A stretch of DNA of 64,000 nucleotides from Gracilimonas sediminicola (GTDB lineage Bacteria > Bacteroidota > Rhodothermia > Balneolales > Balneolaceae): NCBI RefSeq assembly GCF_024320785.1, contig NZ_JANDBC010000001.1, forward strand, positions 2,052,001 to 2,116,000. Direction: 5' to 3'. Under the pieces are notes generated by a model that was not told the origin of the DNA, made no database searches, and was given only the letters and a program-made list of their open reading frames with translations. Position numbers and translations under genes: made by a program. Position 1 is the stretch's first letter. The number at the start of each line of letters is the position of its first letter. Positions 1-64,000 of this stretch are shown here, one piece after another.

Positions 1-159
1 TTTGCTCGGGATAGTGCCGGAGTTGATCCAGGTTCCCCCAAAAGAATCTTCGTTGGCTTCAATTACCAACACTTTTTTGTCGAACTTAGAGCTCTGCATA
101 GCGCAGGAAAAACCGGCGGGTCCGCTACCAATAACAATAACATCGTAATCGTACTTCAT
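1..159 (-). CDS. SthA-like FAD/NAD(P) pyridine nucleotide-disulphide family oxidoreductase, N-terminal fragment
   Basis: Fifty-three N-terminal codons are present; the gene runs off the left edge. The start is the ATG at 159. Residues about 5-17 form the FAD-binding Rossmann motif (VIVIGSGPAG). The fragment ends in GGTWINSGTIPSK, the position of the redox-active CxxxxC of dihydrolipoamide dehydrogenases. Both cysteines are absent here (W and T instead), and GTIPSK is the wording typical of soluble transhydrogenase SthA, which has no disulphide. I therefore favour an SthA-like NAD(P) transhydrogenase over a disulphide reductase. The gene is divergent from the superoxide dismutase gene, sharing a 218-bp gap. 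The rest of the protein is needed to confirm this. Confidence 0.7.
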   Translation of the reverse strand, partial: MKYDYDVIVIGSGPAGFSCAMQSSKFDKKVLVIEANEDSFGGTWINSGTIPSK

Positions 160-377
160 AAATAAACTGAGTGAGTGTGTGAACCCCAAAGATACTTCAA
201 TTTTAAGAGGATTTCAGAGCTACATTTACTCATAGTGTTAACATATCTAAAAGATAGATTGTTTAGATGGAGGCAGGAACGAATTTTAGCGGGGTATTGC
301 TTATGTTTGGGAACGATAAATTAAAGGCGCACAAGTTGTAAGCGTCCATTAAATCAGAATTTAATTTGGAGGTAAAA

Positions 378-986
378 ATGGCTTATTCTCTACCCGATCT
401 CCCATACGATTACGATGCACTTGAACCCAATGTGGATGCACGTACTATGGAGATCCATCACACCAAACACCATCAGGGTTACACGAACAAAGTAAATGCA
501 GCCCTTGAAGGTCACGACTTTGCGGATCTTGATATCGAAGAAGTATTACGCAGAATCGATGAAGTACCAGCCGATAAGAAACAAGCTGTAATCAATAACG
601 GTGGCGGATATGCTAACCACAAACTGTTCTGGACTATTCTTTCTCCAAACGGTGGCGGAGAACCGGAAGGTGATTTAGCGGATGCCATCAATGATACCTA
701 TGGCAGTTTTGAGAAATTTAAAGAAGAGTTTTCAAATGCAGCCGGTTCTCGTTTCGGATCCGGATGGGCGTGGTTGTCAGTTGACGGCAATGGCGATCTT
801 CACGTGCATTCTACAGCAAACCAAGACAGCCCGCTAATGAAAGGATTTACTCCTATTCTCGGACTGGATGTTTGGGAGCACGCATATTATTTGAATTATC
901 AGAACCGACGTCCCGATTACGTTTCCGCTTTCTGGAATGTGATTAACTGGGATCAGGTTGCTGAAAATTACAAAGCCGCCAAGTAA
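378..986 (+). CDS. sodA: Superoxide dismutase, Mn-type (Fe/Mn family)
   Basis: This 202-residue protein disproportionates superoxide to hydrogen peroxide and oxygen. Expected metal ligands are visible: His27 (MEIHHTKHH), the His of YANHKLFW, and Asp and His of DVWEHAYYL. The outer-sphere Gln sits in the C-terminal half (STANQDSPL), which is the Mn-type arrangement, as is the GGG run before YANH. Cambialistic use of Fe cannot be excluded. An in-frame TTG exists at 366, but it overlaps the GGAGG ribosome-binding site at 368-373, so I start at the ATG at 378. There is no signal peptide, so it is cytoplasmic. A hairpin terminator follows directly, so it is probably monocistronic. Confidence 0.95.
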
Positions 987-1010
987 ATACGGCAATTGAC
1001 TATTGATGAG

Positions 1011-1049
1011 CGACGGTGGGCGACTTCAGCTCACCGTCGTTTCTTTTTT
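1011..1049 (+). terminator. Rho-independent terminator of the superoxide dismutase gene
   Basis: An 11-bp stem (1011-1021 with 1029-1039, one G-T wobble) with a 7-nt loop is followed by a T-rich tract (TTTCTTTTTT). It lies 25 bases after the stop codon. Confidence 0.85.
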
Positions 1050-1159
1050 AGATAGCTGATGTTGATGTGATTCATCAGAATTTGCGATACGCCGGCTTGC
1101 AAAATTAATACAGAGAGTTTGTATATTTAACTGAATTAAAAAAAGAAAGAGGTAATGTT

Positions 1160-1618
1160 ATGCAATTTGGATTTGGCGTAGGCCCCGATACTTCCTGGAT
1201 GCGAGAAGAACTCACCCAATTTGGGGTAGAGGAATTAAAGACGACTGAAGATGTAGATCGTGCAATGAATGAATATAAAGGCACGATGCTATTAGCCATC
1301 AATTCTGTTTGTGGATGTGCGGCAGGTAATGCCCGTCCCGGACTTGGAATTGCCCTGGAGCAATCGGAAGTAAAACCGGATCACATGGTAACGGTATTTG
1401 CCGGTCAGGATAAAGAAGCCACGGCTCATGCCCGCGATTACTTTTCCGAGTATCCACCGTCTTCTCCGGCATTTGCCTATTTCGTGGATGGAGAAATTAA
1501 AGCTATGATTCCCCGTCACCGAATTGAAGGCCGTACAAAAGATGAAGTAGCGGCTGACCTGAAGATGGTTTTCGAAGCATTTTCCAAAGAAAACAGAGAA
1601 AAAGCTGAGAAAGAGTAA
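1160..1618 (+). CDS. Bacilliredoxin (BrxA/BrxB, YphP/YqiW family)
   Basis: This 152-residue thioredoxin-fold protein has the family's CXC motif at Cys51-Gly-Cys53 (INSVCGCAAGNARPG), preceded by a beta strand (MLLAIN). The family removes bacillithiol or similar low-molecular-weight thiols from proteins after oxidative stress; whether this organism makes bacillithiol cannot be judged from the window. The length and the conserved C-terminal half (AGQDKEATAHAR, SPAFAYFVDGE, PRHRIEG) fit the family. A purine-rich ribosome-binding site (GAAAGAGGT, 1145-1153) supports the ATG at 1160. Its position beside sodA suggests a redox-stress neighbourhood, but each gene has its own terminator. Confidence 0.9.
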   Translation: MQFGFGVGPDTSWMREELTQFGVEELKTTEDVDRAMNEYKGTMLLAINSVCGCAAGNARPGLGIALEQSEVKPDHMVTVFAGQDKEATAHARDYFSEYPPSSPAFAYFVDGEIKAMIPRHRIEGRTKDEVAADLKMVFEAFSKENREKAEKE

Positions 1619-1647
1619 CCATACTTTTTCACATACCAAGTATTTGA

Positions 1648-1675
1648 AAGCCGGCTCAAAATGCCGGCTTTTTTT
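1648..1675 (+). terminator. Rho-independent terminator of the bacilliredoxin gene
   Basis: A perfect 8-bp stem (AAGCCGGC at 1648-1655 with GCCGGCTT at 1663-1670) and a 7-nt loop are followed by a run of T. Confidence 0.85.
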
Positions 1676-1774
1676 ATGCGTCAAAAATTCGACATGGTAA
1701 ATCTTGTGGGTAAGAAGGTATAAAAACAACGGTTTTTGCCGGTAGTAGTCTTTTTGAGAAGGATATAGTACATT

Positions 1775-2185
1775 TTGGAAACAAATCGGATGGCTATGAA
1801 CGGCGAAATTTCCAAGAAAGCTATTATTGTAGAAGATAATCTCATTCTTTCGCTTCTGTATGAGAATTATCTCAAAGAAATGGTTTTTAAAACCGTGGGG
1901 GAAATCACCAGCGGTGAAAAAGCCGTGGAGCTTGTCAAAAAATATACGCCGGATGTAGTGATTATGGATATCATGCTGGATGGAAAAATTGATGGAGTAG
2001 AAGCTGCTGCTGAGATCCGTAAATTTTCATCGGCACCCATTGTTTTTATTACAGCGAATACAGATCCCGCTCATTTAAAAAGAGCCGAAAATATTACTAA
2101 TTCAAAGTTTCTGCGAAAGCCTATCTCCGAAGATAAACTCAAAAAAGCAGTGAACTATCTCTTGTCGGGTAAACCTAAGGTTTAG
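1775..2185 (+). CDS. Single-domain response regulator (CheY-like receiver)
   Basis: The protein is a receiver domain with no output domain. The phospho-acceptor is Asp65 in VVIMDIMLDG, the acidic pair is in IIVEDN near residue 20, the switch Thr is in VFITANTD, and the Lys is in KFLRKPIS. The form resembles receivers that follow PAS/histidine-kinase sensors and act by protein-protein phosphotransfer. No kinase lies next to it, so its partner is elsewhere. The start is uncertain: an AAGGAT sequence 11 bases upstream favours the TTG at 1775, while ATG codons at 1790 and 1796 would give slightly shorter proteins. Its stop lies 3 bases from the stop of the convergent MscS gene, with no room for a separate terminator. 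Confidence 0.85.
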   Translation: METNRMAMNGEISKKAIIVEDNLILSLLYENYLKEMVFKTVGEITSGEKAVELVKKYTPDVVIMDIMLDGKIDGVEAAAEIRKFSSAPIVFITANTDPAHLKRAENITNSKFLRKPISEDKLKKAVNYLLSGKPKV

Positions 2186-2188
2186 GCT

Positions 2189-3886
2189 CTATTTACCAGC
2201 TCCAAAATCGATTTCCTCACCATCTTTAAAAATCCGGGTTCCTTCTGCACTTTTCTTTTCTCCGTCCGGGCCAAATTGATACACTGCTGAAGCCAGCTCT
2301 TCTTCGGACCGTTCTTCACCTGCTTTTCTGGGTTCGTCTTTATAAAAACTGTCCATGTGCAGCGTTTGTGTTGGGAAGGCGAATTCCACACCTACTTCTT
2401 TAGCGAGCTTCAGAACTTCGAGGAAGAAATTATGACGCTGCTGCAGTTCGGTACTCCAATCGGGGACATCAAAAAACACATACACCAATACGTCCAGTGA
2501 ATGCGCTCCAAAGGAGTTGAAATGAACTTCGTACACATCCTGCCGGAAGTGCTTGTTGGCCTTAACAATGGCTTTGATGCCTTCCACAAAAGCCTCCATT
2601 TGTTCGGGCGTGGTGGAGTAAGTCAGGTTCAGGACGGTTTTCAGCCGGCGGTATTGGCGCAGGCCAAGATTGTCGATGTCGGTATTGGCGAGATTTGAAT
2701 TGGGTACGCTCACCAGCGAGTTGTAAAAGGTGCGTACACGGGTTGAACGAAAGCCGACTTCCTCCACGGTTCCTTCCACATCCCCAACTTTAATCCAGTC
2801 GCCCATTTTAAAGGGACGGTCGAGCAGGATGGTGACCGACCCAAAGAAATTGGCCAGCGTTTCCCGGGCGGCTAATGCTACGGCCAAACCACCAATTCCT
2901 AATCCGGCTATCAGCGAAGCCACATTATATCCATTGTTTTGAAGGATGGCGATGACGCCCATCAGTACCACAAAAAAGCGCAGTGTTTTACGGATGAGCG
3001 GAACCAGCTGATCATCGAGCTGGGTTTCGGTTTTTGAGGTGAGTACGCTCAGGTATTGCGAAAATACATCGGCCAGGTTATAAAGCAGCCAAACCACGCC
3101 GACCGATACGACGATTTCCAGAATGGCGGAAAGGTAGTAACTGATGTTCACCGAAAACTGAAGATTGGAATAGGTGAGCAGGAAAAAGATCATCAGGAAA
3201 ATAAAAGCAGCCGGCTTCTCAATACTGTTGATGAGGTCGTCATCCCAGGTGAACTTTGTTTTTTGGGCCAGTCGTTTAACGTAATTGTCGAGGATGAAGC
3301 CGAAGACTTTCATCAGAATAAGACCGGTAAGCAGCCAGATAAACACCGCGATATACTGCCAGATTTCGATGCCCAGCCACTCGTTGTGTGCCCAGTTGGG
3401 AAGGTTATCGGTAATCAGGGTTACATATCCCGAAAAAGTATCATCATATAATTCCGGTATGCGATTGATGGTGGCTTCTGAAAATACCCACTGGTTTTGG
3501 TCTGATTTTACCAGGTACACTTCGGGTAATGAGGAGAACAAAATATACTGCTGAAGCCCTGAAAGGCTGTCGGTATAGTTGGCGTTTGCAGGAATTTGAT
3601 CATAGTCTATAAGCAGGCCGCGGGCATCCAGTACTTTTAAAAGTTCGCTGGCCAGTTGCAGTTTTTGTGCTTCCCCGGCATCTGAAAGCTTCATGGTTTT
3701 TATAACAAAATCCGGATTTTTATGACCGCTTTGCTGCCAATGCAGGAAGGTGTGAACAGCTCTCCTTGGGTTAGCCAGCAGGTCTTCATCCCTGGGCTGT
3801 GGCTGATTCTGAAAGGCAGAAAGGTCAGGAATAATAAATAGCATTGCTGCAAACAGCAGGAATCCGGATCTCAATTGGGCGAACAT
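2189..3886 (-). CDS. MscS-family mechanosensitive ion channel
   Basis: This 565-residue inner-membrane channel probably relieves turgor on osmotic downshock. It begins with a signal-peptide-like segment (MFAQLRSGFLLFAAMLF), then has an extracytoplasmic region to about residue 175 and several membrane spans. The pore-lining helix is glycine/alanine-rich (AGLGIGGLAVALAARETL), followed by the MscS beta domain (LLDRPFKMGDWIKVGDVEG) and a cytoplasmic C-terminus ending in a charged tail. The frame is open up to a TTG at 3919, but the ATG at 3886 gives a proper signal peptide, so I use it. It is longer than E. coli MscS (about 286 residues), as expected for members with N-terminal extensions. The ligand or stimulus is unknown. 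Confidence 0.88.
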   Translation of the reverse strand: MFAQLRSGFLLFAAMLFIIPDLSAFQNQPQPRDEDLLANPRRAVHTFLHWQQSGHKNPDFVIKTMKLSDAGEAQKLQLASELLKVLDARGLLIDYDQIPANANYTDSLSGLQQYILFSSLPEVYLVKSDQNQWVFSEATINRIPELYDDTFSGYVTLITDNLPNWAHNEWLGIEIWQYIAVFIWLLTGLILMKVFGFILDNYVKRLAQKTKFTWDDDLINSIEKPAAFIFLMIFFLLTYSNLQFSVNISYYLSAILEIVVSVGVVWLLYNLADVFSQYLSVLTSKTETQLDDQLVPLIRKTLRFFVVLMGVIAILQNNGYNVASLIAGLGIGGLAVALAARETLANFFGSVTILLDRPFKMGDWIKVGDVEGTVEEVGFRSTRVRTFYNSLVSVPNSNLANTDIDNLGLRQYRRLKTVLNLTYSTTPEQMEAFVEGIKAIVKANKHFRQDVYEVHFNSFGAHSLDVLVYVFFDVPDWSTELQQRHNFFLEVLKLAKEVGVEFAFPTQTLHMDSFYKDEPRKAGEERSEEELASAVYQFGPDGEKKSAEGTRIFKDGEEIDFGAGK

Positions 3887-3938
3887 AACGTACTTTATTG
3901 ATTTATGATAAGTGCCCAAATCTAAGAAATGTGAAGCT

Positions 3939-4033
3939 TGTAGTGAAAAGAGATAAGCAGAAATAAAAAGGCTCCGATGCGGAGCGTCAGAGCCAGAGTG
4001 TTATTAGAAACCAGAGCCAGTTTGTGGTTTGGT
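3939..4033. repeat. Duplicated intergenic segment, copy 1 (partner at 5546-5639)
   Basis: About 95 bases closely match 5546-5639. Shared landmarks are TTGTAGTGAAA, GCAGAAATAAAAAGGCTCC, TTATTAGAAACCAGAG and TTGTGGTTTGG. Both copies contain the terminator hairpin described separately. Together with the two paralogous lipoprotein genes, this indicates a local tandem duplication. Confidence 0.75.
3965..3994 (-). terminator. Dispersed terminator hairpin, copy 1
   Basis: Read on the minus strand, GGCTC-A-GACGC pairs across a TCC loop with GCATC-G-GAGCC (one internal mismatch and one wobble), followed by TTTTTATTT. It lies downstream of the lipoprotein gene at 4046-4381. Three near-identical copies occur at 5080, 5572 and 40241. 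Confidence 0.8.
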
Positions 4034-4045
4034 GTCAGGATCAGA

Positions 4046-4381
4046 CTAAAAAGCTGAGAGAGTTGTATTTAGTTTCCCTGATGTTGCTTTATAGGGATAG
4101 AAATAAAACGATGCAGAATCTCTTCTGCCGGAGTCCATTCTGAATACGGTATCTATTTTCCCATTTAAGTAATGCCTATAGCATATAGAACACATCTTTA
4201 TATAAACCGAGTCATCTACTTCACCTTTTATTTGTATTGCTTTCATCATGTGAGTTTCGCCGTTTAGATCAAGACTTAATATGGTAGGTTTAGAAAAATC
4301 TTCTATGACCACATCATCGGATGTGATGATGCATGAAACCGACATGAATGCTGTTAAAAGAAATATTAAAATGGTCTTCAT
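4046..4381 (-). CDS. Small lipoprotein of unknown function, paralogue of 5196-5531
   Basis: The protein has 111 residues with a type II signal peptide: a hydrophobic stretch, then SVSC with the acylated Cys at 17. The mature part has a conserved core shared with the 5196-5531 protein (DDVVIDFSP, LDLG, KAQKG, VDDSVYIKCS CY, GKIDTFRMD, FYFYPKSGKL). The two proteins are aligned without gaps over most of their length. Two close cysteines in the mature part (MCSICY) could bind metal or form a disulphide. I do not recognise the family. Confidence 0.75.
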   Translation of the reverse strand: MKTILIFLLTAFMSVSCIITSDDVVIEDFSKPTILSLDLNGETHMMKAIQIKGEVDDSVYIKMCSICYRHYLNGKIDTVFRMDSGRRDSASFYFYPYKATSGKLNTTLSAF

Positions 4382-4445
4382 TACTGTAAATTGTGAGCTG
4401 GAATTAGAGCCGGGACTTAGCCTCGTTGCAAAATTTTTATCGGGT

Positions 4446-5009
4446 CTATGAGCTTGAAGAAGAATAGTTAATCCTGTCTATGCCCGATTTTTTAAGTGTC
4501 TTTTGCACATCAAATACTGTGCCCATTATGGCTTCATTACTTACCGATAGAATTACGGAAAAATCTTTTGAAGATTCGTTTCGGACAGCATATTTCAAAT
4601 CTTCAGTATGTAAAAGCGTACCATCTACCATGATTTTACCCGATTCAAGGATGTCGATAACTACATTTTTTTCATATTCCAGGAACTCGTCCGAAGTCAT
4701 CATATTGAAATGGACGTTTCCAACATTCCGGTTTGCAAACTCTCTGGTTAAACGATGAACTAAGCTGGTATAGACTTTATCAGAAGAAGAAATTCTAACT
4801 TTAGTTTGCTCATTAACTTCCAAGACATCCAAAAACGCAGTTTCAGAGAGGGTGCGGCCATTTATTTTCATATCGCCATTCTCATACAGTCTAACATCTA
4901 CGAGCTCCAGTTTTTCCTGATTATCCGCTGAGTGATTAACTGTTTCTGGCTCAGATGAGCATGAAATGATAATTGATAAAATGACAAGCCAAGTGAAAAT
5001 GATTCGCAT
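4446..5009 (-). CDS. Lipoprotein with two ExbD-like periplasmic domains
   Basis: The protein has 187 residues. A lipoprotein signal ends at ILSIIISC (Cys17). Two successive segments, about 35-100 and 113-185, each show the pattern of the periplasmic domain of ExbD/TolR: a strand with a Gly-rich turn and short repeat (LYENGDMKINGRTL; ILESGKIMVDGTLL), a helix, a strand (VRISS; VILSV), a helix (VHRLTREFANRNVG; VFDVQKTLKKSG) and a final strand (NVHFN; RINYSS). Real ExbD has one such domain and an N-terminal membrane helix carrying a key Asp. Here there are two domains and a lipid anchor instead. No ExbB or TonB gene is nearby. The domain call rests on pattern recognition, and the function is unknown. 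Confidence 0.6.
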   Translation of the reverse strand: MRIIFTWLVILSIIISCSSEPETVNHSADNQEKLELVDVRLYENGDMKINGRTLSETAFLDVLEVNEQTKVRISSSDKVYTSLVHRLTREFANRNVGNVHFNMMTSDEFLEYEKNVVIDILESGKIMVDGTLLHTEDLKYAVRNESSKDFSVILSVSNEAIMGTVFDVQKTLKKSGIDRINYSSSSS

Positions 5010-5079
5010 GTGTTAGTATCTAAGTGAATGTTTGGATAACAAGAGTTCTAAGAACATGCACAAATATTTCCGGAAAATA

Positions 5080-5109
5080 AAAAAGGCTCCGACGCGGAGC
5101 GTCAGAGCC
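5080..5109 (-). terminator. Dispersed terminator hairpin, copy 2
   Basis: This is the same 25-nt hairpin as at 3965 (GGCTC-C-GACGC, GGA loop, GCGTC-A-GAGCC on the plus strand, T-run on the minus strand). It lies between the 5196-5531 lipoprotein gene and the ExbD-like gene, so it ends transcription of the former. Confidence 0.8.
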
Positions 5110-5195
5110 AGGATATGATTTAACTTCAAAGTTAGATTAAGAGGTTTTTAACTGAAATAGAGGCTTTCGAAATTGCTTTGGCAATAAAAAAGCTT

Positions 5196-5531
5196 CTACA
5201 AAGCCGAGTACGTAATTTTTAGTTTTCCTGATTTAGCTTTAAAAGGGTAGAAATAGAATAATGTTGAATCTCTGCCAGCGAAATCCATTCTGAATGTAGT
5301 ATCTATTTTTCCTTTTAGATAGTCTTTATAGCATGTAGAACACAATTTTATGTAGACTGAATCGTCAACAAAGCCTTTAACTTGCATTGCTTTACTTGTA
5401 TGCATATCACCGCTTAAATCAAGATTTAAAACGACGGGTTCGGAAAAATCATCAATTACTACGTCTTCGCTGGTAGTGATGCATGAAATCATGATGAATG
5501 TCAGGAGAAAAGTTATGAATATGTTTTTCAT
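5196..5531 (-). CDS. Small lipoprotein of unknown function, paralogue of 4046-4381
   Basis: The protein has 111 residues, exactly as long as its paralogue. The signal peptide ends at IMISC (Cys17). The mature sequence repeats the paralogue's core (VVIDDF, LDLSGDMH, VDDSVYIKLCSTCY, GKIDTTFRMD, FYFYPFKAKSGK). The gene is preceded by the second copy of the 95-bp duplicated segment and followed by terminator copy 2, so it is probably a separate transcript. The function is not recognised. Confidence 0.75.
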   Translation of the reverse strand: MKNIFITFLLTFIMISCITTSEDVVIDDFSEPVVLNLDLSGDMHTSKAMQVKGFVDDSVYIKLCSTCYKDYLKGKIDTTFRMDFAGRDSTLFYFYPFKAKSGKLKITYSAL

Positions 5532-5545
5532 GGTATGGTTAAAGT

Positions 5546-5639
5546 TTGTAGTGAAAGAAATATGCAGAAATAAAAAGGCTCCGACGCGGAGCGTCAGAGC
5601 CAGGTTGTTATTAGAAACCAGAGTCAGGTTGTGGTTTGG
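5546..5639. repeat. Duplicated intergenic segment, copy 2 (partner at 3939-4033)
   Basis: See 3939-4033. Here it lies between the slipin gene and the 5196-5531 lipoprotein gene. Confidence 0.75.
5572..5601 (-). terminator. Dispersed terminator hairpin, copy 3
   Basis: This is the same hairpin as copies 1, 2 and 4. It follows the NfeD-slipin operon read on the minus strand. Confidence 0.8.
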
Positions 5640-5672
5640 CGCAATAGCCAGTGAATCGGGTTCGATTAATGG

Positions 5673-6482
5673 TTATGATTCGTCATTTTTGTTGTTTCCT
5701 GACTTACCCCGGTCGGCCATGGACTTGAAGGCCTCGAGGAAATCCATTGGCAGCGGGAGGAAGGCAAAGGTGGCGTTTTCCTCACTGATTTCATTCATGG
5801 TTTGAAGGAAACGGAGCTGAAGGGCCGCGGGTGCTGTCTCGATCATCTTAGCGGCATCTACCAGCCGTTCAGCAGCCTGGAATTCACCTTCCGCATTAAT
5901 GACTTTCGCTCGTCGGTCACGCTCAGTTTCAGCCTGTCGTGCCATAGCGCGCTTCATGTTCTCAGGCAGAACGACATCGCGAACCTCAACAGAAACTACT
6001 TTTATTCCCCAGGGATCGGTTTGAGTATCAATATTCTGCTGAATTTGTTTGTTGATTTTCTCGCGGTTTGCCAGCAATTCATCCAGTTCAACCTGCCCGA
6101 TAATACTTCGCAGTGTTGTTTGTGCCAGCATGGAAGTAGCATGTATGTAGCGCTCAACCTGTATAACGGCTGCTTCGGCATCAACCACCCGGAAAAAAGT
6201 GATGGCATCCACATTTACAGTCACGTTGTCCTTGGTGATCACTTCCTGCCGGTCCACGTTAATGGTTAAAACACGCAGGTCAACCCGCTCAACTTTATCG
6301 ATGAAGGGGATGAGTACGATCAGTCCCGGGCCCTTTACACTTTGGAATTTACCGAGCCGGAAAACGACCGCCCGTTCATATTCGCGCAGTATTTTGAAAA
6401 TTTGCGGGGCCAATAACACAATAAAAACGACGATGGTTATCAGCCATGTGATATAGCCTGAAAAAATCTCAGTTGACTCCAT
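5673..6482 (-). CDS. Slipin / SPFH (band 7) membrane scaffold protein
   Basis: The protein has 269 residues with one N-terminal hydrophobic span (about 11-28), then the SPFH domain (YERAVVFRLGKF, GPGLIVLIPF, VDLRVLTINV, QEVITKDNVTVNVDA), a helical segment (RQAETERDRRAKVINAEGE) and a short polar tail. Slipins form oligomeric scaffolds in membrane microdomains and pair with NfeD proteases; the upstream gene here is NfeD. The frame is open to a TTG at 6488, but AAGGAG at 6490-6495 is well spaced (7 bases) for the ATG at 6482. That start overlaps the end of the nfeD gene by 14 bases, implying translational coupling. Confidence 0.93.
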   Translation of the reverse strand: MESTEIFSGYITWLITIVVFIVLLAPQIFKILREYERAVVFRLGKFQSVKGPGLIVLIPFIDKVERVDLRVLTINVDRQEVITKDNVTVNVDAITFFRVVDAEAAVIQVERYIHATSMLAQTTLRSIIGQVELDELLANREKINKQIQQNIDTQTDPWGIKVVSVEVRDVVLPENMKRAMARQAETERDRRAKVINAEGEFQAAERLVDAAKMIETAPAALQLRFLQTMNEISEENATFAFLPLPMDFLEAFKSMADRGKSGNNKNDES

Positions 6483-7803
6483 GGTCAAACTCCTTATTTG
6501 GGGTGTATGGTTTTACGGTTACGGTGAGTCCTTCGAAACGGACGATCTCGCACCATTCGTTAGATTCAATTTCTTCTCCCTCGGTTACGGCGTTCCAGTA
6601 TTCACCGGAAATCAGTATCCGGCCGCCTTCTTCGTTGATGTCATCAACAACTTTTGCCTTTTTCCCGATGAGGGATTCCAGCCCGGTTCGGTTTCCTGTA
6701 AATTGGGCTTTGATGCCGGAAGTGGCAATCCAGCCAAAAAAGATGGCGGTCATAATGGTTGCCGGTACCAGCCAGTACCAGTCGAGCTGCATGTTTTTGG
6801 GAAATTCCTGGAAGAGCATCAGGGCGCCGAGGAAAAAAGATACCGCTCCGCCCGTTATCAATATTCCGAAAGTGGGGGTAAAGGCTTCAATCAAAAATAA
6901 CACAATCGCCAGTCCAATTAGCACAAAGCCGGCCACGTTGATTGGCATGGTTGCCGATCCGTAAAGTAGTAAAATCAGGGCAATCACTCCGGCAACACCG
7001 GGAACAATAGCTCCCGGGTTGGTTACCTCGCCCACAATCCCATAAATGGCAACCATCGTTAAAATCAGCATAATTTCAGGCCGCATGATGAAGCTGAAAA
7101 ATTGTTCGGCAAAGGTTTCGCCTTCCTTATTAATACTGGCTTTTGCAGTTTGCAGGGTATCGCCTTCAAACACAAGGCCGTCCATTTGCACAAGAAGCTC
7201 GTTCAAATCCTGGGAAATAAAATCAATTACGTTAAGCTCAAGCGCTTCGGTTTCGGTGATGGCAGCTCCGTCCCGAACGGCCGACTTCGCCCACTCCGTA
7301 TTCCGGTCACGCTCTTTAGCGATGTTTTCGATGAAGCTTTCGGAGTAGTTAAAAATCTTTTTCTGCATCACGGTGTCTTGCGGTTGACCTCCCATGGAAA
7401 CCGGCGAGGCGGCACCAATAGTGGTTGTAGGAGCCATAGCTGCAACATGCGCTGCCAGTGTGATAAAGGTGCCGGCACTGCCCGCGTTACCACCCGATGG
7501 AGTTACATACACGGCAATGGGCATTTCAGAAGCCAGCATTTCCTGTACGATATCCTGTGTGGAATTCAGGAGTCCACCGGGAGTGTCGAGTTCGATAATC
7601 AGTACTTCATCACCCCGTTCGCGAGCAGTCTCCAATCCTCTTCGGATGTAGTTGGTAGTTGTAGGGCCAATCGCTCCTTTTACAGTGATTACGGTAACGG
7701 ATGTCTGAGCCGTGGAATCAGCTTGGGCTAAGACAGAGGGAGCGTACGCAGAGGATAGAACAAGCCCCAGAAGAAATAGTGATATTTTTTTGATCATGCC
7801 CAT
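6469..7803 (-). CDS. NfeD-family membrane serine protease (ClpP-class domain plus NfeD)
   Basis: The protein has 444 residues: a signal peptide (1-27), then a ClpP/crotonase-fold protease domain with the catalytic Ser109 in GNAGSAGTF and a Lys at 148/149 (VMQKKIF) as the likely dyad partner. A preceding DTPGGLL motif builds the oxyanion region. Four to five membrane spans follow (about 230-360), then a C-terminal OB-fold NfeD domain (LIGKKAKVVDDI, GGRILISGEYW). Full-length NfeD proteases cleave hydrophobic or slipin-type membrane proteins, and the next gene is the slipin. The start at 7803 has a second ATG two codons later, and no ribosome-binding site stands out. Confidence 0.92.
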   Translation of the reverse strand: MGMIKKISLFLLGLVLSSAYAPSVLAQADSTAQTSVTVITVKGAIGPTTTNYIRRGLETARERGDEVLIIELDTPGGLLNSTQDIVQEMLASEMPIAVYVTPSGGNAGSAGTFITLAAHVAAMAPTTTIGAASPVSMGGQPQDTVMQKKIFNYSESFIENIAKERDRNTEWAKSAVRDGAAITETEALELNVIDFISQDLNELLVQMDGLVFEGDTLQTAKASINKEGETFAEQFFSFIMRPEIMLILTMVAIYGIVGEVTNPGAIVPGVAGVIALILLLYGSATMPINVAGFVLIGLAIVLFLIEAFTPTFGILITGGAVSFFLGALMLFQEFPKNMQLDWYWLVPATIMTAIFFGWIATSGIKAQFTGNRTGLESLIGKKAKVVDDINEEGGRILISGEYWNAVTEGEEIESNEWCEIVRFEGLTVTVKPYTPNKEFDHGVN

Positions 7804-7872
7804 GTAAACCTAATGCTAACCGTATTCTTAAGGTTCCATTTATTGTAAGCAATCGATGGAAATAAACAAAGC

Positions 7873-10335
7873 CTATTCGCTGCGAATGGCGTTCACCGGA
7901 TTGATCAGGGCTGCTTTCACAGAATGGTACCCAACTGTTCCTAATGCGATAATAACAATGAGCAGTCCGGAACCTAAGAACAGCAGGGGCAGCGAAGCTG
8001 TAAAGTCGAACCGGTAGGTGAAATTCTCCAGCCATTTTGAGCCTAAATAATAACTGACGGGCCAGGCAATGATATTAGCAATACCAACCAGAACAAGGAA
8101 GTCTTTGGAAAGCAAACTCACAATATCGGCAACCGAGGCCCCCAGGCTTTTACGGATTCCAATTTCTTGTTTACGCAGCTGCGCTGAATACGAAGCGAGC
8201 CCAAGCAGACCAAGGCAGGCTATCAAAATACATAGTATGGAAAATGAAGTGGAAAGGGAGCTCATGGTTGTTTCAGTTTCATAGATCTCAGCCAGTCGCT
8301 CATCAAGAAAACGATACTCAAACGGATCGATAGGGTTTACTTCTTTCCAGGTTTTTTCGAGGTGTTCCAGCGCACCGGTTACATCACCGGGGGCAATTTC
8401 AACGGCGGTGTGTTCGATGTATCCCAAAATGGGGCGGGTGCCTTCCACAAGTCTCAGTATCAGGGGCTCAATTTCTTTTTTGAGGGAAGTATAGTTGAAA
8501 TCCTCCAGCACTCCGATAATGGTAAAAACCTCTCGCTCTCCGCTTGGCGGATAGTGGTAAATGGTTTCACCAAGGGCTTCCTCCGGTGTTTCTACATCAA
8601 GCTGGCTAAGCATTTTCCGGTTGATGAGAACCGCTTTTTCCGCATCGGTGGAAAAATCACGTGAGAACGAACGGCCGGCTATTACTTCCAGATCAAAAGT
8701 CTCGGTTACATCATGTGTAACATGAAGCACCAGGTTAAGGGCATCTTGTCCTTCTCCGTTTCTGGCAGGCACATATCGGTAATACTCGGTATGTTCAGAA
8801 CCCGGAATTTTACCCAGCCCGGTAACCGATTGAATTTGAGCATGATTCAGGCTCTGCTCTTTAAAGTTTTCAAATTCCCAGGCGATCAGGTTTTGGTTGG
8901 TTGGCAGCATAACCACAAAGTTCTTATCGAAGCCAAGGTCTTTTTCCTGAATAAAATCGAGCTGCAGGTAAACGATAGAAGTACCGATAATCAGTATCAC
9001 TGATAAAGTAAACTGAAAAGTAACCAGAGCCTTTCGAAATATAGTGGTCTTTCTCCCACGGGTTGAATTTCCTTTAAGCACATCCACGGGTTCAAAAGAG
9101 GAAAGGTACAGAGCAGGATAAAGCCCCGCTATCAACCCAACAAAAGCAGTTAAAAGTATCAGGCCGGGAATGGTATAGATATTATCAAAAGGATTGAAGG
9201 TGATTGATTTAGCGGTTAGCTCGTTGAAGAAGGGCAAAGCTATAATCAGAATAATAATGCCAAGGATAATAGCGATGAGCGTAACCAGGAACGACTCTCC
9301 TATAAACTGATAGAATAATTGCTGTTTGTGTCCACCCAACACTTTTCTCATACCCACTTCACGGCTGCGCTCCATTGAGCGGGCAGTTGATAAATTCATG
9401 AAGTTGATGCAGGCAAAAATCAGAATGAAACCTGCAACGACGAGCAGAATGTAGATATAGGTAATTGAACTGTTCACCTCCATTTCCTGGTCACGATTAG
9501 AGGTAAGGTGAATGTCGGTTATGGGTTGAAGTTCAATATCGACAGATTCATCCTTTGGCCATCCGGAGTAAGCCCGGTAGTATTTGTCTTCCAGCGAGGC
9601 TAACTGGGAGTTCAGGGAGCCTGTATCAGCGCCATCTTTAACTAATATATAGGTCCAAATAGGGTTCCACAGCCAGCTTCGGTCGTAGCCCGGGCTGCTG
9701 GCATAGATTTCATTTAAGCTGGTAAAAGAAGCCACCAGGTCAATTTTCATATGAGATTGTTCCGGCCATGATTTCATCACACCTGTGACGGTCATATCCC
9801 GAATACCTTTGTAACTCAGGGATTGACCGATGGGGTTTTCATCTCCAAAATATTTTGAGGCAAGGTCTTCACTTATAACAAGAGAAAGGGGATTCTTAAG
9901 TGCTTCGGAAGGATTTCCCTGAATAAGTTCAGCCGAGAAAACATCGAAAAAAGTGGAATCCACAAAATAGAAATTGCTTTCGCGGAAAGAGACCTGATCT
10001 TCCCGGTTCAGGAAAGTGTGGTTTTCTTCCTGCATGTCAAAAAAGCGAACGGTTTTCTCAATATGGTCAGGAAATTCAGCATCCAAAACCGGGCCTAACC
10101 GAAATGGGGTGGTGGCTTGTTCCTCAACCCGATCTTCCGAAGTCATGGTTTGCACCACCCGGTAAATCCGGTCGGAGTTTGAATGGAATTTATCATAGCT
10201 CCATTCATTTAAAACATAAAGCACGATTAATAAACTGGTGGCTAAGCCGATAGCCAAACCCAAAATATTAATGAGTGAATAACCTTTCTTATTTAAAAGA
10301 TTCCGTACAGAAATCTTGAGATAATTCCTAAACAT
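7873..10335 (-). CDS. MacB/FtsX-type ABC permease (solitary)
   Basis: The 820-residue protein has a membrane span near 20-42, a large periplasmic MacB-type domain, three spans (about 285-430), a second periplasmic domain and three C-terminal spans. This is the two-FtsX-core layout of the long permeases in this window. The two cytoplasmic coupling segments are REVGMRKVLGG (about 325) and QEIGIRKSLGA (about 721), and it ends in NPVNAIRSE. Unlike the others it has no adjacent ATPase, lacks the hairpin leader of the 14-27 kb array, and has no sigma-54/palindrome block upstream. It presumably borrows an ATPase encoded elsewhere. The substrate is unknown. Confidence 0.88.
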   Translation of the reverse strand: MFRNYLKISVRNLLNKKGYSLINILGLAIGLATSLLIVLYVLNEWSYDKFHSNSDRIYRVVQTMTSEDRVEEQATTPFRLGPVLDAEFPDHIEKTVRFFDMQEENHTFLNREDQVSFRESNFYFVDSTFFDVFSAELIQGNPSEALKNPLSLVISEDLASKYFGDENPIGQSLSYKGIRDMTVTGVMKSWPEQSHMKIDLVASFTSLNEIYASSPGYDRSWLWNPIWTYILVKDGADTGSLNSQLASLEDKYYRAYSGWPKDESVDIELQPITDIHLTSNRDQEMEVNSSITYIYILLVVAGFILIFACINFMNLSTARSMERSREVGMRKVLGGHKQQLFYQFIGESFLVTLIAIILGIIILIIALPFFNELTAKSITFNPFDNIYTIPGLILLTAFVGLIAGLYPALYLSSFEPVDVLKGNSTRGRKTTIFRKALVTFQFTLSVILIIGTSIVYLQLDFIQEKDLGFDKNFVVMLPTNQNLIAWEFENFKEQSLNHAQIQSVTGLGKIPGSEHTEYYRYVPARNGEGQDALNLVLHVTHDVTETFDLEVIAGRSFSRDFSTDAEKAVLINRKMLSQLDVETPEEALGETIYHYPPSGEREVFTIIGVLEDFNYTSLKKEIEPLILRLVEGTRPILGYIEHTAVEIAPGDVTGALEHLEKTWKEVNPIDPFEYRFLDERLAEIYETETTMSSLSTSFSILCILIACLGLLGLASYSAQLRKQEIGIRKSLGASVADIVSLLSKDFLVLVGIANIIAWPVSYYLGSKWLENFTYRFDFTASLPLLFLGSGLLIVIIALGTVGYHSVKAALINPVNAIRSE

Positions 10336-10609
10336 CAGCGATTCCTTTCACTTTGCCAACAGACTAAAACATCCAACTATTGTACCGTAATTATTAACAA
10401 GTCGGAAATGGAGTAAGCTTATATCCGACTCAACGTATCATATAATTAGAGTGATTTAGCCATGCATTGTTACAAAAAAGAAGAAATAAATTAACAATAA
10501 CTTCAAACAGAATTAATAGGGAAGAGAATTAACATGAATTTGCAGTTGATTCATTAGTTATATAAAAATAATTTCTTACAAATAATTATTCACAAATAAC
10601 GGGTACAAT

Positions 10610-11176
10610 ATGCGAGTTCAATCAGTTCTTACACTAACCATCCTGAGTTTAATCTTCACTGCTTGTAGTTCAAGCAAAAAATTGAGCTGTTCAGTCTCTG
10701 ACTATGCTGCTTATTACTATAACAACTCTCAGAATCCAGCCTGTGGAGAAAAGTACAAGGATGGGGCTAACTTATATGGCTTTGGTGAAATGAACGGGCC
10801 GGAAGGTCAGGATGAAATGCTGAAAAGAGTGGCGTCTTCTAAAGCCACCATGGAAATAGCTCAGAAAGCGGCCGGTATTCAAAACAAGATTAAATGGAGT
10901 ATAGGAGAGTTTTCTCAGATTAATGAAGAGGGAGAGAATTCCACAACGAAATGGTCTCAAATACAATTTGACGTCAAACTGGAAGGGGTAGAAGAAGTAG
11001 GAAGCGTTTGTGAGTCGGGTACAAGAGGCTATGTATGCTATACATTATTGAAGATGCCTAAAACGGCAATACTGGAAACGGCATCAGCCTCTTTAAAAGA
11101 GAAGGATGAAGATTTATACAGGGAGTGGGTCAAATCGGATGAGTATAAGCAGCTTGTTGCTGAATTAGTAAAGTAG
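10610..11176 (+). CDS. Lipoprotein, LPP20-like
   Basis: The protein has 188 residues with a lipoprotein signal ending at IFTACSSS (Cys19). The mature part has a segment resembling the LPP20 domain (LYGFGEMNGPEG, then an alanine-rich helix ASSKATMEIAQKAAG). Cysteines near 27, 45, 133 and 142 could form disulphides. It stands alone, divergent from the solitary permease and convergent with the serine hydrolase gene (7-base gap). I give only a family-level suggestion; the function is unknown. Confidence 0.6.
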   Translation: MRVQSVLTLTILSLIFTACSSSKKLSCSVSDYAAYYYNNSQNPACGEKYKDGANLYGFGEMNGPEGQDEMLKRVASSKATMEIAQKAAGIQNKIKWSIGEFSQINEEGENSTTKWSQIQFDVKLEGVEEVGSVCESGTRGYVCYTLLKMPKTAILETASASLKEKDEDLYREWVKSDEYKQLVAELVK

Positions 11177-11183
11177 CTGAGAC

Positions 11184-12206
11184 TCAGAATGCTTTATTTT
11201 CCAGGTAGGGAATAACACTGTTCTCCAGGAAATTGAAAATGGGTTCTTTGTAGGTTCTGCGCTGGGTAGCCCCATCCAGGGAGTTTGTGATAACTACAAC
11301 GCTGCTTAGCTCAGGAATCATAAAGATGTATTGCCCGCCATATCCCCAGGCAAAGAATACTTTATGGCCGCCAACCGGGCGGTTCCACCACATATACCCA
11401 TAATCATAAGGGTTGTAGTTGCTGCGGGTGTAGGTTTTAAAAGAGTCGCGCACCCACTCTTTGGAAACAATACGCTCTCCGTTATAAGTACCGCCATTCA
11501 GCATAAGCTGTCCTATTTTAAGTAAATCATCCGGAGTCATCGCCAGGTTGTTACCGCCCATGTAATAACCCTTAGGATCACGATCCCAGCCTCCCTCGTC
11601 AATATTTAGCGGATCAAATAAGTATTCTTCAGCAAATGCTTTGGTGCTCATACCGGTAGCTTTGGTGAGTATTACCGACAGCAGATGTGAGGTTCCTGTA
11701 CTGTACACCATCTGTCCGCCGGGCTCTTCCACAAAATCCTGATCAAGTTGAAATTCCACCCAGTCATTGCTGACTACCCATGCCCCATAATTATAAAAAC
11801 TGGTGGTTTCCAATCCGGATTGCATGGAAAGCAGGTTACGGATCGTGATATTCTCTTTCTTTTGGTTGGGATTTGCTTCAAAATATTCGGGAAAATAATC
11901 TCCCAACGTTTCATTTAGAGAGATAAAACCGTTATCAACAGCAATTCCGGTTAAAAGGGAAATTATACTTTTGGAAGCGGATTTGATGTTGTAGGGATAA
12001 TCGGGGGAGGCATTCCGGAAATATTCAGCACCTAACAGTTCGCCCTCTTGTTGAATGAGAACGCTTCTGAGTGAATGGATGGATTCTGCTTCCTCAAAAA
12101 CAGCTTCAATGGAGGTTGGAGCTGAAGACTGAGCCTGCAGGCTTTGAAACCCGGTGATGAAGCAGAGTACAGAAAAGAAAAAAACTCGTGCGGGAAAGTA
12201 TCTCAT
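11184..12206 (-). CDS. Secreted serine hydrolase, beta-lactamase (class C / DD-peptidase) family
   Basis: The 340-residue protein starts with a cleavable signal peptide ending near QSLQA. The SxxK motif is Ser76-Ala-Ser-Lys79 (KSASKSIISLL), and the second motif is Tyr168-Ser-Thr (MVYSTGTSH). The third strand motif is less clear (GYGGQYIFMIPE). The family includes class C beta-lactamases, carboxypeptidases and esterases, and the sequence does not decide between them. Its ATG overlaps the stop of the upstream 87-aa gene (ATGA), so the two are co-translated. That operon carries the sigma-54 promoter and palindrome pair at 12513-12618, linking it to the permease regulon. Confidence 0.85.
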   Translation of the reverse strand: MRYFPARVFFFSVLCFITGFQSLQAQSSAPTSIEAVFEEAESIHSLRSVLIQQEGELLGAEYFRNASPDYPYNIKSASKSIISLLTGIAVDNGFISLNETLGDYFPEYFEANPNQKKENITIRNLLSMQSGLETTSFYNYGAWVVSNDWVEFQLDQDFVEEPGGQMVYSTGTSHLLSVILTKATGMSTKAFAEEYLFDPLNIDEGGWDRDPKGYYMGGNNLAMTPDDLLKIGQLMLNGGTYNGERIVSKEWVRDSFKTYTRSNYNPYDYGYMWWNRPVGGHKVFFAWGYGGQYIFMIPELSSVVVITNSLDGATQRRTYKEPIFNFLENSVIPYLENKAF

Positions 12207-12466
12207 TCAGCGCTTTTAAATTTGAAGGTAACGGGAATTTTATCATCAAACGGGGAGCCGATGTGGTAGAGTTCCCATTCGGAATCATAATTCATAATCC
12301 GGTCCCTCAGAATGGTAATCAAATCTTCGGAGCTTCCATTCTCAGAATGCCAGTCAAAGGTTTCGACACGGAACTTCAGGTTCCGTTTTTCTCCATTCAC
12401 ATGAACATCGAGATTAACAACACTTTCTACATTGGGGACGGTAAATTGAACACGGACATTATGCAT
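12203..12466 (-). CDS. Small conserved-looking protein, unknown, first gene of the serine hydrolase operon
   Basis: The protein has 87 residues with no signal peptide or membrane span. It is rich in beta-strand pattern (VRVQFTVPNVESVVNLDVHVNG at the start, KIPVTFKFKSAE at the end), with an acidic middle. It overlaps the following serine hydrolase gene by four bases, which argues that it is a real gene. No family is recognised. Confidence 0.6.
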   Translation of the reverse strand: MHNVRVQFTVPNVESVVNLDVHVNGEKRNLKFRVETFDWHSENGSSEDLITILRDRIMNYDSEWELYHIGSPFDDKIPVTFKFKSAE

Positions 12467-12512
12467 GATTACTCCGGTTAAAGTGAATAATGGGCGATTA
12501 TACTATATGAGG

Positions 12513-12528
12513 TACAAAAAAGATGCCA
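12513..12528 (-). promoter_or_regulatory. Predicted sigma-54 promoter of the 87-aa/serine hydrolase operon
   Basis: On the minus strand the sequence is TGGCATCTTTTTTGTA. It matches the -24/-12 consensus TGGCACG-N4-TTGC at TGGCA and TTG, with GG and GT separated by exactly 10 bases. The -24 GG (12526-12527) lies about 62 bp from the centre of the nearer palindrome, the same distance as at the two other minus-strand sites of this kind. Confidence 0.65.
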
Positions 12529-12581
12529 TTTCCTTAAGACCGTACGTTCCTTCAATCAGAAGACTGTTTAGTTGAGAAAAG

Positions 12582-12618
12582 CGTTCGGAAACAGACAGCT
12601 ACTGTGCGATTATGGACG
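12582..12618. promoter_or_regulatory. Paired 16-bp imperfect palindromes (enhancer block A)
   Basis: CGTTCGGAAACAGACA (12582-12597) and TGTGCGATTATGGACG (12603-12618) start exactly 21 bp apart. The same pair with the same spacing occurs at 26921 and 36309. I infer binding sites for the NtrC-type regulator encoded at 36536. Confidence 0.65.
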
Positions 12619-12626
12619 GTTCAGTT

Positions 12627-13007
12627 CTATGAATTACCAAAATAAAATCCCTTAAGCAGGTTGTTGTCGGGCAAGTGTGTAATGCTTGGGTTTTCTTTTA
12701 AAAACGAGATGATATCACGATAGGCCTTATCCAGTTTTTGCACTTCCTGCTTGGTGACAAATACGGTAAAGCTGTAAACCCGTTCACTTCCCCTGAAAAC
12801 AGTGATCCGGTATTGATTCGTGATATCCCGGTCCAACCGGAGTTCAAACAGGTCGTAATCGATAGCGTGAATTTTTCTTCCGGGTTGAATGTCCTGAGAT
12901 TCTTCTGTCTGCTTAATTTTGTTGATAATCTCCGTGTAGTTGGGCTCCGGAGCAGGAATATCCGGTTCTTTTTCACGCTGAAACAGGTTTCTTAGAAAAT
13001 TTAGCAT
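12627..13007 (-). CDS. Cytoplasmic protein of unknown function
   Basis: The protein has 126 residues with no signal peptide. It starts MLNFLRNLFQREKEP, then has a proline/glutamate-rich linker and an alpha/beta region (YDLFELRLDRDITNQYRI, ERVYSFTVFVTKQEV), ending SITHLPDNNLLKGFYF. No family is recognised. It lies upstream of palindrome block A, so it is probably outside the operon that block controls. The start at 13007 is the only good ATG. Confidence 0.55.
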   Translation of the reverse strand: MLNFLRNLFQREKEPDIPAPEPNYTEIINKIKQTEESQDIQPGRKIHAIDYDLFELRLDRDITNQYRITVFRGSERVYSFTVFVTKQEVQKLDKAYRDIISFLKENPSITHLPDNNLLKGFYFGNS

Positions 13008-13074
13008 TGAATGAAGACGGCGTTATGATGTGTTATAAACTTAAGTTAAACAGAAATAAAAGGGAGTACAGTTT

Positions 13075-13530
13075 ATGTCTTTTTTAGCTTTTGATGAATT
13101 GAAGAAGAAAGTGGCTAACCTGATTCATGAAGATACGCAGCGCCATGATCATCACCTGGACCTAACGGTGGCTGAGGTCCATCGCATTAACGGGGCCGGC
13201 TCACTGGATTTCGGAGGCAGCGAATTTAAGCCAGCCACCACCCAGAAGCTAAACCCTGTAAAGCAAAAGCCCGATGACAACTACGGGTGGTGGAAACTGC
13301 AGCAGGGGCCGTATAAAATAATCTTTAACGAGAGCGTGGATATAGAGGACGGCTCTGCCGCGTTGATTTCAGCTCATCACCATGCCCGGCAAGCAGGACT
13401 GATCTCCGATTCTTATGTAATTTCTGATGACAGCTCCGATGCTCTTTCCCTGAACGTCACCGTTTCAGAAGCAGGGTGTAATATCAAAGAAAATGCCCGG
13501 ATTGCAGAGTTAAGAATTATCAGCGACTAA
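13075..13530 (+). CDS. Possible dUTPase/dCTP-deaminase-fold protein
   Basis: The protein has 151 residues. An AGGGAG ribosome-binding site (13061-13066) supports the start. The C-terminal two thirds resemble the trimeric dUTPase/dCTP deaminase barrel: a strand then FNESVDIEDGSAALISAHHHARQ, GLISDSYVISDDSS, LNVTVSEAGCNIKENARIAEL. The classical dUTPase motifs with catalytic Asp and the C-terminal arm are not evident, and the first 60 residues (IHEDTQRHDHHLDLTVAEV) are unusual. I treat the fold as a suggestion and do not assign an activity. The stop overlaps the stop of the convergent ATPase gene by three bases. Confidence 0.5.
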   Translation: MSFLAFDELKKKVANLIHEDTQRHDHHLDLTVAEVHRINGAGSLDFGGSEFKPATTQKLNPVKQKPDDNYGWWKLQQGPYKIIFNESVDIEDGSAALISAHHHARQAGLISDSYVISDDSSDALSLNVTVSEAGCNIKENARIAELRIISD

Positions 13531-14219
13531 CTTTCTACAGCCTGATTATAGGGGTCTTCTTTTACGAGGGCGCCGTCCTTCAGGTTAATGATACGGTTGC
13601 CGTAAGCGGCCATTTTCTCGGAATGAGTAACCTGTATAATGGTAACCCCATCATCGTTCAGCTTTTTGAACATATCCATGATTTGTTCGCTTTGTTCGGA
13701 GTGAAGGTTTCCGGTGGGTTCATCGGCTAAAAGCAGTTTTGGGCTTCCGATAATAGCACGGGCAACCCCAACCACCTGCTGCTGACCACCCGAAAGCTGG
13801 GGCGGGAATAAATCCTTCTTCGCTACAATATTGAAGCGATCAAGTATATCGGCAACCATGGCTTTGCGCTGCTTGCTTTTCACTTTTCGGTACAGCAGTG
13901 GCATCTCGATGTTTTCATAAACCGTGAGTTCATCAATCAGATGATAGGCCTGGAACACAAAGCCGATGTGGGATTTATGATACTCCGATTTTTTCTTTTC
14001 GCTTAGGTTGTGAACCGTCTCACCCAAAAAAGTGTATTCGCCTTCTGAAGCATCATCCAGAAACCCAAGAATATTCAGCAGGGTTGATTTTCCGGCACCA
14101 CTCGGCCCCATGATGGTCACAAACTCCCCTTCCTCAATATCGAGGTTAATCCCCTTCAGGATGAACGTCCGTTGAAACCGTTTGTCGATGTATTTGTCTA
14201 TATCTCTTAGTTGGATCAT
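13527..14219 (-). CDS. ABC transporter ATPase (MacB/LolD-type) of the five-permease array
   Basis: The protein has 230 residues: Walker A GPSGAGKST (38-46), Q-loop FVFQAYHL, signature LSGGQQQ (142-148), Walker B LLLADE (162-167) and switch His in VTHSEK. Two positions differ from the usual family: the signature continues VVGVARA instead of RVAIARA, and the D-loop is NLHS (His173) instead of NLDS as in the second ATPase at 33719. It is the last gene of a minus-strand array of five permeases and is the obvious energy source for them. It may be a distinct subfamily rather than a damaged enzyme, since all core catalytic motifs are intact. Confidence 0.92.
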   Translation of the reverse strand: MIQLRDIDKYIDKRFQRTFILKGINLDIEEGEFVTIMGPSGAGKSTLLNILGFLDDASEGEYTFLGETVHNLSEKKKSEYHKSHIGFVFQAYHLIDELTVYENIEMPLLYRKVKSKQRKAMVADILDRFNIVAKKDLFPPQLSGGQQQVVGVARAIIGSPKLLLADEPTGNLHSEQSEQIMDMFKKLNDDGVTIIQVTHSEKMAAYGNRIINLKDGALVKEDPYNQAVES

Positions 14220-14243
14220 TGATGATGTGTTTTGGTGTAATAA

Positions 14244-14295
14244 GTGTTAAGGTGTTTACGTGTTTATGTTGGAATACACGTAAACACCTTAACAC
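14244..14295. repeat. Intergenic inverted repeat, permease gap 1
   Basis: A perfect 20-bp stem (14244-14263 with 14276-14295, GTGTTAAGGTGTTTACGTGT and its complement) with a 12-nt loop lies between the 14310 permease gene and the ATPase gene. It has no T-run. Confidence 0.85.
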
Positions 14296-14309
14296 GTTAC
14301 AACGTTAGG

Positions 14310-16775
14310 TTATTCACTTCTTAAACTGTCGGTTGGGTTAATTAAGGTTGCTTTAACGGATTGATAACTTACCGTAAACCACGCAACGGCAAGGGTAAGT
14401 AATCCTGATAACAGGAAAATGCCAAATCCTAACTCGATTCGGTAGGCGAAATCCTGCAGCCAGGTACTCATGGCATACCAGGCAATCGGGGTCGCAATCA
14501 CAAAAGCTATGGCTACCAATTTGGTAAATTCCTTGTTCACTAAGAAAACGATATTACCGGAAGAGGCTCCTAACACTTTTCGGACCCCAATTTCTTTGGT
14601 TCGCCGGATGACCATCAGCGAAGCAAGCCCGAACAGGCCAAGGCAGGCAATGATGATAGCCAGTACTGATCCGGTAGTTACAATACGACTGAGCCGGCGT
14701 TCTTCCCGGTACTGATCATCCAGTGATTGATCGACGAAGGTATAGTCAAAAGGAACGCCCGGTGCTACCTGTGCCCATACTTCCCGGAGCTGACTTACCG
14801 TTTGGGATAAATTGCTCGTGGATAAATTGAAAGAGTATCGAGGGTCAAAAGAGTTTGAAATACCGAGGTCGGAAATTCCGCTAAACAGGATATCTGGGTT
14901 CATTACTATAGCAAGCGGTTCTACCGGGGTATGCAACGACTCATAATGGAAATTTTCCACAACGCCGATCACCTCATGCTGATCGAATTCAGGTCCGGGC
15001 AGGCGTTGGCCGATGGGGTTTTCCCAACCGAAATATTCAACCAGGGCTTCATTCACGATCATAGCCTGACGGGCATCAGAGGGATTTTCTTCAGAGAAAT
15101 TACGCCCTTCCGTTACTTTAATTCCGAGAGTGGGGATGAAATCAGCATCCACAAAATTGCCGTGGAAGTTTTTGGGTTGATCCTGATTATCTCTGAATCC
15201 CATTTGAAACCAGCCTCCGGTTTGTACAGGAGTAAAGGAAGAAGTCGATATCGAAGTAATTTCAGAAGAAGCTTTCAATTCATTTATAAGTATTTGTTTC
15301 CTTCTTATGCTTTGCTCAAAAATATCAGCCGGTGAGCTTTGGGGGGTATTGCTGATCCCGGATTCGAGCACGAGAATCTGGTCTTTCTGGTAACCGAGGT
15401 TTTTATTCTGAACATAATTCAGCTGCTGCTGGATAGTTATGGTTCCTATAATCAAAGCTATAGAAAGTGAGAACTGAAAGACGACCATCACTTTTTGGAA
15501 GCCACCCTTTTCAGCAGACAGATTTAAACGACCTTTCAGGACTTCTATCGGGCGAAACCCGGAAAGGACAAGAGCGGGATAAATACCAGCTACCAGGCTC
15601 ACAGCTAAAGCAGTAAGCAGTAACACTCCCAGTGTTCCTGCTCCATAAGAAATAGTAAGCTCGGTTCCGGAAAGATCATTGAAAAAGGGAAGAAGAAGTT
15701 CAGCAAAGGTGATCCCGATTAAAAAGGCAATCAGCGTCATCATCAAGGCTTCACCCCAAAACTGATACATCAGATGTTGGCGGATGGCTCCGATGGTTTT
15801 CCGGATTCCAACTTCCTTAGCTCTTGAGGTAGATTTACTGATCGAAAGGGTCATGAAATTAACACAGGCAATCAGCAGAATCAGAAAGGCGATGGCTGCA
15901 AGGATGTAGGAATATACCGGATCGCTGACGCTGGCTTGGGCTGAAGGAAATTCGGTGTTAAGGTGAATGTCGGTCAAAGGCTGGAGGCCTACTTTATAAT
16001 CCTGATTGGTGAAGAAATCCTCCCCAAATACGCCTTTCATCATGGAATCAAACTTTTCATTCAGGTCGGCCTGGTTTGTGCCTTCCTGCAATGTCAGATA
16101 GGTGCTGCCAAAAATGTTGAACCAGCTGTTTCGGCCACGTTCGCTAATCAGGGTCTCCAGGTTTTGGTCAGGCATCAGGATTCGGTAATCCAGACTGGAA
16201 TTGGCGGGGGGATTTTCAACCACACCGGTTACGGTGAACTGTTTGTACTCATCGGTCAGCCTGATGGACAGGGTTTTTTGAAGTGGATCTTGGTTACCAA
16301 AAAAGCGGTTGGCTGTTGCTTCCGAGATCACAATGGAAGACGGATTTATAAACAAATTCCCGGGATCACCCTTAAGGATATCAAAGTCAAAAATTTTAAA
16401 GAAATCCTTATTCACCACCAATATGTTTTCATCAAAGGGAGCCTGTGCATCGGGGGTTTTTACCAGATTGCTGAAGCTGAACATGTAGGTCAGGTGTTCA
16501 ACCTCCGGTATGTTATCTTTGAGGGTGGGGCCCAGGATTACAGGGGTGGCTGTATTCAGTAATTCTCTGCCTTCAGGAGTGGTCTCGTTTACCCAAGCCC
16601 GGTAAGTACGGTCTGCTTTAGAATGAAATTCATCATAGCTCCACTCATTTTGAACATACAGTGCAATGAGAATGCAACATGCCACACCCACAGCCAGCCC
16701 AAATATATTGATGGATGAATACACCTTGTTTTTGAACAAGTTCCGAAATGCGATTTTAAAGTAATTTTTCAGCAT
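14310..16775 (-). CDS. MacB/FtsX-type ABC permease (array member 5)
   Basis: The protein has 821 residues. It begins MLKNYFKIAFRNLFKNKVYS, identical or nearly so in most members of this array, which suggests recent expansion. Coupling segments are KEVGIRKTIGA (about 318) and KEIGVRKVLGA (about 725), and it ends NPTDSLRSE. The periplasmic halves are well diverged from the neighbours, so substrates or partners may differ. It lies immediately upstream of the ATPase gene, separated by a perfect 20-bp hairpin. Probable role: inner-membrane subunit of a tripartite or mechanotransmission exporter. Confidence 0.9.
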   Translation of the reverse strand: MLKNYFKIAFRNLFKNKVYSSINIFGLAVGVACCILIALYVQNEWSYDEFHSKADRTYRAWVNETTPEGRELLNTATPVILGPTLKDNIPEVEHLTYMFSFSNLVKTPDAQAPFDENILVVNKDFFKIFDFDILKGDPGNLFINPSSIVISEATANRFFGNQDPLQKTLSIRLTDEYKQFTVTGVVENPPANSSLDYRILMPDQNLETLISERGRNSWFNIFGSTYLTLQEGTNQADLNEKFDSMMKGVFGEDFFTNQDYKVGLQPLTDIHLNTEFPSAQASVSDPVYSYILAAIAFLILLIACVNFMTLSISKSTSRAKEVGIRKTIGAIRQHLMYQFWGEALMMTLIAFLIGITFAELLLPFFNDLSGTELTISYGAGTLGVLLLTALAVSLVAGIYPALVLSGFRPIEVLKGRLNLSAEKGGFQKVMVVFQFSLSIALIIGTITIQQQLNYVQNKNLGYQKDQILVLESGISNTPQSSPADIFEQSIRRKQILINELKASSEITSISTSSFTPVQTGGWFQMGFRDNQDQPKNFHGNFVDADFIPTLGIKVTEGRNFSEENPSDARQAMIVNEALVEYFGWENPIGQRLPGPEFDQHEVIGVVENFHYESLHTPVEPLAIVMNPDILFSGISDLGISNSFDPRYSFNLSTSNLSQTVSQLREVWAQVAPGVPFDYTFVDQSLDDQYREERRLSRIVTTGSVLAIIIACLGLFGLASLMVIRRTKEIGVRKVLGASSGNIVFLVNKEFTKLVAIAFVIATPIAWYAMSTWLQDFAYRIELGFGIFLLSGLLTLAVAWFTVSYQSVKATLINPTDSLRSE

Positions 16776-16799
16776 GATGTAAAGTGTTTAAGTGGTGAG

Positions 16800-16843
16800 G
16801 TGTGAACGTGTTTACGTTGGGTCGCACGTAAACACGTTCACAC
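16800..16843. repeat. Intergenic inverted repeat, permease gap 2
   Basis: A perfect 18-bp stem (16800-16817 with 16826-16843) with loop TGGGTCGC. The arms are TGTGAACGTGTTTACGT-like and differ from gap 1, but they are fully complementary to each other. Confidence 0.85.
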
Positions 16844-16857
16844 GTTACAACGTAAGA

Positions 16858-19311
16858 TTATTCATTTCTTAAACTGTTGACGGGATTGGTTAAGGCTGCT
16901 TTTACAGATTGCCAGCTTACGGTTGCAATGGCAATACCGAGCGTGATTAATCCCGATAAAAGGAAAACAGACATTCCTAAATCAGTTCGGTAGGTAAACT
17001 GCTGCAGCCATTGTTGCATAACCAGGTATGCTATGGGTATGGAAATCATGAAACTGACTAAAATCAGTGCCATAAATTCTTTGGACATAAGGCGAAGGAT
17101 AGAGGCAATATCCGCCCCCAATACTTTACGGATTCCAATTTCTTTGGCTCTTTTCTCTGCACTGAATGCAGAAAGTCCGAACAGCCCCAGGCAGGCTATT
17201 AAAATGGCCAGTACTGAGAAGGTGCTCATCAGGTTTTGCACCCTGTTTTCAGTACGGTACATCCGGTCGAACTGCTGATCCAGGAATGCATAATTGAACG
17301 GTTGTTCAGGAGCTCGGGCGGTCCATTCTGCTTCCAGAACGGCGAGCACTTCACTGATATTTGCATCAGCAAATCGGAAGGCCACATTGCCCGATGAACG
17401 CTGGTTAAACAAACCCAATGGCGACACGTTTTCCCGTAGCGACTCAAAATTGAAGTCCCTGACTACGCCCACAATTTCATAAGACAGCGTTTTGGATTGA
17501 TCGATAGATCCATCTTCGTGGTTCATTGCAAAGGTTAAAATACTCTTGCCAACCGGGTCTTGAAGGTCTAATCGCTGAACAGCTGTTTCATTGAGGATCA
17601 CGGCTTGCTTGTCCATTGCCCGATTCTCAGAAAAGTTTCTTCCCTGCACGACCTCCATTTTCAGCGTTGGAATGTAGTTTTCATCCACCTCCCATGTTTG
17701 CATGCTCACGGTGTTATTTTGTGTGGGTGATTTTCCCTCCGGCCAATAAGCCAGGTCATTCAGGGAGTATCCATCAACGGGAAAGAAACTGGAGATTGTG
17801 GCGGATTTAATGAATGAGTTTTTCAACATCTCGTCTCTAAAAGAATCGACTCCGTTGCTGCTCCCAATGGCATAGGCGTCTTCAACGATTACTACCCGGT
17901 CTTTCTCAAATCCAATGTTTTTATTCTGAATAAATTGCAGCTGGTCGTTGATGACAAGAAGTCCGGCAATAATTACGATGGAAATGGAAAACTGAAATAC
18001 CACCAATCCCTTTCTGAACAAACCATGGCCTTTGCGCTCCAGATGGGTGCCTTTAAGTACTTTTACGGGTTGAAATGAAGACAGCATCGCCGCGGGATAT
18101 GCTCCTGCAAGCAAGCCGGTGACAATGACAATACCCAGCATGCCCAGGCTTAAAGGAAGGTTGGTGAAATACTGCGAACTTATGGTTCTCCCGGCTATAT
18201 CGCTGAAATAGGGCAGGGTAAGTTCAACAAAAAACAGGGCGACAATTAAAGCCAGAAAACTGAGCAGAAGGGATTCCATCAAAAATTGCCCGGCCAATGT
18301 GGAACGGTCGGATCCCAGGCTTTTTCTAACACCGACTTCTTTTGCTCGTTTTGCTGATCGCGCAGTAGAAAGGTTCATGAAGTTGATGCAGGCCAGCAGC
18401 AGGATAAAAACGGCCAATCCGGAAAAAATATATACATAAGTAATGCTTCCGTTTGCCTTAAACTCTCCGGTGAGGCTGGAATGAAGGTGGATGTCTTCCA
18501 GGGCCTGTAATCTGTAATCGGCACGGTTGCCGGCTTCTTCAAATTCCTTCATTGTTATGCCCATAAACTGAAGAAGCTGGGGCTCTATGTATGTTTTCTT
18601 GATGTACTCGAAGTTCTGTTCAAAAGCCTCTGGGGCTGTATTTTCACTAAGCAGCAGGTAGGTTCGGAAGTTATTGCTCAGCCACACATTGTTGTTGGCT
18701 TCATCGATGGTTGCCATCGAAATCAAAAAGTTGAAATGAAAGTGAGAGGTATTCGGCATGGTTTCGTACACGCCGGTAATTTCCATATCAAAATCATCCT
18801 GTATGGTAAGGGTCTCGCCCACCACATCGGCGCGGCCAAAATACTTCCGGGCCATTTCTTCACTAATGGCAACCGTTTGTGGCTGTGTCAAAGCATGATC
18901 CGGTTCCCCATAGAGAAAGGGGATGGTGAACACATCAAAAACGGAGGAGTCGGCAAACACGAAGCCACTTTCACGATAGTTTTTTCCTTCTTTTTTGATC
19001 AGGTAAGAACCACGCGGACGGAAACGGGTCATAGCCTCAACTTCAGGATAAAGCTCTTTAAGGGTAGGTCCCATAGGTGCAGAGGTGGAGGCGAGTTCGA
19101 TAAAGTTGCCACCGAAATCGATGTGGGAGGTTACCCGGTAAATACGATCTGAGTTTGAATGATGTTTATCGTAAGAAAGTTCATGTGATACATACAGCAG
19201 AATTACGATACAAGTCGCCAACCCCACAGCTAATCCAATGATATTGACCGAGGAATAGACTTTATTTTTGAACAAGTTCCGGAATGCGATTTTGAAGTAG
19301 TTTTTCAGCAT
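16858..19311 (-). CDS. MacB/FtsX-type ABC permease (array member 4)
   Basis: The protein has 817 residues, with the same N-terminal 20 residues as member 5 apart from one Val/Ile change. Coupling segments are KEVGVRKSLGS (about 323) and KEIGIRKVLGA (about 722), and it ends NPVNSLRNE, the only array member with Asn before the final Glu. The large first periplasmic domain contains the MacB-type signature region (TSAPMGPTLKELYPEVEAM). Its last codons lie next to gap hairpin 2. The substrate is unknown. Confidence 0.9.
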   Translation of the reverse strand: MLKNYFKIAFRNLFKNKVYSSVNIIGLAVGLATCIVILLYVSHELSYDKHHSNSDRIYRVTSHIDFGGNFIELASTSAPMGPTLKELYPEVEAMTRFRPRGSYLIKKEGKNYRESGFVFADSSVFDVFTIPFLYGEPDHALTQPQTVAISEEMARKYFGRADVVGETLTIQDDFDMEITGVYETMPNTSHFHFNFLISMATIDEANNNVWLSNNFRTYLLLSENTAPEAFEQNFEYIKKTYIEPQLLQFMGITMKEFEEAGNRADYRLQALEDIHLHSSLTGEFKANGSITYVYIFSGLAVFILLLACINFMNLSTARSAKRAKEVGVRKSLGSDRSTLAGQFLMESLLLSFLALIVALFFVELTLPYFSDIAGRTISSQYFTNLPLSLGMLGIVIVTGLLAGAYPAAMLSSFQPVKVLKGTHLERKGHGLFRKGLVVFQFSISIVIIAGLLVINDQLQFIQNKNIGFEKDRVVIVEDAYAIGSSNGVDSFRDEMLKNSFIKSATISSFFPVDGYSLNDLAYWPEGKSPTQNNTVSMQTWEVDENYIPTLKMEVVQGRNFSENRAMDKQAVILNETAVQRLDLQDPVGKSILTFAMNHEDGSIDQSKTLSYEIVGVVRDFNFESLRENVSPLGLFNQRSSGNVAFRFADANISEVLAVLEAEWTARAPEQPFNYAFLDQQFDRMYRTENRVQNLMSTFSVLAILIACLGLFGLSAFSAEKRAKEIGIRKVLGADIASILRLMSKEFMALILVSFMISIPIAYLVMQQWLQQFTYRTDLGMSVFLLSGLITLGIAIATVSWQSVKAALTNPVNSLRNE

Positions 19312-19337
19312 GGTGTAATAAGTGTTTAGGTGTTATA

Positions 19338-19373
19338 GTGTTTACGTGTTTAAGTTGGGTCGCACGTAAACAC
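19338..19373. repeat. Intergenic inverted repeat, permease gap 3
   Basis: An 11-bp perfect stem (GTGTTTACGTG with CACGTAAACAC) with a 14-nt loop, embedded in about 80 bases that are nearly identical to the 21.8 kb gap. Confidence 0.8.
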
Positions 19374-19395
19374 ATTCACACATTACAACGTTAGG

Positions 19396-21813
19396 TTATT
19401 CACTTCTTAAACTTTTTACAGGGTTTTTGAGTGCTGCTTTTACGGATTGAACTCCAATAGTGAACCACGACACAATCAATACGGCAACGGCACACAGCAT
19501 AAATACCCACAGGGAAACAGTGGTTTGGTCACTGAAGTTGGTTAGCCAGCGGTTCATGAATATATAAACCAGAGGCAGGGCAAGTATTTGGGCAAAGATA
19601 ATCAAAAGGGTAAAGTCTTTTCCAAGTAACAGAATAATGTCACCGATTTGTGCACCCAATACTTTACGGATGCCAATTTCTTTTACTCGTTGTTGAATGC
19701 TGTATGAAGCTAATCCAAGCAACCCCAGGCAGGCAATCAGGATGGCTATAAAAGCAAAAGACTTAAATATGGTGCTGAGTTTTTCCTCCGATCGATACAT
19801 ACTATCGAAAGTGGCATCCAGGAAGAAATACTCAAACGGCCTTTCCGGGTTAAATGCGCTCCACTCTTCTTCGATATTAGCCGTAATGTCTCTGATATTA
19901 TCGGAGGCCAGCTTCACGGAAAGGTAATCATGATAAAATGTACGTTTGAAAACGTGAATGATAACCGGATCTATTTTATTATGAAGAGAGTTGTACTGAA
20001 AGTCTTCGACAACGCCGATTACTTTCCCTTTTTTTCGGACTAAATTAGTGGTATAAAAACTTAGGGTAAGTTCTTTGTCTAATGGATTTTCATTCCATCC
20101 CAGCCGTTTAGCCGCTGTTTCATTAATGATGAATGCCTGGTTTTCATCGGTAGAGAACGCCTCGGAAAAATCACGCCCTTGAACCAGATTCAACCCAAGT
20201 GTTTTCAGGTAGTCAAAATCAACGGTCAGGGTTTGCATTACTGTTGAGTCAGCGGGGTTATCCTCTGGTGTCACCATAAAACCATGGATGCCTGATTTGA
20301 TGCCGGGCAAGCCGGATGCTGCTGAAGCAGACTGAACCCCGGGAATTCGTTGTATCTCTTCTTTCAGCGTAGCCACATTAAACTGATTGGCCGTTTCCCG
20401 GATCGGCATGATCATAACCTGCTCTTTTTCAAAACCCAGCTTTTTATTTTGAATATAATCGAGTTGCTGAGTGATGATGATAGTGGAAAAAATCAGGGCC
20501 GTAGAAATACAAAACTGAAATACGACCAGTCCTTTTCGGAAAGAGGTAATAGATGATTTTTCGGTGACCCGCTTTCCTTTAAGTGTCTGGATGGGCTTGA
20601 AAGAAGACAGGTAAAATGCAGGGTAGCTTCCGGCTAAAATACCAATCCCTATTACTGAACCTGCGATGGGCAGGATTACTTCCCAGGAAGCTAAATAAGA
20701 AAGGGAGAGCTGGTAGCCGGTCAAATCGTTGAAGAATGGGAAAACTGCTTCCACGAGAATAAGCGAAAGCCCAAAACCGAGCAGCGTCATAATAATGGCT
20801 TCACCCAAAAACTGCCCAACAAGCTGAGTACGCTGAGCACCCATGGTTTTACGCATTCCCACTTCCATACCCCTTTTTGCCGACCGTGCCGTAGCAAGGT
20901 TCATGAAATTGATGCAGGCAATAATCAATATGAACAGTCCAATCCCTGCGAAAATATAAATGTAGGTGATGTCGAAATTGGCGGACAACTCATTTTGAAG
21001 GTTCGAATACAAGTGAATCTCCGAAACAGGCTGTAGCTCAAAACTGCTGGATTCAGCAAAGTCATTTCCATAGTATTTTTCTTCAAAATCGGAGAAATGT
21101 GACTCCAATAAAGGTTCCGAAGAGGCATTACTGAGCTGCACATAGGTGTACATGGGCGGGTGGTACCTGGAGTTATACTCCCAAGGCCTGAGTTGTCTCA
21201 GGCTTTCAAAAGAAATCACATAGTCATACTGAATGTGCGAGTTGCTTGGAGGGTTCTTAGTGATTCCGGTAATCTCAAAATCGAAGGTATTTCTGGAGTC
21301 TTTGAGTCTTAGTGACTTTCCTACAGGATTCTCATCGCCAAAAAACTTCGAGGCAATCGTCTCTGTAACAACCATGGTTAGTGGTTGGTCAAGAGCCGTG
21401 GCCGGATTTCCTTTTATAAAGTCAAAAGAAAACATTTCAAAGAAAGTAGAATCGGCGAAGACAATACCATCTTCCTGGTAGCTGGTGTTGTCCGGGCCTG
21501 AGATTAAACCTGAACTTGGATAAATGTGTGTGATTTTTTCAATGGAAGGAAATTCATCACCTAAAGCGTGAGCAAGTGCTGGATAGGTAGTAGCATAAGT
21601 GTCTATGGAACCATCAGCCTGGATACTTTCGGTTACCCGGAAGAGCTTATCGTAATTTGAATGAAACTTATCGAAAGAAAGCTCATGGATCACATACACG
21701 GTAATCAGAAGTACACAGCCAACACCAACAGCCAGCCCCAATATATTAACAACAGAATACAGCCTGTTCTTAAATAGGTTCCTTAAAGCAATTTTGAAGT
21801 AGTTTTTCAGCAT
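19396..21813 (-). CDS. MacB/FtsX-type ABC permease (array member 3)
   Basis: The protein has 805 residues and begins MLKNYFKIALRNLFKNRLYS. Coupling segments are MEVGMRKTMGA (about 314, with Met in place of the usual Lys before Glu) and KEIGIRKVLGA (about 710). It ends NPVKSLRSE. The C-terminal hydrophobic region has three predicted spans. No catalytic motif is expected, since energy comes from an ATPase in trans or at the operon end. The substrate is unknown. Confidence 0.9.
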   Translation of the reverse strand: MLKNYFKIALRNLFKNRLYSVVNILGLAVGVGCVLLITVYVIHELSFDKFHSNYDKLFRVTESIQADGSIDTYATTYPALAHALGDEFPSIEKITHIYPSSGLISGPDNTSYQEDGIVFADSTFFEMFSFDFIKGNPATALDQPLTMVVTETIASKFFGDENPVGKSLRLKDSRNTFDFEITGITKNPPSNSHIQYDYVISFESLRQLRPWEYNSRYHPPMYTYVQLSNASSEPLLESHFSDFEEKYYGNDFAESSSFELQPVSEIHLYSNLQNELSANFDITYIYIFAGIGLFILIIACINFMNLATARSAKRGMEVGMRKTMGAQRTQLVGQFLGEAIIMTLLGFGLSLILVEAVFPFFNDLTGYQLSLSYLASWEVILPIAGSVIGIGILAGSYPAFYLSSFKPIQTLKGKRVTEKSSITSFRKGLVVFQFCISTALIFSTIIITQQLDYIQNKKLGFEKEQVMIMPIRETANQFNVATLKEEIQRIPGVQSASAASGLPGIKSGIHGFMVTPEDNPADSTVMQTLTVDFDYLKTLGLNLVQGRDFSEAFSTDENQAFIINETAAKRLGWNENPLDKELTLSFYTTNLVRKKGKVIGVVEDFQYNSLHNKIDPVIIHVFKRTFYHDYLSVKLASDNIRDITANIEEEWSAFNPERPFEYFFLDATFDSMYRSEEKLSTIFKSFAFIAILIACLGLLGLASYSIQQRVKEIGIRKVLGAQIGDIILLLGKDFTLLIIFAQILALPLVYIFMNRWLTNFSDQTTVSLWVFMLCAVAVLIVSWFTIGVQSVKAALKNPVKSLRSE

Positions 21814-21839
21814 GGTGTAATAAGTGTTTGGGTGTTATA

Positions 21840-21875
21840 GTGTTTACGTGTTTATGTTGGGTCGCACGTAAACAC
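21840..21875. repeat. Intergenic inverted repeat, permease gap 4
   Basis: An 11-bp perfect stem (21840-21850 with 21865-21875). The whole gap is almost the same as the one at 19.3 kb. Confidence 0.8.
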
Positions 21876-21897
21876 ATTCACACATTACAACGTTAGG

Positions 21898-24300
21898 TTA
21901 TTCACTTCTTAAACTTTTTACGGGGTTGGTTACCGAAGCTTTTATAGACTGGGAGCTAACTGTCAGCAAACTGATAATAAAGACTCCCAAGCCGGCTAAA
22001 ACGAAAATTCCTATCCCAAGATCAGTGCGATAAGCAAAGTTCTCAAGCCAGTTGTTTACTAAAATCCAGCTGACGGGAATTGCCATCAAAAAGGCTATGA
22101 CCACCAGCTTCATGAAGTCGGTAGTTAAAAGCATAAGAATTTGAGGTGTGGTGGCTCCAAGTGTTTTTCGGATTCCGATTTCTTTTACTCGCCGTTGAGT
22201 ACTGAACAAAGCCAGGCCAAATAGGCCAAGGCAGGCAATAAAGATGGTAACTCCACCTCCGATGGCAAATAGCCTGCCAGCACGCACATCCGTCTGATAC
22301 ATTTGTTCAATCTGTTGTTCCAGAAAATGGTATTCCATTGCTGATGCAGGGTCAAACTGGCCGTGAATCTCTTTTAGCCCTTGTAAAGTTGATGGTACAT
22401 CCACATTGGCAGCCAGTTTTACAGAAAAGTAATCGATTGATCGAACCGGGTTGGCCCAGTATCCAATTAATAGCGGCGCCACTTGTTGATGGAGTGATTG
22501 GTAATTAAAGTCTTTAACCACACCTACTACCCGTACAGGTTCGCCAACTCCGGATAGCCGTAAGGTTTTACCCAGGGGTTCATCCAAGTTCAAAGCATTG
22601 ACAGCGGTTTCGTTAAGCAAGACAGTGAGGGAATCGGTTAACTTATTGCCGGTGAAGTTTCTGCCGGAAACCAACTCGATGTTGTAGAGCTGCAACATAT
22701 CCTCATCAAAACTCATGAAGAACGTCTGAACAGAATCTGCCATGCCGGTTTCTCCGGACCGGGCAAAGATCTGGGTGATATTCTTCCATTCACCCGGTAC
22801 CCGGGAGGAGACCGCGACATCTTGCACGCCGGGAAGTTTTGCCATCTCCTGCTTTATGGCATCAAAACGAGCTCGGGTATTTCCGCTGTTGATATCAACA
22901 ACGAGCATCTGGTCTTCCTCAAAACCAATGTCAGCCGTTCGGATATAGTCAATTTGTTTGTAAGCAGCCAGTGTGCCAATTATCAAAATGATCGACAAGC
23001 TGAACTGTGTTATGACCAGCGCTTTACGGAGTGTAAGGCTTGTCCCTTTCATTTCGGTATTGGACTTTAACACCCGGATGGGTTTTATCAAAGCAAGGTA
23101 GAACGCCGGGTAGCTGCCGGAAGAGATTCCAAGTAGCAAGCCTATGCCAAGCAATACCATTGCAATATATGCGAACGAATCGGTGGTAATGCTAAAACTT
23201 TTTCCTGTAAGCTGATTGAAAGAGGGAAGCAACAGTTCAATTAAAAAGTAAGAACCTAAACAAGCCAGCAGGGCAATAACGATTGATTCTAACAAGAACT
23301 GACCGATAAGCTGTCTCTTTTCCGCTCCTGCGGCCTTTCTTATACCGATTTCTTTGCCACGCTGCACAGAAAGAGCAGTTGCAAGGTTCATATAATTGAT
23401 GCCTGCGATGAGCAATAAGAAAACGCCAATTGCTGAGAACACATAGATATAGAAAATGTTACCGTGAGCTTGCTCGATACCGAATTCAATATTCTGAGAG
23501 TTGAAATAAATATCCGTAATAGGCTGGAGGTAGAAATTGCGGGCATTCTCGTTGGTTTCCTGCTGGTTTTGGATAAAGCTATCCAGCTTTGATTCTAAGG
23601 ACGTCATATTCACGGACTCTTCCAGCAACAGGTAGGTGTAGGCACCATAGTTGTTCCAATCTGTGAGATATTCCTCCATGTCGGTATTCGAATTTCTTCT
23701 CGAGAAAAGTAAATCAAACTGAAGGTGAGAGTTATCCGGAACGTTCTTTATCACTGCGGTTACGGTATTATCGCCCAAATTACTGAAGGTCAGAACTTCA
23801 CCAATAGGGTTTTGATTTCCGAAAAGCTGCTGTGCTTTTTTCTCTGAAATCACGACTGTGTTAGGCTCTGATAAGGGGCTGTTTTTGTCTCCTTCAACTA
23901 TTTCAAAATCAAATACCTCAAAAAAATCAGGATCTGTCATCAGCCAATTACGCTCAGAAATGGCCTCCCCTTTCCACTCCATATCTACATGCCCCACAGG
24001 CTGATATACTCTCACCATCTTTTTAATTTCAGGGAAGCTTTCTTCCAATGTTGAGCCAAGTACCGGCGCGGTCTGTCCATAGTACCGGGTTCTCTGATCC
24101 TGACTATCATCGATTTCGACAATGCGATAGATCTGCTCCGATTGCTCATGAAGGGAGTCGTAACCAAGCTCATTATCAACATATAAATACAGCAGTGTGG
24201 CTCCGGTAATACCTACGGTAAGCCCCAAAATGCTGATGATTCCAAAAACTTTGTTCCGGTGAAGGTTTCGAATGGCAATTTTGAAGTAGTTTTTTAACAT
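21898..24300 (-). CDS. MacB/FtsX-type ABC permease (array member 2)
   Basis: The protein has 800 residues and begins MLKNYFKIAIRNLHRNKVFG, slightly diverged from the other members. Coupling segments are KEIGIRKAAGA (about 315) and KEIGIRKTLGA (about 705). It ends NPVKSLRSE. The region after the third coupling span has the usual lipoprotein-exporter-like hydrophobic pattern. The gap downstream (toward 21897) is a near copy of the one at 19.3 kb, consistent with duplication of gene plus gap as a unit. Confidence 0.9.
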   Translation of the reverse strand: MLKNYFKIAIRNLHRNKVFGIISILGLTVGITGATLLYLYVDNELGYDSLHEQSEQIYRIVEIDDSQDQRTRYYGQTAPVLGSTLEESFPEIKKMVRVYQPVGHVDMEWKGEAISERNWLMTDPDFFEVFDFEIVEGDKNSPLSEPNTVVISEKKAQQLFGNQNPIGEVLTFSNLGDNTVTAVIKNVPDNSHLQFDLLFSRRNSNTDMEEYLTDWNNYGAYTYLLLEESVNMTSLESKLDSFIQNQQETNENARNFYLQPITDIYFNSQNIEFGIEQAHGNIFYIYVFSAIGVFLLLIAGINYMNLATALSVQRGKEIGIRKAAGAEKRQLIGQFLLESIVIALLACLGSYFLIELLLPSFNQLTGKSFSITTDSFAYIAMVLLGIGLLLGISSGSYPAFYLALIKPIRVLKSNTEMKGTSLTLRKALVITQFSLSIILIIGTLAAYKQIDYIRTADIGFEEDQMLVVDINSGNTRARFDAIKQEMAKLPGVQDVAVSSRVPGEWKNITQIFARSGETGMADSVQTFFMSFDEDMLQLYNIELVSGRNFTGNKLTDSLTVLLNETAVNALNLDEPLGKTLRLSGVGEPVRVVGVVKDFNYQSLHQQVAPLLIGYWANPVRSIDYFSVKLAANVDVPSTLQGLKEIHGQFDPASAMEYHFLEQQIEQMYQTDVRAGRLFAIGGGVTIFIACLGLFGLALFSTQRRVKEIGIRKTLGATTPQILMLLTTDFMKLVVIAFLMAIPVSWILVNNWLENFAYRTDLGIGIFVLAGLGVFIISLLTVSSQSIKASVTNPVKSLRSE

Positions 24301-24326
24301 GATGTAATAAGTGTTTGTGTGTTGCA

Positions 24327-24362
24327 GTGTTTACGTGTTTATGTTGGGTCGCACGTAAACAC
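24327..24362. repeat. Intergenic inverted repeat, permease gap 5
   Basis: An 11-bp perfect stem (24327-24337 with 24352-24362), the same words as gaps 3 and 4 with a shorter right flank. Confidence 0.8.
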
Positions 24363-24372
24363 GTTCACACGG

Positions 24373-26757
24373 TTATTCACTTCTTAAACTTTTTACAGGG
24401 TTTGCGAGTGCTGCTTTTATTGTTTGATACGAAATAGTACTTATGGCGATTACAAGAGAAACGAAACCGGCCAGCAGGAACACCCACCACGGGATAGGGA
24501 CACGGTAGGCAAATTCCTGCAGCCAGTTTTGAATTGCGAAATAACATATGGGAATGCTTATCAGGAAAGCGATCCCGACCAGGAGTGAGAATTCCGAAGA
24601 AAGCAACCAGGTAATTTGCGAGGCCTTCGCTCCAAGTATTTTTCGTACTCCAATTTCTTTACTACGGCGCTGAATCATATAGGTGATTAGACCATATAAG
24701 CCCATGCAGGCGACTATAATGGTTAAAATGGTAAAGACAGTTAGCAGCTTTAGAAAGCGCTGATCGGCCTGGTATAATTGATTGAGATGCTCATCAAGGA
24801 AAACGAAGCTAAAGGGGAAATCCGGGACCGCGCTTTTCCAGCTTTCCTGTAAGGAGGCAACAGCTTGAGAAAGGTTGCCGGGTTGTAACCGGACAAATAC
24901 TTTTTCCATGTTGGTTGGTGGAATGTACATGACCAGCGGCTGTATTTGACGGTGTAAGGAAGCAAAGTGGAAATCTTCAGCAACACCAATCACGTATCCG
25001 TCCTTAATGTCGCTTACTCTGAGTTCTTTGCCAATGGGATTATCCCAACCCAGCGTTTTAGCAGCCGATTGGTTGATGACGATACCGTCAGCAGAGTCGG
25101 TGGCAAAAGAAGGATCAAACGAACGTCCCTCAGCCATTTTGATATCCATTGTTTCGAAATAATCGAAATGCACACCGTAGATGTTCATGGGATATCCTTC
25201 AGGGTCATCCCCCGGAGGGAAAACAGGAACCGTTCCGTTTCTTCCATCCAGTAAGCCGGCTCCTAAACTGGCATTTATAACATGGCGGTTTTGCTGTAAT
25301 TCATTTTTAATGGTTGGAAATCTGCGGGTCAGCTCCTCACCATTCATGTGCAAAACGACAACCTGCTCTTCATTAAACCCCAGGTCTTTGGATTGAATGA
25401 ATTGAATTTGGTTTCGGATGATTAAACTTCCCGCAATAAGTACAATGGCGATCACAAACTGACCCACAACCAATATCTTTCGGATGGAGAACACCGAACT
25501 GCCGGTTTCTATCGAGCCTTTTAAAGCTTTTGAGGGACGAAAGTTTGAAATCATGAACGAGGGATAGAACCCTGCCAGTACTCCGACAATTACCGAAAGC
25601 GCTAAAAAGGTCGGAACCAGGTAAAGGTAGCTTCCAGCTTCCAGACTTAATTCCATACCTAATAACGAAGATGCGGCTTGTAATACCGGTTCAAGAAAAA
25701 GTAAGGCTATGCAGATACTCAATAGCGTGAGTAATACCGATTCAAAGATAAATTGCCCCATCAGGGAAGTACGTTTAGCACCTAAGGTTTTGCGGACGCC
25801 TACTTCTTTACCTCTCCGGATGGCCTGAGCTGTTGAAAGGTTCATGTAATTAAAGCAGGCGATAATCAGTAGAAAGAGGGCGATAGCTGACAGCCCGAAA
25901 ATATAGGCCCGGTTACCAACCCGCATATCTTCAGAAGCATTTCTGAGGTTTGAGGCGAGGTAGATTTCATCAAGGGGCTGCAGGTGTAAAATCCGGTTCT
26001 CACCGATATCTTCTCCCATGTTGGTGACCAGAAAATCGTCAAAATGGGCAGCTACTTGTTCAGGGTCAGCCTGTTGCGATAATTTCACGTAGGTGTAGAA
26101 AGAAACCCATCCCCAGCTGTCAAGAGTAACGGGATAACCACGGGGAACCTCAAAAGTGTCGAAGGAGATAATAAAATCGAAATTGAGGTGAGTATTAGGG
26201 GGAATTTCTTCAAATACTCCTGTAACTGTTAACGGGATTTGATTATCCAAAAGCAAAGTCTTGTCCATCGGGTCTTCATCTCCAAAATACTTTTGGGCCA
26301 TTGGAGCGGTTATAACAACAGAATTAATGTCTTTTAGTGCCTTGGCTGGATTGCCTTGAGAAAGAGGGAAATCGAAAATGCTTAACAAGGTAGAGTCGGC
26401 GTAGGCTACATTGTATTCATAAAACTGACGGTTTTTGTAGCTGAGAATGTTGGAGTCAGGGAATCGCAATCGCACGGCTTGTTCAATCTCAGGAAAACTC
26501 TCAACTAAAGCAGGTCCCATAGGAGGCGAAGTAGTAGCAAAATGCCGGGCACCGGGACGGTTTATTTCCTGGAATGTAAGCCGGTAAATCTGATTCGCAT
26601 TGGTATGGAAATTATCTACACTCAGCTCTGCACGGACAAACAAAAAAATTACTATGCAGCAAAGAAGAGCCACACTCAGCCCGAAAATATTGATGATCGA
26701 ATTTTCTTTATTTCTGTAGAAATTTCGAAAGGCTATTTTAAAGTAATTCTTCAGCAT
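24373..26757 (-). CDS. MacB/FtsX-type ABC permease (array member 1, promoter-proximal)
   Basis: The protein has 794 residues and begins MLKNYFKIAFRNFYRNKENS. Coupling segments are KEVGVRKTLGA (about 315) and KEIGVRKILGA (about 699). It ends NPVKSLRSE. It is the first gene of the array: upstream lie a 22-bp hairpin, a sigma-54-like promoter (26851-26869) and palindrome block B (26921-26957). The predicted leader of about 85 nt therefore contains the hairpin. Transcription would continue through four more permeases to the ATPase at 13527. Confidence 0.9.
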   Translation of the reverse strand: MLKNYFKIAFRNFYRNKENSIINIFGLSVALLCCIVIFLFVRAELSVDNFHTNANQIYRLTFQEINRPGARHFATTSPPMGPALVESFPEIEQAVRLRFPDSNILSYKNRQFYEYNVAYADSTLLSIFDFPLSQGNPAKALKDINSVVITAPMAQKYFGDEDPMDKTLLLDNQIPLTVTGVFEEIPPNTHLNFDFIISFDTFEVPRGYPVTLDSWGWVSFYTYVKLSQQADPEQVAAHFDDFLVTNMGEDIGENRILHLQPLDEIYLASNLRNASEDMRVGNRAYIFGLSAIALFLLIIACFNYMNLSTAQAIRRGKEVGVRKTLGAKRTSLMGQFIFESVLLTLLSICIALLFLEPVLQAASSLLGMELSLEAGSYLYLVPTFLALSVIVGVLAGFYPSFMISNFRPSKALKGSIETGSSVFSIRKILVVGQFVIAIVLIAGSLIIRNQIQFIQSKDLGFNEEQVVVLHMNGEELTRRFPTIKNELQQNRHVINASLGAGLLDGRNGTVPVFPPGDDPEGYPMNIYGVHFDYFETMDIKMAEGRSFDPSFATDSADGIVINQSAAKTLGWDNPIGKELRVSDIKDGYVIGVAEDFHFASLHRQIQPLVMYIPPTNMEKVFVRLQPGNLSQAVASLQESWKSAVPDFPFSFVFLDEHLNQLYQADQRFLKLLTVFTILTIIVACMGLYGLITYMIQRRSKEIGVRKILGAKASQITWLLSSEFSLLVGIAFLISIPICYFAIQNWLQEFAYRVPIPWWVFLLAGFVSLVIAISTISYQTIKAALANPVKSLRSE

Positions 26758-26774
26758 GGTATAAAGTTTCTATG

Positions 26775-26832
26775 TGTGAACGTGTTTAAGTGTTTATGCA
26801 CGTTCGCACCTAAACACTTAAACACGTTCACA
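26775..26832. repeat. Leader inverted repeat of the permease array
   Basis: A perfect 22-bp stem (26775-26796 with 26811-26832) with a 14-nt loop. It lies between the predicted sigma-54 start and the first permease ATG, so it would form in the mRNA leader. Confidence 0.85.
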
Positions 26833-26850
26833 ACTAATTATACACTGGGT

Positions 26851-26869
26851 AATCAACTATCATACCAAA
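26851..26869 (-). promoter_or_regulatory. Predicted sigma-54 promoter of the five-permease array
   Basis: On the minus strand the sequence is TTTGGTATGATAGTTGATT, with GG and GA separated by exactly 10 bases. It resembles the adaptor-operon promoter at 36241 (same TTGAT end). Its -24 GG is about 62 bp from the nearer palindrome of block B. Confidence 0.65.
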
Positions 26870-26920
26870 CCGGGAAAAGATCTTTAAAACAGCGTTTAGG
26901 ACATTTTTGAGGGTATTACA

Positions 26921-26957
26921 TGTTCACTTTCAAACACCGGGTGTGCGATTATGGACA
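26921..26957. promoter_or_regulatory. Paired 16-bp imperfect palindromes (enhancer block B)
   Basis: TGTTCACTTTCAAACA (26921-26936) and TGTGCGATTATGGACA (26942-26957) start 21 bp apart. The second site matches block A in 15 of 16 positions. Confidence 0.7.
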
Positions 26958-26970
26958 GTGAGGTTAGCTC

Positions 26971-27030
26971 AGCTATCAGGCTTCAGCTTTTAGTTTAAAT
27001 CCATAGAGAATAAACTGAAAGCTGATAGCT
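26971..27030. repeat. Inverted repeat after the 27030 permease gene
   Basis: AGCTATCAG (26971-26979) pairs with CTGATAGCT (27022-27030), and AGTTTA pairs with TAAACT inside. It overlaps the stop of the permease gene and has no T-run. Confidence 0.65.
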
Positions 27031-29381
27031 TATTCACTCTTCAGGCTCTGTACCGGATTTTCCAGGGCTGCTTTTATGGATTGCCAACTTACCGTCAGCC
27101 AGGCGATTACCACTGCAAGGAAACCGGAGGCGGCAAATATCCACCAGTTCAGGCCCGGGTTGTAAGCGAAATCGGAGAGCCATATGTCCATCATCCACCA
27201 CGAAACCGGGATGGCAATAGCAATGGCGATCAGCACCAGCTTGGTGAAGTCTTTGGTGAGATGGAGCACCAGGTTTTGAACTGAAGCTCCCAACACTTTT
27301 CGAACCCCAATTTCTTTGGCGCGCTGCTCGGCTGTGAATGCTGAAAGACCGAAAAGTCCCAGGCAGGAGATGATAATGGCAAAGATGGAGAAATATTTGG
27401 CCAGGTCGCCAATTCGTTGTTCTCCCCGGTATAAGGCCGCATATTGCTCATCCATAAATTCATAAGCAAAAGGATAAGTGGGGTTGAATTCTTTGTATTT
27501 GTCTTCGATCTGCGCCAGTGTCTCGCGAATGTTATCCGATTCAACTCTTACGTAAGCTGCCCAGCCAAAGTCGGTAAGCCGGAAGAAAAGAGGTTCGACT
27601 TCGTACCGCAGGTTCTGGAAATGAAAGTCTTTAACAAGGCCGATGATCTCGGTGTCTTCTTCCCAGAGCTGAATTACCTGCCCAACAGGATTTTCAAGGT
27701 CCATTACCTTGGCTGCTGTTTCATTAATCACAATTCGGGCCGTATCGGCGCCAAATTCTTCAGAATGAGAACGTCCGGCAAGAAGCTCAAAACCCATGGT
27801 TTCAATGAGTCCGTAATCTGCACTTACATTCTCGAATAAAATATGGGTATCAGGTAATTTACCGGGCCATTCCAACCCGGATGTATTGGAATTTCTACCC
27901 ATAAACGAAGAGCTGGATCGGGATGCATTAACGACGCCCGGAATATCCTTTACCTGGGCTTTAAAGGTGTCCCAATTATCATAGACGTCACCTTCAACAG
28001 GGAAGGTGATAAGGTTTTCCTTCTTATACCCGAGGTTTTTGGTCTGGGTAAACTGAATTTGCTGGTACACCACAATGGTAGAAATAATCAGGATAACAGA
28101 TAGCGAGAACTGGAATACCACCAGGCCTTTCCGGGCAAAAGCTTCACTGCCTGAAATTTTCAGGTTTCCTTTCAGCGTTTTAACAGCTTCGAAAGAGGAG
28201 AGATAAAAGGCCGGATAGCTACCCGCCACAAACCCGGTTACCAATGCGGTTCCAAGAAATATGAGCAGCAGCATCGGATCTGAATAGGAAACATCGATGG
28301 CCTTATCCGTCAGGTCGTTAAATACAGGTAAGCTCAATTCAACAAGAAATACGGAAACCAACAGGGAGAAAAAAGTGATGATCATGGATTCACCGATAAA
28401 CTGTCCGATGAGAGAACCCTGACTGGCCCCGATTGATTTTCGAATGCCCACTTCTTTGGCACGTTTGGTGGCTTTGGCTGTACTCAGGTTCATAAAGTTA
28501 ATGCAGGCAATCAGCAAAATGAAAATGGCAACGATGGTAAATAACCTCACGTAATCGATTCTGCCACCTGTTTGCACACCGTCTTCAAATTGGCCATAGA
28601 GGTACAAATCAGCAAAGGGGAAAACAAAGAGGTTCACATTCGAGTCATCATCATCTTTTTGTTTTACGAAGTCCTTTATTTTTGAATTCAAAGCGGCAAT
28701 ATCAACACCCGGGTATAGCTTGGCAATGGTTCGGGGGCCGTTATTTCCCCATCGGGTTGCCCATTCATTATTCTGCAGCCAATCCTCAAAGGGAAGCACG
28801 TAATCAAATTGGAAAGAGGAGTTTTCGGGAAGTTTTTCAAATACGCCGGTGATAGTATGAACCTCCGTCCCGTTGATGGTAATAGATTCACCTACCGGAT
28901 TTTCTGTATTGAAATATTTCTCTGCCAGCTCTTTGGAAATAGCCACACTTTTGGGGCTGTTGATGAGCTCGTCCCGGTTTCCATGCAATATGTTGACATC
29001 CAGAATGTGGAAGAAGTCAGGCCGGGCGTATAGCCCATTTTCCTTGAGCGACTTATCATCTTTGGTAAACAGGTATTCCATATTCCAGGTATAAGTGGCC
29101 ACATACTCAAACTCGGGGACTTCCTCTTTCAAAGCAGGAGCCAAAATTCCCGGTGTGGAATGGGTTGTCATGATATCGCCGGAATATAGCTGGTGCTCCA
29201 TTACCTGGTACATGCGGTCGGAATCGGTGTGAAAGCGATCGTAATTCAACTCATCAAGTACCCAAAGCAGAATCAGGATACTGCAGGCCATCCCAATGGA
29301 TAACCCGATGACGTTAATGAGAAAAGAACTTTTATGACGCTTGAAACTCCGAAAAGCAGTTTTTAAATAATTTTTGAACAT
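27030..29381 (-). CDS. MacB/FtsX-type ABC permease (between the two operons)
   Basis: The 783-residue protein is the shortest permease here. It begins MFKNYLKTAFRSFKRHKSSF, distinct from the MLKNYFKIA group. Coupling segments are KEVGIRKSIGA (about 307) and KEIGVRKVLGA (about 687). It ends NPVQSLKSE. I saw no palindrome block or sigma-54-like element directly upstream. It may be transcribed by read-through from the adaptor operon or from its own undetected promoter. A hairpin in its leader region (29442-29498) separates it from the glycosidase-like gene. Confidence 0.9.
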   Translation of the reverse strand: MFKNYLKTAFRSFKRHKSSFLINVIGLSIGMACSILILLWVLDELNYDRFHTDSDRMYQVMEHQLYSGDIMTTHSTPGILAPALKEEVPEFEYVATYTWNMEYLFTKDDKSLKENGLYARPDFFHILDVNILHGNRDELINSPKSVAISKELAEKYFNTENPVGESITINGTEVHTITGVFEKLPENSSFQFDYVLPFEDWLQNNEWATRWGNNGPRTIAKLYPGVDIAALNSKIKDFVKQKDDDDSNVNLFVFPFADLYLYGQFEDGVQTGGRIDYVRLFTIVAIFILLIACINFMNLSTAKATKRAKEVGIRKSIGASQGSLIGQFIGESMIITFFSLLVSVFLVELSLPVFNDLTDKAIDVSYSDPMLLLIFLGTALVTGFVAGSYPAFYLSSFEAVKTLKGNLKISGSEAFARKGLVVFQFSLSVILIISTIVVYQQIQFTQTKNLGYKKENLITFPVEGDVYDNWDTFKAQVKDIPGVVNASRSSSSFMGRNSNTSGLEWPGKLPDTHILFENVSADYGLIETMGFELLAGRSHSEEFGADTARIVINETAAKVMDLENPVGQVIQLWEEDTEIIGLVKDFHFQNLRYEVEPLFFRLTDFGWAAYVRVESDNIRETLAQIEDKYKEFNPTYPFAYEFMDEQYAALYRGEQRIGDLAKYFSIFAIIISCLGLFGLSAFTAEQRAKEIGVRKVLGASVQNLVLHLTKDFTKLVLIAIAIAIPVSWWMMDIWLSDFAYNPGLNWWIFAASGFLAVVIAWLTVSWQSIKAALENPVQSLKSE

Positions 29382-29441
29382 GGCCAGACCCGATTTCTTG
29401 ATTACGGATGTTACACGGTAAAAATCAGGAGTCGTTACATG

Positions 29442-29498
29442 TAAGTGAGAACTTTCTTCAAATAATTATGCTCCTTCAGAGGAGTTATTTCTCACTTA
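29442..29498. repeat. Inverted repeat at the end of the glycosidase-like gene
   Basis: TAAGTGAGAA (29442-29451) pairs with TTCTCACTTA (29489-29498), with an inner CTCC/GGAG hairpin. It overlaps the gene's stop codon and could act as a terminator or attenuator. Confidence 0.6.
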
Positions 29499-31105
29499 AG
29501 GTTAAAAAGTGAGTTATAGAAACCCTTGAGTGATTTGCTTTCTGCCGGAGATTCAAGCTGATCGAGATGTTCAAAATTTTGAATGAAGGCTGAACTTTCA
29601 AATCCTAACCGGTCGATATAGGTAATATGAAGTTCCTTCAGCAGCGAAACCCTTCCTTGTCGAAGAGGTGAACTGGCAGGTGCATGGTTTATCCTGTAAT
29701 AAGGGATAACGGCAGAGTCCCGGGTTTTTGGGATGATAATTGTTTGCCAGGTGTTATCATATCGGGCATAAACAACCCATTTTGAAACACGGTTTATATC
29801 TTCCTCCAAGGCAAAAGAAAGCCCCCCCTTTTCCCGGGTAAAAGAAATATCAGGTGCTTTTAGCGGACGATGGTTGATCCAGTTCATGGAAGGAATCAGG
29901 GCTTCCCGTTTATAAGGCTTTTCGAGCAGGGCTTGTCGGAGCGAGTCATTTTCAACTAATCCAGTCATACTCCAGTGGATGGTTCCGGGTGCTTCCGGCA
30001 GCATGCCGCGTGTTATCATAATTTGATTAATGACCTCGTCCACTTGTTGTTCTCCTTCATAGCGGGAAATACTCATGCCCGGCCAAATATGCCGGTCTGT
30101 AAAATTCTGCTCTTCCCACCACCCCAACAGAACAGGAAAGCTCTGTGGAACCTGGTTTATGGGCCAGTAAAGTTGGGGTGAGAAGTAATCAATCCAGCCT
30201 TTTTTGAGCCACTTTTTGGCATCAGCGTAAAGCACCTCATATTGATCCATTCCTGCAATGGATGGCGGACTTCCCGGCCGCCACACACCAAACGGGCTAA
30301 GCCCAAATTTCACATAGGGCTTTTCCTTTTTTATGGATCTATATACCCGTTGTATGAATGTGTCTACGGCTTTTCTTCGCCAGTCACTTCGCGAGAGTTT
30401 TCCTCCGGATTTTACATAAGCATCCCAGCTTTCATCGTCCGGAAAGTCTTCCCCAAAATTATAAGAGGGATAGGGATAGAAGTAGTCGTCAAAATGAACG
30501 CCGTCAATATCGTATCGCTTTACGATGTCCATAACTACGGCGTGGGAATGATCCTGGGTTTCTTGCAGGCTGGGATCGAACCACCAGTACCCGCTTTTTA
30601 ATCCTACCACCAGCTCTTCTTTCGTGCTCACGACGGAGTGCTCCGAAACCGAGCCGCCTCTCACATGATGTGCCCGGTATGGATTAAGCCAAACATGAAG
30701 CTCCAGTCCTCTTTTATGGGCTTCTTCAATCCAGAAACTCAGTGGATCGTAATAGGGAGTTGGTGGCACGCCTTGCTGGCCGGTCAGGTAATACGACCAG
30801 GGTTCCAGCTCGCTTTCATATAAAGCATCAGACTGCGGGCGAACCTGGAAAATAACGGCATTAAAGTTTGTGGACTGCAAAAGATCGAGCAGTTTTATAG
30901 CCTCTTCTTTCTGCTGTTCTACGGGGATGCCCGGTTCGCTGGGCCAGTTGATATTGGCAACCGTTGCAACCCATGCGGCCCTGAATTCACGCTGAATTTC
31001 AGGATGGGAATCAGCCGGTTTTTTCGGGGAAAGTTTGAGGTACTGACAACCGGAAAGCATCAAAAGTAAACACAAATAAAGACAGCACGAGATTTTCTTC
31101 GGCAT
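29492..31105 (-). CDS. Lipoprotein of the glycoside-hydrolase-like GHL10 (DUF187) family
   Basis: The 537-residue protein has a lipoprotein signal ending at LMLSGCQ (Cys20). The barrel region (about 40-400) has family features: EFRAAWVATVANINWPS, FNAVIFQVRPQSDALY, LELHVWLNPYRAHH, DGVHFDDYFYPYPS and KFGLSPFGVWRPGSP. The acidic pair in HFDDYFYPY is a likely catalytic position. Known relatives act on bacterial glycans or peptidoglycan, but the substrate is not established. It sits between a permease and another permease, on the same strand. Being surface-anchored, it may work on envelope material handled by these systems; that is inference only. Confidence 0.9.
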   Translation of the reverse strand: MPKKISCCLYLCLLLMLSGCQYLKLSPKKPADSHPEIQREFRAAWVATVANINWPSEPGIPVEQQKEEAIKLLDLLQSTNFNAVIFQVRPQSDALYESELEPWSYYLTGQQGVPPTPYYDPLSFWIEEAHKRGLELHVWLNPYRAHHVRGGSVSEHSVVSTKEELVVGLKSGYWWFDPSLQETQDHSHAVVMDIVKRYDIDGVHFDDYFYPYPSYNFGEDFPDDESWDAYVKSGGKLSRSDWRRKAVDTFIQRVYRSIKKEKPYVKFGLSPFGVWRPGSPPSIAGMDQYEVLYADAKKWLKKGWIDYFSPQLYWPINQVPQSFPVLLGWWEEQNFTDRHIWPGMSISRYEGEQQVDEVINQIMITRGMLPEAPGTIHWSMTGLVENDSLRQALLEKPYKREALIPSMNWINHRPLKAPDISFTREKGGLSFALEEDINRVSKWVVYARYDNTWQTIIIPKTRDSAVIPYYRINHAPASSPLRQGRVSLLKELHITYIDRLGFESSAFIQNFEHLDQLESPAESKSLKGFYNSLFNLK

Positions 31106-31186
31106 AAAAACAGAATATGGAACTCTTTCAGGGGCAGACCGAAGGTAGCAACAAATGGGGAAGAAGGAAACGGATGGAAATTGGCG

Positions 31187-31258
31187 AGGTTTTAGGTGTT
31201 AGGTTTTAGTGTGTCCATTCAGGCAACACTAAAACCTAACACCTTGCACCTAAAACCT
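31187..31258. repeat. Intergenic inverted repeat before the 31260 permease gene stop
   Basis: A 19-bp perfect inner stem (31194-31212 with 31226-31244) plus a 7-bp outer stem (31187-31193 with 31252-31258), separated by a 7-nt bulge. It is made of the words AGGTTTTAG and AGGTGTTAG. Confidence 0.85.
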
Positions 31259-31259
31259 G

Positions 31260-33641
31260 CTATTCACTTCTCAAACTATCCACGGGATTAGCCACGGCGG
31301 CTTTGATGGATTGCCAGCTTACGGTCAAAATCGCGATAATCATCGCAATCAGTCCTACGGTTATAAAAACAGCAACATTCATATCAATACGGTAGGCAAA
31401 GTTGGTAAGCCACTGATCCATTACGTACCAGGCGATGGGCGTTCCCACCACAAAACCGATAGCCACTAATTTGAGGAAGTCGGTTGAAAGCAAAGCCACT
31501 ATTTTTGAGACGGAAGCACCCAACACTTTTCGAATTCCAATTTCTTTTGCCCGGCGTTCAATCAGGAAGGATGAAAGCCCTACAAGGCCAAGACAGGCGA
31601 TGAAAATAGCCAGCCCGGAAAATGCCAGTAACAGGTTTCGGGTCTGCAGTTCAGACTGGTAGAGAGCATTCAGCTGTTGATCTAAAAACTCGAATTCAAA
31701 AGGCCGGTGTGGGGCAACATCCTGCCACATATTCTCCAGAGATGCTATCGTGCCCTGGATGTTTCCCGGTTCAACTTTCACTAACAGGTAGTTATACATC
31801 TGCTCATGAATGAATAACGCCAGGGGCTCTACATTTTCTCTGAGAGACTGGTAGTTAAAGTCTGCCATCACCCCAACCACCTCGCCTTCTCTTCCTCCCA
31901 GTACATTGAAAGGCTTGCCAATGGCTTCCTGTGGCGACCAGCCATGAGCCTGCGCTAACTGCTCGTTGATGAGATACACATATCCCTGTTCTCTGGTATA
32001 GGAAGGATTATCCGGAAAAGAGTTACCAGCAATGATCTCAATATCTAATGTTTGAACCAAATCGGCATCAGCTGCACCGGCTGCAGTTCCGATCGGTTCC
32101 ATCGTAGTGTTGTGAACCGACCCATAGCCGCCAAAAACTTTACCGGGAATATTTGACATGTAGGTTGCTCCTTTAACACCGGGCTGACGGAGAACCTCAC
32201 TTTTCAGCAGACCCTGTTTTTGAGCAAGCTCACTATCTCTGGCAGGGAGCACAATAACTTCTTCATCATCAAAACCAAGGTCTGCAGTTAATATGAAATT
32301 TGTTTGTTGATAGATGATGACGGTACAAAGAATAAGGAAAGTGGATATAGCAAATTGTGATATCACCAGCCCTTTGCGAAGGGTACCATCGGACCCGGTA
32401 GACCCAAGCAGCCCCTTAAGTACCCGAACCGGCTGATATGATGAAAGTAGAAAAGCCGGGTAGCTTCCGGCGAGGGCAGCGGTGATGATGGTCACGCCGG
32501 CTAAAAGCATCCATGCGGAAGGATCGGTAAAAAGGTTAAAGCTGATGTCTTTGCCCATCAGTTCGAAAAAGGGTTCTTTGAAAAACTCCACCAGAATCAG
32601 TGCCAATACAACTGATATAAGCGTAATCAATATAGATTCCCCATAAAACTGCTTTACCAGTTGTGATTTTACCGCACCGAGAGCCTTTCGGATACCCACT
32701 TCAGCTCCACGCCTTGAAGAACGGGCGGTTGAGAGGTTGACGTAATTTATAGTAGCGATAAGGAGTACCATCAGGGCCAGGAAAATAAACCCAATCACGT
32801 TTTGCATACTGCCCATGGGGGCAATTTCGAAATCGAAGTTTGAGTTCAGGTACAATTCTGTGACGGGGGTAAAGATCAGTTGATCAACACGGTCCTGAAT
32901 CTGATTATCCCTTATGAAGGCATTTGCTGTCTGTCTTAATGATTCGGTGGAGGAGCTGCTATTCAGTAGCAGATAAGTGAAAAAATTAGCGGCCCTGATC
33001 TGAGAATCATCCAGCTGAGACCAACTGCTCATGGTATGCAGCGAGCCCAGATAATTGAATGTAAAGTGGGAGTTTGCAGGAACGTTTTCAATGACGCCGG
33101 TCACTTCAAAATCATAATTGGTATTGAAAATCCGGGCATTAACAGTTTCACCAAGTATATCAACAGACCCAAATAATTTCAGGGCTGTAGATTTGGGCAG
33201 AACCAATGATCTTGGGTTTTTGAGTGCTGTTTCGGGGTTTCCGGCGATAAAATCAAAACTGAAAATCCGGAAAAAGCTGGAATCGGCATATAAGAAGTTT
33301 TCTTCCTGAAATTTGTTCTCACCGGTACTAATGATAGCCGGGCTGTAACGGGTAGGCTCATAAAGCCGAACCCATCGTTCAATCTCTGGTGAGATTTGAT
33401 TCAGCGTTGGAGCCACCATGGAAGGCGTAACGGCGATGTTATCACCACCGCTTTCCATACTGATCCGAACAATTCTGTCTGCCTTTTCATGGAATTGGTC
33501 ATAACTGAGTTCATGCCTCACATATATGAGGATTAGCAGACAGCAAGCAATGCCTATTGCCAGCCCCGAAATATTGATGAAAGAATAGCCTTTATGCTTA
33601 GAGATATTTCTAAAGGCAATTTTAAAATAATTCTTCAGCAT
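31260..33641 (-). CDS. MacB/FtsX-type ABC permease of the adaptor operon
   Basis: The protein has 793 residues and begins MLKNYFKIAFRNISKHKGYS. Coupling segments are AEVGIRKALGA (about 312) and KEIGIRKVLGA (about 698). It ends NPVDSLRSE. It is the permease encoded immediately after its own ATPase (33719) and downstream of the adaptor gene (34935), so it is the best candidate for the core of a complete MacAB-like tripartite pump. The outer-membrane channel is not in the window. Confidence 0.92.
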   Translation of the reverse strand: MLKNYFKIAFRNISKHKGYSFINISGLAIGIACCLLILIYVRHELSYDQFHEKADRIVRISMESGGDNIAVTPSMVAPTLNQISPEIERWVRLYEPTRYSPAIISTGENKFQEENFLYADSSFFRIFSFDFIAGNPETALKNPRSLVLPKSTALKLFGSVDILGETVNARIFNTNYDFEVTGVIENVPANSHFTFNYLGSLHTMSSWSQLDDSQIRAANFFTYLLLNSSSSTESLRQTANAFIRDNQIQDRVDQLIFTPVTELYLNSNFDFEIAPMGSMQNVIGFIFLALMVLLIATINYVNLSTARSSRRGAEVGIRKALGAVKSQLVKQFYGESILITLISVVLALILVEFFKEPFFELMGKDISFNLFTDPSAWMLLAGVTIITAALAGSYPAFLLSSYQPVRVLKGLLGSTGSDGTLRKGLVISQFAISTFLILCTVIIYQQTNFILTADLGFDDEEVIVLPARDSELAQKQGLLKSEVLRQPGVKGATYMSNIPGKVFGGYGSVHNTTMEPIGTAAGAADADLVQTLDIEIIAGNSFPDNPSYTREQGYVYLINEQLAQAHGWSPQEAIGKPFNVLGGREGEVVGVMADFNYQSLRENVEPLALFIHEQMYNYLLVKVEPGNIQGTIASLENMWQDVAPHRPFEFEFLDQQLNALYQSELQTRNLLLAFSGLAIFIACLGLVGLSSFLIERRAKEIGIRKVLGASVSKIVALLSTDFLKLVAIGFVVGTPIAWYVMDQWLTNFAYRIDMNVAVFITVGLIAMIIAILTVSWQSIKAAVANPVDSLRSE

Positions 33642-33665
33642 AGTGTAATGGGTTTAGGTGCTAAA

Positions 33666-33702
33666 GTGTTTAAGTGAGTTCTTTTCGTTAACACTTAAAC
33701 AC
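33666..33702. repeat. Intergenic inverted repeat between ATPase and permease genes
   Basis: GTGTTTAAGTG (33666-33676) pairs perfectly with CACTTAAACAC (33692-33702), with a 15-nt loop. Confidence 0.8.
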
Positions 33703-33718
33703 GCTCACACGTTAATAA

Positions 33719-34408
33719 TCATACATGAAACCCTTCCTGCATATTCTCGGTCACTACGTGGCCGTCAAACAGGTGAATGACACGACGGGCGTAATCGGCA
33801 TCATGCGGAGAGTGGGTTACCATCACGATGGTGGTGCCGGCTTCGTTAAGTTCAGCCAAAAGTTTCATCACTTCATCGCCGTGATCCGAATCCAGGTTAC
33901 CGGTAGGCTCATCGGCGAGGATCAGCTTGGCATTAGCTACTACGGCCCGGGCAATGGCAACGCGCTGTTGCTGACCACCGGAAAGTTGTTGCGGAAAGTG
34001 ATTGCGTCGGTGCATCATTCCCATTCGGTCGAGCGCCGTTTCCACTTTCTCTTTGCGTTCGGCGGAATCAACTCCGAGATATAGCAGCGGAAGTTCCACA
34101 TTTTCGAATACCGTGAGCTCATCAATCAGGTTAAAGCTCTGGAAGATGAATCCAATATTTCCTTTTCTGAGCTGGGCTCTTTCTCTTTCGGAATGAGTAG
34201 AGATCTCATGTCCTAAAAAGTGATATTCACCATCGGAAGGATTATCCAGGAGTCCCATAATATTCAACAGGGTAGATTTTCCGCAGCCTGAAGGCCCCAT
34301 AATGGCTACAAATTCGCCCTCCTTGATCTCGAGGTTCACGTTGCTCAACGCAGTCGTTTCCACTTCTTCAGTGGTATATACTTTCTTAAGGTTTTTTGTT
34401 TGAATCAT
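33719..34408 (-). CDS. ABC transporter ATPase (MacB/LolD-type) of the adaptor operon
   Basis: The protein has 229 residues with fully canonical motifs: Walker A GPSGCGKST (38-46), Q-loop FIFQSFNL, signature LSGGQQQRVAIARA (142-155), Walker B LILADE (162-167), D-loop NLDS and switch His in VTHSPHD. It aligns without gaps to the 13527 ATPase, so the differences there stand out. It presumably powers the permease at 31260. Its ATG is 41 bases downstream of the four-helix-bundle gene. Confidence 0.95.
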   Translation of the reverse strand: MIQTKNLKKVYTTEEVETTALSNVNLEIKEGEFVAIMGPSGCGKSTLLNIMGLLDNPSDGEYHFLGHEISTHSERERAQLRKGNIGFIFQSFNLIDELTVFENVELPLLYLGVDSAERKEKVETALDRMGMMHRRNHFPQQLSGGQQQRVAIARAVVANAKLILADEPTGNLDSDHGDEVMKLLAELNEAGTTIVMVTHSPHDADYARRVIHLFDGHVVTENMQEGFHV

Positions 34409-34449
34409 GGTAGTAAGGTTTTGAACGTGTTCACGTGTTAAAGTTTATC

Positions 34450-34881
34450 TCAGTGACCTAAATACTCATCTGAGATGTATAGAACTTCTGGTTCGTTTGT
34501 TTGATTTGAGTTTTTCAAAGTGTTATTAATATGATTTATCAAAGAGAGCACCATAGCTTGGCAGTGGTCACAATTATTTTGAATTTCTTTAATCCTTTCC
34601 GTTTCAATCATTCCTTGATCTTCAACAATGTATAGTAGACTCTTTACTTCCTGGGCTGAACTTTGGGAGTAGTCTAAGAATCGAATAAAGTCTTTTTTAT
34701 GGTAGCGATTGAAGCCCTCTGCAATATTTGTCATCACAGATATAGAAGCCCTTTTCAGCTGATCAGTTAGTGCAAATTCTTTCTTCAATGAGGAATCAGA
34801 GACCAATTTATAGATTTGGTTCACCAACAATCTTGATTGCTGCCAGCACTTTAAATCCTCATATCTTTCAATTTTACTCAT
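34450..34881 (-). CDS. Four-helix-bundle protein (S23 / 23S rRNA intervening-sequence family)
   Basis: The 143-residue, entirely helical protein has the family features YEDLKCWQQSRLLVNQIY, LTDQLKRASISVMTNIAEGF, KKDFIRFLDYSQSSAQEVKSLL. Its founding members are encoded in insertions of 23S rRNA genes, but most, like this one, are free-standing and of unknown function. It sits inside an efflux operon between the adaptor and the ATPase genes, with no rRNA nearby. The unusual context suggests it was inserted into the operon; I see no direct evidence that it takes part in transport. Confidence 0.88.
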   Translation of the reverse strand: MSKIERYEDLKCWQQSRLLVNQIYKLVSDSSLKKEFALTDQLKRASISVMTNIAEGFNRYHKKDFIRFLDYSQSSAQEVKSLLYIVEDQGMIETERIKEIQNNCDHCQAMVLSLINHINNTLKNSNQTNEPEVLYISDEYLGH

Positions 34882-34934
34882 TTCAAAAACGTAAATACGT
34901 TAACACTTAAACACTTTATCTCTTAAACACATCA

Positions 34935-36191
34935 TCACTCTAACACTAAAACCTCATTATCCCCAAACGTATCATAACTTGAGGTAATGACTTTTTCTCC
35001 GGGCGATACTCCGCTCAGTACTTCAAAATATTCAGGATTCTGCCGGCCGAGCCTTATATCTCTGCGATAGGCCTTTCCTTCACTTTCATTTACAACAAAT
35101 ACCCAGTTGCCACCGGTAGTTTGATAGAACCCACCTCTTGGAATCTGAACCGCACTGGCCGATTCCCCCAGCTCAAGACGTATTCTCACTGTTTGTCCCC
35201 GGCGCAGGCCTTCCGGTGCTTTATTCACAAATTCCATATCCACTTCAAACTGCCCGTTGTTAATGACGGGATAAATTTTTGTAATCACCAGCTCGTGCGA
35301 CTGCCCGTCAAAAGGGAAAGAGCCCCGGAGCCCCTGCGTTATTCGCGATAAGTGATATTCATCAATCGCTACCCGAACTTTGTAACCGTCCATGATATCG
35401 ACTTGTCCGATACGCTCTCCGGAAGAAATGGACTGCCCCTGGTTTAATTCAATGGTGCTCAATTGACCCGAAATAGGTGCCGTAACGGATAGGTTATCCA
35501 GGATTTGCTGAACGGCTTCCAGATTCTGAAACATTCTGTCTTCGGAATTATTAAGCTGCCTCAGCTGCGTAATCGTTTGAATGGAATCCTTCTTATAGGA
35601 TTCGTAGGTCAATTCGTAGCGCCGTTTCTGATACTCATAATTCTCCTTTGTGGTCTGGAATTCTTGTTCAGAAATCAGATCCCGTTCAACCAGCTTTTTC
35701 TGACGATCATACTGCGACTTTAAAATTTCCATTTGGGATTTGGCACTTGCCAGCTGATCCTGAAGCTGCAGAGTATTCTGTTCCAGGTTTAATCTTGAGT
35801 TGCGCACGTTATTGATTTGATCGTAGAGCCCCGAAGTTTGCTGCATCACCTGAAGCTGCAGCCCGGAATTAGTGAGGGTCAGGATGGTATCGCCTTCCTC
35901 AACCATCGTTCCGGATTCAAGAAAAACTTCCTGCACCACGCCGCCTTCAATGGCATCAAGGTAGATGGTTTGAATAGGCTGAACCGTTCCCGTTACCTGT
36001 ATAAACTCCTGAAAGGTGTCTTCCTGTACGGTTGCGATGGTTAGTTTTTCTCTTTCCACATTCAACGTAGATCGCACATCCATAAACCAAAATGCATACA
36101 CGCTTAAGCTTGCAAAAGCGAGAACGCCTGCAATCATAAGGAAGCGTTTTAGCGTCCAGGTTTTCTTTTCAATTTTTCGATCCATTCCCAT
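34935..36191 (-). CDS. HlyD/RND-type periplasmic adaptor (membrane fusion protein)
   Basis: The protein has 418 residues. One N-terminal membrane span (about 15-35) is followed by a biotinyl-lipoyl half (IYLDAIEGGVVQEVFLESG), a long coiled-coil hairpin (about 110-225, including LQDQLASAKSQMEILKSQYD), the second lipoyl half (VTAPISGQLSTIELNQGQ), and a beta-barrel/membrane-proximal domain ending GDNEVLVLE. It would bridge permease and outer-membrane channel. First gene of the operon: a sigma-54-like promoter lies about 50 bases upstream of the ATG. A second ATG two codons in is also possible. Confidence 0.93.
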   Translation of the reverse strand: MGMDRKIEKKTWTLKRFLMIAGVLAFASLSVYAFWFMDVRSTLNVEREKLTIATVQEDTFQEFIQVTGTVQPIQTIYLDAIEGGVVQEVFLESGTMVEEGDTILTLTNSGLQLQVMQQTSGLYDQINNVRNSRLNLEQNTLQLQDQLASAKSQMEILKSQYDRQKKLVERDLISEQEFQTTKENYEYQKRRYELTYESYKKDSIQTITQLRQLNNSEDRMFQNLEAVQQILDNLSVTAPISGQLSTIELNQGQSISSGERIGQVDIMDGYKVRVAIDEYHLSRITQGLRGSFPFDGQSHELVITKIYPVINNGQFEVDMEFVNKAPEGLRRGQTVRIRLELGESASAVQIPRGGFYQTTGGNWVFVVNESEGKAYRRDIRLGRQNPEYFEVLSGVSPGEKVITSSYDTFGDNEVLVLE

Positions 36192-36240
36192 TCGTAAATG
36201 TCCTGCTGGTTTTTATGTAGTTAATTTTTGAAGTAGATAA

Positions 36241-36256
36241 TCAAGATACGTGCCAA
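36241..36256 (-). promoter_or_regulatory. Predicted sigma-54 promoter of the adaptor-ATPase-permease operon
   Basis: On the minus strand the sequence is TTGGCACGTATCTTGA, which matches TGGCACG-N4-TTGC in all but the last base. GG and GA are 10 bases apart. Its -24 GG (36253-36254) lies about 62 bp from the nearer palindrome. It is the best consensus match of the four promoters predicted here. Confidence 0.8.
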
Positions 36257-36308
36257 ATTAAATGAATGTGTGGTAAAAGGGAATTAAGGATGATTCTTTC
36301 CCGATTAA

Positions 36309-36345
36309 TGTTCACATTCCAACATCAGATGTTCGATATCGTACA
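36309..36345. promoter_or_regulatory. Paired 16-bp imperfect palindromes (enhancer block C), shared by divergent promoters
   Basis: TGTTCACATTCCAACA (36309-36324) and TGTTCGATATCGTACA (36330-36345) start 21 bp apart. The second is nearly a perfect palindrome (one mismatch pair). The block lies midway between the minus promoter at 36241 and the plus promoter at 36399. The rest of the 344-base gap (36192-36535) holds these promoters and the hairpin at 36421. Confidence 0.75.
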
Positions 36346-36398
36346 CTTCGATTGTGGAATTACGAGGATTAGACTATCTCAAAGGGTAAATGTTACAA

Positions 36399-36416
36399 CT
36401 GGTATGATATTAGCTA
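36399..36416 (+). promoter_or_regulatory. Predicted sigma-54 promoter of the regulator/kinase operon
   Basis: The sequence is CTGGTATGATATTAGCTA from 36400, with GG (36401-36402) and GC (36413-36414) separated by 10 bases. The -24 GG is about 63 bp from the centre of the nearer palindrome. The match is weaker than on the other side (TGGTATG, TAGC), so the call depends partly on the symmetry. Confidence 0.5.
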
Positions 36417-36420
36417 ATAA

Positions 36421-36510
36421 GTGTCAAAGTACTAAAGTGTTGAAGTGTTACTTTTTTGATTCTTGAATACGCAAACACCTTAACACTTTAACGCTTTAGC
36501 ACTTTAGCAC
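36421..36510. repeat. Leader inverted repeat of the regulator operon
   Basis: An imperfect 30-bp stem (36421-36450 with 36481-36510, about 26 of 30 paired plus wobbles) is built of AAGTGTT-like words. It lies in the predicted leader between the promoter at 36399 and the ATG at 36536. Confidence 0.7.
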
Positions 36511-36535
36511 TTCAACACAATCTCACATAAACTAA

Positions 36536-37909
36536 ATGAAGAAAACAGGCCGAATACTTGTAGTGGATGATGATACCGATGTGCTGAATGCAGCTCGTTT
36601 GTATTTAAAGCAGCATGTTGAAAAAGTGGATGTGGAAAGCAACCCTAAGCTGATTCCCTCGCTGATGAAAGAATATGATTACGATGCCATTTTGTTGGAT
36701 ATGAACTTCCATGAGGATGTGAGCAGCGGGGAAGAGGGTTTCTATTGGCTGGAGAAAATCCTGGAGATAGACCCGGCGATGGCCGTGGTGTTGATAACGG
36801 CTTATGGCGACGTAGAGAAAGCAGTTCTGGCAGTAAAAACAGGTGCCTCTGATTTTGTACTAAAGCCCTGGCAAAATGAAAAATTGCTGGCTACTGTCAC
36901 CTCGGCTATGAATCTGAGTCAGTCTAAAAGGGATTCTCAAAAACTGCGAACGCAAAATGCCGCGCTAAAAGCGGATATGGAACAGCCATATCAGAATATC
37001 ATTGGGAAAAGCCGGGCGATGGAGCAGGTGTTTCAAACCATTGAAAAAGTGGCAAAAACGGACGCCAACGTTTTGATTACCGGGGAGAACGGAACAGGAA
37101 AAGAACTGGTGGCCCGGGCGTTGCACAGGCGCTCAAACCGAAGTGAGAATGCTTTTATTACCGTTGATATGGGAGCTTTGCCAGAAGGCTTGTTCGAAAG
37201 TGAATTATTTGGCCACGAAAAGGGCGCCTTTACCGATGCCAAAGAATCACGGGCCGGCCGGTTCGAAATAGCCCATGGAGGAACGCTCTTTTTAGATGAA
37301 GTGGGAAACATACCGCTTCAGCTGCAGCCTAAGCTTTTATCTGCTTTGCAAACGCATGAGATTCGGAGAATTGGTTCCAACAAAACCACAAAAATTGATA
37401 TTCGGCTGATTTGTGCAACCAACGAAAGCTTAGGGGAGATGGTGGAGAAACAGGAATTTCGTCAGGACCTGCTTTACCGGATAAACACCATTGAGATTAA
37501 GCTGCCACCGCTCTGGGAGCGTACAGAAGACATTCCCTTGCTGGCTGAACACTTTTTGAAACAGTACAGATCGAAGTACAAAAAAGAAATCAAAGGGATC
37601 ACGGATCAGGCGTTGAATCACCTGAAAGAATACCACTGGCCGGGCAATATCCGGGAGCTGGAACACGCCGTTGAGCGGGCGGTTATTATGACGGACGAGG
37701 AGCAACTACAGAAGGGTGATTTCCTGCTTACCTCCGTTTCAGGTAACGATCATAAACTGCCGGTATCGGGGTTGAACCTGGAAGAAGTGGAAAAGACGGT
37801 GATTCGCAAAGCAATGGATAAACACGGCGGTAATATATCGCATGCAGCAGAAGAGTTGGGACTAACCCGTGCATCACTGTATCGAAGATTGGAGAAATAT
37901 GGACTGTAG
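36536..37909 (+). CDS. Sigma-54-dependent response regulator (NtrC family)
   Basis: The 457-residue protein has a receiver domain (1-about 125, phospho-acceptor Asp55 in AILLDMNFHE), an AAA+ domain with Walker A GENGTGKE (about 182) and the sigma-54-contact loop GAFTDA (about 228, a common variant of GAFTGA), Walker B GTLFLDEVGN, then a Fis-type helix-turn-helix (NISHAAEELGLTRASLYRR). Together these make an ATP-driven activator that opens sigma-54 promoters from upstream sites. It lies directly beside the histidine kinase gene and divergent from the adaptor operon. The palindromes at 36309 are the natural binding sites, implying autoregulation. Confidence 0.95.
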   Translation: MKKTGRILVVDDDTDVLNAARLYLKQHVEKVDVESNPKLIPSLMKEYDYDAILLDMNFHEDVSSGEEGFYWLEKILEIDPAMAVVLITAYGDVEKAVLAVKTGASDFVLKPWQNEKLLATVTSAMNLSQSKRDSQKLRTQNAALKADMEQPYQNIIGKSRAMEQVFQTIEKVAKTDANVLITGENGTGKELVARALHRRSNRSENAFITVDMGALPEGLFESELFGHEKGAFTDAKESRAGRFEIAHGGTLFLDEVGNIPLQLQPKLLSALQTHEIRRIGSNKTTKIDIRLICATNESLGEMVEKQEFRQDLLYRINTIEIKLPPLWERTEDIPLLAEHFLKQYRSKYKKEIKGITDQALNHLKEYHWPGNIRELEHAVERAVIMTDEEQLQKGDFLLTSVSGNDHKLPVSGLNLEEVEKTVIRKAMDKHGGNISHAAEELGLTRASLYRRLEKYGL

Positions 37910-37983
37910 CTGTCAGGTTTTGTACTCTGCAGAATGTACTCTTCTGATACCTGAAAGCCAAGCAATGTAAATGATAGAACATC

Positions 37984-39348
37984 ATGATTAAAAGCTTCCG
38001 ATTTGGAATCATACTACGCATTCTGATGCTGGCTGCAACCTTGCTGCTGGTGTGTTACCTGGTGCTCGAAACGGAGTACTACGTGAGCATGGTGATTCTG
38101 GGAGCCATCATTGCCGGGCAGGTAATTGCGTTGATAAAGTATCTGGAACGAACCAACGTATTACTCACCCGCTTTTTGGAGGCTATTCGATATTCAGATT
38201 TCACAGGAGCATTCAGAAATCACGGTTTGGGCAGTAACTTTGATGATTTAAATGCGGCTTTCAGTGATGTCATCGAAAAATTCAAAGAAGAGCGCAGCAA
38301 AAAAGAGGAAAGCATTCGATACCTGGAAACGGTGGTTCAGCACATCGGTATTGGCTTGGTTTGTTTTAATGGAAAAGGAGAGGTGGTTTTGTTGAATACC
38401 GCAGCCAAACGGCTGTTTAAAGTAGCGACCTTACGGACTCTGGATTCCCTTAAAAATATATCCGGGTCGCTCTATAAAACCGTAAAAAAACAGAAGGGAG
38501 GCAACCGAAGCCTGATTCGGGTGACTATCCAAAACGAAACGCTGCAGCTGGCGATGTATGCCACCGAGTTCAGGATGAGAGACGAAGCGTACAAGCTCGT
38601 TTCATTCCAGAACATTCATACCGAGCTGGAAGAAAAAGAGATGGAGGCCTGGCAAAACCTTACCCAGGTTTTGGCTCACGAAATTATGAACTCTATCACC
38701 CCGATTTCATCTCTTTCCGGCACGGTGAAAATGTTGCTGGAGGAGAATATGGTTCCGCAAGAACATCATGTAGAGCTGAATCAGGAAACCATTGAAGATG
38801 TGACCGATGCGTTGACGACCATAAGTAACCGAAGCCAGGGACTAATGCGATTTGTGAATTCTTACCGTGATTTTACCCAGATTCCGGAACCAAGCTATGA
38901 GCTTTTCAAGGTGAAAGAAGCGCTGGACCGAACCGCCAGCCTCATGAAGACAGAAGCCGCCAAAGAGGGCATACAAATCAAGGTAGAAGTAGATCCGGAA
39001 AGCCTGGAATTCACCGCTGATCCACACCTGGTTGAACAGGTGCTGATTAATCTGGTTAAGAATGCGATTCGGGTTTTGTCGGATCAGGAAGATGGGGTGA
39101 TTTTGATGAAGGGAGGGATAGAGGAATCAGGTAAAGTGATCATTCAAATTCAGGACAACGGTCCGGGTGTGAAGAAAGCTATGAAGGAGAAGATATTCAT
39201 CCCGTTTTATACGGTGGGTAGTAACGGGAAAAGTAAAGGATCAGGAATTGGGCTGAGCCTTTCCCGACAAATAATGCGCCTGCATGGCGGCAGCCTGATT
39301 TTGAATTCCGAAACCGGAAAAGGTTCAACTTTTACCTTGCGATTTTAA
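37984..39348 (+). CDS. Sensor histidine kinase, partner of the NtrC-type regulator
   Basis: The protein has 454 residues. Two N-terminal membrane spans (about 8-48) are separated by only a few residues, so there is hardly any periplasmic sensor. A HAMP-like linker, a PAS domain (about 120-215, VQHIGIGLVCFNGKGEVVLLN), the H box with His232 (LAHEIMNSITPISSL) and the ATPase domain follow (NLVKNAIRVL, QIQDNGPGV, GSGIGLSLS). The intramembrane or PAS-based architecture suggests sensing within the membrane, for example envelope or lipid state, though that is inference. The start is 74 bases after the regulator gene, in the same operon. Confidence 0.93.
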   Translation: MIKSFRFGIILRILMLAATLLLVCYLVLETEYYVSMVILGAIIAGQVIALIKYLERTNVLLTRFLEAIRYSDFTGAFRNHGLGSNFDDLNAAFSDVIEKFKEERSKKEESIRYLETVVQHIGIGLVCFNGKGEVVLLNTAAKRLFKVATLRTLDSLKNISGSLYKTVKKQKGGNRSLIRVTIQNETLQLAMYATEFRMRDEAYKLVSFQNIHTELEEKEMEAWQNLTQVLAHEIMNSITPISSLSGTVKMLLEENMVPQEHHVELNQETIEDVTDALTTISNRSQGLMRFVNSYRDFTQIPEPSYELFKVKEALDRTASLMKTEAAKEGIQIKVEVDPESLEFTADPHLVEQVLINLVKNAIRVLSDQEDGVILMKGGIEESGKVIIQIQDNGPGVKKAMKEKIFIPFYTVGSNGKSKGSGIGLSLSRQIMRLHGGSLILNSETGKGSTFTLRF

Positions 39349-39438
39349 CCTTAGAAATAACTCTTCCAAAGTTGTAAAGGGACTATAATTAATAATAAAC
39401 TGTTATTACTATCTAAAGCTCACCCATAAATTTCACCA

Positions 39439-39504
39439 TAACCTTTCCAAAGTTATATCGATCTCGAAATTATATATCATCTAATGATAACTTTGGAAAG
39501 GTTA
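39439..39504. repeat. Inverted repeat between the convergent kinase and DNA glycosylase genes
   Basis: A perfect 18-bp stem (39439-39456 with 39487-39504, TAACCTTTCCAAAGTTAT) with a 30-nt loop. A related CTTCCAAAGTTGT occurs at 39362. It could act as a bidirectional terminator; there is no T-run. Confidence 0.8.
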
Positions 39505-39522
39505 CTTATTTATTAAAGCTCC

Positions 39523-40227
39523 TTAAATCTCACCATGCAGGTATTTTAAACGAAGTGGCTCGTCAAACTTCTCGATGGCATATCTCAGCATTGTTCTCGG
39601 CATAATCCGGTAGTATTTTCTAAGGAATTCTTCTTCCGCATCCCGGTCGCGGTTCCCGATTTCCCGCAACATCCAGCCAACGGCTTTTTGAATAAGATCG
39701 TGATCATCCTGCACCAGTATCTCCGCGATATCCAGCGCATCTTCGAAGTCATTCTGCCTTATGAAATGATAGCAGGTAATCATGGCGATTCGCTTTTTCC
39801 AGAGATCATTGGATTTAGCAAAATCATACAACAAACCCCGGTCTTTATTTTCCAAAAAAGGGCCGAGGATCTTATGGCAGGAACTGTCGATGATATCCCA
39901 ATTATTAAAGCCGGACAGGTTGTCAAGATACACCTTCGTCATCTGTTCGAGTTCTTCGTCCCCGCCTTTCTCAACCTTATAAACCATCAACAGGGCGGCG
40001 GTAAGTCGGACTTCATGAATCTTATGGTGCAGTAACTTCCCAATTTCTGTTGCAGGCAGCTCCCGGTATTTTTTAGCCACTTTACGCTGATCGGGAACTT
40101 TGATCCCCAAAAAATCATCCCCTTCACCATATTCTCCCGGACCCGATTTAAAAAATCGTGAGGAGTGCTTAGCCTTCTCAGGGTCAGCATATTTTCTCAG
40201 TTCGTTGATGACATCTTGATGGTTCAT
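39523..40227 (-). CDS. DNA alkylation repair protein (AlkD family)
   Basis: The 234-residue, all-helical HEAT-like repeat protein has family landmarks: FFKSGPGEYGEGDDFLGIKVPDQR, LLHHKIHEVRLTAALLMVY, NNWDIIDSSCHKILG, WKKRIAMITCYHFIRQ and QKAVGWMLREIGNRD. AlkD enzymes remove bulky or positively charged alkyl purines such as 7-methylguanine without base flipping. The Trp/Asp pair that lines the active site (NNWDIID and QKAVGWMLRE) is visible. No transport or metabolic link to neighbours is apparent. Confidence 0.93.
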   Translation of the reverse strand: MNHQDVINELRKYADPEKAKHSSRFFKSGPGEYGEGDDFLGIKVPDQRKVAKKYRELPATEIGKLLHHKIHEVRLTAALLMVYKVEKGGDEELEQMTKVYLDNLSGFNNWDIIDSSCHKILGPFLENKDRGLLYDFAKSNDLWKKRIAMITCYHFIRQNDFEDALDIAEILVQDDHDLIQKAVGWMLREIGNRDRDAEEEFLRKYYRIMPRTMLRYAIEKFDEPLRLKYLHGEI

Positions 40228-40240
40228 GTCCGGTACATTA

Positions 40241-40269
40241 AAAAGGCTCCGACGCAGAGCGTCAGAGCC
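40241..40269 (-). terminator. Dispersed terminator hairpin, copy 4
   Basis: The same hairpin as copies 1-3 (loop AGA instead of GGA), followed by a T-run on the minus strand. It lies 79 bases after the amidohydrolase stop, and a second hairpin (about 40313-40345) sits between. Confidence 0.8.
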
Positions 40270-40347
40270 AGCTTGCGCTATCTATCATACATTAAATTAC
40301 TCACGTTAACTTAACCTCGTGCCGATCGCTCCGCGTCGGTACGAAGG

Positions 40348-43300
40348 TTAGTGACTGCCAAAGCAGGTACATTGCAATCCGGCTGCTTCAAGAGTAATGG
40401 CATGCCAGTCGAATTCATCACGATAGCCATCTCGTTCCCACCAGAAAGGAAGTCGTTCCTTAGGTTGGTTACCTACTTCATTCATGGTTGCAGCATCAAA
40501 CAGACGGCCATTTACCATGGTATAAGTAACTGAATTAGTGTTTCGGATATCTTCCAGGGGATTTTCATCCAAGACAATCAGGTCGGCCAGTTTCCCAACT
40601 TTCAGGGAACCTATTTTATGATCCATTCCCAGGTAATGAGCTCCGTTCAGGGTAGCAACTCTCAGGGCTTCCATGTTAGACATGCCTCCCTGCTCAAACA
40701 TCCAGAGTTCCCAGTGGGCTCCCAATCCCTGAAGCTGACCATGTGCACCGAGGTTTACTTTCACACCGGCATCGGCCAGCATTTTATCAGACTCGGCTGT
40801 CAGAATATGGCCGTTTTCGTATTCTTCGTCAGGAATCATAGTACGATGACGGGAGCGGGGATCAATTACACCGCGGGGAGTAAAGGTCAGCAGTTTCTCA
40901 TTTTCCCACACATTATTCTTCTGATAGAAATAATATTCACCGCTTTTGCTCCCGTAGTTTACAACATGGGTGGGTGTATATCCGGTTTCACTGGCGCCCC
41001 AAAGCTGAATTACATCCTTATAAAGAGGAGCAACCGGGATGTTATGCTCAATTCCGGTATGTCCGTCAAGAATCATACTCATGTTATGGGTGAAAGTTGA
41101 TCCGCCTTCAGGCATCACCATCATTTCCAATTCCTGTGCAGCTTTGATAACCTGCTGGCGCTGGTTTCTGCGAGGCTGGTTATAGCTCTTCACAGAGAAA
41201 GCTCCCCAGGCTTTGGTTCTTTCGAGCGCAAAAAGCGCATCTTCGTAACTGTTGATTTCCGTTTTGATGGATCCATCGGCTCCGTATAAAATCACACCGG
41301 TGGAGAATACGCGAGGGCCTACCATATGTCCGGCCTTGATGGCTTCAGCATGAGAGAAAATCATTTCCGAATTGGAAGACGGATCATGAGCAGTGGTTAC
41401 CCCATAAGCGAGGTTCGCATAGTACTCCCATTGCTGCTGTGGACTAACACCCAGCCGGAAATTGCCAATGTGGGCATGTACATCTACAATACCGGGCATG
41501 ATGGTTTTGCCGGAGGCATCAATCACTTTTGCGGAAGATGGAATTTGAATATCGGTTCCCATGGCAGCAATTCTGTTGCCTTCTACCAATATGGAGGCGT
41601 TTTCGAGAACGGTATCTCCCTGCATGGTGATGATCCGTGCATTGGTGAAAGCAATAGAGCCTTCGGGAACATAGGTTTCAAGATCGAGCTCCAGCTTTTT
41701 GCCGGTACTTGGCGGCTCAGGTAGCGAATCGGGGGCGCCGTCAACGAAAGAAAACGTCTCTTTCAGATCAACAGTGAAATATTCTTCCCCAAGGGTCCAG
41801 TGCAGCTTGTCACTTTCTGCCGACCAGTGCATATGATATCCGGCTTCGGAAGACACCTGTTTTACAGGAACGGATTTTGTATTCGGTTCCAGCTCAATGG
41901 TTTTTCCGGTTTTGGGGATCGGCGCTATATAAACTTTGTGGAGGTTAGAAAAAGCCATCCACTCTCCGTCAGGACTTGGGACAAATTCGTGCCCGTAACT
42001 GGAAGTGAAGTGGGTTTGCTCATCTTCGCCACGTAAGTTCACGCTTTTGTATGATTTGTTTATGGCTCCAAAAATATATCCGCCTGTTTGGTAGTAAATA
42101 CGATCTCCTTTGGCGTTGAACCGTGGCATAGCGCCCTCGTCCGTAATCATGGTTTCGGTTCCTCCCCGGGCAGGGATGGTATAGATTCCCGGGTTCAATG
42201 TATGTACAAAGCCCTGCTGTCCGTTTCCACTTTCTTTGCGAAATACAATGGTGTTTCCGTCCGGTGAGAAGCGCGGTTCCCTATAAATGCCTTTTTCAGA
42301 AGTTACCTTTGTGGGTGTGGAAGTTCGCTGCCCTGAATTCAATTGAACAACATTCACTGCCCCCATATTCTCATCACTCCAAGAAACATAAGTGATAGAT
42401 TTTCCATCTGGAGAAAAGGAAGGCTCAAACTCAAAATCTGTTGAATTGGTTACACGGCGAGGGGTTCCATCCGGGAGCAGCTTAGTCCAAAGGTAGCCGG
42501 CTGCGCTCCAAACCAGGTTACGACCATCAGGCGAAGTGACCAGTTGTCGGACAGCTTTTACTCTGAACTGGTCGGGCGCGATATCCTGCTTGAATCGAAC
42601 CGCCTTTACGATATTGTGTGAAGACTCAACCTCAAAAGGAATAATTTCAGATTCACCGGTACGAGTATCAACTTTGTTGATTTTACCATTTGCCCAAATG
42701 ATGATATGCCGGTTATCAGGCAGCCAGTTAAAGTTGGCATAAGGGCCGAAAATGGCCCAGGCTTCTTGCATATCCTTGCTAAGGTTATCGAACACCGGGT
42801 ATTCTCTTCCCGTATCCAAATCCCTCAAATATAAAACGGATTTTGTGCGAACCCGGCGAACAAAAGCCAATGTTTCCCCATCCGGTGAAATTTGTGGCCT
42901 GATTGCACCTCCATTTCCTCCGGTTACGGTCTCAATTTCTCCCTCTTCCCGGTCATAACGTTTAATAGCATAAATCTGGCTATTCGGATCTTTGTTGTAT
43001 TGGAAAAATCCCCCTGGATAAACATCCTGGCTGTAGTACACATAACGACCATCCGGAGAAACCCATGGCTCGCCGATATCTTGCTGAGCATTGGCTTTTT
43101 CCACCAGTTGAATTCCGCTGCCGCCTGATTTGTGATACATCCAGATTTCACCGGCACCTAATGAGCGGGTGGACGAAAAGTGTTTTTTAGCGATGATGTA
43201 TTCACCGTCCGGAGTCCATACTGCGTTGTTTAGTAACCGGAAGCTTTCGTCGGTCACTTGTCGGGCATTTTTTCCGTCAAGGTCCATCACCCAGATATTG

Positions 43301-43620
43301 TCGCCACCGCCGGCATCGCTGGTAAAGGAGATGTGCATGCCGTCGGGACTGAATCGCGGTTGTACCTCATAGGCATGTCCGCCTCTAAGCAGTGTAGCGT
43401 CGCCACCATTTACTGACATGATGTAGATATCGCCCAATAAGTCGAACACAATTTCCTGTCCGTCGGGGCTTACATCCAGGTTCATCCAGGTACCTTCATC
43501 GGTGGTAAATGAAACATGGGTGGAGTCGCCAAGCGGGGGATTGGTGACATCCCATTTATCCTGAGCAGCGGTTAAGAATGATGACGAGAGAAAAAGCAGT
43601 AGAGTTAGTAAGGGTCTCAT
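40348..43620 (-). CDS. Secreted PD40 beta-propeller / amidohydrolase fusion
   Basis: The protein has 1090 residues with a signal peptide (1-20). Residues about 25-640 hold TolB/PD40-type propeller blades (repeated SPDG units such as RFSPDGMHISFTSDAGG). Residues about 660-1060 form a metal-dependent amidohydrolase: HAHIG (metal His pair), GVTTAHDPSSN, SVKSYNQPRR, GIEHN, then the closing GSLKVGKLADLIVLDENPL. The enzyme probably cleaves an amide or ester bond in an exported substrate; related fusions are often linked to secreted peptide or prolidase-like activities. The C-terminus (LQCTCFGSH) is cysteine-rich. The fusion looks whole, with no frameshift. Confidence 0.88.
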   Translation of the reverse strand: MRPLLTLLLFLSSSFLTAAQDKWDVTNPPLGDSTHVSFTTDEGTWMNLDVSPDGQEIVFDLLGDIYIMSVNGGDATLLRGGHAYEVQPRFSPDGMHISFTSDAGGGDNIWVMDLDGKNARQVTDESFRLLNNAVWTPDGEYIIAKKHFSSTRSLGAGEIWMYHKSGGSGIQLVEKANAQQDIGEPWVSPDGRYVYYSQDVYPGGFFQYNKDPNSQIYAIKRYDREEGEIETVTGGNGGAIRPQISPDGETLAFVRRVRTKSVLYLRDLDTGREYPVFDNLSKDMQEAWAIFGPYANFNWLPDNRHIIIWANGKINKVDTRTGESEIIPFEVESSHNIVKAVRFKQDIAPDQFRVKAVRQLVTSPDGRNLVWSAAGYLWTKLLPDGTPRRVTNSTDFEFEPSFSPDGKSITYVSWSDENMGAVNVVQLNSGQRTSTPTKVTSEKGIYREPRFSPDGNTIVFRKESGNGQQGFVHTLNPGIYTIPARGGTETMITDEGAMPRFNAKGDRIYYQTGGYIFGAINKSYKSVNLRGEDEQTHFTSSYGHEFVPSPDGEWMAFSNLHKVYIAPIPKTGKTIELEPNTKSVPVKQVSSEAGYHMHWSAESDKLHWTLGEEYFTVDLKETFSFVDGAPDSLPEPPSTGKKLELDLETYVPEGSIAFTNARIITMQGDTVLENASILVEGNRIAAMGTDIQIPSSAKVIDASGKTIMPGIVDVHAHIGNFRLGVSPQQQWEYYANLAYGVTTAHDPSSNSEMIFSHAEAIKAGHMVGPRVFSTGVILYGADGSIKTEINSYEDALFALERTKAWGAFSVKSYNQPRRNQRQQVIKAAQELEMMVMPEGGSTFTHNMSMILDGHTGIEHNIPVAPLYKDVIQLWGASETGYTPTHVVNYGSKSGEYYFYQKNNVWENEKLLTFTPRGVIDPRSRHRTMIPDEEYENGHILTAESDKMLADAGVKVNLGAHGQLQGLGAHWELWMFEQGGMSNMEALRVATLNGAHYLGMDHKIGSLKVGKLADLIVLDENPLEDIRNTNSVTYTMVNGRLFDAATMNEVGNQPKERLPFWWERDGYRDEFDWHAITLEAAGLQCTCFGSH

Positions 43621-43701
43621 AAGAGGGCGATTGGTTGAGTTTTGTCGAGTATAGCAATAATGAAGTCAAAAATGGAATCAAAAGATAATTCCAGTTATAT
43701 G

Positions 43702-44466
43702 CTACTTGTTCTTGAACTTCTTGATGAAATTTTTGGTGAAATCAGACAGCACCAATCGACCGCTGATTTCAGCCCGTTGTTCGAGCAGTAAATCCCAGTC
43801 TTCGGTTCCTTTCCAGAGAACGGCTTTCAGATTTTTCATAGCCTCGGGGCTGCTTTTCGCTAATTCGGAAGCTAATGCCCTTATAGCCTGGTCCAGATCG
43901 TAAGTAGAGCCGAAAATTTTGTTGAATAAGCCATTCTCCAGCGCCCATTCCGCATCGTACCAGTTAGTGGCGTCAATGGAAAGGGCTGAAAAAGCACTCT
44001 TGCCCACTTTTCGCTCAACGGCCGGGCCAACTACAAACGGACCGATGCCGAGTGCCAGTTCGCTCAGTTTGATATCTGCTTTTTCTTCGGCAAAGGTATA
44101 ATCTCCGGCTGCAGCAATGCCAACTCCACCGCCTACAGTTTTACCATGAACTCTCACGATGATGAGCTTCGGGCAGGTACGCATGGCATTTAAAACCAGG
44201 GCAAATCCCATGAAGAATTCTTTCCCAGTATCGTAGTCATCGATGGCAATGAGCTCGTCAAAAGAAGCACCGGCGCAAAAAGCACCGTCCCCGCGACTCT
44301 GGATTACAAGAACCCTGATGTCATCATTCTCGCCTGCTTCAGTAATAGTCTGCGCCAATTTTCTGAGAATGGCTCCGGGTAAAGAATTCCCTTTAGGGTG
44401 GTAGAACTCGATAGTCCCAATGTTGTTGTTGATAGTGAGATTAACTGCTCCGTTCTGTTCAGACAT
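43702..44466 (-). CDS. Enoyl-CoA hydratase/isomerase family protein, candidate PaaF
   Basis: The protein has 254 residues with a crotonase fold: oxyanion-hole motifs GAFCAGASF and VGGGVGIAAAGD, and an acid/base region LGIGPFVVGPAVERKVG. Its place after paaZ makes 2,3-dehydroadipyl-CoA hydratase (PaaF) likely. One usual catalytic Glu (in EAG of hydratases) is not obvious, so isomerase or hydrolase activity is possible. The frame is open to 44535, but those codons lie in an inverted repeat (44493-44570), so I use the ATG at 44466 (MSEQNGAVNL). Confidence 0.82.
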   Translation of the reverse strand: MSEQNGAVNLTINNNIGTIEFYHPKGNSLPGAILRKLAQTITEAGENDDIRVLVIQSRGDGAFCAGASFDELIAIDDYDTGKEFFMGFALVLNAMRTCPKLIIVRVHGKTVGGGVGIAAAGDYTFAEEKADIKLSELALGIGPFVVGPAVERKVGKSAFSALSIDATNWYDAEWALENGLFNKIFGSTYDLDQAIRALASELAKSSPEAMKNLKAVLWKGTEDWDLLLEQRAEISGRLVLSDFTKNFIKKFKNK

Positions 44467-44492
44467 GTTTTCTAAATTCAAATTTTTGTTAC

Positions 44493-44570
44493 ACGCAAAG
44501 AACGCAGAGATTTCGCAAAGCACGCAAAAAATCACTTAGCGCCTCTGCGAAACCTTGGCGGTCTTTGCGT
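44493..44570. repeat. Intergenic inverted repeat before the PaaF-like gene
   Basis: ACGCAAAGA (44493-44501) pairs with TCTTTGCGT (44562-44570), and CGCAGAG (44503-44509) with CTCTGCG (44543-44549). It is built of TTTGCG/CTCTGCG words and lies between paaZ and the hydratase gene. Confidence 0.8.
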
Positions 44571-44576
44571 TTAAAA

Positions 44577-46619
44577 TTACTGTTCGTCTATGGGTAATTT
44601 GTTTTTCCTCTTCATAAGAGTCAAAATAGTGTATTCCGCAACAACGGCATCCTCCTGATTCGTTACTTCCACATCCCAATAAACCACTCCGAAAGGAAAT
44701 GGATCATCTTTCTTTTGCTGGCGGACATTCTTTCGCTTTAAAATCAATTTAGCCTGAATGGTATCGCCGGGGGCGACAGGAGCCACGAACCGTAGATTTT
44801 CCAGACCATAATTCAGCATAACAGGGCCTTCATCGGGATCAACAAACAAACCTGCTGTAGCTGAAAGCACGAAATAACCATGGGCTACAATCTTGCCAAA
44901 AAGAGACCGGGAAGCAGCTTCAGGATCGGTATGTGCATAAAAATGATCTCCGCTTAATTCTGCAAATTCCTCAACGTCTTTATCAGTAACAGTTCGCTTC
45001 TCAGTGGTTAAAGCCTCGCCGATCTTAAGCTCTTCAAAGTACTTCTGGAAGGGATGCTTATCCGATTCCTCGGTTTCTGCTCCCTTGATGTGTTGATTAA
45101 CAATATTTCGAAGAGTAGTAGGCGATCCCTGTAAGGCAACCCGCTGCATGTTATGAAGCACAGCACGTGCACCACCCAGCTCTTCACCGCCACCGGCATG
45201 TCCGGGTCCACCATGTACAAGGGATGCTATGGGTGATCCATGTCCGGTAGATTCCTCGGCGGAGTTCCGGTTGATCACCATAAAACGCCCGTGGTAAGGA
45301 GCGCATCCCAGGGCAACGGTTTGAGCAATTTCATCATCAGCGGTAAAAAGAGAACCCACGAGTGAGCCATTTGCCTTATTGGCAAGGTCGATGGCCTCCT
45401 GCGTGTTCTTGTAAGGCATGACGGTTGTCATTGGGCCGAAAGCCTCCAGCCGGTGGATGTCATCAACCTGCATGGGTTTGTGACAAACAAGTACTCTTGG
45501 GTTTGTAAAAGCACCATTTTGTTTACCGTTTGAAGCATACGCCGTTTCTGTAATCTCTGATAGCTGCTGTAGCTGTTCTTCAAAACGTTCAGCCTGAAGG
45601 TTGCTGGCCAAAGGGCCCATCCGTGTTTCCTTCTCAGCAGGGTGGCCTATCGTTGTTTTCTCCAGCCGGGCTTTCAGTGCTTCGATGACATCATCAACCA
45701 AATTCTCAGGAACAATAGTCCGACGGATGGCCGTACATTTTTGCCCGGTTTTAACCGTCATTTCATTCGATACTTCCCTTATGAAAAGGTTAAACTCTTC
45801 CATGTCAGGCGTTACATCATTGCCAAGAATAGAGCAATTGAGTGAATCGGCCTCCAGGTTAAAAGGGACGTTGTTTGCGATGATATTGGGATGTGCTTTC
45901 AGTTTTTTACCTGTGACGGCTGACCCGGTAAAAGCCACCATATCCTGACTAATCAGGTGATTCAGTAAATCGCCGGGTTTATCTGCAGCAATAAATTGAA
46001 CAGATCCTTCGGGAAGAATATCCGCCTCTATCATATCTTTGAAAACTTCCCAGGCAAGATAAGAACCAGTGGGAGCTGGCTTTACAATAACGGGCATCCC
46101 GGCAATGATAGCGGGAGCAAGCTTCTCCAGCATTCCCCAAACCGGAAAATTAAAGGCATTGATGTGAACGGCTACTCCGTGACGAGGGACACAAATATGC
46201 TGCCCCATGAAGGTGCCTTTGCGCGAAAGTCGTTCAGTGTCACCTTCCACATGCCAGGGCAGGTCCGAAAGTTCCCGGCGTGATTTACTGGAAATGCCAA
46301 AAGCGGTAATCAGCCCCCCTTCAATATCAATCCAGGAGTCCTTACGGGTTGCGCCTGTATGGGTAGAGATTTCGTAATACTTCTCCTTTCGCTCCATCAG
46401 ATATTGACCAAGAAATTTGATCTTAAAGGCTCGCTCGTGGATACTCATCTCGCGGAGTTTCGGTCCTCCCACTTTACGTGCATACTCCAGGGCTGACTTG
46501 TAATCAATCTCGGCTTCAACCATTTGGGCAACCGGCTCGTTAGTTACGGCACTAATCAGGTCAGTTTCTGTACCTTCATTGAGCCATTCACCCTTTATGT
46601 AGCTTTGTACTTTAATCAT
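44577..46619 (-). CDS. paaZ: PaaZ: oxepin-CoA hydrolase / 3-oxo-5,6-dehydrosuberyl-CoA semialdehyde dehydrogenase
   Basis: The 680-residue bifunctional protein has an N-terminal aldehyde dehydrogenase (1-about 520) with catalytic Cys in GQKCTAIRRT and Glu in NLEADSLNC. The C-terminal MaoC-type hydratase (about 535-680) has the DH motif in LSGDHFYAHTDP. It opens the oxepin ring and oxidises the semialdehyde. The length matches the family. It is preceded in the transcript by paaY and followed by the PaaF-like gene, on one strand. Confidence 0.95.
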   Translation of the reverse strand: MIKVQSYIKGEWLNEGTETDLISAVTNEPVAQMVEAEIDYKSALEYARKVGGPKLREMSIHERAFKIKFLGQYLMERKEKYYEISTHTGATRKDSWIDIEGGLITAFGISSKSRRELSDLPWHVEGDTERLSRKGTFMGQHICVPRHGVAVHINAFNFPVWGMLEKLAPAIIAGMPVIVKPAPTGSYLAWEVFKDMIEADILPEGSVQFIAADKPGDLLNHLISQDMVAFTGSAVTGKKLKAHPNIIANNVPFNLEADSLNCSILGNDVTPDMEEFNLFIREVSNEMTVKTGQKCTAIRRTIVPENLVDDVIEALKARLEKTTIGHPAEKETRMGPLASNLQAERFEEQLQQLSEITETAYASNGKQNGAFTNPRVLVCHKPMQVDDIHRLEAFGPMTTVMPYKNTQEAIDLANKANGSLVGSLFTADDEIAQTVALGCAPYHGRFMVINRNSAEESTGHGSPIASLVHGGPGHAGGGEELGGARAVLHNMQRVALQGSPTTLRNIVNQHIKGAETEESDKHPFQKYFEELKIGEALTTEKRTVTDKDVEEFAELSGDHFYAHTDPEAASRSLFGKIVAHGYFVLSATAGLFVDPDEGPVMLNYGLENLRFVAPVAPGDTIQAKLILKRKNVRQQKKDDPFPFGVVYWDVEVTNQEDAVVAEYTILTLMKRKNKLPIDEQ

Positions 46620-46651
46620 TTGTATTCAATTTAGATGAAAGAACTCAGGAG

Positions 46652-46700
46652 TCAGAATTCAGTGTTCATGCTATTCTGACTGCTGAGTTCTGAATTCTGA
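46652..46700. repeat. Intergenic inverted repeat between paaY and paaZ
   Basis: TCAGAATTCAG (46652-46662) pairs perfectly with CTGAATTCTGA (46690-46700). GAACTCAG/CTGAGTTC can form an alternative pairing. It overlaps the paaY stop. Confidence 0.75.
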
Positions 46701-47288
46701 TTTCTTTTTCCCCCACGTCTCATATCCCATTTGTTGGTCTTCCCGATCTTCAGGAACTTCCCGCAACGGTTTACATTCTTTCAGAGTCTCATGAAGTTCG
46801 CCCGGCAGTTGCTGATATAGTTCAGTTCCTTTTGATTTCCAGGCCGCCATTTCATCCGTCACATCTTTGACGATTTTTGCAGGATTCCCCACCACAACTT
46901 TCCGGTCCGGAATTTCCATTCCTTCCGGCACAAAAGCTAATGCCCCTACTATGGATTCTTTTCCAATTTTCACGTTATCCATGATGACGGCATTCATTCC
47001 AATCAGGCAGTTCTTCCCGAGATGCGCTCCATGAATGATAGCTCCGTGTCCTACATGCGCACTTTCTTCTAAGGTAACAGTAACACCCGGAAACATATGT
47101 ATGGTACAGTTCTCCTGAACATTGCAACCATCTTTGATAACGATTTTTCCCCAGTCGCCACGAATAGCCGCTCCCGGGCCGATATACACATTTTTCCCGA
47201 TAATCACATTGCCGGTAACAGCCGCCTGAGGGTGTACAAAAGCCGACTTGTGAACGACTGGCTTATATCCGTTAAACTCGTAAATCAT
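46671..47288 (-). CDS. paaY: PaaY-like thioesterase (gamma-carbonic-anhydrase / left-handed beta-helix family)
   Basis: The 205-residue protein has a left-handed beta-helix of hexapeptide repeats (about 15-150: VTGNVIIGKNVYIGPGAAIRGDW, HVGHGAIIHGAHLGKNC). Metal ligands match the gamma-class: two His in the HVGHGAIIHG region and one further on. A C-terminal amphipathic extension (KGTELYQQLPGELHETLK) is typical of PaaY, which hydrolyses stalled ring-hydroxylated CoA esters. The name rests on the operon as well as the fold. Confidence 0.88.
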   Translation of the reverse strand: MIYEFNGYKPVVHKSAFVHPQAAVTGNVIIGKNVYIGPGAAIRGDWGKIVIKDGCNVQENCTIHMFPGVTVTLEESAHVGHGAIIHGAHLGKNCLIGMNAVIMDNVKIGKESIVGALAFVPEGMEIPDRKVVVGNPAKIVKDVTDEMAAWKSKGTELYQQLPGELHETLKECKPLREVPEDREDQQMGYETWGKKKSEFRTQQSE

Positions 47289-47303
47289 GTTCGTTAATGG
47301 TTA

Positions 47304-47338
47304 TTCGTTATTCGTTAAACCCATTAACGAATAACGAA
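47304..47338. repeat. Intergenic inverted repeat between paaJ and paaY
   Basis: At least 15 bp (47304-47318 with 47324-47338, words CGTTATTCGTTAA) with a 5-nt loop. It is a strong hairpin without T-run. Confidence 0.85.
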
Positions 47339-47345
47339 ATTACGA

Positions 47346-48554
47346 TTACACTTTCTCCAGAATGACTGCCATTCCTTGCCCCACACCTACACATAGCATG
47401 CATAAAGCATATTTGTGTGAATCTTTTTCGTGAAGTTCGACAGTGGCTGTTTGCAATAATCGCTGACCGGTCATCCCCAGTGGGTGTCCTAAAGCAATAG
47501 CTCCTCCGTTTGGGTTGAGCCGGGGATCGTTATCATCCATTTCCAGCATTCGGGTTACACCCAAAGATTGGCCTGCAAAGGCTTCATTCAATTCAATTAC
47601 ATCCATGTCGTCCAGCTTCATTCCCGCTCGTCTCAATACTTTTTGAGCTGCTTCCACCGGGCCTAATCCCATAATTCGGGGCTCGATGCCTGACACAGCA
47701 TGGGCAACAATCCGGGCTTTGGGCTTGAAACCAAAATCCTTCACGGCTTTGTCTGAAGCGACCAACAAGGCTCCGGCACCATCATTCAGGCCTGATGCAT
47801 TTCCGGCCGTAACAGTGCCGTCTTTCTTAAAGGCCGGGCGAAGTTTAGCCAGTATTTCAGCTGTTGTATCCGGGCGCATAAATTCATCATGTTCAAAGAA
47901 ATATGGATCTTGCTTTCTGCGGGGAATTTCTACAGGTACAATTTCTTTAGCCAATCGACCAGAATCGCGCGCAGCTCCGGCTTTTTGTTGACTCCAGGCT
48001 GCAAATTTATCCTGATCTTCCCGGCTGATATTATGCATTTCCACCACATTTTCAGCGGTCATCCCCATTCCATCAGTGCCGTACATTTCTTCCATTTTAG
48101 GGTTGATGAATCGCCAGCCGAAAGTGGAATCGTGCATTTCAGTAGTGCCGGAATAGGGAGAGGAACCCTTTCCTAAAACAATAGGCCCGCGGGTCATGTG
48201 TTCAACTCCTCCGGTAATAAATACGTCTCCTTCGCCTGCTTTTATGGCATGGTAAGCCTTTACGGTGGCACTCATCCCGGAAGCACACAACCGATTTACC
48301 GTTTCTCCGGGAACTGAGACCGGAATGCCAGCCAAGAGTGAAGCCATGCGAGCAACATTTCGGTTATCTTCACCAGCTTGGTTTGCACATCCCAAAATCA
48401 CATCCTCAATCGCTTCAAGATCTAACCCCGGGTTTCTGTTTATAAGTTCTTTGATGGGAATTGCTGCCAAATCATCAGCCCGGATGGGAGAAAGTGATCC
48501 TTTTAATTTTCCAATGGGAGTTCGTATTCCGTCAACGATATATGCTTCTGACAT
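47346..48554 (-). CDS. paaJ: 3-oxoadipyl-CoA thiolase
   Basis: The 402-residue thiolase has the reactive Cys in NRLCASGM, the catalytic His in IALGHPLGMTG and the second Cys in LCMLCVGVGQG. It releases succinyl-CoA and acetyl-CoA at the end of the pathway. The sequence MSEAYIVDGIRTPIGKLKGSL at the start and GGVEHMTRGPIVL fit the PaaJ/PcaF type rather than a general acetyl-CoA acetyltransferase. It lies between paaI and paaY on the minus strand. Confidence 0.93.
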   Translation of the reverse strand: MSEAYIVDGIRTPIGKLKGSLSPIRADDLAAIPIKELINRNPGLDLEAIEDVILGCANQAGEDNRNVARMASLLAGIPVSVPGETVNRLCASGMSATVKAYHAIKAGEGDVFITGGVEHMTRGPIVLGKGSSPYSGTTEMHDSTFGWRFINPKMEEMYGTDGMGMTAENVVEMHNISREDQDKFAAWSQQKAGAARDSGRLAKEIVPVEIPRRKQDPYFFEHDEFMRPDTTAEILAKLRPAFKKDGTVTAGNASGLNDGAGALLVASDKAVKDFGFKPKARIVAHAVSGIEPRIMGLGPVEAAQKVLRRAGMKLDDMDVIELNEAFAGQSLGVTRMLEMDDNDPRLNPNGGAIALGHPLGMTGQRLLQTATVELHEKDSHKYALCMLCVGVGQGMAVILEKV

Positions 48555-48582
48555 ATAATTCTAAATTTTGAATTCTAAATTT

Positions 48583-49005
48583 TTAATTACCCAAATCATG
48601 CTGCTTTCCTGTCCTGTAAACCGTACCTCTGAACTCAGCAACCAGATCATTATCCTGATTGGTTACCTTTACTTTATAAACGCCTATTGTTCGTCCATTT
48701 TGAAGTTCTTTGGTTTCAGCCGTTAAAACATCCCCAACAGATATTTTTTTGGTGAAGTTGATATTATTCTCCAAAGCCAGTGAAATAGACCCACGTGAAT
48801 TAGAGGCAAAAGCCAGGGCGCTGTCCGCGAAAGAAAAAGTAATCCCGCCATGACAAACACCAAATCCATTGGTCATTTCTTCTCTGATTTCCATCGAGAG
48901 TTTGCAATAACCGGGATCCGATTCCAATACCTCGATACCCATCCATTGTGAGAACGGGTCGTTTGAGAGCATATGGTTTATAACAGGATTGATTTCTTTA
49001 CTCAT
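48583..49005 (-). CDS. paaI: PaaI: hydroxyphenylacetyl-CoA thioesterase
   Basis: The 140-residue hotdog-fold protein has NGFGVCHGGITFSFADSALAF, holding the likely catalytic Asp in the long helix, and a closing strand ending RTGKQHDLGN. PaaI releases CoA from dead-end hydroxylated intermediates. The hotdog signature (HGG followed by an acidic residue) supports the call. Its gene sits between paaH and paaJ with short gaps. Confidence 0.93.
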   Translation of the reverse strand: MSKEINPVINHMLSNDPFSQWMGIEVLESDPGYCKLSMEIREEMTNGFGVCHGGITFSFADSALAFASNSRGSISLALENNINFTKKISVGDVLTAETKELQNGRTIGVYKVKVTNQDNDLVAEFRGTVYRTGKQHDLGN

Positions 49006-49052
49006 AGTTTTGGTGCAAAGTTATCAGCCGTCAGTAGTCTGATAGCTGACAG

Positions 49053-50228
49053 CTATTCTTCATAAAAATTCTTTTCCTGGGCCACCATTTTCTTCAACAA
49101 TGGGTTTGGGCGATATCGGTCTTCCCGGTATTCAACCTGCAGGGCTGTCATTCGGTCAAGCACATTTTTGAGCCCGATTTCATCGGCCCATTTCAGGAGA
49201 CCTTTGGGATAGTTGACTCCATTTTGCATAGCCAGGTCAACGTCTTCAATAGATGCGATGTTCATAAATACAGCATCACACGCTTCGTTGATAAGCATCG
49301 TCAGTATCCGGTTGAAGATTTTCTCACCAAGCTCTTTATCCTTTGTCGGAGCCGGGTTATCTGCTCCTTCCCGGTAGTCATAAAAGCCACGTCCCGATTT
49401 TCTACCCAGCCAGCCGGCTTCCACCATTCGTTTTTGAGCAAAGGAGGGTTTGAATCTTGGGTCATAATAGAAAGCCTCAAATACCGAGCAGGTAACTTCA
49501 TAATTTACATCATGCCCGATCAGGTCCATGAGCTCAAAAGGCCCCATTCGGAAGCCGCCGATTTCCTTCATGGCCCAATCGATAGTAGCGGCGTCAGCGA
49601 TGCCTTCTTCATAAATACGCAGCGCTTCCCCGTAAAAAGGCCGGGCAACCCGGTTTACAATAAAGCCGGGAGTGTCCTTACCTGAAACGGTGATTTTGTC
49701 CCAGCTTCGAATAAATTCTTTGGTTGATTTGAAGACATCATCTCCGGTGGCAATGCCGGGAATAACTTCAACCAGTTTCATAAGAGGAGCGGGGTTGAAA
49801 AAATGGACGCCTAAAAAACGCTCGGGCTTTTTAAGGGCTGATGAAATAGCGGCAATGGAGAGGGAAGAAGTATTGGAGGCCAAAACGCAATCACGGGGGA
49901 CAATCGCCTCCAGCCGGGAAAAAGTATCTTTTTTTACATCCAGGTCTTCAACAATAGCTTCAATCACAAAACCGCATTCCCCGAAACCGGTGATATTATC
50001 CACAAACTCAATGCGGTTTAAGATGCCATCCACTTCATCCTGGGTCATTCGCTCTTTTTCGACCTGCCGGGCAAGAATACTTTCCAGTCCCGCTTTGGAT
50101 TTTTCAAGTTGTTCGGGATATGCATCGTATAAGAAAACGTGGTGACCTTGAGTAGCGGCAACCTGTGCAATTCCGGTTCCCATTGTTCCGGCTCCAACTA
50201 CGCCGATTTTCGCATCGTTGTTAATCAT
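49053..50228 (-). CDS. paaH: 3-hydroxyacyl-CoA dehydrogenase
   Basis: The 391-residue protein has an N-terminal Rossmann domain (GVVGAGTMGTGIAQ), a catalytic His in GVHFFNPAPLMKLVEV, and two C-terminal dimerisation segments (FIVNRVARPFYGEA and the second repeat, ANGVNYPKGLL-like). It oxidises 3-hydroxyadipyl-CoA to 3-oxoadipyl-CoA. It is the first paa gene read after the inserted toxin pair, with no overlap to it. Catalytic Glu and Ser/Asn positions are consistent with the family. Confidence 0.93.
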   Translation of the reverse strand: MINNDAKIGVVGAGTMGTGIAQVAATQGHHVFLYDAYPEQLEKSKAGLESILARQVEKERMTQDEVDGILNRIEFVDNITGFGECGFVIEAIVEDLDVKKDTFSRLEAIVPRDCVLASNTSSLSIAAISSALKKPERFLGVHFFNPAPLMKLVEVIPGIATGDDVFKSTKEFIRSWDKITVSGKDTPGFIVNRVARPFYGEALRIYEEGIADAATIDWAMKEIGGFRMGPFELMDLIGHDVNYEVTCSVFEAFYYDPRFKPSFAQKRMVEAGWLGRKSGRGFYDYREGADNPAPTKDKELGEKIFNRILTMLINEACDAVFMNIASIEDVDLAMQNGVNYPKGLLKWADEIGLKNVLDRMTALQVEYREDRYRPNPLLKKMVAQEKNFYEE

Positions 50229-50379
50229 AAGTAAATATCGTGTTTAATCGTCTGAAAAATCGCTTCCAAGATAAGGAATCTGAGACGGAATGCGTTGTAA
50301 ATTGAGGGAAATTTTCAAACTTGAAAGTAACAGGGAAAAAAGATATCATAATGATATCAAACAAATAAGAGGTATAATT

Positions 50380-50616
50380 ATGCCGGATGTTTTAGTAAGA
50401 AATATTGATGAAAAGACATTGAACAACTGGAAGAAGAGGGCTGAAAGAAACAATCGTTCTTTACAAGCTGAATTGAAAGAGATGATTGATTCTTTTGGGA
50501 AAACCGACCCTGAGGAAGTGAAAAAAGAAATAAGGGCTACTTTAGAAAGATATAGAGCAGAAAGAAGGCAATTTTCTGACAGCGTTGAACATATACGGGA
50601 GATTCGTGACCGGTGA
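50380..50616 (+). CDS. Small antitoxin (ribbon-helix-helix-like, VapB/FitA type)
   Basis: The 78-residue protein has a short N-terminal strand (VLVRNIDEK) then two helices (LNNWKKRAERNNRSLQAELK) typical of Arc-type ribbon-helix-helix antitoxins. A coiled C-terminal tail would bind toxin. AAGAGGT (50366-50372) precedes the ATG at 50380; the longer frame from 50290 has no support. It is followed by the PIN toxin with overlapping frames, so the pair is co-translated. It inhibits the toxin and represses the operon; that is inferred from the family. Confidence 0.85.
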   Translation: MPDVLVRNIDEKTLNNWKKRAERNNRSLQAELKEMIDSFGKTDPEEVKKEIRATLERYRAERRQFSDSVEHIREIRDR

Positions 50617-51031
50617 TCTAAAAGTTATTGATGCATCTTTAGCGCTAAAGTGGGCTGTTAACGAGGAGCATTCAGAGGAAGCATTATCACTCTTGGATGA
50701 GTTGGACGTATTCATTTGCCCAGAGGTTTTCTATTTGGAAATTGATGCAGTGTTGACAAAAAGAGTAAGAATTAGAGAATTAGAAGCACAGGAGGCAAAA
50801 GAAATAAAAAATAACTTTCGGGCATTGCCTTGTAAATTGATTTCCCATTCCCAAATTGATGAGATAGCTTTTGATCTTTCCACCTCATTTAACATCAGCT
50901 ATTTTGATGCTTTGTACCTTTCAACAGCCTTGAAGTTTAATACGGTTGTTCAAACCGCTGACGTCAGGTTTTTTAATGCGCTTCAAAATACGGAATACAA
51001 AAATCACATTGAGAAGCTTCAGGGAGTTTAA
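50606..51031 (+). CDS. PIN-domain toxin (VapC-type ribonuclease)
   Basis: The PIN fold has the first acidic residue in VIDASLALKW, the second in FYLEIDAVL, and the others in NISYFDALYLSTAL and QTADVRFF. The start is the GTG at 50606, which overlaps the antitoxin's last codons and follows GGGAG; the TTG at 50585 would be too far inside the antitoxin. It would cleave RNA, in the family usually tRNA or rRNA. The gene ends against the DUF4260 gene, with stops overlapping. Confidence 0.87.
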   Translation: MTGDLKVIDASLALKWAVNEEHSEEALSLLDELDVFICPEVFYLEIDAVLTKRVRIRELEAQEAKEIKNNFRALPCKLISHSQIDEIAFDLSTSFNISYFDALYLSTALKFNTVVQTADVRFFNALQNTEYKNHIEKLQGV

Positions 51032-51405
51032 CCTCCAATCCTACCCAAATGTGTGTGCTTGAAATCATCTGGGAATTTGAGTCCATAGCCAAAAATACGA
51101 TCAAAGGCTGCATGACTCAAGAACACAATTCCTATTGCAATAAGCCATCCTATTTCTGCAAAATATCCAGCTAGGACAAGCACGATCATTAATCCCTTAT
51201 GATGGAAGAAATTGTAGATCCATGAACCGATATTCGTGTTAATTAGGTAGGCAGCAAATGAGATGTCAGGAAGGAAGAAGAGCAGGGCGAAGGTCCACCA
51301 ACTGTATGATGTAACGAATCCAAAGAGAATTACGGAACCGATGAAGAGTGCGAGTTCTTCAAGATTGAGAAGGAGTTTTAGGTGTTTACTAAGTTCAATA
51401 TTCAT
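51028..51405 (-). CDS. DUF4260 family membrane protein
   Basis: The protein has about 125 residues and is almost all hydrophobic, with four membrane spans (VILFGFVTSYSWWTFALL, LPDISFAAYL, GLMIVLVLAGYFAE, AIGIVFLSHAAFDR). A short C-terminus (GYGLKFPDDFKHTHLG) carries the family's conserved end. The frame extends to 51444, but the ATG at 51405 (MNIELSKHL) is more natural. It is convergent with the PIN toxin, sharing two bases of stop codons. The function is unknown. Confidence 0.85.
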   Translation of the reverse strand: MNIELSKHLKLLLNLEELALFIGSVILFGFVTSYSWWTFALLFFLPDISFAAYLINTNIGSWIYNFFHHKGLMIVLVLAGYFAEIGWLIAIGIVFLSHAAFDRIFGYGLKFPDDFKHTHLGRIGG

Positions 51406-51438
51406 AATGAAGAGGGTTGTTAATAACGTAAAAGGGGC

Positions 51439-51527
51439 GATCACAGATTACGCAGACTTCACTGATTAGTTGTAGAATATCGAGTATATAAATCAGTGAA
51501 ATTCCTCAATCATTAAAATCTGTGATC
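51439..51527. repeat. Nested inverted repeats between the DUF4260 gene and paaG
   Basis: GATCACAGATT (51439-51449) pairs with AATCTGTGATC (51517-51527), and TTCACTGATT (51458-51467) with AATCAGTGAA (51491-51500). These are two nested perfect stems. Confidence 0.8.
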
Positions 51528-52307
51528 CTATTGACCCTTAAACTCCGGTTTCCTTTTCTCAATAAAAGCTTTTACTCCCTCATTGTAATCATGGGTTTTA
51601 CCGGCTTCAGCCTGAAGTTTGGCTTCCAGTTTCATTTGTTCTTCAAGGCTGTTTGAAAATCCGGCATTGAATCCGCGTTTGGTAAGCCCAAATCCTTTGG
51701 TGGGCATTTTGGCCAGTTTTGATGCTATAGCTTTTGCTTCATCCATGTATTTCTCGGCGGGATAGGCTTTCCAGATCAGACCCATTTCGACGGCTTCTGC
51801 TGCAGAGACTTTTTCACCCAAGAAAGTGAGGGCAGTAGCACGGGCAAGTCCTATGAGTCTGGGTAAGATATAGGTACCGCCACTGTCCGGGATCAACCCA
51901 ATTTGTGAGAAGGACTGAATGAAAGATGCTTCCTCACTGGCTATAACAATATCGCAGGCAAGGGCGATGTTGGCTCCGGCTCCGGCAGCTGTTCCGTTTA
52001 CAGCACAAACGACCGGTTTCTCCAATTTTCGAATCCCTTTAATTATGGGAATATAGGTGTGATGCACAATTTCACTTAAATCACGATCGGGGTCGTTTGA
52101 GACTTCCGTTGCCTCTGCTAAATCCTGTCCGGCACAAAAGGCACGTCCCTCACCGGTAAGTAACACGCAGCGTACTTCATCATCTGATTCGGCGCGATGG
52201 AGGGCTTCTTTGAGCTGATTGGCCATTTCGAAGATAAAGCTGTTGAGCTTGTCGGGGCGGTTCAGGGTGATGGTGAAAATGCCATTACTTAAAGTTGTCT
52301 GAATCAC
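51528..52307 (-). CDS. paaG: 2-(1,2-epoxy-1,2-dihydrophenyl)acetyl-CoA isomerase
   Basis: The 259-residue crotonase-fold enzyme has the PaaG-like oxyanion motif (RAFCAGQDLAEA) and GAGANIALACDIV, plus the acidic region in GLIPDSGGTYILPRLIGLARA. It converts the ring-epoxide to oxepin-CoA. The start is GTG at 52307, inside an inverted repeat arm; no nearer ATG preserves the N-terminus (MIQTTLSNGIFTITLNRPD). It lies downstream of paaABCD on one strand. Confidence 0.92.
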   Translation of the reverse strand: MIQTTLSNGIFTITLNRPDKLNSFIFEMANQLKEALHRAESDDEVRCVLLTGEGRAFCAGQDLAEATEVSNDPDRDLSEIVHHTYIPIIKGIRKLEKPVVCAVNGTAAGAGANIALACDIVIASEEASFIQSFSQIGLIPDSGGTYILPRLIGLARATALTFLGEKVSAAEAVEMGLIWKAYPAEKYMDEAKAIASKLAKMPTKGFGLTKRGFNAGFSNSLEEQMKLEAKLQAEAGKTHDYNEGVKAFIEKRKPEFKGQ

Positions 52308-52455
52308 GGATTTGGCAGATTAAAGGATTAAAAGGATTTTAGTTTGAGATGAAGTTATAGAATGAGGGCCTTTTCACAAAAATTGTTATCCAAATAATTG
52401 GAGCAACTATTGAATGCAAAAAATCATTGAAATCTGCACAATCCCAAAATCCGTG
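52305..52455. repeat. Inverted repeat between paaD and paaG
   Basis: CACGGATTT (52305-52313) pairs with AAATCCGTG (52447-52455), and GCAGATT (52315-52321) with AATCTGC (52431-52437), across a loop of about 110 bases. The left arm overlaps the paaG start. Confidence 0.65.
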
Positions 52456-52456
52456 G

Positions 52457-52963
52457 TCATATACACTTAAAATGCTCGAAAGGCTGATCGCAGTTATTAC
52501 AGAAATATTGAGATTTGCAGGCTGTAGATCCGAATTGACTTACCAGCTCTGTCTCAAATGAATCACAAAAAGGGCAGGGAATAACTTTAGTGCTGGAAAG
52601 GCTTTTCAGGAAATCTTCTTCCTCTTCGGATTTTTCCGGCGGGGCAATACCATAATCTTTCAGCTTTGATTTTGCCTCGTCGGTCATCCAGTCGGTGGTC
52701 CAGGTCTCAGCGAAGTCGAGTTTAACGGAATAGTTTTCAACGTGACGTTCTTCCAGCTTCTCATGTACGAGCTTCTCAATGGCGTTCATGGCCGGGCAAC
52801 CGGAGTAAGTGGGGGTGATTTTAACTAATACATGCCCGTCTTCAACCTCAACTTTTCGGGCAATACCCATCTCCACGATATTCAATACCGGAATTTCGGG
52901 ATCGGTAACCTCTTTGAGGTACTCCCAAATCTGCTCCTCAGTATGTAGCTGGATTGTTGACAT
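52457..52963 (-). CDS. paaD: Phenylacetyl-CoA epoxygenase subunit PaaD
   Basis: The 168-residue protein has an N-terminal DUF59/MIP18-type domain (EVTDPEIPVLNIVEMGIARKV) and a C-terminal zinc/iron-binding part with CPFC, SQFGSTACKS and YFCNNC cysteine pairs. It is required for epoxygenase maturation. The frame extends one codon to a TTG at 52966; the ATG at 52963 is used. It overlaps nothing but follows paaC after a hairpin gap. Confidence 0.93.
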   Translation of the reverse strand: MSTIQLHTEEQIWEYLKEVTDPEIPVLNIVEMGIARKVEVEDGHVLVKITPTYSGCPAMNAIEKLVHEKLEERHVENYSVKLDFAETWTTDWMTDEAKSKLKDYGIAPPEKSEEEEDFLKSLSSTKVIPCPFCDSFETELVSQFGSTACKSQYFCNNCDQPFEHFKCI

Positions 52964-52986
52964 CAAGTAGTAGTTAGATGATAGAT

Positions 52987-53027
52987 ATTAGATTTAAGAC
53001 CGACTGCGCAGAGGTCTTAAATCTAAT
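52987..53027. repeat. Intergenic inverted repeat between paaC and paaD
   Basis: ATTAGATTTAAGACC (52987-53001) pairs perfectly with GGTCTTAAATCTAAT (53013-53027), with an 11-nt loop. Outer bases (AGAT/ATCT) extend it. Confidence 0.85.
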
Positions 53028-53048
53028 GTCCTTTATCTCAAATCTGTG

Positions 53049-53834
53049 TTATTTCCACTCCGCATCGGGATAGGAACGTCTCAGGAACTGCATCTGAGCT
53101 AATAAATGTCCCAAATGTTCGGTGTGAATTCCCTTTCGGCTTCCGCTCATCATAAACTGATCCCAATCTGGAACCGTGAGTGTGGCTTCCGTTAGAGTAT
53201 CTTCCACCAGTTTCTTGAATTCCTTCCTGAACTCAGATGAATCAATTGCGATTCCTTCTTTCATTAATAAATCGTCAACTTCATCCATGTAGAAGAGCTC
53301 GTCAATGTACATCCAGAGCTCATCGAAGGATTCCTGAATGCGATTGTGGCTTTCCTCGGTTCCGTCACCCAGGCGCAATACCCATTCCCGGCTGTGCCGC
53401 AGGTGATATTTTATTTCTTTGAGATGCTTGCTGATCATTCCGGAAAATTGTTCGTCATCAGCTTCTTTCAGTCGCTCGTATTGGAAGTAACCGAAAGCGC
53501 TGAACAAAAATTGTCGAGCGATAGTAAATCCAAAATCACCTTTGGGCAATTCACAAAGTTGCAGGTTGGTGAAGTCACGGTCATCCCGGAAGAAAGCAAA
53601 GTGATCCTCATCATGGCCTTCATCCTCAACTTCAGCTGCATATTCATACAAGGCGGTGGCATGTCCGATTAAATCCAGCGAGATGTTAGCAAGTGCAAGG
53701 TCTTCTTCAAGCTGTGGGCCGTGTCCGCACCATTCAGCGTTGCGCTGTCCTAAAATCAAACGGTCGTCTGCCAGCCTCAACAGGTACGTTAAAAAGGCTT
53801 GTTGCTTGGTGAATTCTTTGGTAGCTGTACTCAT
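53049..53834 (-). CDS. paaC: Phenylacetyl-CoA epoxygenase structural subunit PaaC
   Basis: The 261-residue helical protein has family segments (ILGQRNAEWCGHGPQLEEDLALANISLDLIGHA and SREWVLRLGDGTEESHNR). It partners the catalytic PaaA and lacks a complete di-iron ligand set. Its start overlaps the paaB stop (ATGA at 53831-53834), so the two are coupled. A hairpin gap precedes paaD. Confidence 0.95.
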   Translation of the reverse strand: MSTATKEFTKQQAFLTYLLRLADDRLILGQRNAEWCGHGPQLEEDLALANISLDLIGHATALYEYAAEVEDEGHDEDHFAFFRDDRDFTNLQLCELPKGDFGFTIARQFLFSAFGYFQYERLKEADDEQFSGMISKHLKEIKYHLRHSREWVLRLGDGTEESHNRIQESFDELWMYIDELFYMDEVDDLLMKEGIAIDSSEFRKEFKKLVEDTLTEATLTVPDWDQFMMSGSRKGIHTEHLGHLLAQMQFLRRSYPDAEWK

Positions 53835-54133
53835 GATCTTTTCTTTACGGCTCGTGGTACACTGTAAAACTGAGGGTGCCGATAGGGCTTATCGTTGGCC
53901 GGATCGAAAAAGGGACCCATATCTTCCGGTGTGGAAGCAGTTATATATTTCGATTCAACCACCCAGATACTCACGCCTTCATTTCTACGTGCGTAGGTAT
54001 CCCGAGCATTTTGCAAAGCCATTTCTTTATCTGAAGCATGTAAGCTTCCTGCATGCTCATGGGGCTTACCTGATTTGGGTTGAGTGAAAACCTCCCAAAG
54101 AGGCCAATTGTCTTTGTTGTTTTCTTCTGACAT
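53831..54133 (-). CDS. paaB: Phenylacetyl-CoA epoxygenase subunit PaaB
   Basis: The 100-residue protein has the PaaB core (WPLWEVFTQPKSGKPHEHAGSLHASD, then ALQNARDTYARRNEGVSIWVVES). It bridges PaaAC dimers in the oxygenase. The short length and conserved start EENNKDNWPLWEVF fit. It overlaps paaC by four bases. Confidence 0.95.
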   Translation of the reverse strand: MSEENNKDNWPLWEVFTQPKSGKPHEHAGSLHASDKEMALQNARDTYARRNEGVSIWVVESKYITASTPEDMGPFFDPANDKPYRHPQFYSVPRAVKKRS

Positions 54134-54166
54134 TAATAATCTGTTTTCGAAGTTAAGAAAGGAGTC

Positions 54167-54225
54167 AGAACTCAGTATTCACTCGTCAGAATATTCTGAG
54201 TTCAGACTGCTGTGTTCTGAGTTCT
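54167..54225. repeat. Intergenic inverted repeat between paaA and paaB
   Basis: AGAACTCAG (54167-54175) pairs with CTGAGTTCT (54217-54225). Further CAGAACTC-like words lie inside. Confidence 0.65.
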
Positions 54226-54227
54226 AA

Positions 54228-55172
54228 TTACGATGCCTTTTCCTGGCTCAATTTCTTTTTGCGGGCGTAAGCATTTGCAGCTTCACGAACCCACTCACCA
54301 TCTTCATGAGCTTTACGGCGGGCCTTTATTCGATCCCGGTTCATGATGCCATTACCTTTAACCACGTTCCAAAATTCATCCCACGGAATGTCGCCGAAGT
54401 CCCAGTGCCCGGTTTCTTCATTATATTCAAGGTCCGGGTCGGGCAGGGTTACGCCTATAGCTTCCGCTTCCATCACCATGCGATCTACAAAATGCTGACG
54501 CAGCTCATCATTGGTTTTCAGCTTTACCTGCCATTTAATGAGTTCGGCACTGTTTGGAGAATCAGAATCGTGTGGACCAAACATCATCAGGCTTGGCCAC
54601 CACCATCGGTTAACAGAATCCTGAGCCATTTTTTGTTGCTCAGGGGTTCCATCGGCCATTTTGGCGAGCATCTCATACCCTTGTTTCTTATGAAAGCTTT
54701 CTTCCTTACAGATACGAACATTCGCCCGGGAGTAAGGGCCGTAAGAAGAACGAGCCAGCATGGTTTGATTTACGATGGCCGCTCCATCTACCAGCCAGCC
54801 AATGGCGCAAATATCGGCATAGGTCATGGTTGGGTAGTTGAAAATGCTGGAATATTTAGCGCTGCCATATAAATATTGATCAACAAGTTCGCTGCGATCA
54901 ATGCCAAGCGTTTCCGTAGCACTATATAAATAGAGTCCGTGACCGGCTTCGTCCTGAACTTTGGCTAAAAGCACCAATTTTCGTTTCAATGAAGGAGCCC
55001 GTTCAATCCAGTTTCCTTCCGGTAACATACCCACAATTTCGGAGTGAGCATGCTGGCTCATCATCCTGATTAATTGCTGCCGATACCGTTCGGGCATCCA
55101 ATCTTTGGGCTCTATTTTTTCTCCCGCATCAATGCGGGCTTGAAATTCGTCTAACTTTTCTTGATTCTCCAT
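54228..55172 (-). CDS. paaA: Phenylacetyl-CoA epoxygenase catalytic subunit PaaA
   Basis: The 314-residue di-iron protein has carboxylate-bridged ligands in the ExxH motifs ([11 protein letters not shown]; and [14 protein letters not shown]), with further Glu in the C-terminal bundle. It inserts oxygen into the aromatic ring of phenylacetyl-CoA. It is the first gene of the minus-strand paa series and divergent from hpd, 103 bases apart. Electron delivery would need PaaE, which is not in the window. Confidence 0.96.
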
Positions 55173-55275
55173 GTGGAAGCGCTTTTTTATTTCGTAAATT
55201 AAACATTACGGATAATACAATCATTCAGAATATACCCTAAAACTATCAAAAATTCTGAATGACCAAATCTTCATA

Positions 55276-56436
55276 ATGAATGTTAAAAGAATTGCACAAA
55301 TGGCCAACCAACCCGATACGATAGACCGACCCCTCGAAGAGAAATTTGATGATCATCTTGGCCTGCAGGATGTGGACTATGTGGAACATTATGTGAACAA
55401 CGCCAAGCAGGCGGCTCATTTCTATATCACCACTTTTGGGTTTGAGATGAAGGCCTATTCAGGATTAGAAACGGGTATTCGCGACCGGGCTTCCTATTAC
55501 CTGGAACAGGGGAATATCCGGTTTGTGATTTCAGCTCCGCTAAACAGTAATTCGCCGATTGCACAGTTTGTTCAAAAGCATGGGGACGGCATCAAAGATA
55601 TTGCCATGCACGTGGAGGATGTGGACCGGGCGTTTAATGAATCGGTGAAAAGGGGAGCTGAGCCGGTTTTGGAGCCTCATGATATGAAGGACGAACACGG
55701 TAGCATCCGCAAGGCAGCCATTAAAACGTACGGAGATGTGATCCACTCTTTTATAGACCGGTCGGACTACAACGGTTTGTTCATGCCGGGATTTCAAGCT
55801 AAGGAAAGCCTGGTAAAAGCAGACCCGGTTGGTGTTGAGTTTGTGGATCATTGTGTAGGAAACGTGGAGCTGGGCCGAATGGAAGACTGGGTGGACTTTT
55901 ACCGGGATGTGCTCGGTTTCACTCAATACATCAGTTTTGATGACAAAGACATCTCCACCGAATACTCAGCGTTGATGAGCCGCGTGATGGCCGGTGGCCG
56001 CGGGATGATAAAATTCCCGATCAATGAGCCGGCAGAAGGAAAGAAGAAATCCCAGATTGAAGAATACCTGGATTTCTTCGAAGGTCCGGGCGTGCAGCAC
56101 GTAGCTCTGCTCACCGGTGATATCATCGAAACCGTAGGAAAGCTGAGGGATCGCGGCGTTGAATTTCTGAAAGTTCCAACCACCTATTACGAGGAATTGG
56201 AAGACCGGGTGGGTAAAATTGATGAGCCCATCGACAAGCTGGAGGATTTGGGAATTCTGGTGGACCGCGATGATGAAGGATATCTGCTTCAGATTTTCAC
56301 CAAGCCGGTAGTGGATCGGCCAACGTTATTCTTTGAAATCATTCAGCGAAAAGGAGCCCGAGGTTTCGGAAAAGGAAACTTCAAAGCCCTATTCGAAGCC
56401 ATCGAACGTGAACAAGACGCCAGAGGCAACCTTTAA
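55276..56436 (+). CDS. hpd: 4-hydroxyphenylpyruvate dioxygenase
   Basis: The 386-residue Fe(II) enzyme converts 4-hydroxyphenylpyruvate to homogentisate. Iron ligands are His in VEFVDHCVGNV, His in GPGVQHVALLTG and Glu in TLFFEIIQRKG, in order. The C-terminal helix (GFGKGNFKALFEAIEREQ) is the family's active-site lid. The ATG at 55276 is used; another at 55300 would lose eight residues. It is followed by hmgA, the next step. Confidence 0.95.
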   Translation: MNVKRIAQMANQPDTIDRPLEEKFDDHLGLQDVDYVEHYVNNAKQAAHFYITTFGFEMKAYSGLETGIRDRASYYLEQGNIRFVISAPLNSNSPIAQFVQKHGDGIKDIAMHVEDVDRAFNESVKRGAEPVLEPHDMKDEHGSIRKAAIKTYGDVIHSFIDRSDYNGLFMPGFQAKESLVKADPVGVEFVDHCVGNVELGRMEDWVDFYRDVLGFTQYISFDDKDISTEYSALMSRVMAGGRGMIKFPINEPAEGKKKSQIEEYLDFFEGPGVQHVALLTGDIIETVGKLRDRGVEFLKVPTTYYEELEDRVGKIDEPIDKLEDLGILVDRDDEGYLLQIFTKPVVDRPTLFFEIIQRKGARGFGKGNFKALFEAIEREQDARGNL

Positions 56437-56520
56437 TCAATTTAAAATTCAAGATTAAAAATTAAGAATTGGAGTGAGCCAATTTTAAATTTTTAACTTT
56501 TCATTTTTAATTCAGAAGTC

Positions 56521-57678
56521 ATGTACTACCACGCATTAGGGAAAATCCCGCATAAACGTCACACCATTTTTCGTCGCCCGGATGGAGAGCTATATACGGA
56601 AGAACTTTTCGGGGCGGAGGGTTTTCATGGAAACAGCTCTTTGCTTTACCATCACCACATGCCGACAAGGGTGGTTAAAATTGAAGAAGGGGCAGAGGTT
56701 ATTGTTAAAAAAGCGGATGAAAAAACGCTCCGGCATCGCTTACTGAAGACGAAGGACGTCCCTGCCGGCGGAGACCCCATTACCGGCCGTAAAGTACTAA
56801 TGTTCAATAACGACATTCAGATTGGAACGGCGCGGCCCAATGGTAACATGGATTATTTCTATCGCAATGGGGAACATGATGAACTGATTTTTATCCACGA
56901 AGGTGAGGGACATATACAGTCGGTTTTTGGTCGGCTTGATTTTGGCTATGGCGACTATATTTTCCTTCCCCGCGGAACCACCTACCAAATGAATTTTGAG
57001 ACGGATGATAATCGGTTCCTGTTTGCTGAGTCCACCGGACCTATTGAATTTCCTAAGCGTTACCTGTCTGAAATGGGGCAGTTTATGGAGAACTCTCCCT
57101 TCTGTGAGCGGGATTTCCGGCTTCCCTCCGAACAGCTTTTCTTCCCGGAAGAAGGTGAGTTCGAAGTGCGTATTAAAAAAGGAGGGCGATTCCATCATTA
57201 CACTTTTGATCATCACCCTTGTGATGTAGTCGGTTGGGATGGATACCTGTATCCGTGGATTTTCAATATTAAAGATTTTGAGCCGATAACCGGCCGCATC
57301 CATCAGCCGCCACCGGTTCACCAAACCTTCCGTGGACATAATTATGTGGTATGCAGTTTCTGCCCGCGTAAATTCGATTATCATCCCGAATCTATTCCGG
57401 CGCCTTACAACCACTCCAATGTAGATTCTGATGAGATGATCTATTATGTAGAAGGGGATTTCATGAGTCGGGAAGGAATTGGCTATGCGGATATCACGTT
57501 GCATCCCGGTGGTATTCCGCACGGACCTCAACCCGGTAAAGCCGAAGCGAGTATTGGAGCCGAAGAAACCGATGAATATGCGGTTATGATAGACACTTTC
57601 CACCCAATGTATGTAACGGAAGAAGCCATGCGGCTGGATGACCCAAGCTATCCGTATTCCTGGCTGGAGGATGAGTAG
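56521..57678 (+). CDS. hmgA: Homogentisate 1,2-dioxygenase
   Basis: The 385-residue cupin-fold enzyme opens the homogentisate ring to maleylacetoacetate. Fe ligands are His in APYNHSNVDS, Glu in DSDEMIYYV and His in GGIPHGPQPG. The sequence HHYTFDHHPCDVVGWDG is a hallmark. It ends a two-gene hpd-hmgA series on the plus strand. The later steps (fumarylacetoacetase) are not in the window. Confidence 0.96.
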   Translation: MYYHALGKIPHKRHTIFRRPDGELYTEELFGAEGFHGNSSLLYHHHMPTRVVKIEEGAEVIVKKADEKTLRHRLLKTKDVPAGGDPITGRKVLMFNNDIQIGTARPNGNMDYFYRNGEHDELIFIHEGEGHIQSVFGRLDFGYGDYIFLPRGTTYQMNFETDDNRFLFAESTGPIEFPKRYLSEMGQFMENSPFCERDFRLPSEQLFFPEEGEFEVRIKKGGRFHHYTFDHHPCDVVGWDGYLYPWIFNIKDFEPITGRIHQPPPVHQTFRGHNYVVCSFCPRKFDYHPESIPAPYNHSNVDSDEMIYYVEGDFMSREGIGYADITLHPGGIPHGPQPGKAEASIGAEETDEYAVMIDTFHPMYVTEEAMRLDDPSYPYSWLEDE

Positions 57679-57785
57679 AACATCGAACAAGGAATAACGA
57701 ACATTCAACATTGAAGTGGTGATTCCTGGTGATAATCGCTCAGCGTGGTCACCAAATTTGCTCCGAGCAAATAAAAAATCCCGGT

Positions 57786-57854
57786 AATCCTTAAATCCTG
57801 CGAATCAAGGTTCAAAATTAGCTTCTGAACCATGATTCGCAGGATTTAAGGATT
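57786..57854. repeat. Long hairpin in the hmgA-M61 gap
   Basis: Arms of 29 bases (57786-57814 with 57826-57854) are paired except one mismatch, with an 11-nt loop. They are built of AATCC, TTAAATCCTGCGAATC and GGTTCA words. It is the longest near-perfect stem in the window and has no T-run. Confidence 0.9.
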
Positions 57855-57970
57855 AGCAAGATTACTAAACTCAGACTCGAACTACTAACACCTAAAACCT
57901 AACACCTTGTAACTAATCCCTATCCTCTACATATTCCCGCCCATCTATTTTTAAATTTCAAAACTCCGCC

Positions 57971-59761
57971 ATGAGAAAAGTTTTTCTGCTATTCACGTTT
58001 TCACTCATCACTTTATCACTTACCGCACAGACTACCACCAACTACAAGATCTCTTTTGAGAATGCCGTTCATCACGAAGCGGAGATATCGGTTACGTACA
58101 CCAACCTGGAGTATAAAGTACTGGAAGTGCGAATGAGCCGGACTTCTCCCGGTCGATATGCGCTCCACGAGTTTGCAAAGAATGTATATGGGGTAAAAGC
58201 CACCGACGGCAAGGGAAAGGAGTTGGAAGTGACCCGCCCAAATCCGCACCAATGGAATGTAAGCGGACATGATGGAACCGTGAAATTTGAGTACACCCTG
58301 TTTGCCAATCGGGGAGACGGCACCTATTCACAAGTAGATGAAACCCATGCCCACCTCAACATGCCGGCGACTTTCGCCTGGGCCAGGGATTACGAACACC
58401 GCCCGATTGAAATCACCTTTGATGTGCGTGAAGACCTGAACTGGAAAGTGGCAACGCAGCTAAAACCGCTGGAAGGAACGACTTATTACGCGCCCGACCT
58501 CTATTATTTCCTGGACAGCCCGGTTGAGATTGCGGATTTCCATGAGCGGCAGGAAGCCATTGATGGCCAGCTTATTAAAATGGCTTTGCATACCTCGGCA
58601 ACGGATGAAGAAGTAGATGAATACTTTGGTAAAGTGATGGCCATCGTGAATGCACAGGTCAACCTATTCGGAGAGCTGCCTGAATTTGACTACGGTGAGT
58701 ACGTATTTCTGAATTGTTTTATGCCCAACGCAAGCGGAGACGGAATGGAGCATAGAAATTCCACCATTGTAACCAACTCTAAACCCATAGACAGACCGCT
58801 CGGGAATACCAGCTTGGGAACCGTTTCTCACGAATTTATTCATGTCTGGAATGTAGAGCGTATTCGTCCGGCCAGCCTGGAGCCCTTCAATTTTGAGGAA
58901 GCCAACATGAGTGGCGAGCTCTGGTTTGCTGAAGGATTTACCAGCTATTACGATGATTTGATTCTTCACCGGGCCGGGATCAATACAGCTGAGGAGTATG
59001 CAGAAGCCCTTGATGGCGGATTGAACTATGTAATCAACAGACCCGGACGACAGTTTTTCTCTCCGGTTGAAATGAGTTACCAGGCCCCGTTTGTGGATGC
59101 AGCCACGTCCGTAGATCCTCAGAATAAAACAAACACCTTCATTTCTTATTACACCTATGGAAGCGTGCTCGGGCTTGGACTGGACCTTTCACTCAGAAAA
59201 ATGGACGGCAACAAAAATCTCGATGACTTTATGAAGCTGATGTGGAGAGCGTTCGGGAGAACGGAAGTCCCTTATACCAATCGTGATATTCATGAAATGC
59301 TGGCTGAATATGCCGGCGAGGATTTGGCCGATGAGTTTTTCGAGAAATACATTTTTGATAGTCAGCTGCCGGATTATGAAAGCCTGTTGGCTGATTTTGG
59401 AATCACTCTTACCAAAGCCAACCCGGGAAAAGCTGTCCTTGGAACAGACATTGAAATTGAAAGTGGTGTCGGTAAGCTGGAATCCAATGCGCTGATTGGT
59501 TCACCGATTTATAAAGCAGGGATTGAGTCGGAGGATGAAATCACAACTATCGCAGGAACTTCTTTGAGTGAGGTGGAAAGTGTGGATGATATCCTTAGCG
59601 AATACAAACCTGGGGATGAAATTGAAATTGAATTTACAAGATGGGCACAAGCAAAGACTGTGAAAGTTAGGTTGGTTGAAGATCAAAAATTACAAACTGA
59701 ACTAAATGATAAAATTAGTATCGAAATAAATTCTAAAAGAAATGATTGGCTAAGAGAATAA
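57971..59761 (+). CDS. M61 family metallopeptidase (glycyl aminopeptidase type) with PDZ domain
   Basis: The 596-residue protein has a signal peptide (1-20). The zinc site is His287-Glu-Phe-Ile-His291 in VSHEFIHVWN, and the third ligand Glu321 lies in LWFAEGFTSYY. A PDZ-like domain (about 490-575: SPIYKAGIESEDEITTIAG) follows. The family removes N-terminal residues or glycine-rich segments. The last codons (about 59690 on) change to AT-rich codons, in step with the TIR operon that follows. The C-terminus (RNDWLRE) still resembles relatives, so I read this as a whole gene. Confidence 0.88.
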   Translation: MRKVFLLFTFSLITLSLTAQTTTNYKISFENAVHHEAEISVTYTNLEYKVLEVRMSRTSPGRYALHEFAKNVYGVKATDGKGKELEVTRPNPHQWNVSGHDGTVKFEYTLFANRGDGTYSQVDETHAHLNMPATFAWARDYEHRPIEITFDVREDLNWKVATQLKPLEGTTYYAPDLYYFLDSPVEIADFHERQEAIDGQLIKMALHTSATDEEVDEYFGKVMAIVNAQVNLFGELPEFDYGEYVFLNCFMPNASGDGMEHRNSTIVTNSKPIDRPLGNTSLGTVSHEFIHVWNVERIRPASLEPFNFEEANMSGELWFAEGFTSYYDDLILHRAGINTAEEYAEALDGGLNYVINRPGRQFFSPVEMSYQAPFVDAATSVDPQNKTNTFISYYTYGSVLGLGLDLSLRKMDGNKNLDDFMKLMWRAFGRTEVPYTNRDIHEMLAEYAGEDLADEFFEKYIFDSQLPDYESLLADFGITLTKANPGKAVLGTDIEIESGVGKLESNALIGSPIYKAGIESEDEITTIAGTSLSEVESVDDILSEYKPGDEIEIEFTRWAQAKTVKVRLVEDQKLQTELNDKISIEINSKRNDWLRE

Positions 59762-59769
59762 TCATTTCT
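59738..59769 (+). terminator. Probable terminator hairpin of the M61 gene
   Basis: AGAAATGATT (59738-59747) pairs with AATCATTTCT (59760-59769), followed by TATTCTCT. It overlaps the stop codon. There is no clean T-run. Confidence 0.5.
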
Positions 59770-59818
59770 TATTCTCTACACATTGTTTTAATGGAACTTA
59801 AAATAGGGTGAGGGGATC

Positions 59819-60451
59819 ATGTCTAAGAAAAAAGTATTTATAAGTTATCATCATGACAATGATCAGAACTATAAGAATCAATTGATCAAATTTAATTTGG
59901 CGCATGACATTTTTGAGAATGTATCAGTTGATACTGGGGATATTAGCGATGATTTAGAAAGTCAAAGAATAAGAGAAATTATTCGTGATGATTATTTACA
60001 AGATTCTACAGTAACAATTGTATTGATTGGTACAGAAACTAAGGGAAGAAAGCACGTTGATTGGGAAATTTATTCTAGTATGATAAATGGGAAGGTTAAT
60101 AAAAGATCAGGCATTTTGGTGATTAATTTACCAACGATAAATTGTGAATATTATACTGCTTCACTTGAAGGAGAAAAAGATATTCTTTATCCAGGTGAAG
60201 AAAACTGGATATCAATTAAGGATCGTTCTAAATATGAACAGAGGTATCCTCATATGCCTGATCGAATTATTGATAATCTTCTCAATGAAAAGGCAAGAAT
60301 ATCAGTTGTCAATTGGAATAAAATTATTAGTGACCGAAGTTTTTTGAGATTCCTTATTGAAAAAACAAGTGATCAAAGGTTGGATAATGAATATGATCTA
60401 AGTCGAAAAATGAGGCGATCAAACTCACCAAGGAAAGGATTGAGATGGTAA
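59819..60451 (+). CDS. TIR-like protein (ThsB-like, DUF1863/MTH538 type), first gene of the TIR operon
   Basis: The 210-residue protein has a TIR-type fold: strand KVFISYHHDND, EIIRDDYLQDSTVTIVLIG, then KGRKHVDWEIYSSM with the candidate catalytic Glu83. TIR proteins of this type use NAD+ to make signal nucleotides, as ThsB does in Thoeris. No ThsA (SIR2 or macro-type) gene is adjacent; instead a membrane-protein gene overlaps by seven bases. A GAGGGG ribosome-binding site precedes the ATG. Codon use is AT-rich compared with the upstream M61 gene. Activity is inferred, not seen. Confidence 0.8.
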   Translation: MSKKKVFISYHHDNDQNYKNQLIKFNLAHDIFENVSVDTGDISDDLESQRIREIIRDDYLQDSTVTIVLIGTETKGRKHVDWEIYSSMINGKVNKRSGILVINLPTINCEYYTASLEGEKDILYPGEENWISIKDRSKYEQRYPHMPDRIIDNLLNEKARISVVNWNKIISDRSFLRFLIEKTSDQRLDNEYDLSRKMRRSNSPRKGLRW

Positions 60452-61104
60452 CTACTGATAGTTTAAATACGCAAATTTTAGGTATCTCAGTTGACATAGG
60501 TCAACCTTCTATACTTCTGACTAGTAGTTGGACGTTTATGATAATTATGCTTGTATTAGTGATAATATTGATAATTATATTTAGGAAATACAAAATCTCA
60601 AATTATAGTACTAAGGAATTAGAAATAGAGTTTTCAAGTAGCCCTAAGGTAACTGTTAAAGCAACTAGGGATGATTCAAGTTTATATATAGCTAACAGGA
60701 TTCAAATTGAACTAATAACAAGAAAGGCTGCAATTAGTGTCACAGAAGAAGATGTAATCGAGGAAATTTATAATTCTTGGTATAAGTTATTTCAAATACT
60801 TAGAGATGAAATAAAGTCTGTATCCGGTGAGCTAATTAGAAATCATAAATCAACTTCAGCATTAATTGAATTAACAGTTAAAATTTTGAATGACGGATTA
60901 AGACCACATTTAACTAAATATCAAGCAGAATTCAGACGCTGGTATAAATTTGAGAAGGAGAAAGAAGGAAATAGTGAAAAATCTCCTCAAGAAATACAGA
61001 AACAATATCCCCAATACGACGAACTGTTTTCAGATATGAAAGAGGTTAACAGAATCCTTACTGAATTTTCAACACAATTAGGAAAGCTAATTAATGATAA
61101 ATGA
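60445..61104 (+). CDS. Membrane protein of unknown function, candidate effector of the TIR operon
   Basis: The 219-residue protein has one membrane span (about 28-46, FMIIMLVLVIILIIIF) followed by RKYK (positive inside), so the C-terminal 170 residues are cytoplasmic. That part has a strand-rich start (KVTVKATRDDSSLYIANR) and long helices (EEDVIEEIYNSWYKLFQIL, TKYQAEFRRWYKFEKEKE). I do not recognise a macro, SIR2, caspase or STING-like domain. It overlaps both neighbours (60445-60451 and 61094-61104), implying that the three proteins act together. A membrane effector opened by a TIR-made signal is the obvious model. Confidence 0.7.
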   Translation: MVTTDSLNTQILGISVDIGQPSILLTSSWTFMIIMLVLVIILIIIFRKYKISNYSTKELEIEFSSSPKVTVKATRDDSSLYIANRIQIELITRKAAISVTEEDVIEEIYNSWYKLFQILRDEIKSVSGELIRNHKSTSALIELTVKILNDGLRPHLTKYQAEFRRWYKFEKEKEGNSEKSPQEIQKQYPQYDELFSDMKEVNRILTEFSTQLGKLINDK

Positions 61105-61579
61105 GATGCAAGTTTTTATAGCTCACCAAAAAGGGGATAGAGAAGAGGCAAAAAAAATAGCAACTTATTTAAGATCCATAAATATTAGAGTCTATTTTGA
61201 TGAATATGATAGAGAACTAAAAAAAGCTTTAAGAGAGAATAATCCAAAGGGCGTGGTGAAAGCGATAGAAAAGGGGTTGAAATCTTCTACACATATGATA
61301 TGTTTGATTTCCAAAAATACTCTTTATTCAAAATGGGTGCCGTTTGAAATTGGATATGGTTATGACAAAACGAAGGTATATTCATTAACCTTAAAAGGAA
61401 TAAAGGATTATGAAATACCTGACTACATAAAGGCTACTGAAATACTAAGAGATATTCTTGATTTGAATATCTTTGCTAAACAATATGGTAGTAAGAGATT
61501 ATTCGAGCAAAAAAACTATTCAAATAGAAGCTCATACTTACATCCATTAAGTGGAATTATGGATCCAATAGTATCTTAA
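61094..61579 (+). CDS. TIR-domain protein (second TIR of the operon)
   Basis: The 161-residue protein is nearly all TIR: QVFIAHQKGDREEAKKIATYL, NIRVYFDEYD, HMICLISKNTLYSKW, then VPFEIGYGYD with the likely catalytic Glu85. It differs clearly from the first TIR, so it is not a duplicate. The start at 61094 overlaps the membrane-protein gene by 11 bases; an ATG at 61106 is possible. It probably makes or cleaves an NAD-derived signal. Its tail (SSYLHPLSGIMDPIVS) has no recognised domain. Confidence 0.8.
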   Translation: MINEMQVFIAHQKGDREEAKKIATYLRSINIRVYFDEYDRELKKALRENNPKGVVKAIEKGLKSSTHMICLISKNTLYSKWVPFEIGYGYDKTKVYSLTLKGIKDYEIPDYIKATEILRDILDLNIFAKQYGSKRLFEQKNYSNRSSYLHPLSGIMDPIVS

Positions 61580-61704
61580 ACTTATGAAATAGTTTCATTT
61601 CTTTTCTTATTTAGAATGAAATATCAAATAGTATTTCAGGTGTAATGCTCTTATAATAAGCCTTCCTTTAAACAGGGAGATAGACTCTACAAGCTTAATA
61701 TGTT

Positions 61705-62466
61705 ATGGATTTTGTGTATATGAACAGCAGTTTTATAGTGAAATTTATTAAATCGTTTTTTTTGATGGTATTAGTGGTGGGATTATCGGCATGCAAAAGC
61801 TCGGAGTCGGTAAGCAATAATTCGGAATCAGGTAAAGAGACGGCTACTGAGCAAAGTGTGGATAATGATTCAGGGATGAGTACCGCCGAAATGGAAGCTT
61901 TGTATTGGGCCCGACAAGACAGTGCCCGGATGAACTTCACCAAAGCCGATGTAAAGTTTATGACCGGGATGATTGCTCACCATGCACAGGCACTAATCAT
62001 GTCGCGACTGGCGCCGGAAAATAACGCAAGTCCACAGATCCAAACCCTGGCTGCCCGCATTATCAATGCCCAGAAAGATGAAATCCGCTCTATGCAAACC
62101 TGGCTCCGTGATCGCGATCAGCCGGTTCCTGAAGTGCATATCGAAGGATTGAACCTGATGATTCACGGGCTTGGGGAAGATCACATGAAAATGGATCACA
62201 CCAATATGGCAGGAATGTTATCACCGGCTCAGCTAAAAGAACTCAGCGAAGCCACCGGCGATGAATTTGACCGCCTGTATTTGAAATATATGATCGACCA
62301 CCACAAAGGGGCGGTAACGATGGTCACCAAATTATTTGATACCGATGGAGCCGCTCAGGACGATGCCGCATTCCGTTTAGCATCAGACATTCAGGTAGAT
62401 CAGCGGACGGAAATTGACCGTATGCAGCTGATGCTGGACCGGATGACTGCAGCTAATGGCCAATAA
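61705..62466 (+). CDS. DUF305 lipoprotein (CopM-like)
   Basis: The 253-residue protein starts with a lipoprotein signal ending at VVGLSACKSS. An ATG at 61720 would give a tighter signal of 25 residues. Two DUF305-type helical segments carry HH motifs (MTGMIAHHAQALIM and MIDHHKGAVTMV). The family is linked to copper and metal handling in some bacteria; that is not shown here. It comes after the AT-rich TIR operon, and composition returns to normal. A 37-base gap separates it from the LVIVD gene, suggesting one operon. Confidence 0.85.
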   Translation: MDFVYMNSSFIVKFIKSFFLMVLVVGLSACKSSESVSNNSESGKETATEQSVDNDSGMSTAEMEALYWARQDSARMNFTKADVKFMTGMIAHHAQALIMSRLAPENNASPQIQTLAARIINAQKDEIRSMQTWLRDRDQPVPEVHIEGLNLMIHGLGEDHMKMDHTNMAGMLSPAQLKELSEATGDEFDRLYLKYMIDHHKGAVTMVTKLFDTDGAAQDDAAFRLASDIQVDQRTEIDRMQLMLDRMTAANGQ

Positions 62467-62503
62467 AGAATATCACGTCAACAAAAACACAGAATACGTA
62501 CTT

Positions 62504-64000
62504 ATGAACAAATCGAAACTATTTCTTACGCTGATGGTGTCGGTATTGATTGGTGCCTATGGGTGTTCGTCATCTTCCATGATGGACGACTCAAGCTCAC
62601 CGTCTATGATGCCATCTATTGAACCCAAGCCGGTAACGGAAGCAAACCCGCCAAGTCCCGACCCACGGGTAGGACTGAAAGCCGGTTTATTTGATGCCGA
62701 AGAAGCCAGCTGGAACCTGAATATGCTGTCTCAAACACCACCGCCCGAAGATTTTGTGGGCGTAACGAACTCCGACCTGGCCTTTAAAGGTAACTATGCT
62801 TTTCAGGGGAATTATAATGGTGTGATTGTATGGGATGTATCCAATCCCCGATCCCCGGAACTGGTAGTAGATTACTTATGCCCGGCTTCACAAAGTGATG
62901 TGTCCGTGTATGGAAATCTTCTTTTTGTATCCGGTGAAGGATTAGGCGGCCGACTCGATTGTGGAACTGAAGGAGTGCAGGAAACAGTGAGCGAAGAACG
63001 ACTTCGCGGAATCCGGATTTTTGATATTACTGATGTCAAACAGCCAAAATATGTGTCTAACGTTCAAACATGCCGCGGTTCTCACACGCATTCCGTTTTG
63101 AAAGATCCTGAAGACGACGAAAACGTTTATATCTATGTGTCAGGATCAGCGCCTGTTCGCCCGAATGAAGAATTGCCGGGATGTTCAGCTGCCATGCCGG
63201 ATGAAGATCCTAATTCCGCCTTATTCAGAATTGAGGTAATTAAAGTCCCGCTGGATAATCCTGAAGAAGCAGCTATCGTAAATTCTCCCCGAATTTTTGA
63301 AAACCTGACAGCTGCTCCAACCCATGGTATGGCTCCGGCCGACAAAGCAGCGTTGGAAAAAGCGAAAGAAGAAGGAGCTTTTACAGCCGAAATTTTTGGT
63401 CAGGAACGAGTAATTCCTGGTCGGTATGTACGAATGATTCTATCGAATGTAGCCCAGCAGCGAGCCGGAGAAGGTGCAGAACCTACAGCGGCTGACAGTG
63501 CTTATCTCCGTGAAAATATCCAGATGATGGTGGACCAGCAGTTTGGAATAGGTGGTGATGAAGAAGACGATCGCGGACCAAACCAGTGTCACGACATCAC
63601 CCTTTATCCGGAGATTGGTTTAGCCGGGGGTGCTTGTGAAGGCTACGGACTCTTACTGGACATCACGGATCCTGTAAACCCTAAACGGGTTGATGCGGTT
63701 GCTGATTCAAACTTCTCATACTGGCACTCTGCTACCTTCAGTAACGATGGAAGCAAAGTGTTGTTTACGGATGAATGGGGCGGCGGCGGTCAGCCAAAAT
63801 GCCGTGAAACGGATCCTTACGAGTGGGGAGCTAATGCCCTGTTCACCATCAATGAGAACAATAAGATGGAATTCGAGAGCTATTATAAACTACCTGCTCC
63901 ACAAACCAGTGAGGAAAACTGTGTAGCTCACAACGGATCTCTGATTCCGGTTCCGGGACGGGAGATTATGGTTCAGTCGTGGTATCAGGGTGGTATTTCT
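62504..64000 (+). CDS. LVIVD-repeat lipoprotein, incomplete at the right edge
   Basis: At least 499 residues are visible, open at the edge. The lipoprotein signal ends at IGAYGCSSSS. The repeats resemble LVIVD propeller blades (NGVIVWDVSNPRSPELV; RGIRIFDITDVKQPKYV; GLLLDITDPVNPKRV). A histidine/cysteine-containing region (SCRGSHTHSV-like; NQCHDITLYPE; KCRETDPYEW) may bind metal. It probably forms a surface or periplasmic propeller. The adjacent DUF305 gene on the same strand suggests joint expression. Confidence 0.75.
   Translation, partial: MNKSKLFLTLMVSVLIGAYGCSSSSMMDDSSSPSMMPSIEPKPVTEANPPSPDPRVGLKAGLFDAEEASWNLNMLSQTPPPEDFVGVTNSDLAFKGNYAFQGNYNGVIVWDVSNPRSPELVVDYLCPASQSDVSVYGNLLFVSGEGLGGRLDCGTEGVQETVSEERLRGIRIFDITDVKQPKYVSNVQTCRGSHTHSVLKDPEDDENVYIYVSGSAPVRPNEELPGCSAAMPDEDPNSALFRIEVIKVPLDNPEEAAIVNSPRIFENLTAAPTHGMAPADKAALEKAKEEGAFTAEIFGQERVIPGRYVRMILSNVAQQRAGEGAEPTAADSAYLRENIQMMVDQQFGIGGDEEDDRGPNQCHDITLYPEIGLAGGACEGYGLLLDITDPVNPKRVDAVADSNFSYWHSATFSNDGSKVLFTDEWGGGGQPKCRETDPYEWGANALFTINENNKMEFESYYKLPAPQTSEENCVAHNGSLIPVPGREIMVQSWYQGGIS

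Follow-up and report, generated by a model that had tools for sequence, protein, structure and literature searches.

The intergenic region at 36192-36535 of the window (the entire 64,000-nucleotide stretch of Gracilimonas sediminicola DNA analysed here) is likely to be a bidirectional sigma-54 control element, in which a single enhancer-bound regulator would open both the operon of an exporter pump and its own operon, the latter amounting to positive autoregulation. As proposed, the sensor kinase would perceive a signal from the envelope or one related to the pump and phosphorylate the regulator, whose dimers would then occupy a pair of neighbouring 16-bp sites separated by two helical turns and build an AAA+ ring. 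Through DNA looping, this ring could touch the sigma-54 RNA polymerase at either of the two outward promoters (approximately 73 bp away on the side of the pump and 74 bp away on the side of the regulator and the kinase), and with both promoters opening, the pump operon would be activated and the activator would amplify itself. The binding, the looping, the transcription, the signal and the sign of the feedback are what we infer. For a class of exporters that is widespread across Bacteroidota, Balneolota, Ignavibacteriota and Acidobacteriota yet poorly studied, the model offers a predicted binding motif, promoter pair and autoregulatory wiring.

The region is the spacer between the minus-strand exporter operon and the plus-strand genes for the regulator and the kinase, in a genome that also encodes sigma-54 (PF04552, E 2.8e-55). 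The relatives of the window are Balneolaceae, with Balneola as a named close relative in the regulator tree. The genes are as follows.

31260..33641, minus strand: MacB/FtsX-type permease (ADOP/DarB-like)
33719..34408, minus strand: ABC ATPase of the pump (DarD/MacB-like)
34450..34881, minus strand: 23S_rRNA_IVP / four-helix-bundle gene, between the adaptor and ATPase genes
34935..36191, minus strand: periplasmic adaptor (HlyD/DarC-like), gene 1 of the pump operon
36536..37909, plus strand: response regulator with a receiver, a sigma-54 AAA+ domain with a GAFTDA loop, and a Fis-type HTH
37984..39348, plus strand: sensor kinase with two membrane helices and a very short connecting loop, from hydropathy

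No match at gathering scores was obtained when the window was scanned with Rfam. Farther along the minus strand (13527-29381) lie six successive genes of about 2.4 kb whose starts resemble permeases of the FtsX/MacB type (judged with Pfam for the last, 27030-29381, and by the first 40 residues for the others); this run adjoins a gene at 13527-14219 with an ABC ATPase-like start.

The elements of the spacer on which the model is built are these.

36241..36256, minus strand: sigma-54 promoter of the pump operon, TTGGCACGTATCTTGA
36309..36324, no strand assigned: enhancer site 1 (weaker), TGTTCACATTCCAACA
36318..36336, no strand assigned: inner palindrome TCCAACATC-A-GATGTTCGA, an inverted-repeat pair in the window
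36330..36345, no strand assigned: enhancer site 2 (strong), TGTTCGATATCGTACA
36400..36415, plus strand: sigma-54 promoter of the regulator operon, TGGTATGATATTAGCT

The first-pass annotation had placed its best-matching minus-strand promoter at 36241, and this site is found at 36256-36241, one mismatch away from TGGCACN5TTGC; the pump transcript is predicted to start near 36229, about 38 nt ahead of the adaptor ATG. By consensus alone TTGGCACGTATCTTGA is not significant, and a plain search of the window for TGGCACN5TTGC was uninformative, returning 45 matches at up to 2 mismatches versus a shuffle mean of 53.8. On the plus strand, a weaker site had been proposed at 36399; the site is real and is the weaker of the two, but its true start is 36400. 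It has the GG-N10-GC spacing, with TGGTAT at -24 and TAGC at -12, and scores 11.9 versus 17.1 for the pump side, with a matrix built from the sigma-54 consensus and loosened at -12 after the first 14 orthologs. The predicted start of the regulator-operon transcript is near 36425.

Between these promoters, the annotation had drawn a single enhancer block, block C, almost midway, about 62 and 63 bp from either promoter. This block is probably the inner palindrome at 36318-36336, which matches the quoted distances and joins site 1's right half to the left half of site 2. Its inner letters differ among orthologs, and the unit that is conserved is instead a pair of 16-bp sites with a spacing of exactly 21 bp, whose midpoint, 36327, coincides with the centre of the inner palindrome. 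Among all offsets within 60 bp of site 2, only -21, the position of site 1, stands out as an additional site (best offset besides 0, with a mean of 2.99 of 6 and a background of 1.6). From the midpoint, the GG elements at -24 are 73.0 bp away on the side of the pump and 74.0 bp away on the side of the regulator, so the claimed symmetry is real and the position of the block stands, while its definition gives way to the two 16-bp sites.

In the window's own 3.57-Mb genome, exact TGTTCGN4CGNACA occurs once. At up to one mismatch the palindrome has 28 matches versus 37 when the pattern is reversed as a control, and near-matches by themselves therefore carry no meaning. Surroundings were scored for 23 such places, and a sigma-54 score of at least 8.5 within 30-180 bp is seen for that of the window only, the best of the other 22 reaching 7.8, and thus further targets at up to one mismatch with such a score are not found among these 22. 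The comparative evidence for the enhancer is far stronger than these counts.

This evidence comes, in the first place, from the order, of which 128 genomes were searched and in 28 of which the regulator is present (E <=1e-150). Site 2 is found, with at most one mismatch, in all 28, and so is the site-1 16-mer, TGT-N10-ACA, also with at most one mismatch and exactly 21 bp from site 2. At score limits of 8.5 for the pump side and 7.5 for the regulator side, the latter within about 45-88 bp, the pump promoter is present in 28/28, at 81.5-84.5 bp, and the regulator-side promoter in 25/28, at 61.5-63.5 or 68.5-75.5 bp and in one case at 51.5 bp, the exceptions being L225, L226 and L229.

Beyond the order, genomes were scanned for orthologs, and of at least 571 relatives the best 80 (57-65% identity) were taken. 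Of these 80 loci, 19 were omitted because a cut contig or the lack of an adjoining pump left them with no pump gene in the nearest 700 bp; the 61 that remained, together with 14 orthologs from the order, make up 75 intergenic regions. The labels of the 80 include Bacteroidota, Balneolota, Ignavibacteriota, Acidobacteriota and Calditrichota, as well as Zixibacteria, KSB1, Cloacimonadota, Chlorobiota and Aminicenantes, though many of the cross-phylum orthologs are MAGs and some taxon labels are doubtful. In each region, the best palindrome outscores those of 99% or more of 200 shuffled versions, and site 2 is present with at most one mismatch to TGTNCGN4CGNACA in 69/75. A pump promoter scoring at least 8.5 at any distance is found in 72/75 and a regulator-side promoter in 29/75, with wrong-strand controls of 0 and 1 of 75; among the sites so counted are some at 61.5, 109.5 and 198.5 bp on the pump side and others at 49.5, 94.5 and 226.5 bp on the regulator side. 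At a score of 8.0, the pump side is positive at 71-99 bp in 70/75 regions versus a mean of 0.85 (maximum 5) in 60 rounds of shuffling, and the regulator side is positive at 60-76 bp in 26/75 versus 0.28 (maximum 2). The palindrome weights and both distance limits were fixed after inspection of the data, and the counts are from related sequences and not independent. At the level of genome comparison, the sites, both promoters, their spacing and the linkage to this regulator are demonstrated, and the two-way use of one enhancer, which the first-pass annotation had suggested, draws its support from the conservation of both promoters within the order and in other phyla. As a separate observation, pump promoters of these regions mostly have GA as their -12 dinucleotide in Balneolaceae, whose place is taken by GG in many Cytophagales and by GC in a number of deeper lineages (L075, L080, L087, L119, L124, L137).

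The distances themselves bear on one alternative. A ring that contacts one polymerase at a time would make the pump and the regulator compete instead of being co-induced, and the midway position of the enhancer, at 73.0 and 74.0 bp, would permit this, but the idea is purely conjectural and we consider it unlikely: equal distances are not generally maintained, as other regions have 72/83 or 73/84 bp. This 72-73/83-84 bp geometry is seen in L028 (Balneolota), L085 (Cytophagales-type) and L135 (Ignavibacteriales), while in the window's clade (73/74 bp) and in L090 (Chryseolinea, 72/72 bp) the plus side is about one helical turn shorter. Strict helical phasing was considered as a general rule and rejected, as L024 (68.5 bp) and L023 (70.5 bp) fall between the classes of 63 and 73 bp.

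The regulator-side arm of the enhancer differs between lineages. With a region labelled as positive when the regulator side scores at least 7.5 within 60-76 bp, and with sites elsewhere counted as none, a near regulator-side promoter is present in 30/75 regions and absent or displaced in 45/75, the regions from beyond the order again coming from the 80 best of at least 571 relatives. On the tree of the 75 regulators, the near arm is present in all 15 Balneolota, in 12/29 members of a Cytophagales-rich clade, in 3/9 of a deep mixed group, in 0/20 of a Bacteroidales/Cloacimonadota-type clade and in 0/2 of the rest, and the label needs at least 4 changes. Among the sites counted as none are those of Fulvivirga and a relative (105-118 bp), of Algoriphagus/Cognataquiflexum (about 127 bp) and of L137 (49.5 bp); the farther ones (105-127 bp) in the relatives of Fulvivirga and Algoriphagus are weaker GG-N10-G sites, and so part of the 45 arms may be displaced, not lost. 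As the near arm is absent or displaced in these 45 regions and in L225, L226 and L229, the module functions without a near regulator-side promoter, and judging from the sequences compared, such a promoter is a lineage option and not a requirement. A separate case is L225, in which about 600 bp separate the enhancer from the regulator (enhancer site at -601 from the regulator start) and in which a sigma-54-like TGGCACAACTATTGT near the regulator is possibly a relocated feedback promoter.

This variability could be taken to mean that the enhancer controls the pump side only, with a housekeeping promoter serving the regulator operon and the sigma-54-like site of the plus strand left as a relic. 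In its favour, the near site is missing in 45/75 regions, including all 20 of the Bacteroidales/Cloacimonadota type, and 6 of the 30 regions with the near arm, 2 of the 20 Bacteroidales-type regions and 1 of the 25 others have an exact housekeeping-type box, TANNTTTG, no more than 110 bp to the right of the enhancer. However, the plus-strand site is kept in 25/28 genomes of the order at tight distances amid surroundings that, by eye, have mostly diverged, regulator-side sites exceed the shuffled expectation by far (26/75 versus 0.28, in the same sample), and no plus-strand site scoring at least 7.5 overlaps an exact TANNTTTG box in any of the 75 regions. We thus judge this alternative improbable, somewhat more so than competition between the promoters. 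A housekeeping reading of the plus-strand sigma-54 site itself is unsupported, given this lack of overlap, and there is little to back the proposal that Bacteroidales-type regulators are transcribed from a housekeeping promoter next to the enhancer, with the exact box in 2/20 versus 6/30 and 1/25; a relaxed TANNTTTG-type box at 22-39 bp is found in 14/20 of the Bacteroidales-type regions, a count made without a control. It would be speculation that the sign of the feedback is reversed in these lineages through such a promoter.

The third alternative concerns the association of the element with this particular regulator. A composite pattern of promoter, spacer and palindrome has 20 matches in 19 genomes of the order, these being 19 of the 28 with the regulator and 0 of the 100 without it (Fisher p 3e-16, with kinship ignored and with the pattern derived from these same orthologs), and with the promoter reversed it matches 0/128 genomes. 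Eighteen of the 20 matches adjoin the regulator. The other two are about 10 kb (G013) and 22 kb (G078) away from it, and each of these distant copies of enhancer and pump-type promoter (L216, L219) precedes another FtsX/MacB-type permease gene, providing independent support for the pair serving such exporters; neither has a near plus-strand promoter. In G078 the distant copy is the sole exact match, as the regulator-side region deviates from the strict pattern. These copies are probably extra regulon members in the two relatives. While any dimer could in principle read a palindrome, it is thus very improbable that the palindromes serve a different regulator (a repressor or an activator) as its operator, with the adjacent response regulator acting elsewhere, given the linkage in 28/28, the absence of the composite pattern from the 100 genomes without the regulator, the near-fixed distance to sigma-54 promoters, the copies ahead of further permease genes, and the absence of the palindrome, at up to one mismatch, from the upstream 600 bp of 18/18 paralogous regulators (4/18 have it at 2 mismatches).

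Returning to co-activation of the two operons, with the pump promoter in 72/75 regions and the near regulator-side promoter in 30/75 and unevenly spread over the clades, the activation of the pump looks ancient and the positive-feedback arm lineage-specific. More tentatively, and with somewhat less than an even chance in our estimate, these modules (a GA/SFTDA regulator, an intramembrane-type kinase and an adaptor-ATPase-permease exporter) may form an ancient, phylum-spanning family of sigma-54 switches, in which the geometry between enhancer and pump is nearly frozen, and the self-activation arm has been acquired, lost or shifted by roughly one helical turn. If true, the feedback of one sensor-pump module would be an evolvable, lineage-specific setting, positive via sigma-54 in Balneolota and some Cytophagales and absent in Bacteroidales-type lineages. 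The natural series of arms present, absent and displaced would allow for a direct comparison of how positive autoregulation affects the induction of the pump.

As for the proteins, the regulator has the receiver (PF00072), the AAA+ sigma-54 activator (PF00158) and the Fis-type HTH (PF02954, HTH_8) domains, and in NCBIfam it groups with AtoC/ZraR/NtrC-type proteins at scores below the cut-offs. Among the 75 orthologs (14 from the order and 61 of the best 80 of at least 571 relatives), the recognition helix [TS]R[STA][SA]LYRR is present in all, and the sigma-54 contact loop is GAFTDA or GSFTDA in 74, versus GA/SFTGA in 18/18 paralogues. The helices of the window's kinase are placed, by hydropathy only, at 9-27 and 33-51, and in the best 80 of at least 571 loci the loop is of 15 residues or fewer in 69, with one helix called in 10 and no kinase in 1; such a two-helix, short-loop kinase resembles the intramembrane-sensing kinases. 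As to the unusual loop of the regulator, a point against co-activation, GAFTDA is listed as a tolerated variant in a portion of PMC4641369, which also lists DVU2106, a GAFTDA protein, with divergent operons, the title of a reference there speaking of co-regulation by sigma-54, while VfmH, also a GAFTDA protein, gave no sigma-54 pull-down according to a part of PMC10714721.

The leader of the regulator gene holds a further feature.

36419..36518, plus strand: inverted repeat of octamer-like units that would form an mRNA hairpin

The fold of 36426-36545 has -29 kcal/mol (z -5.6), with leaders elsewhere at -32.1 kcal/mol (z -6.4; L020) and -16.6 (z -2.8; L017). Two congeneric genomes (L018, L019) have a 23S_rRNA_IVP gene in the place of this repeat. 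Hairpins of octamer units (AACACTTT and variants), each directly ahead of a start codon, occur at seven places in the window (14240-14299, 16780-16847, 19326-19385, 21836-21887, 26778-26829, 33654-33678, 36419-36518), including several gaps of the permease-like run mentioned above, and a 17-base pattern of the unit has, at up to 3 mismatches, 93 matches in the genome versus 22 for the reversed control. The IVP gene of the window has its own peculiarities. Six of 13 relatives in the order (L148, L149, L151, L152, L158, L160) carry in the gap between adaptor and ATPase an IVP gene of the same family, about 30% identical and in the opposite orientation; this is so even in L148, where the pump genes on either side are 98-100% identical. 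In the wider sample, 6/80 loci (best 80 of at least 571; L068, L071, L095, L099, L132, L146) have such a gene in this gap, on the minus strand in five cases and on the plus strand in the sixth. These observations suggest repeated insertion or replacement at one spot. The 12 PF05635 loci of the own genome (L161-L172) have IVP genes bordered by mutually matching inverted arms that differ between loci, with p <=0.01 in 9/12 of these and in 5/14 loci elsewhere. The arms recall the stem-flanked intervening sequences of 23S rRNA described in part of PMC4990558; unlike those, the window's IVP gene sits inside a protein-coding operon.

Among the known systems, the DarBCD (darobactin exporter), MacAB and ADOP permeases are the nearest to the pump, whose adaptor, ATPase and permease match best the DarC, DarD, ADOP and DarB models of NCBIfam, all four below the curated cut-offs (for the equivalogs, DarC 231.7 of 450, DarD 279.7 of 375 and DarB 93.3 of 700 bits). 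Another likeness is to the modules of the BceRS-BceAB type, in which a kinase with two helices and a minimal loop is found beside an FtsX-type ABC exporter. The window shares this arrangement with them, but its regulator is a sigma-54 AAA+ protein and its exporter has an adaptor for the Gram-negative envelope. In terms of regulation, a close parallel is ZraR, whose loop is GAFTGA. The window's regulator is not ZraR, as it scores 368.7 bits against the 760-bit NCBIfam cut-off, and the ZraR target is a periplasmic chaperone while that of the window is an exporter, but the ZraR-type layout, two outward sigma-54 promoters flanking one enhancer, is found here at the level of sequence. In passages of PMC4987338 and PMC8249747, ZraR of E. 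coli and Salmonella is, like the window's regulator, a sigma-54 response regulator on divergent sigma-54 promoters, one for its own operon and one for an envelope-stress gene, in a single spacer, and it is tentatively called a conditional single-target regulator (PMC8249747). Another example is Desulfovibrio DVU2106, like the window's protein a GAFTDA activator with two divergent operons, which, by the cited title, sigma-54 and a cognate regulator control together; the relevant part of PMC4641369 lists it as a single-component regulator and the orange-protein operons under cell division, an unrelated target. Finally, sigma-54 control has been predicted for the COG0577 FtsX-like permeases of Bacteroidia, gamma-Proteobacteria and Opitutia (PMC12316311, 2025); this survey is one of statistical enrichment and, in the portions of it at hand, names no enhancer site or regulator for these permeases, neither 'divergent' nor 'Balneol' occurring in its main text. 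A literature search, with most subscription journals outside its coverage, found no paper on this enhancer or geometry. Overall, the regulatory logic is already known, from ZraR acting on zraP/zraSR and from Desulfovibrio DVU2106, while the motif, the geometry and the depth of conservation appear to be new.
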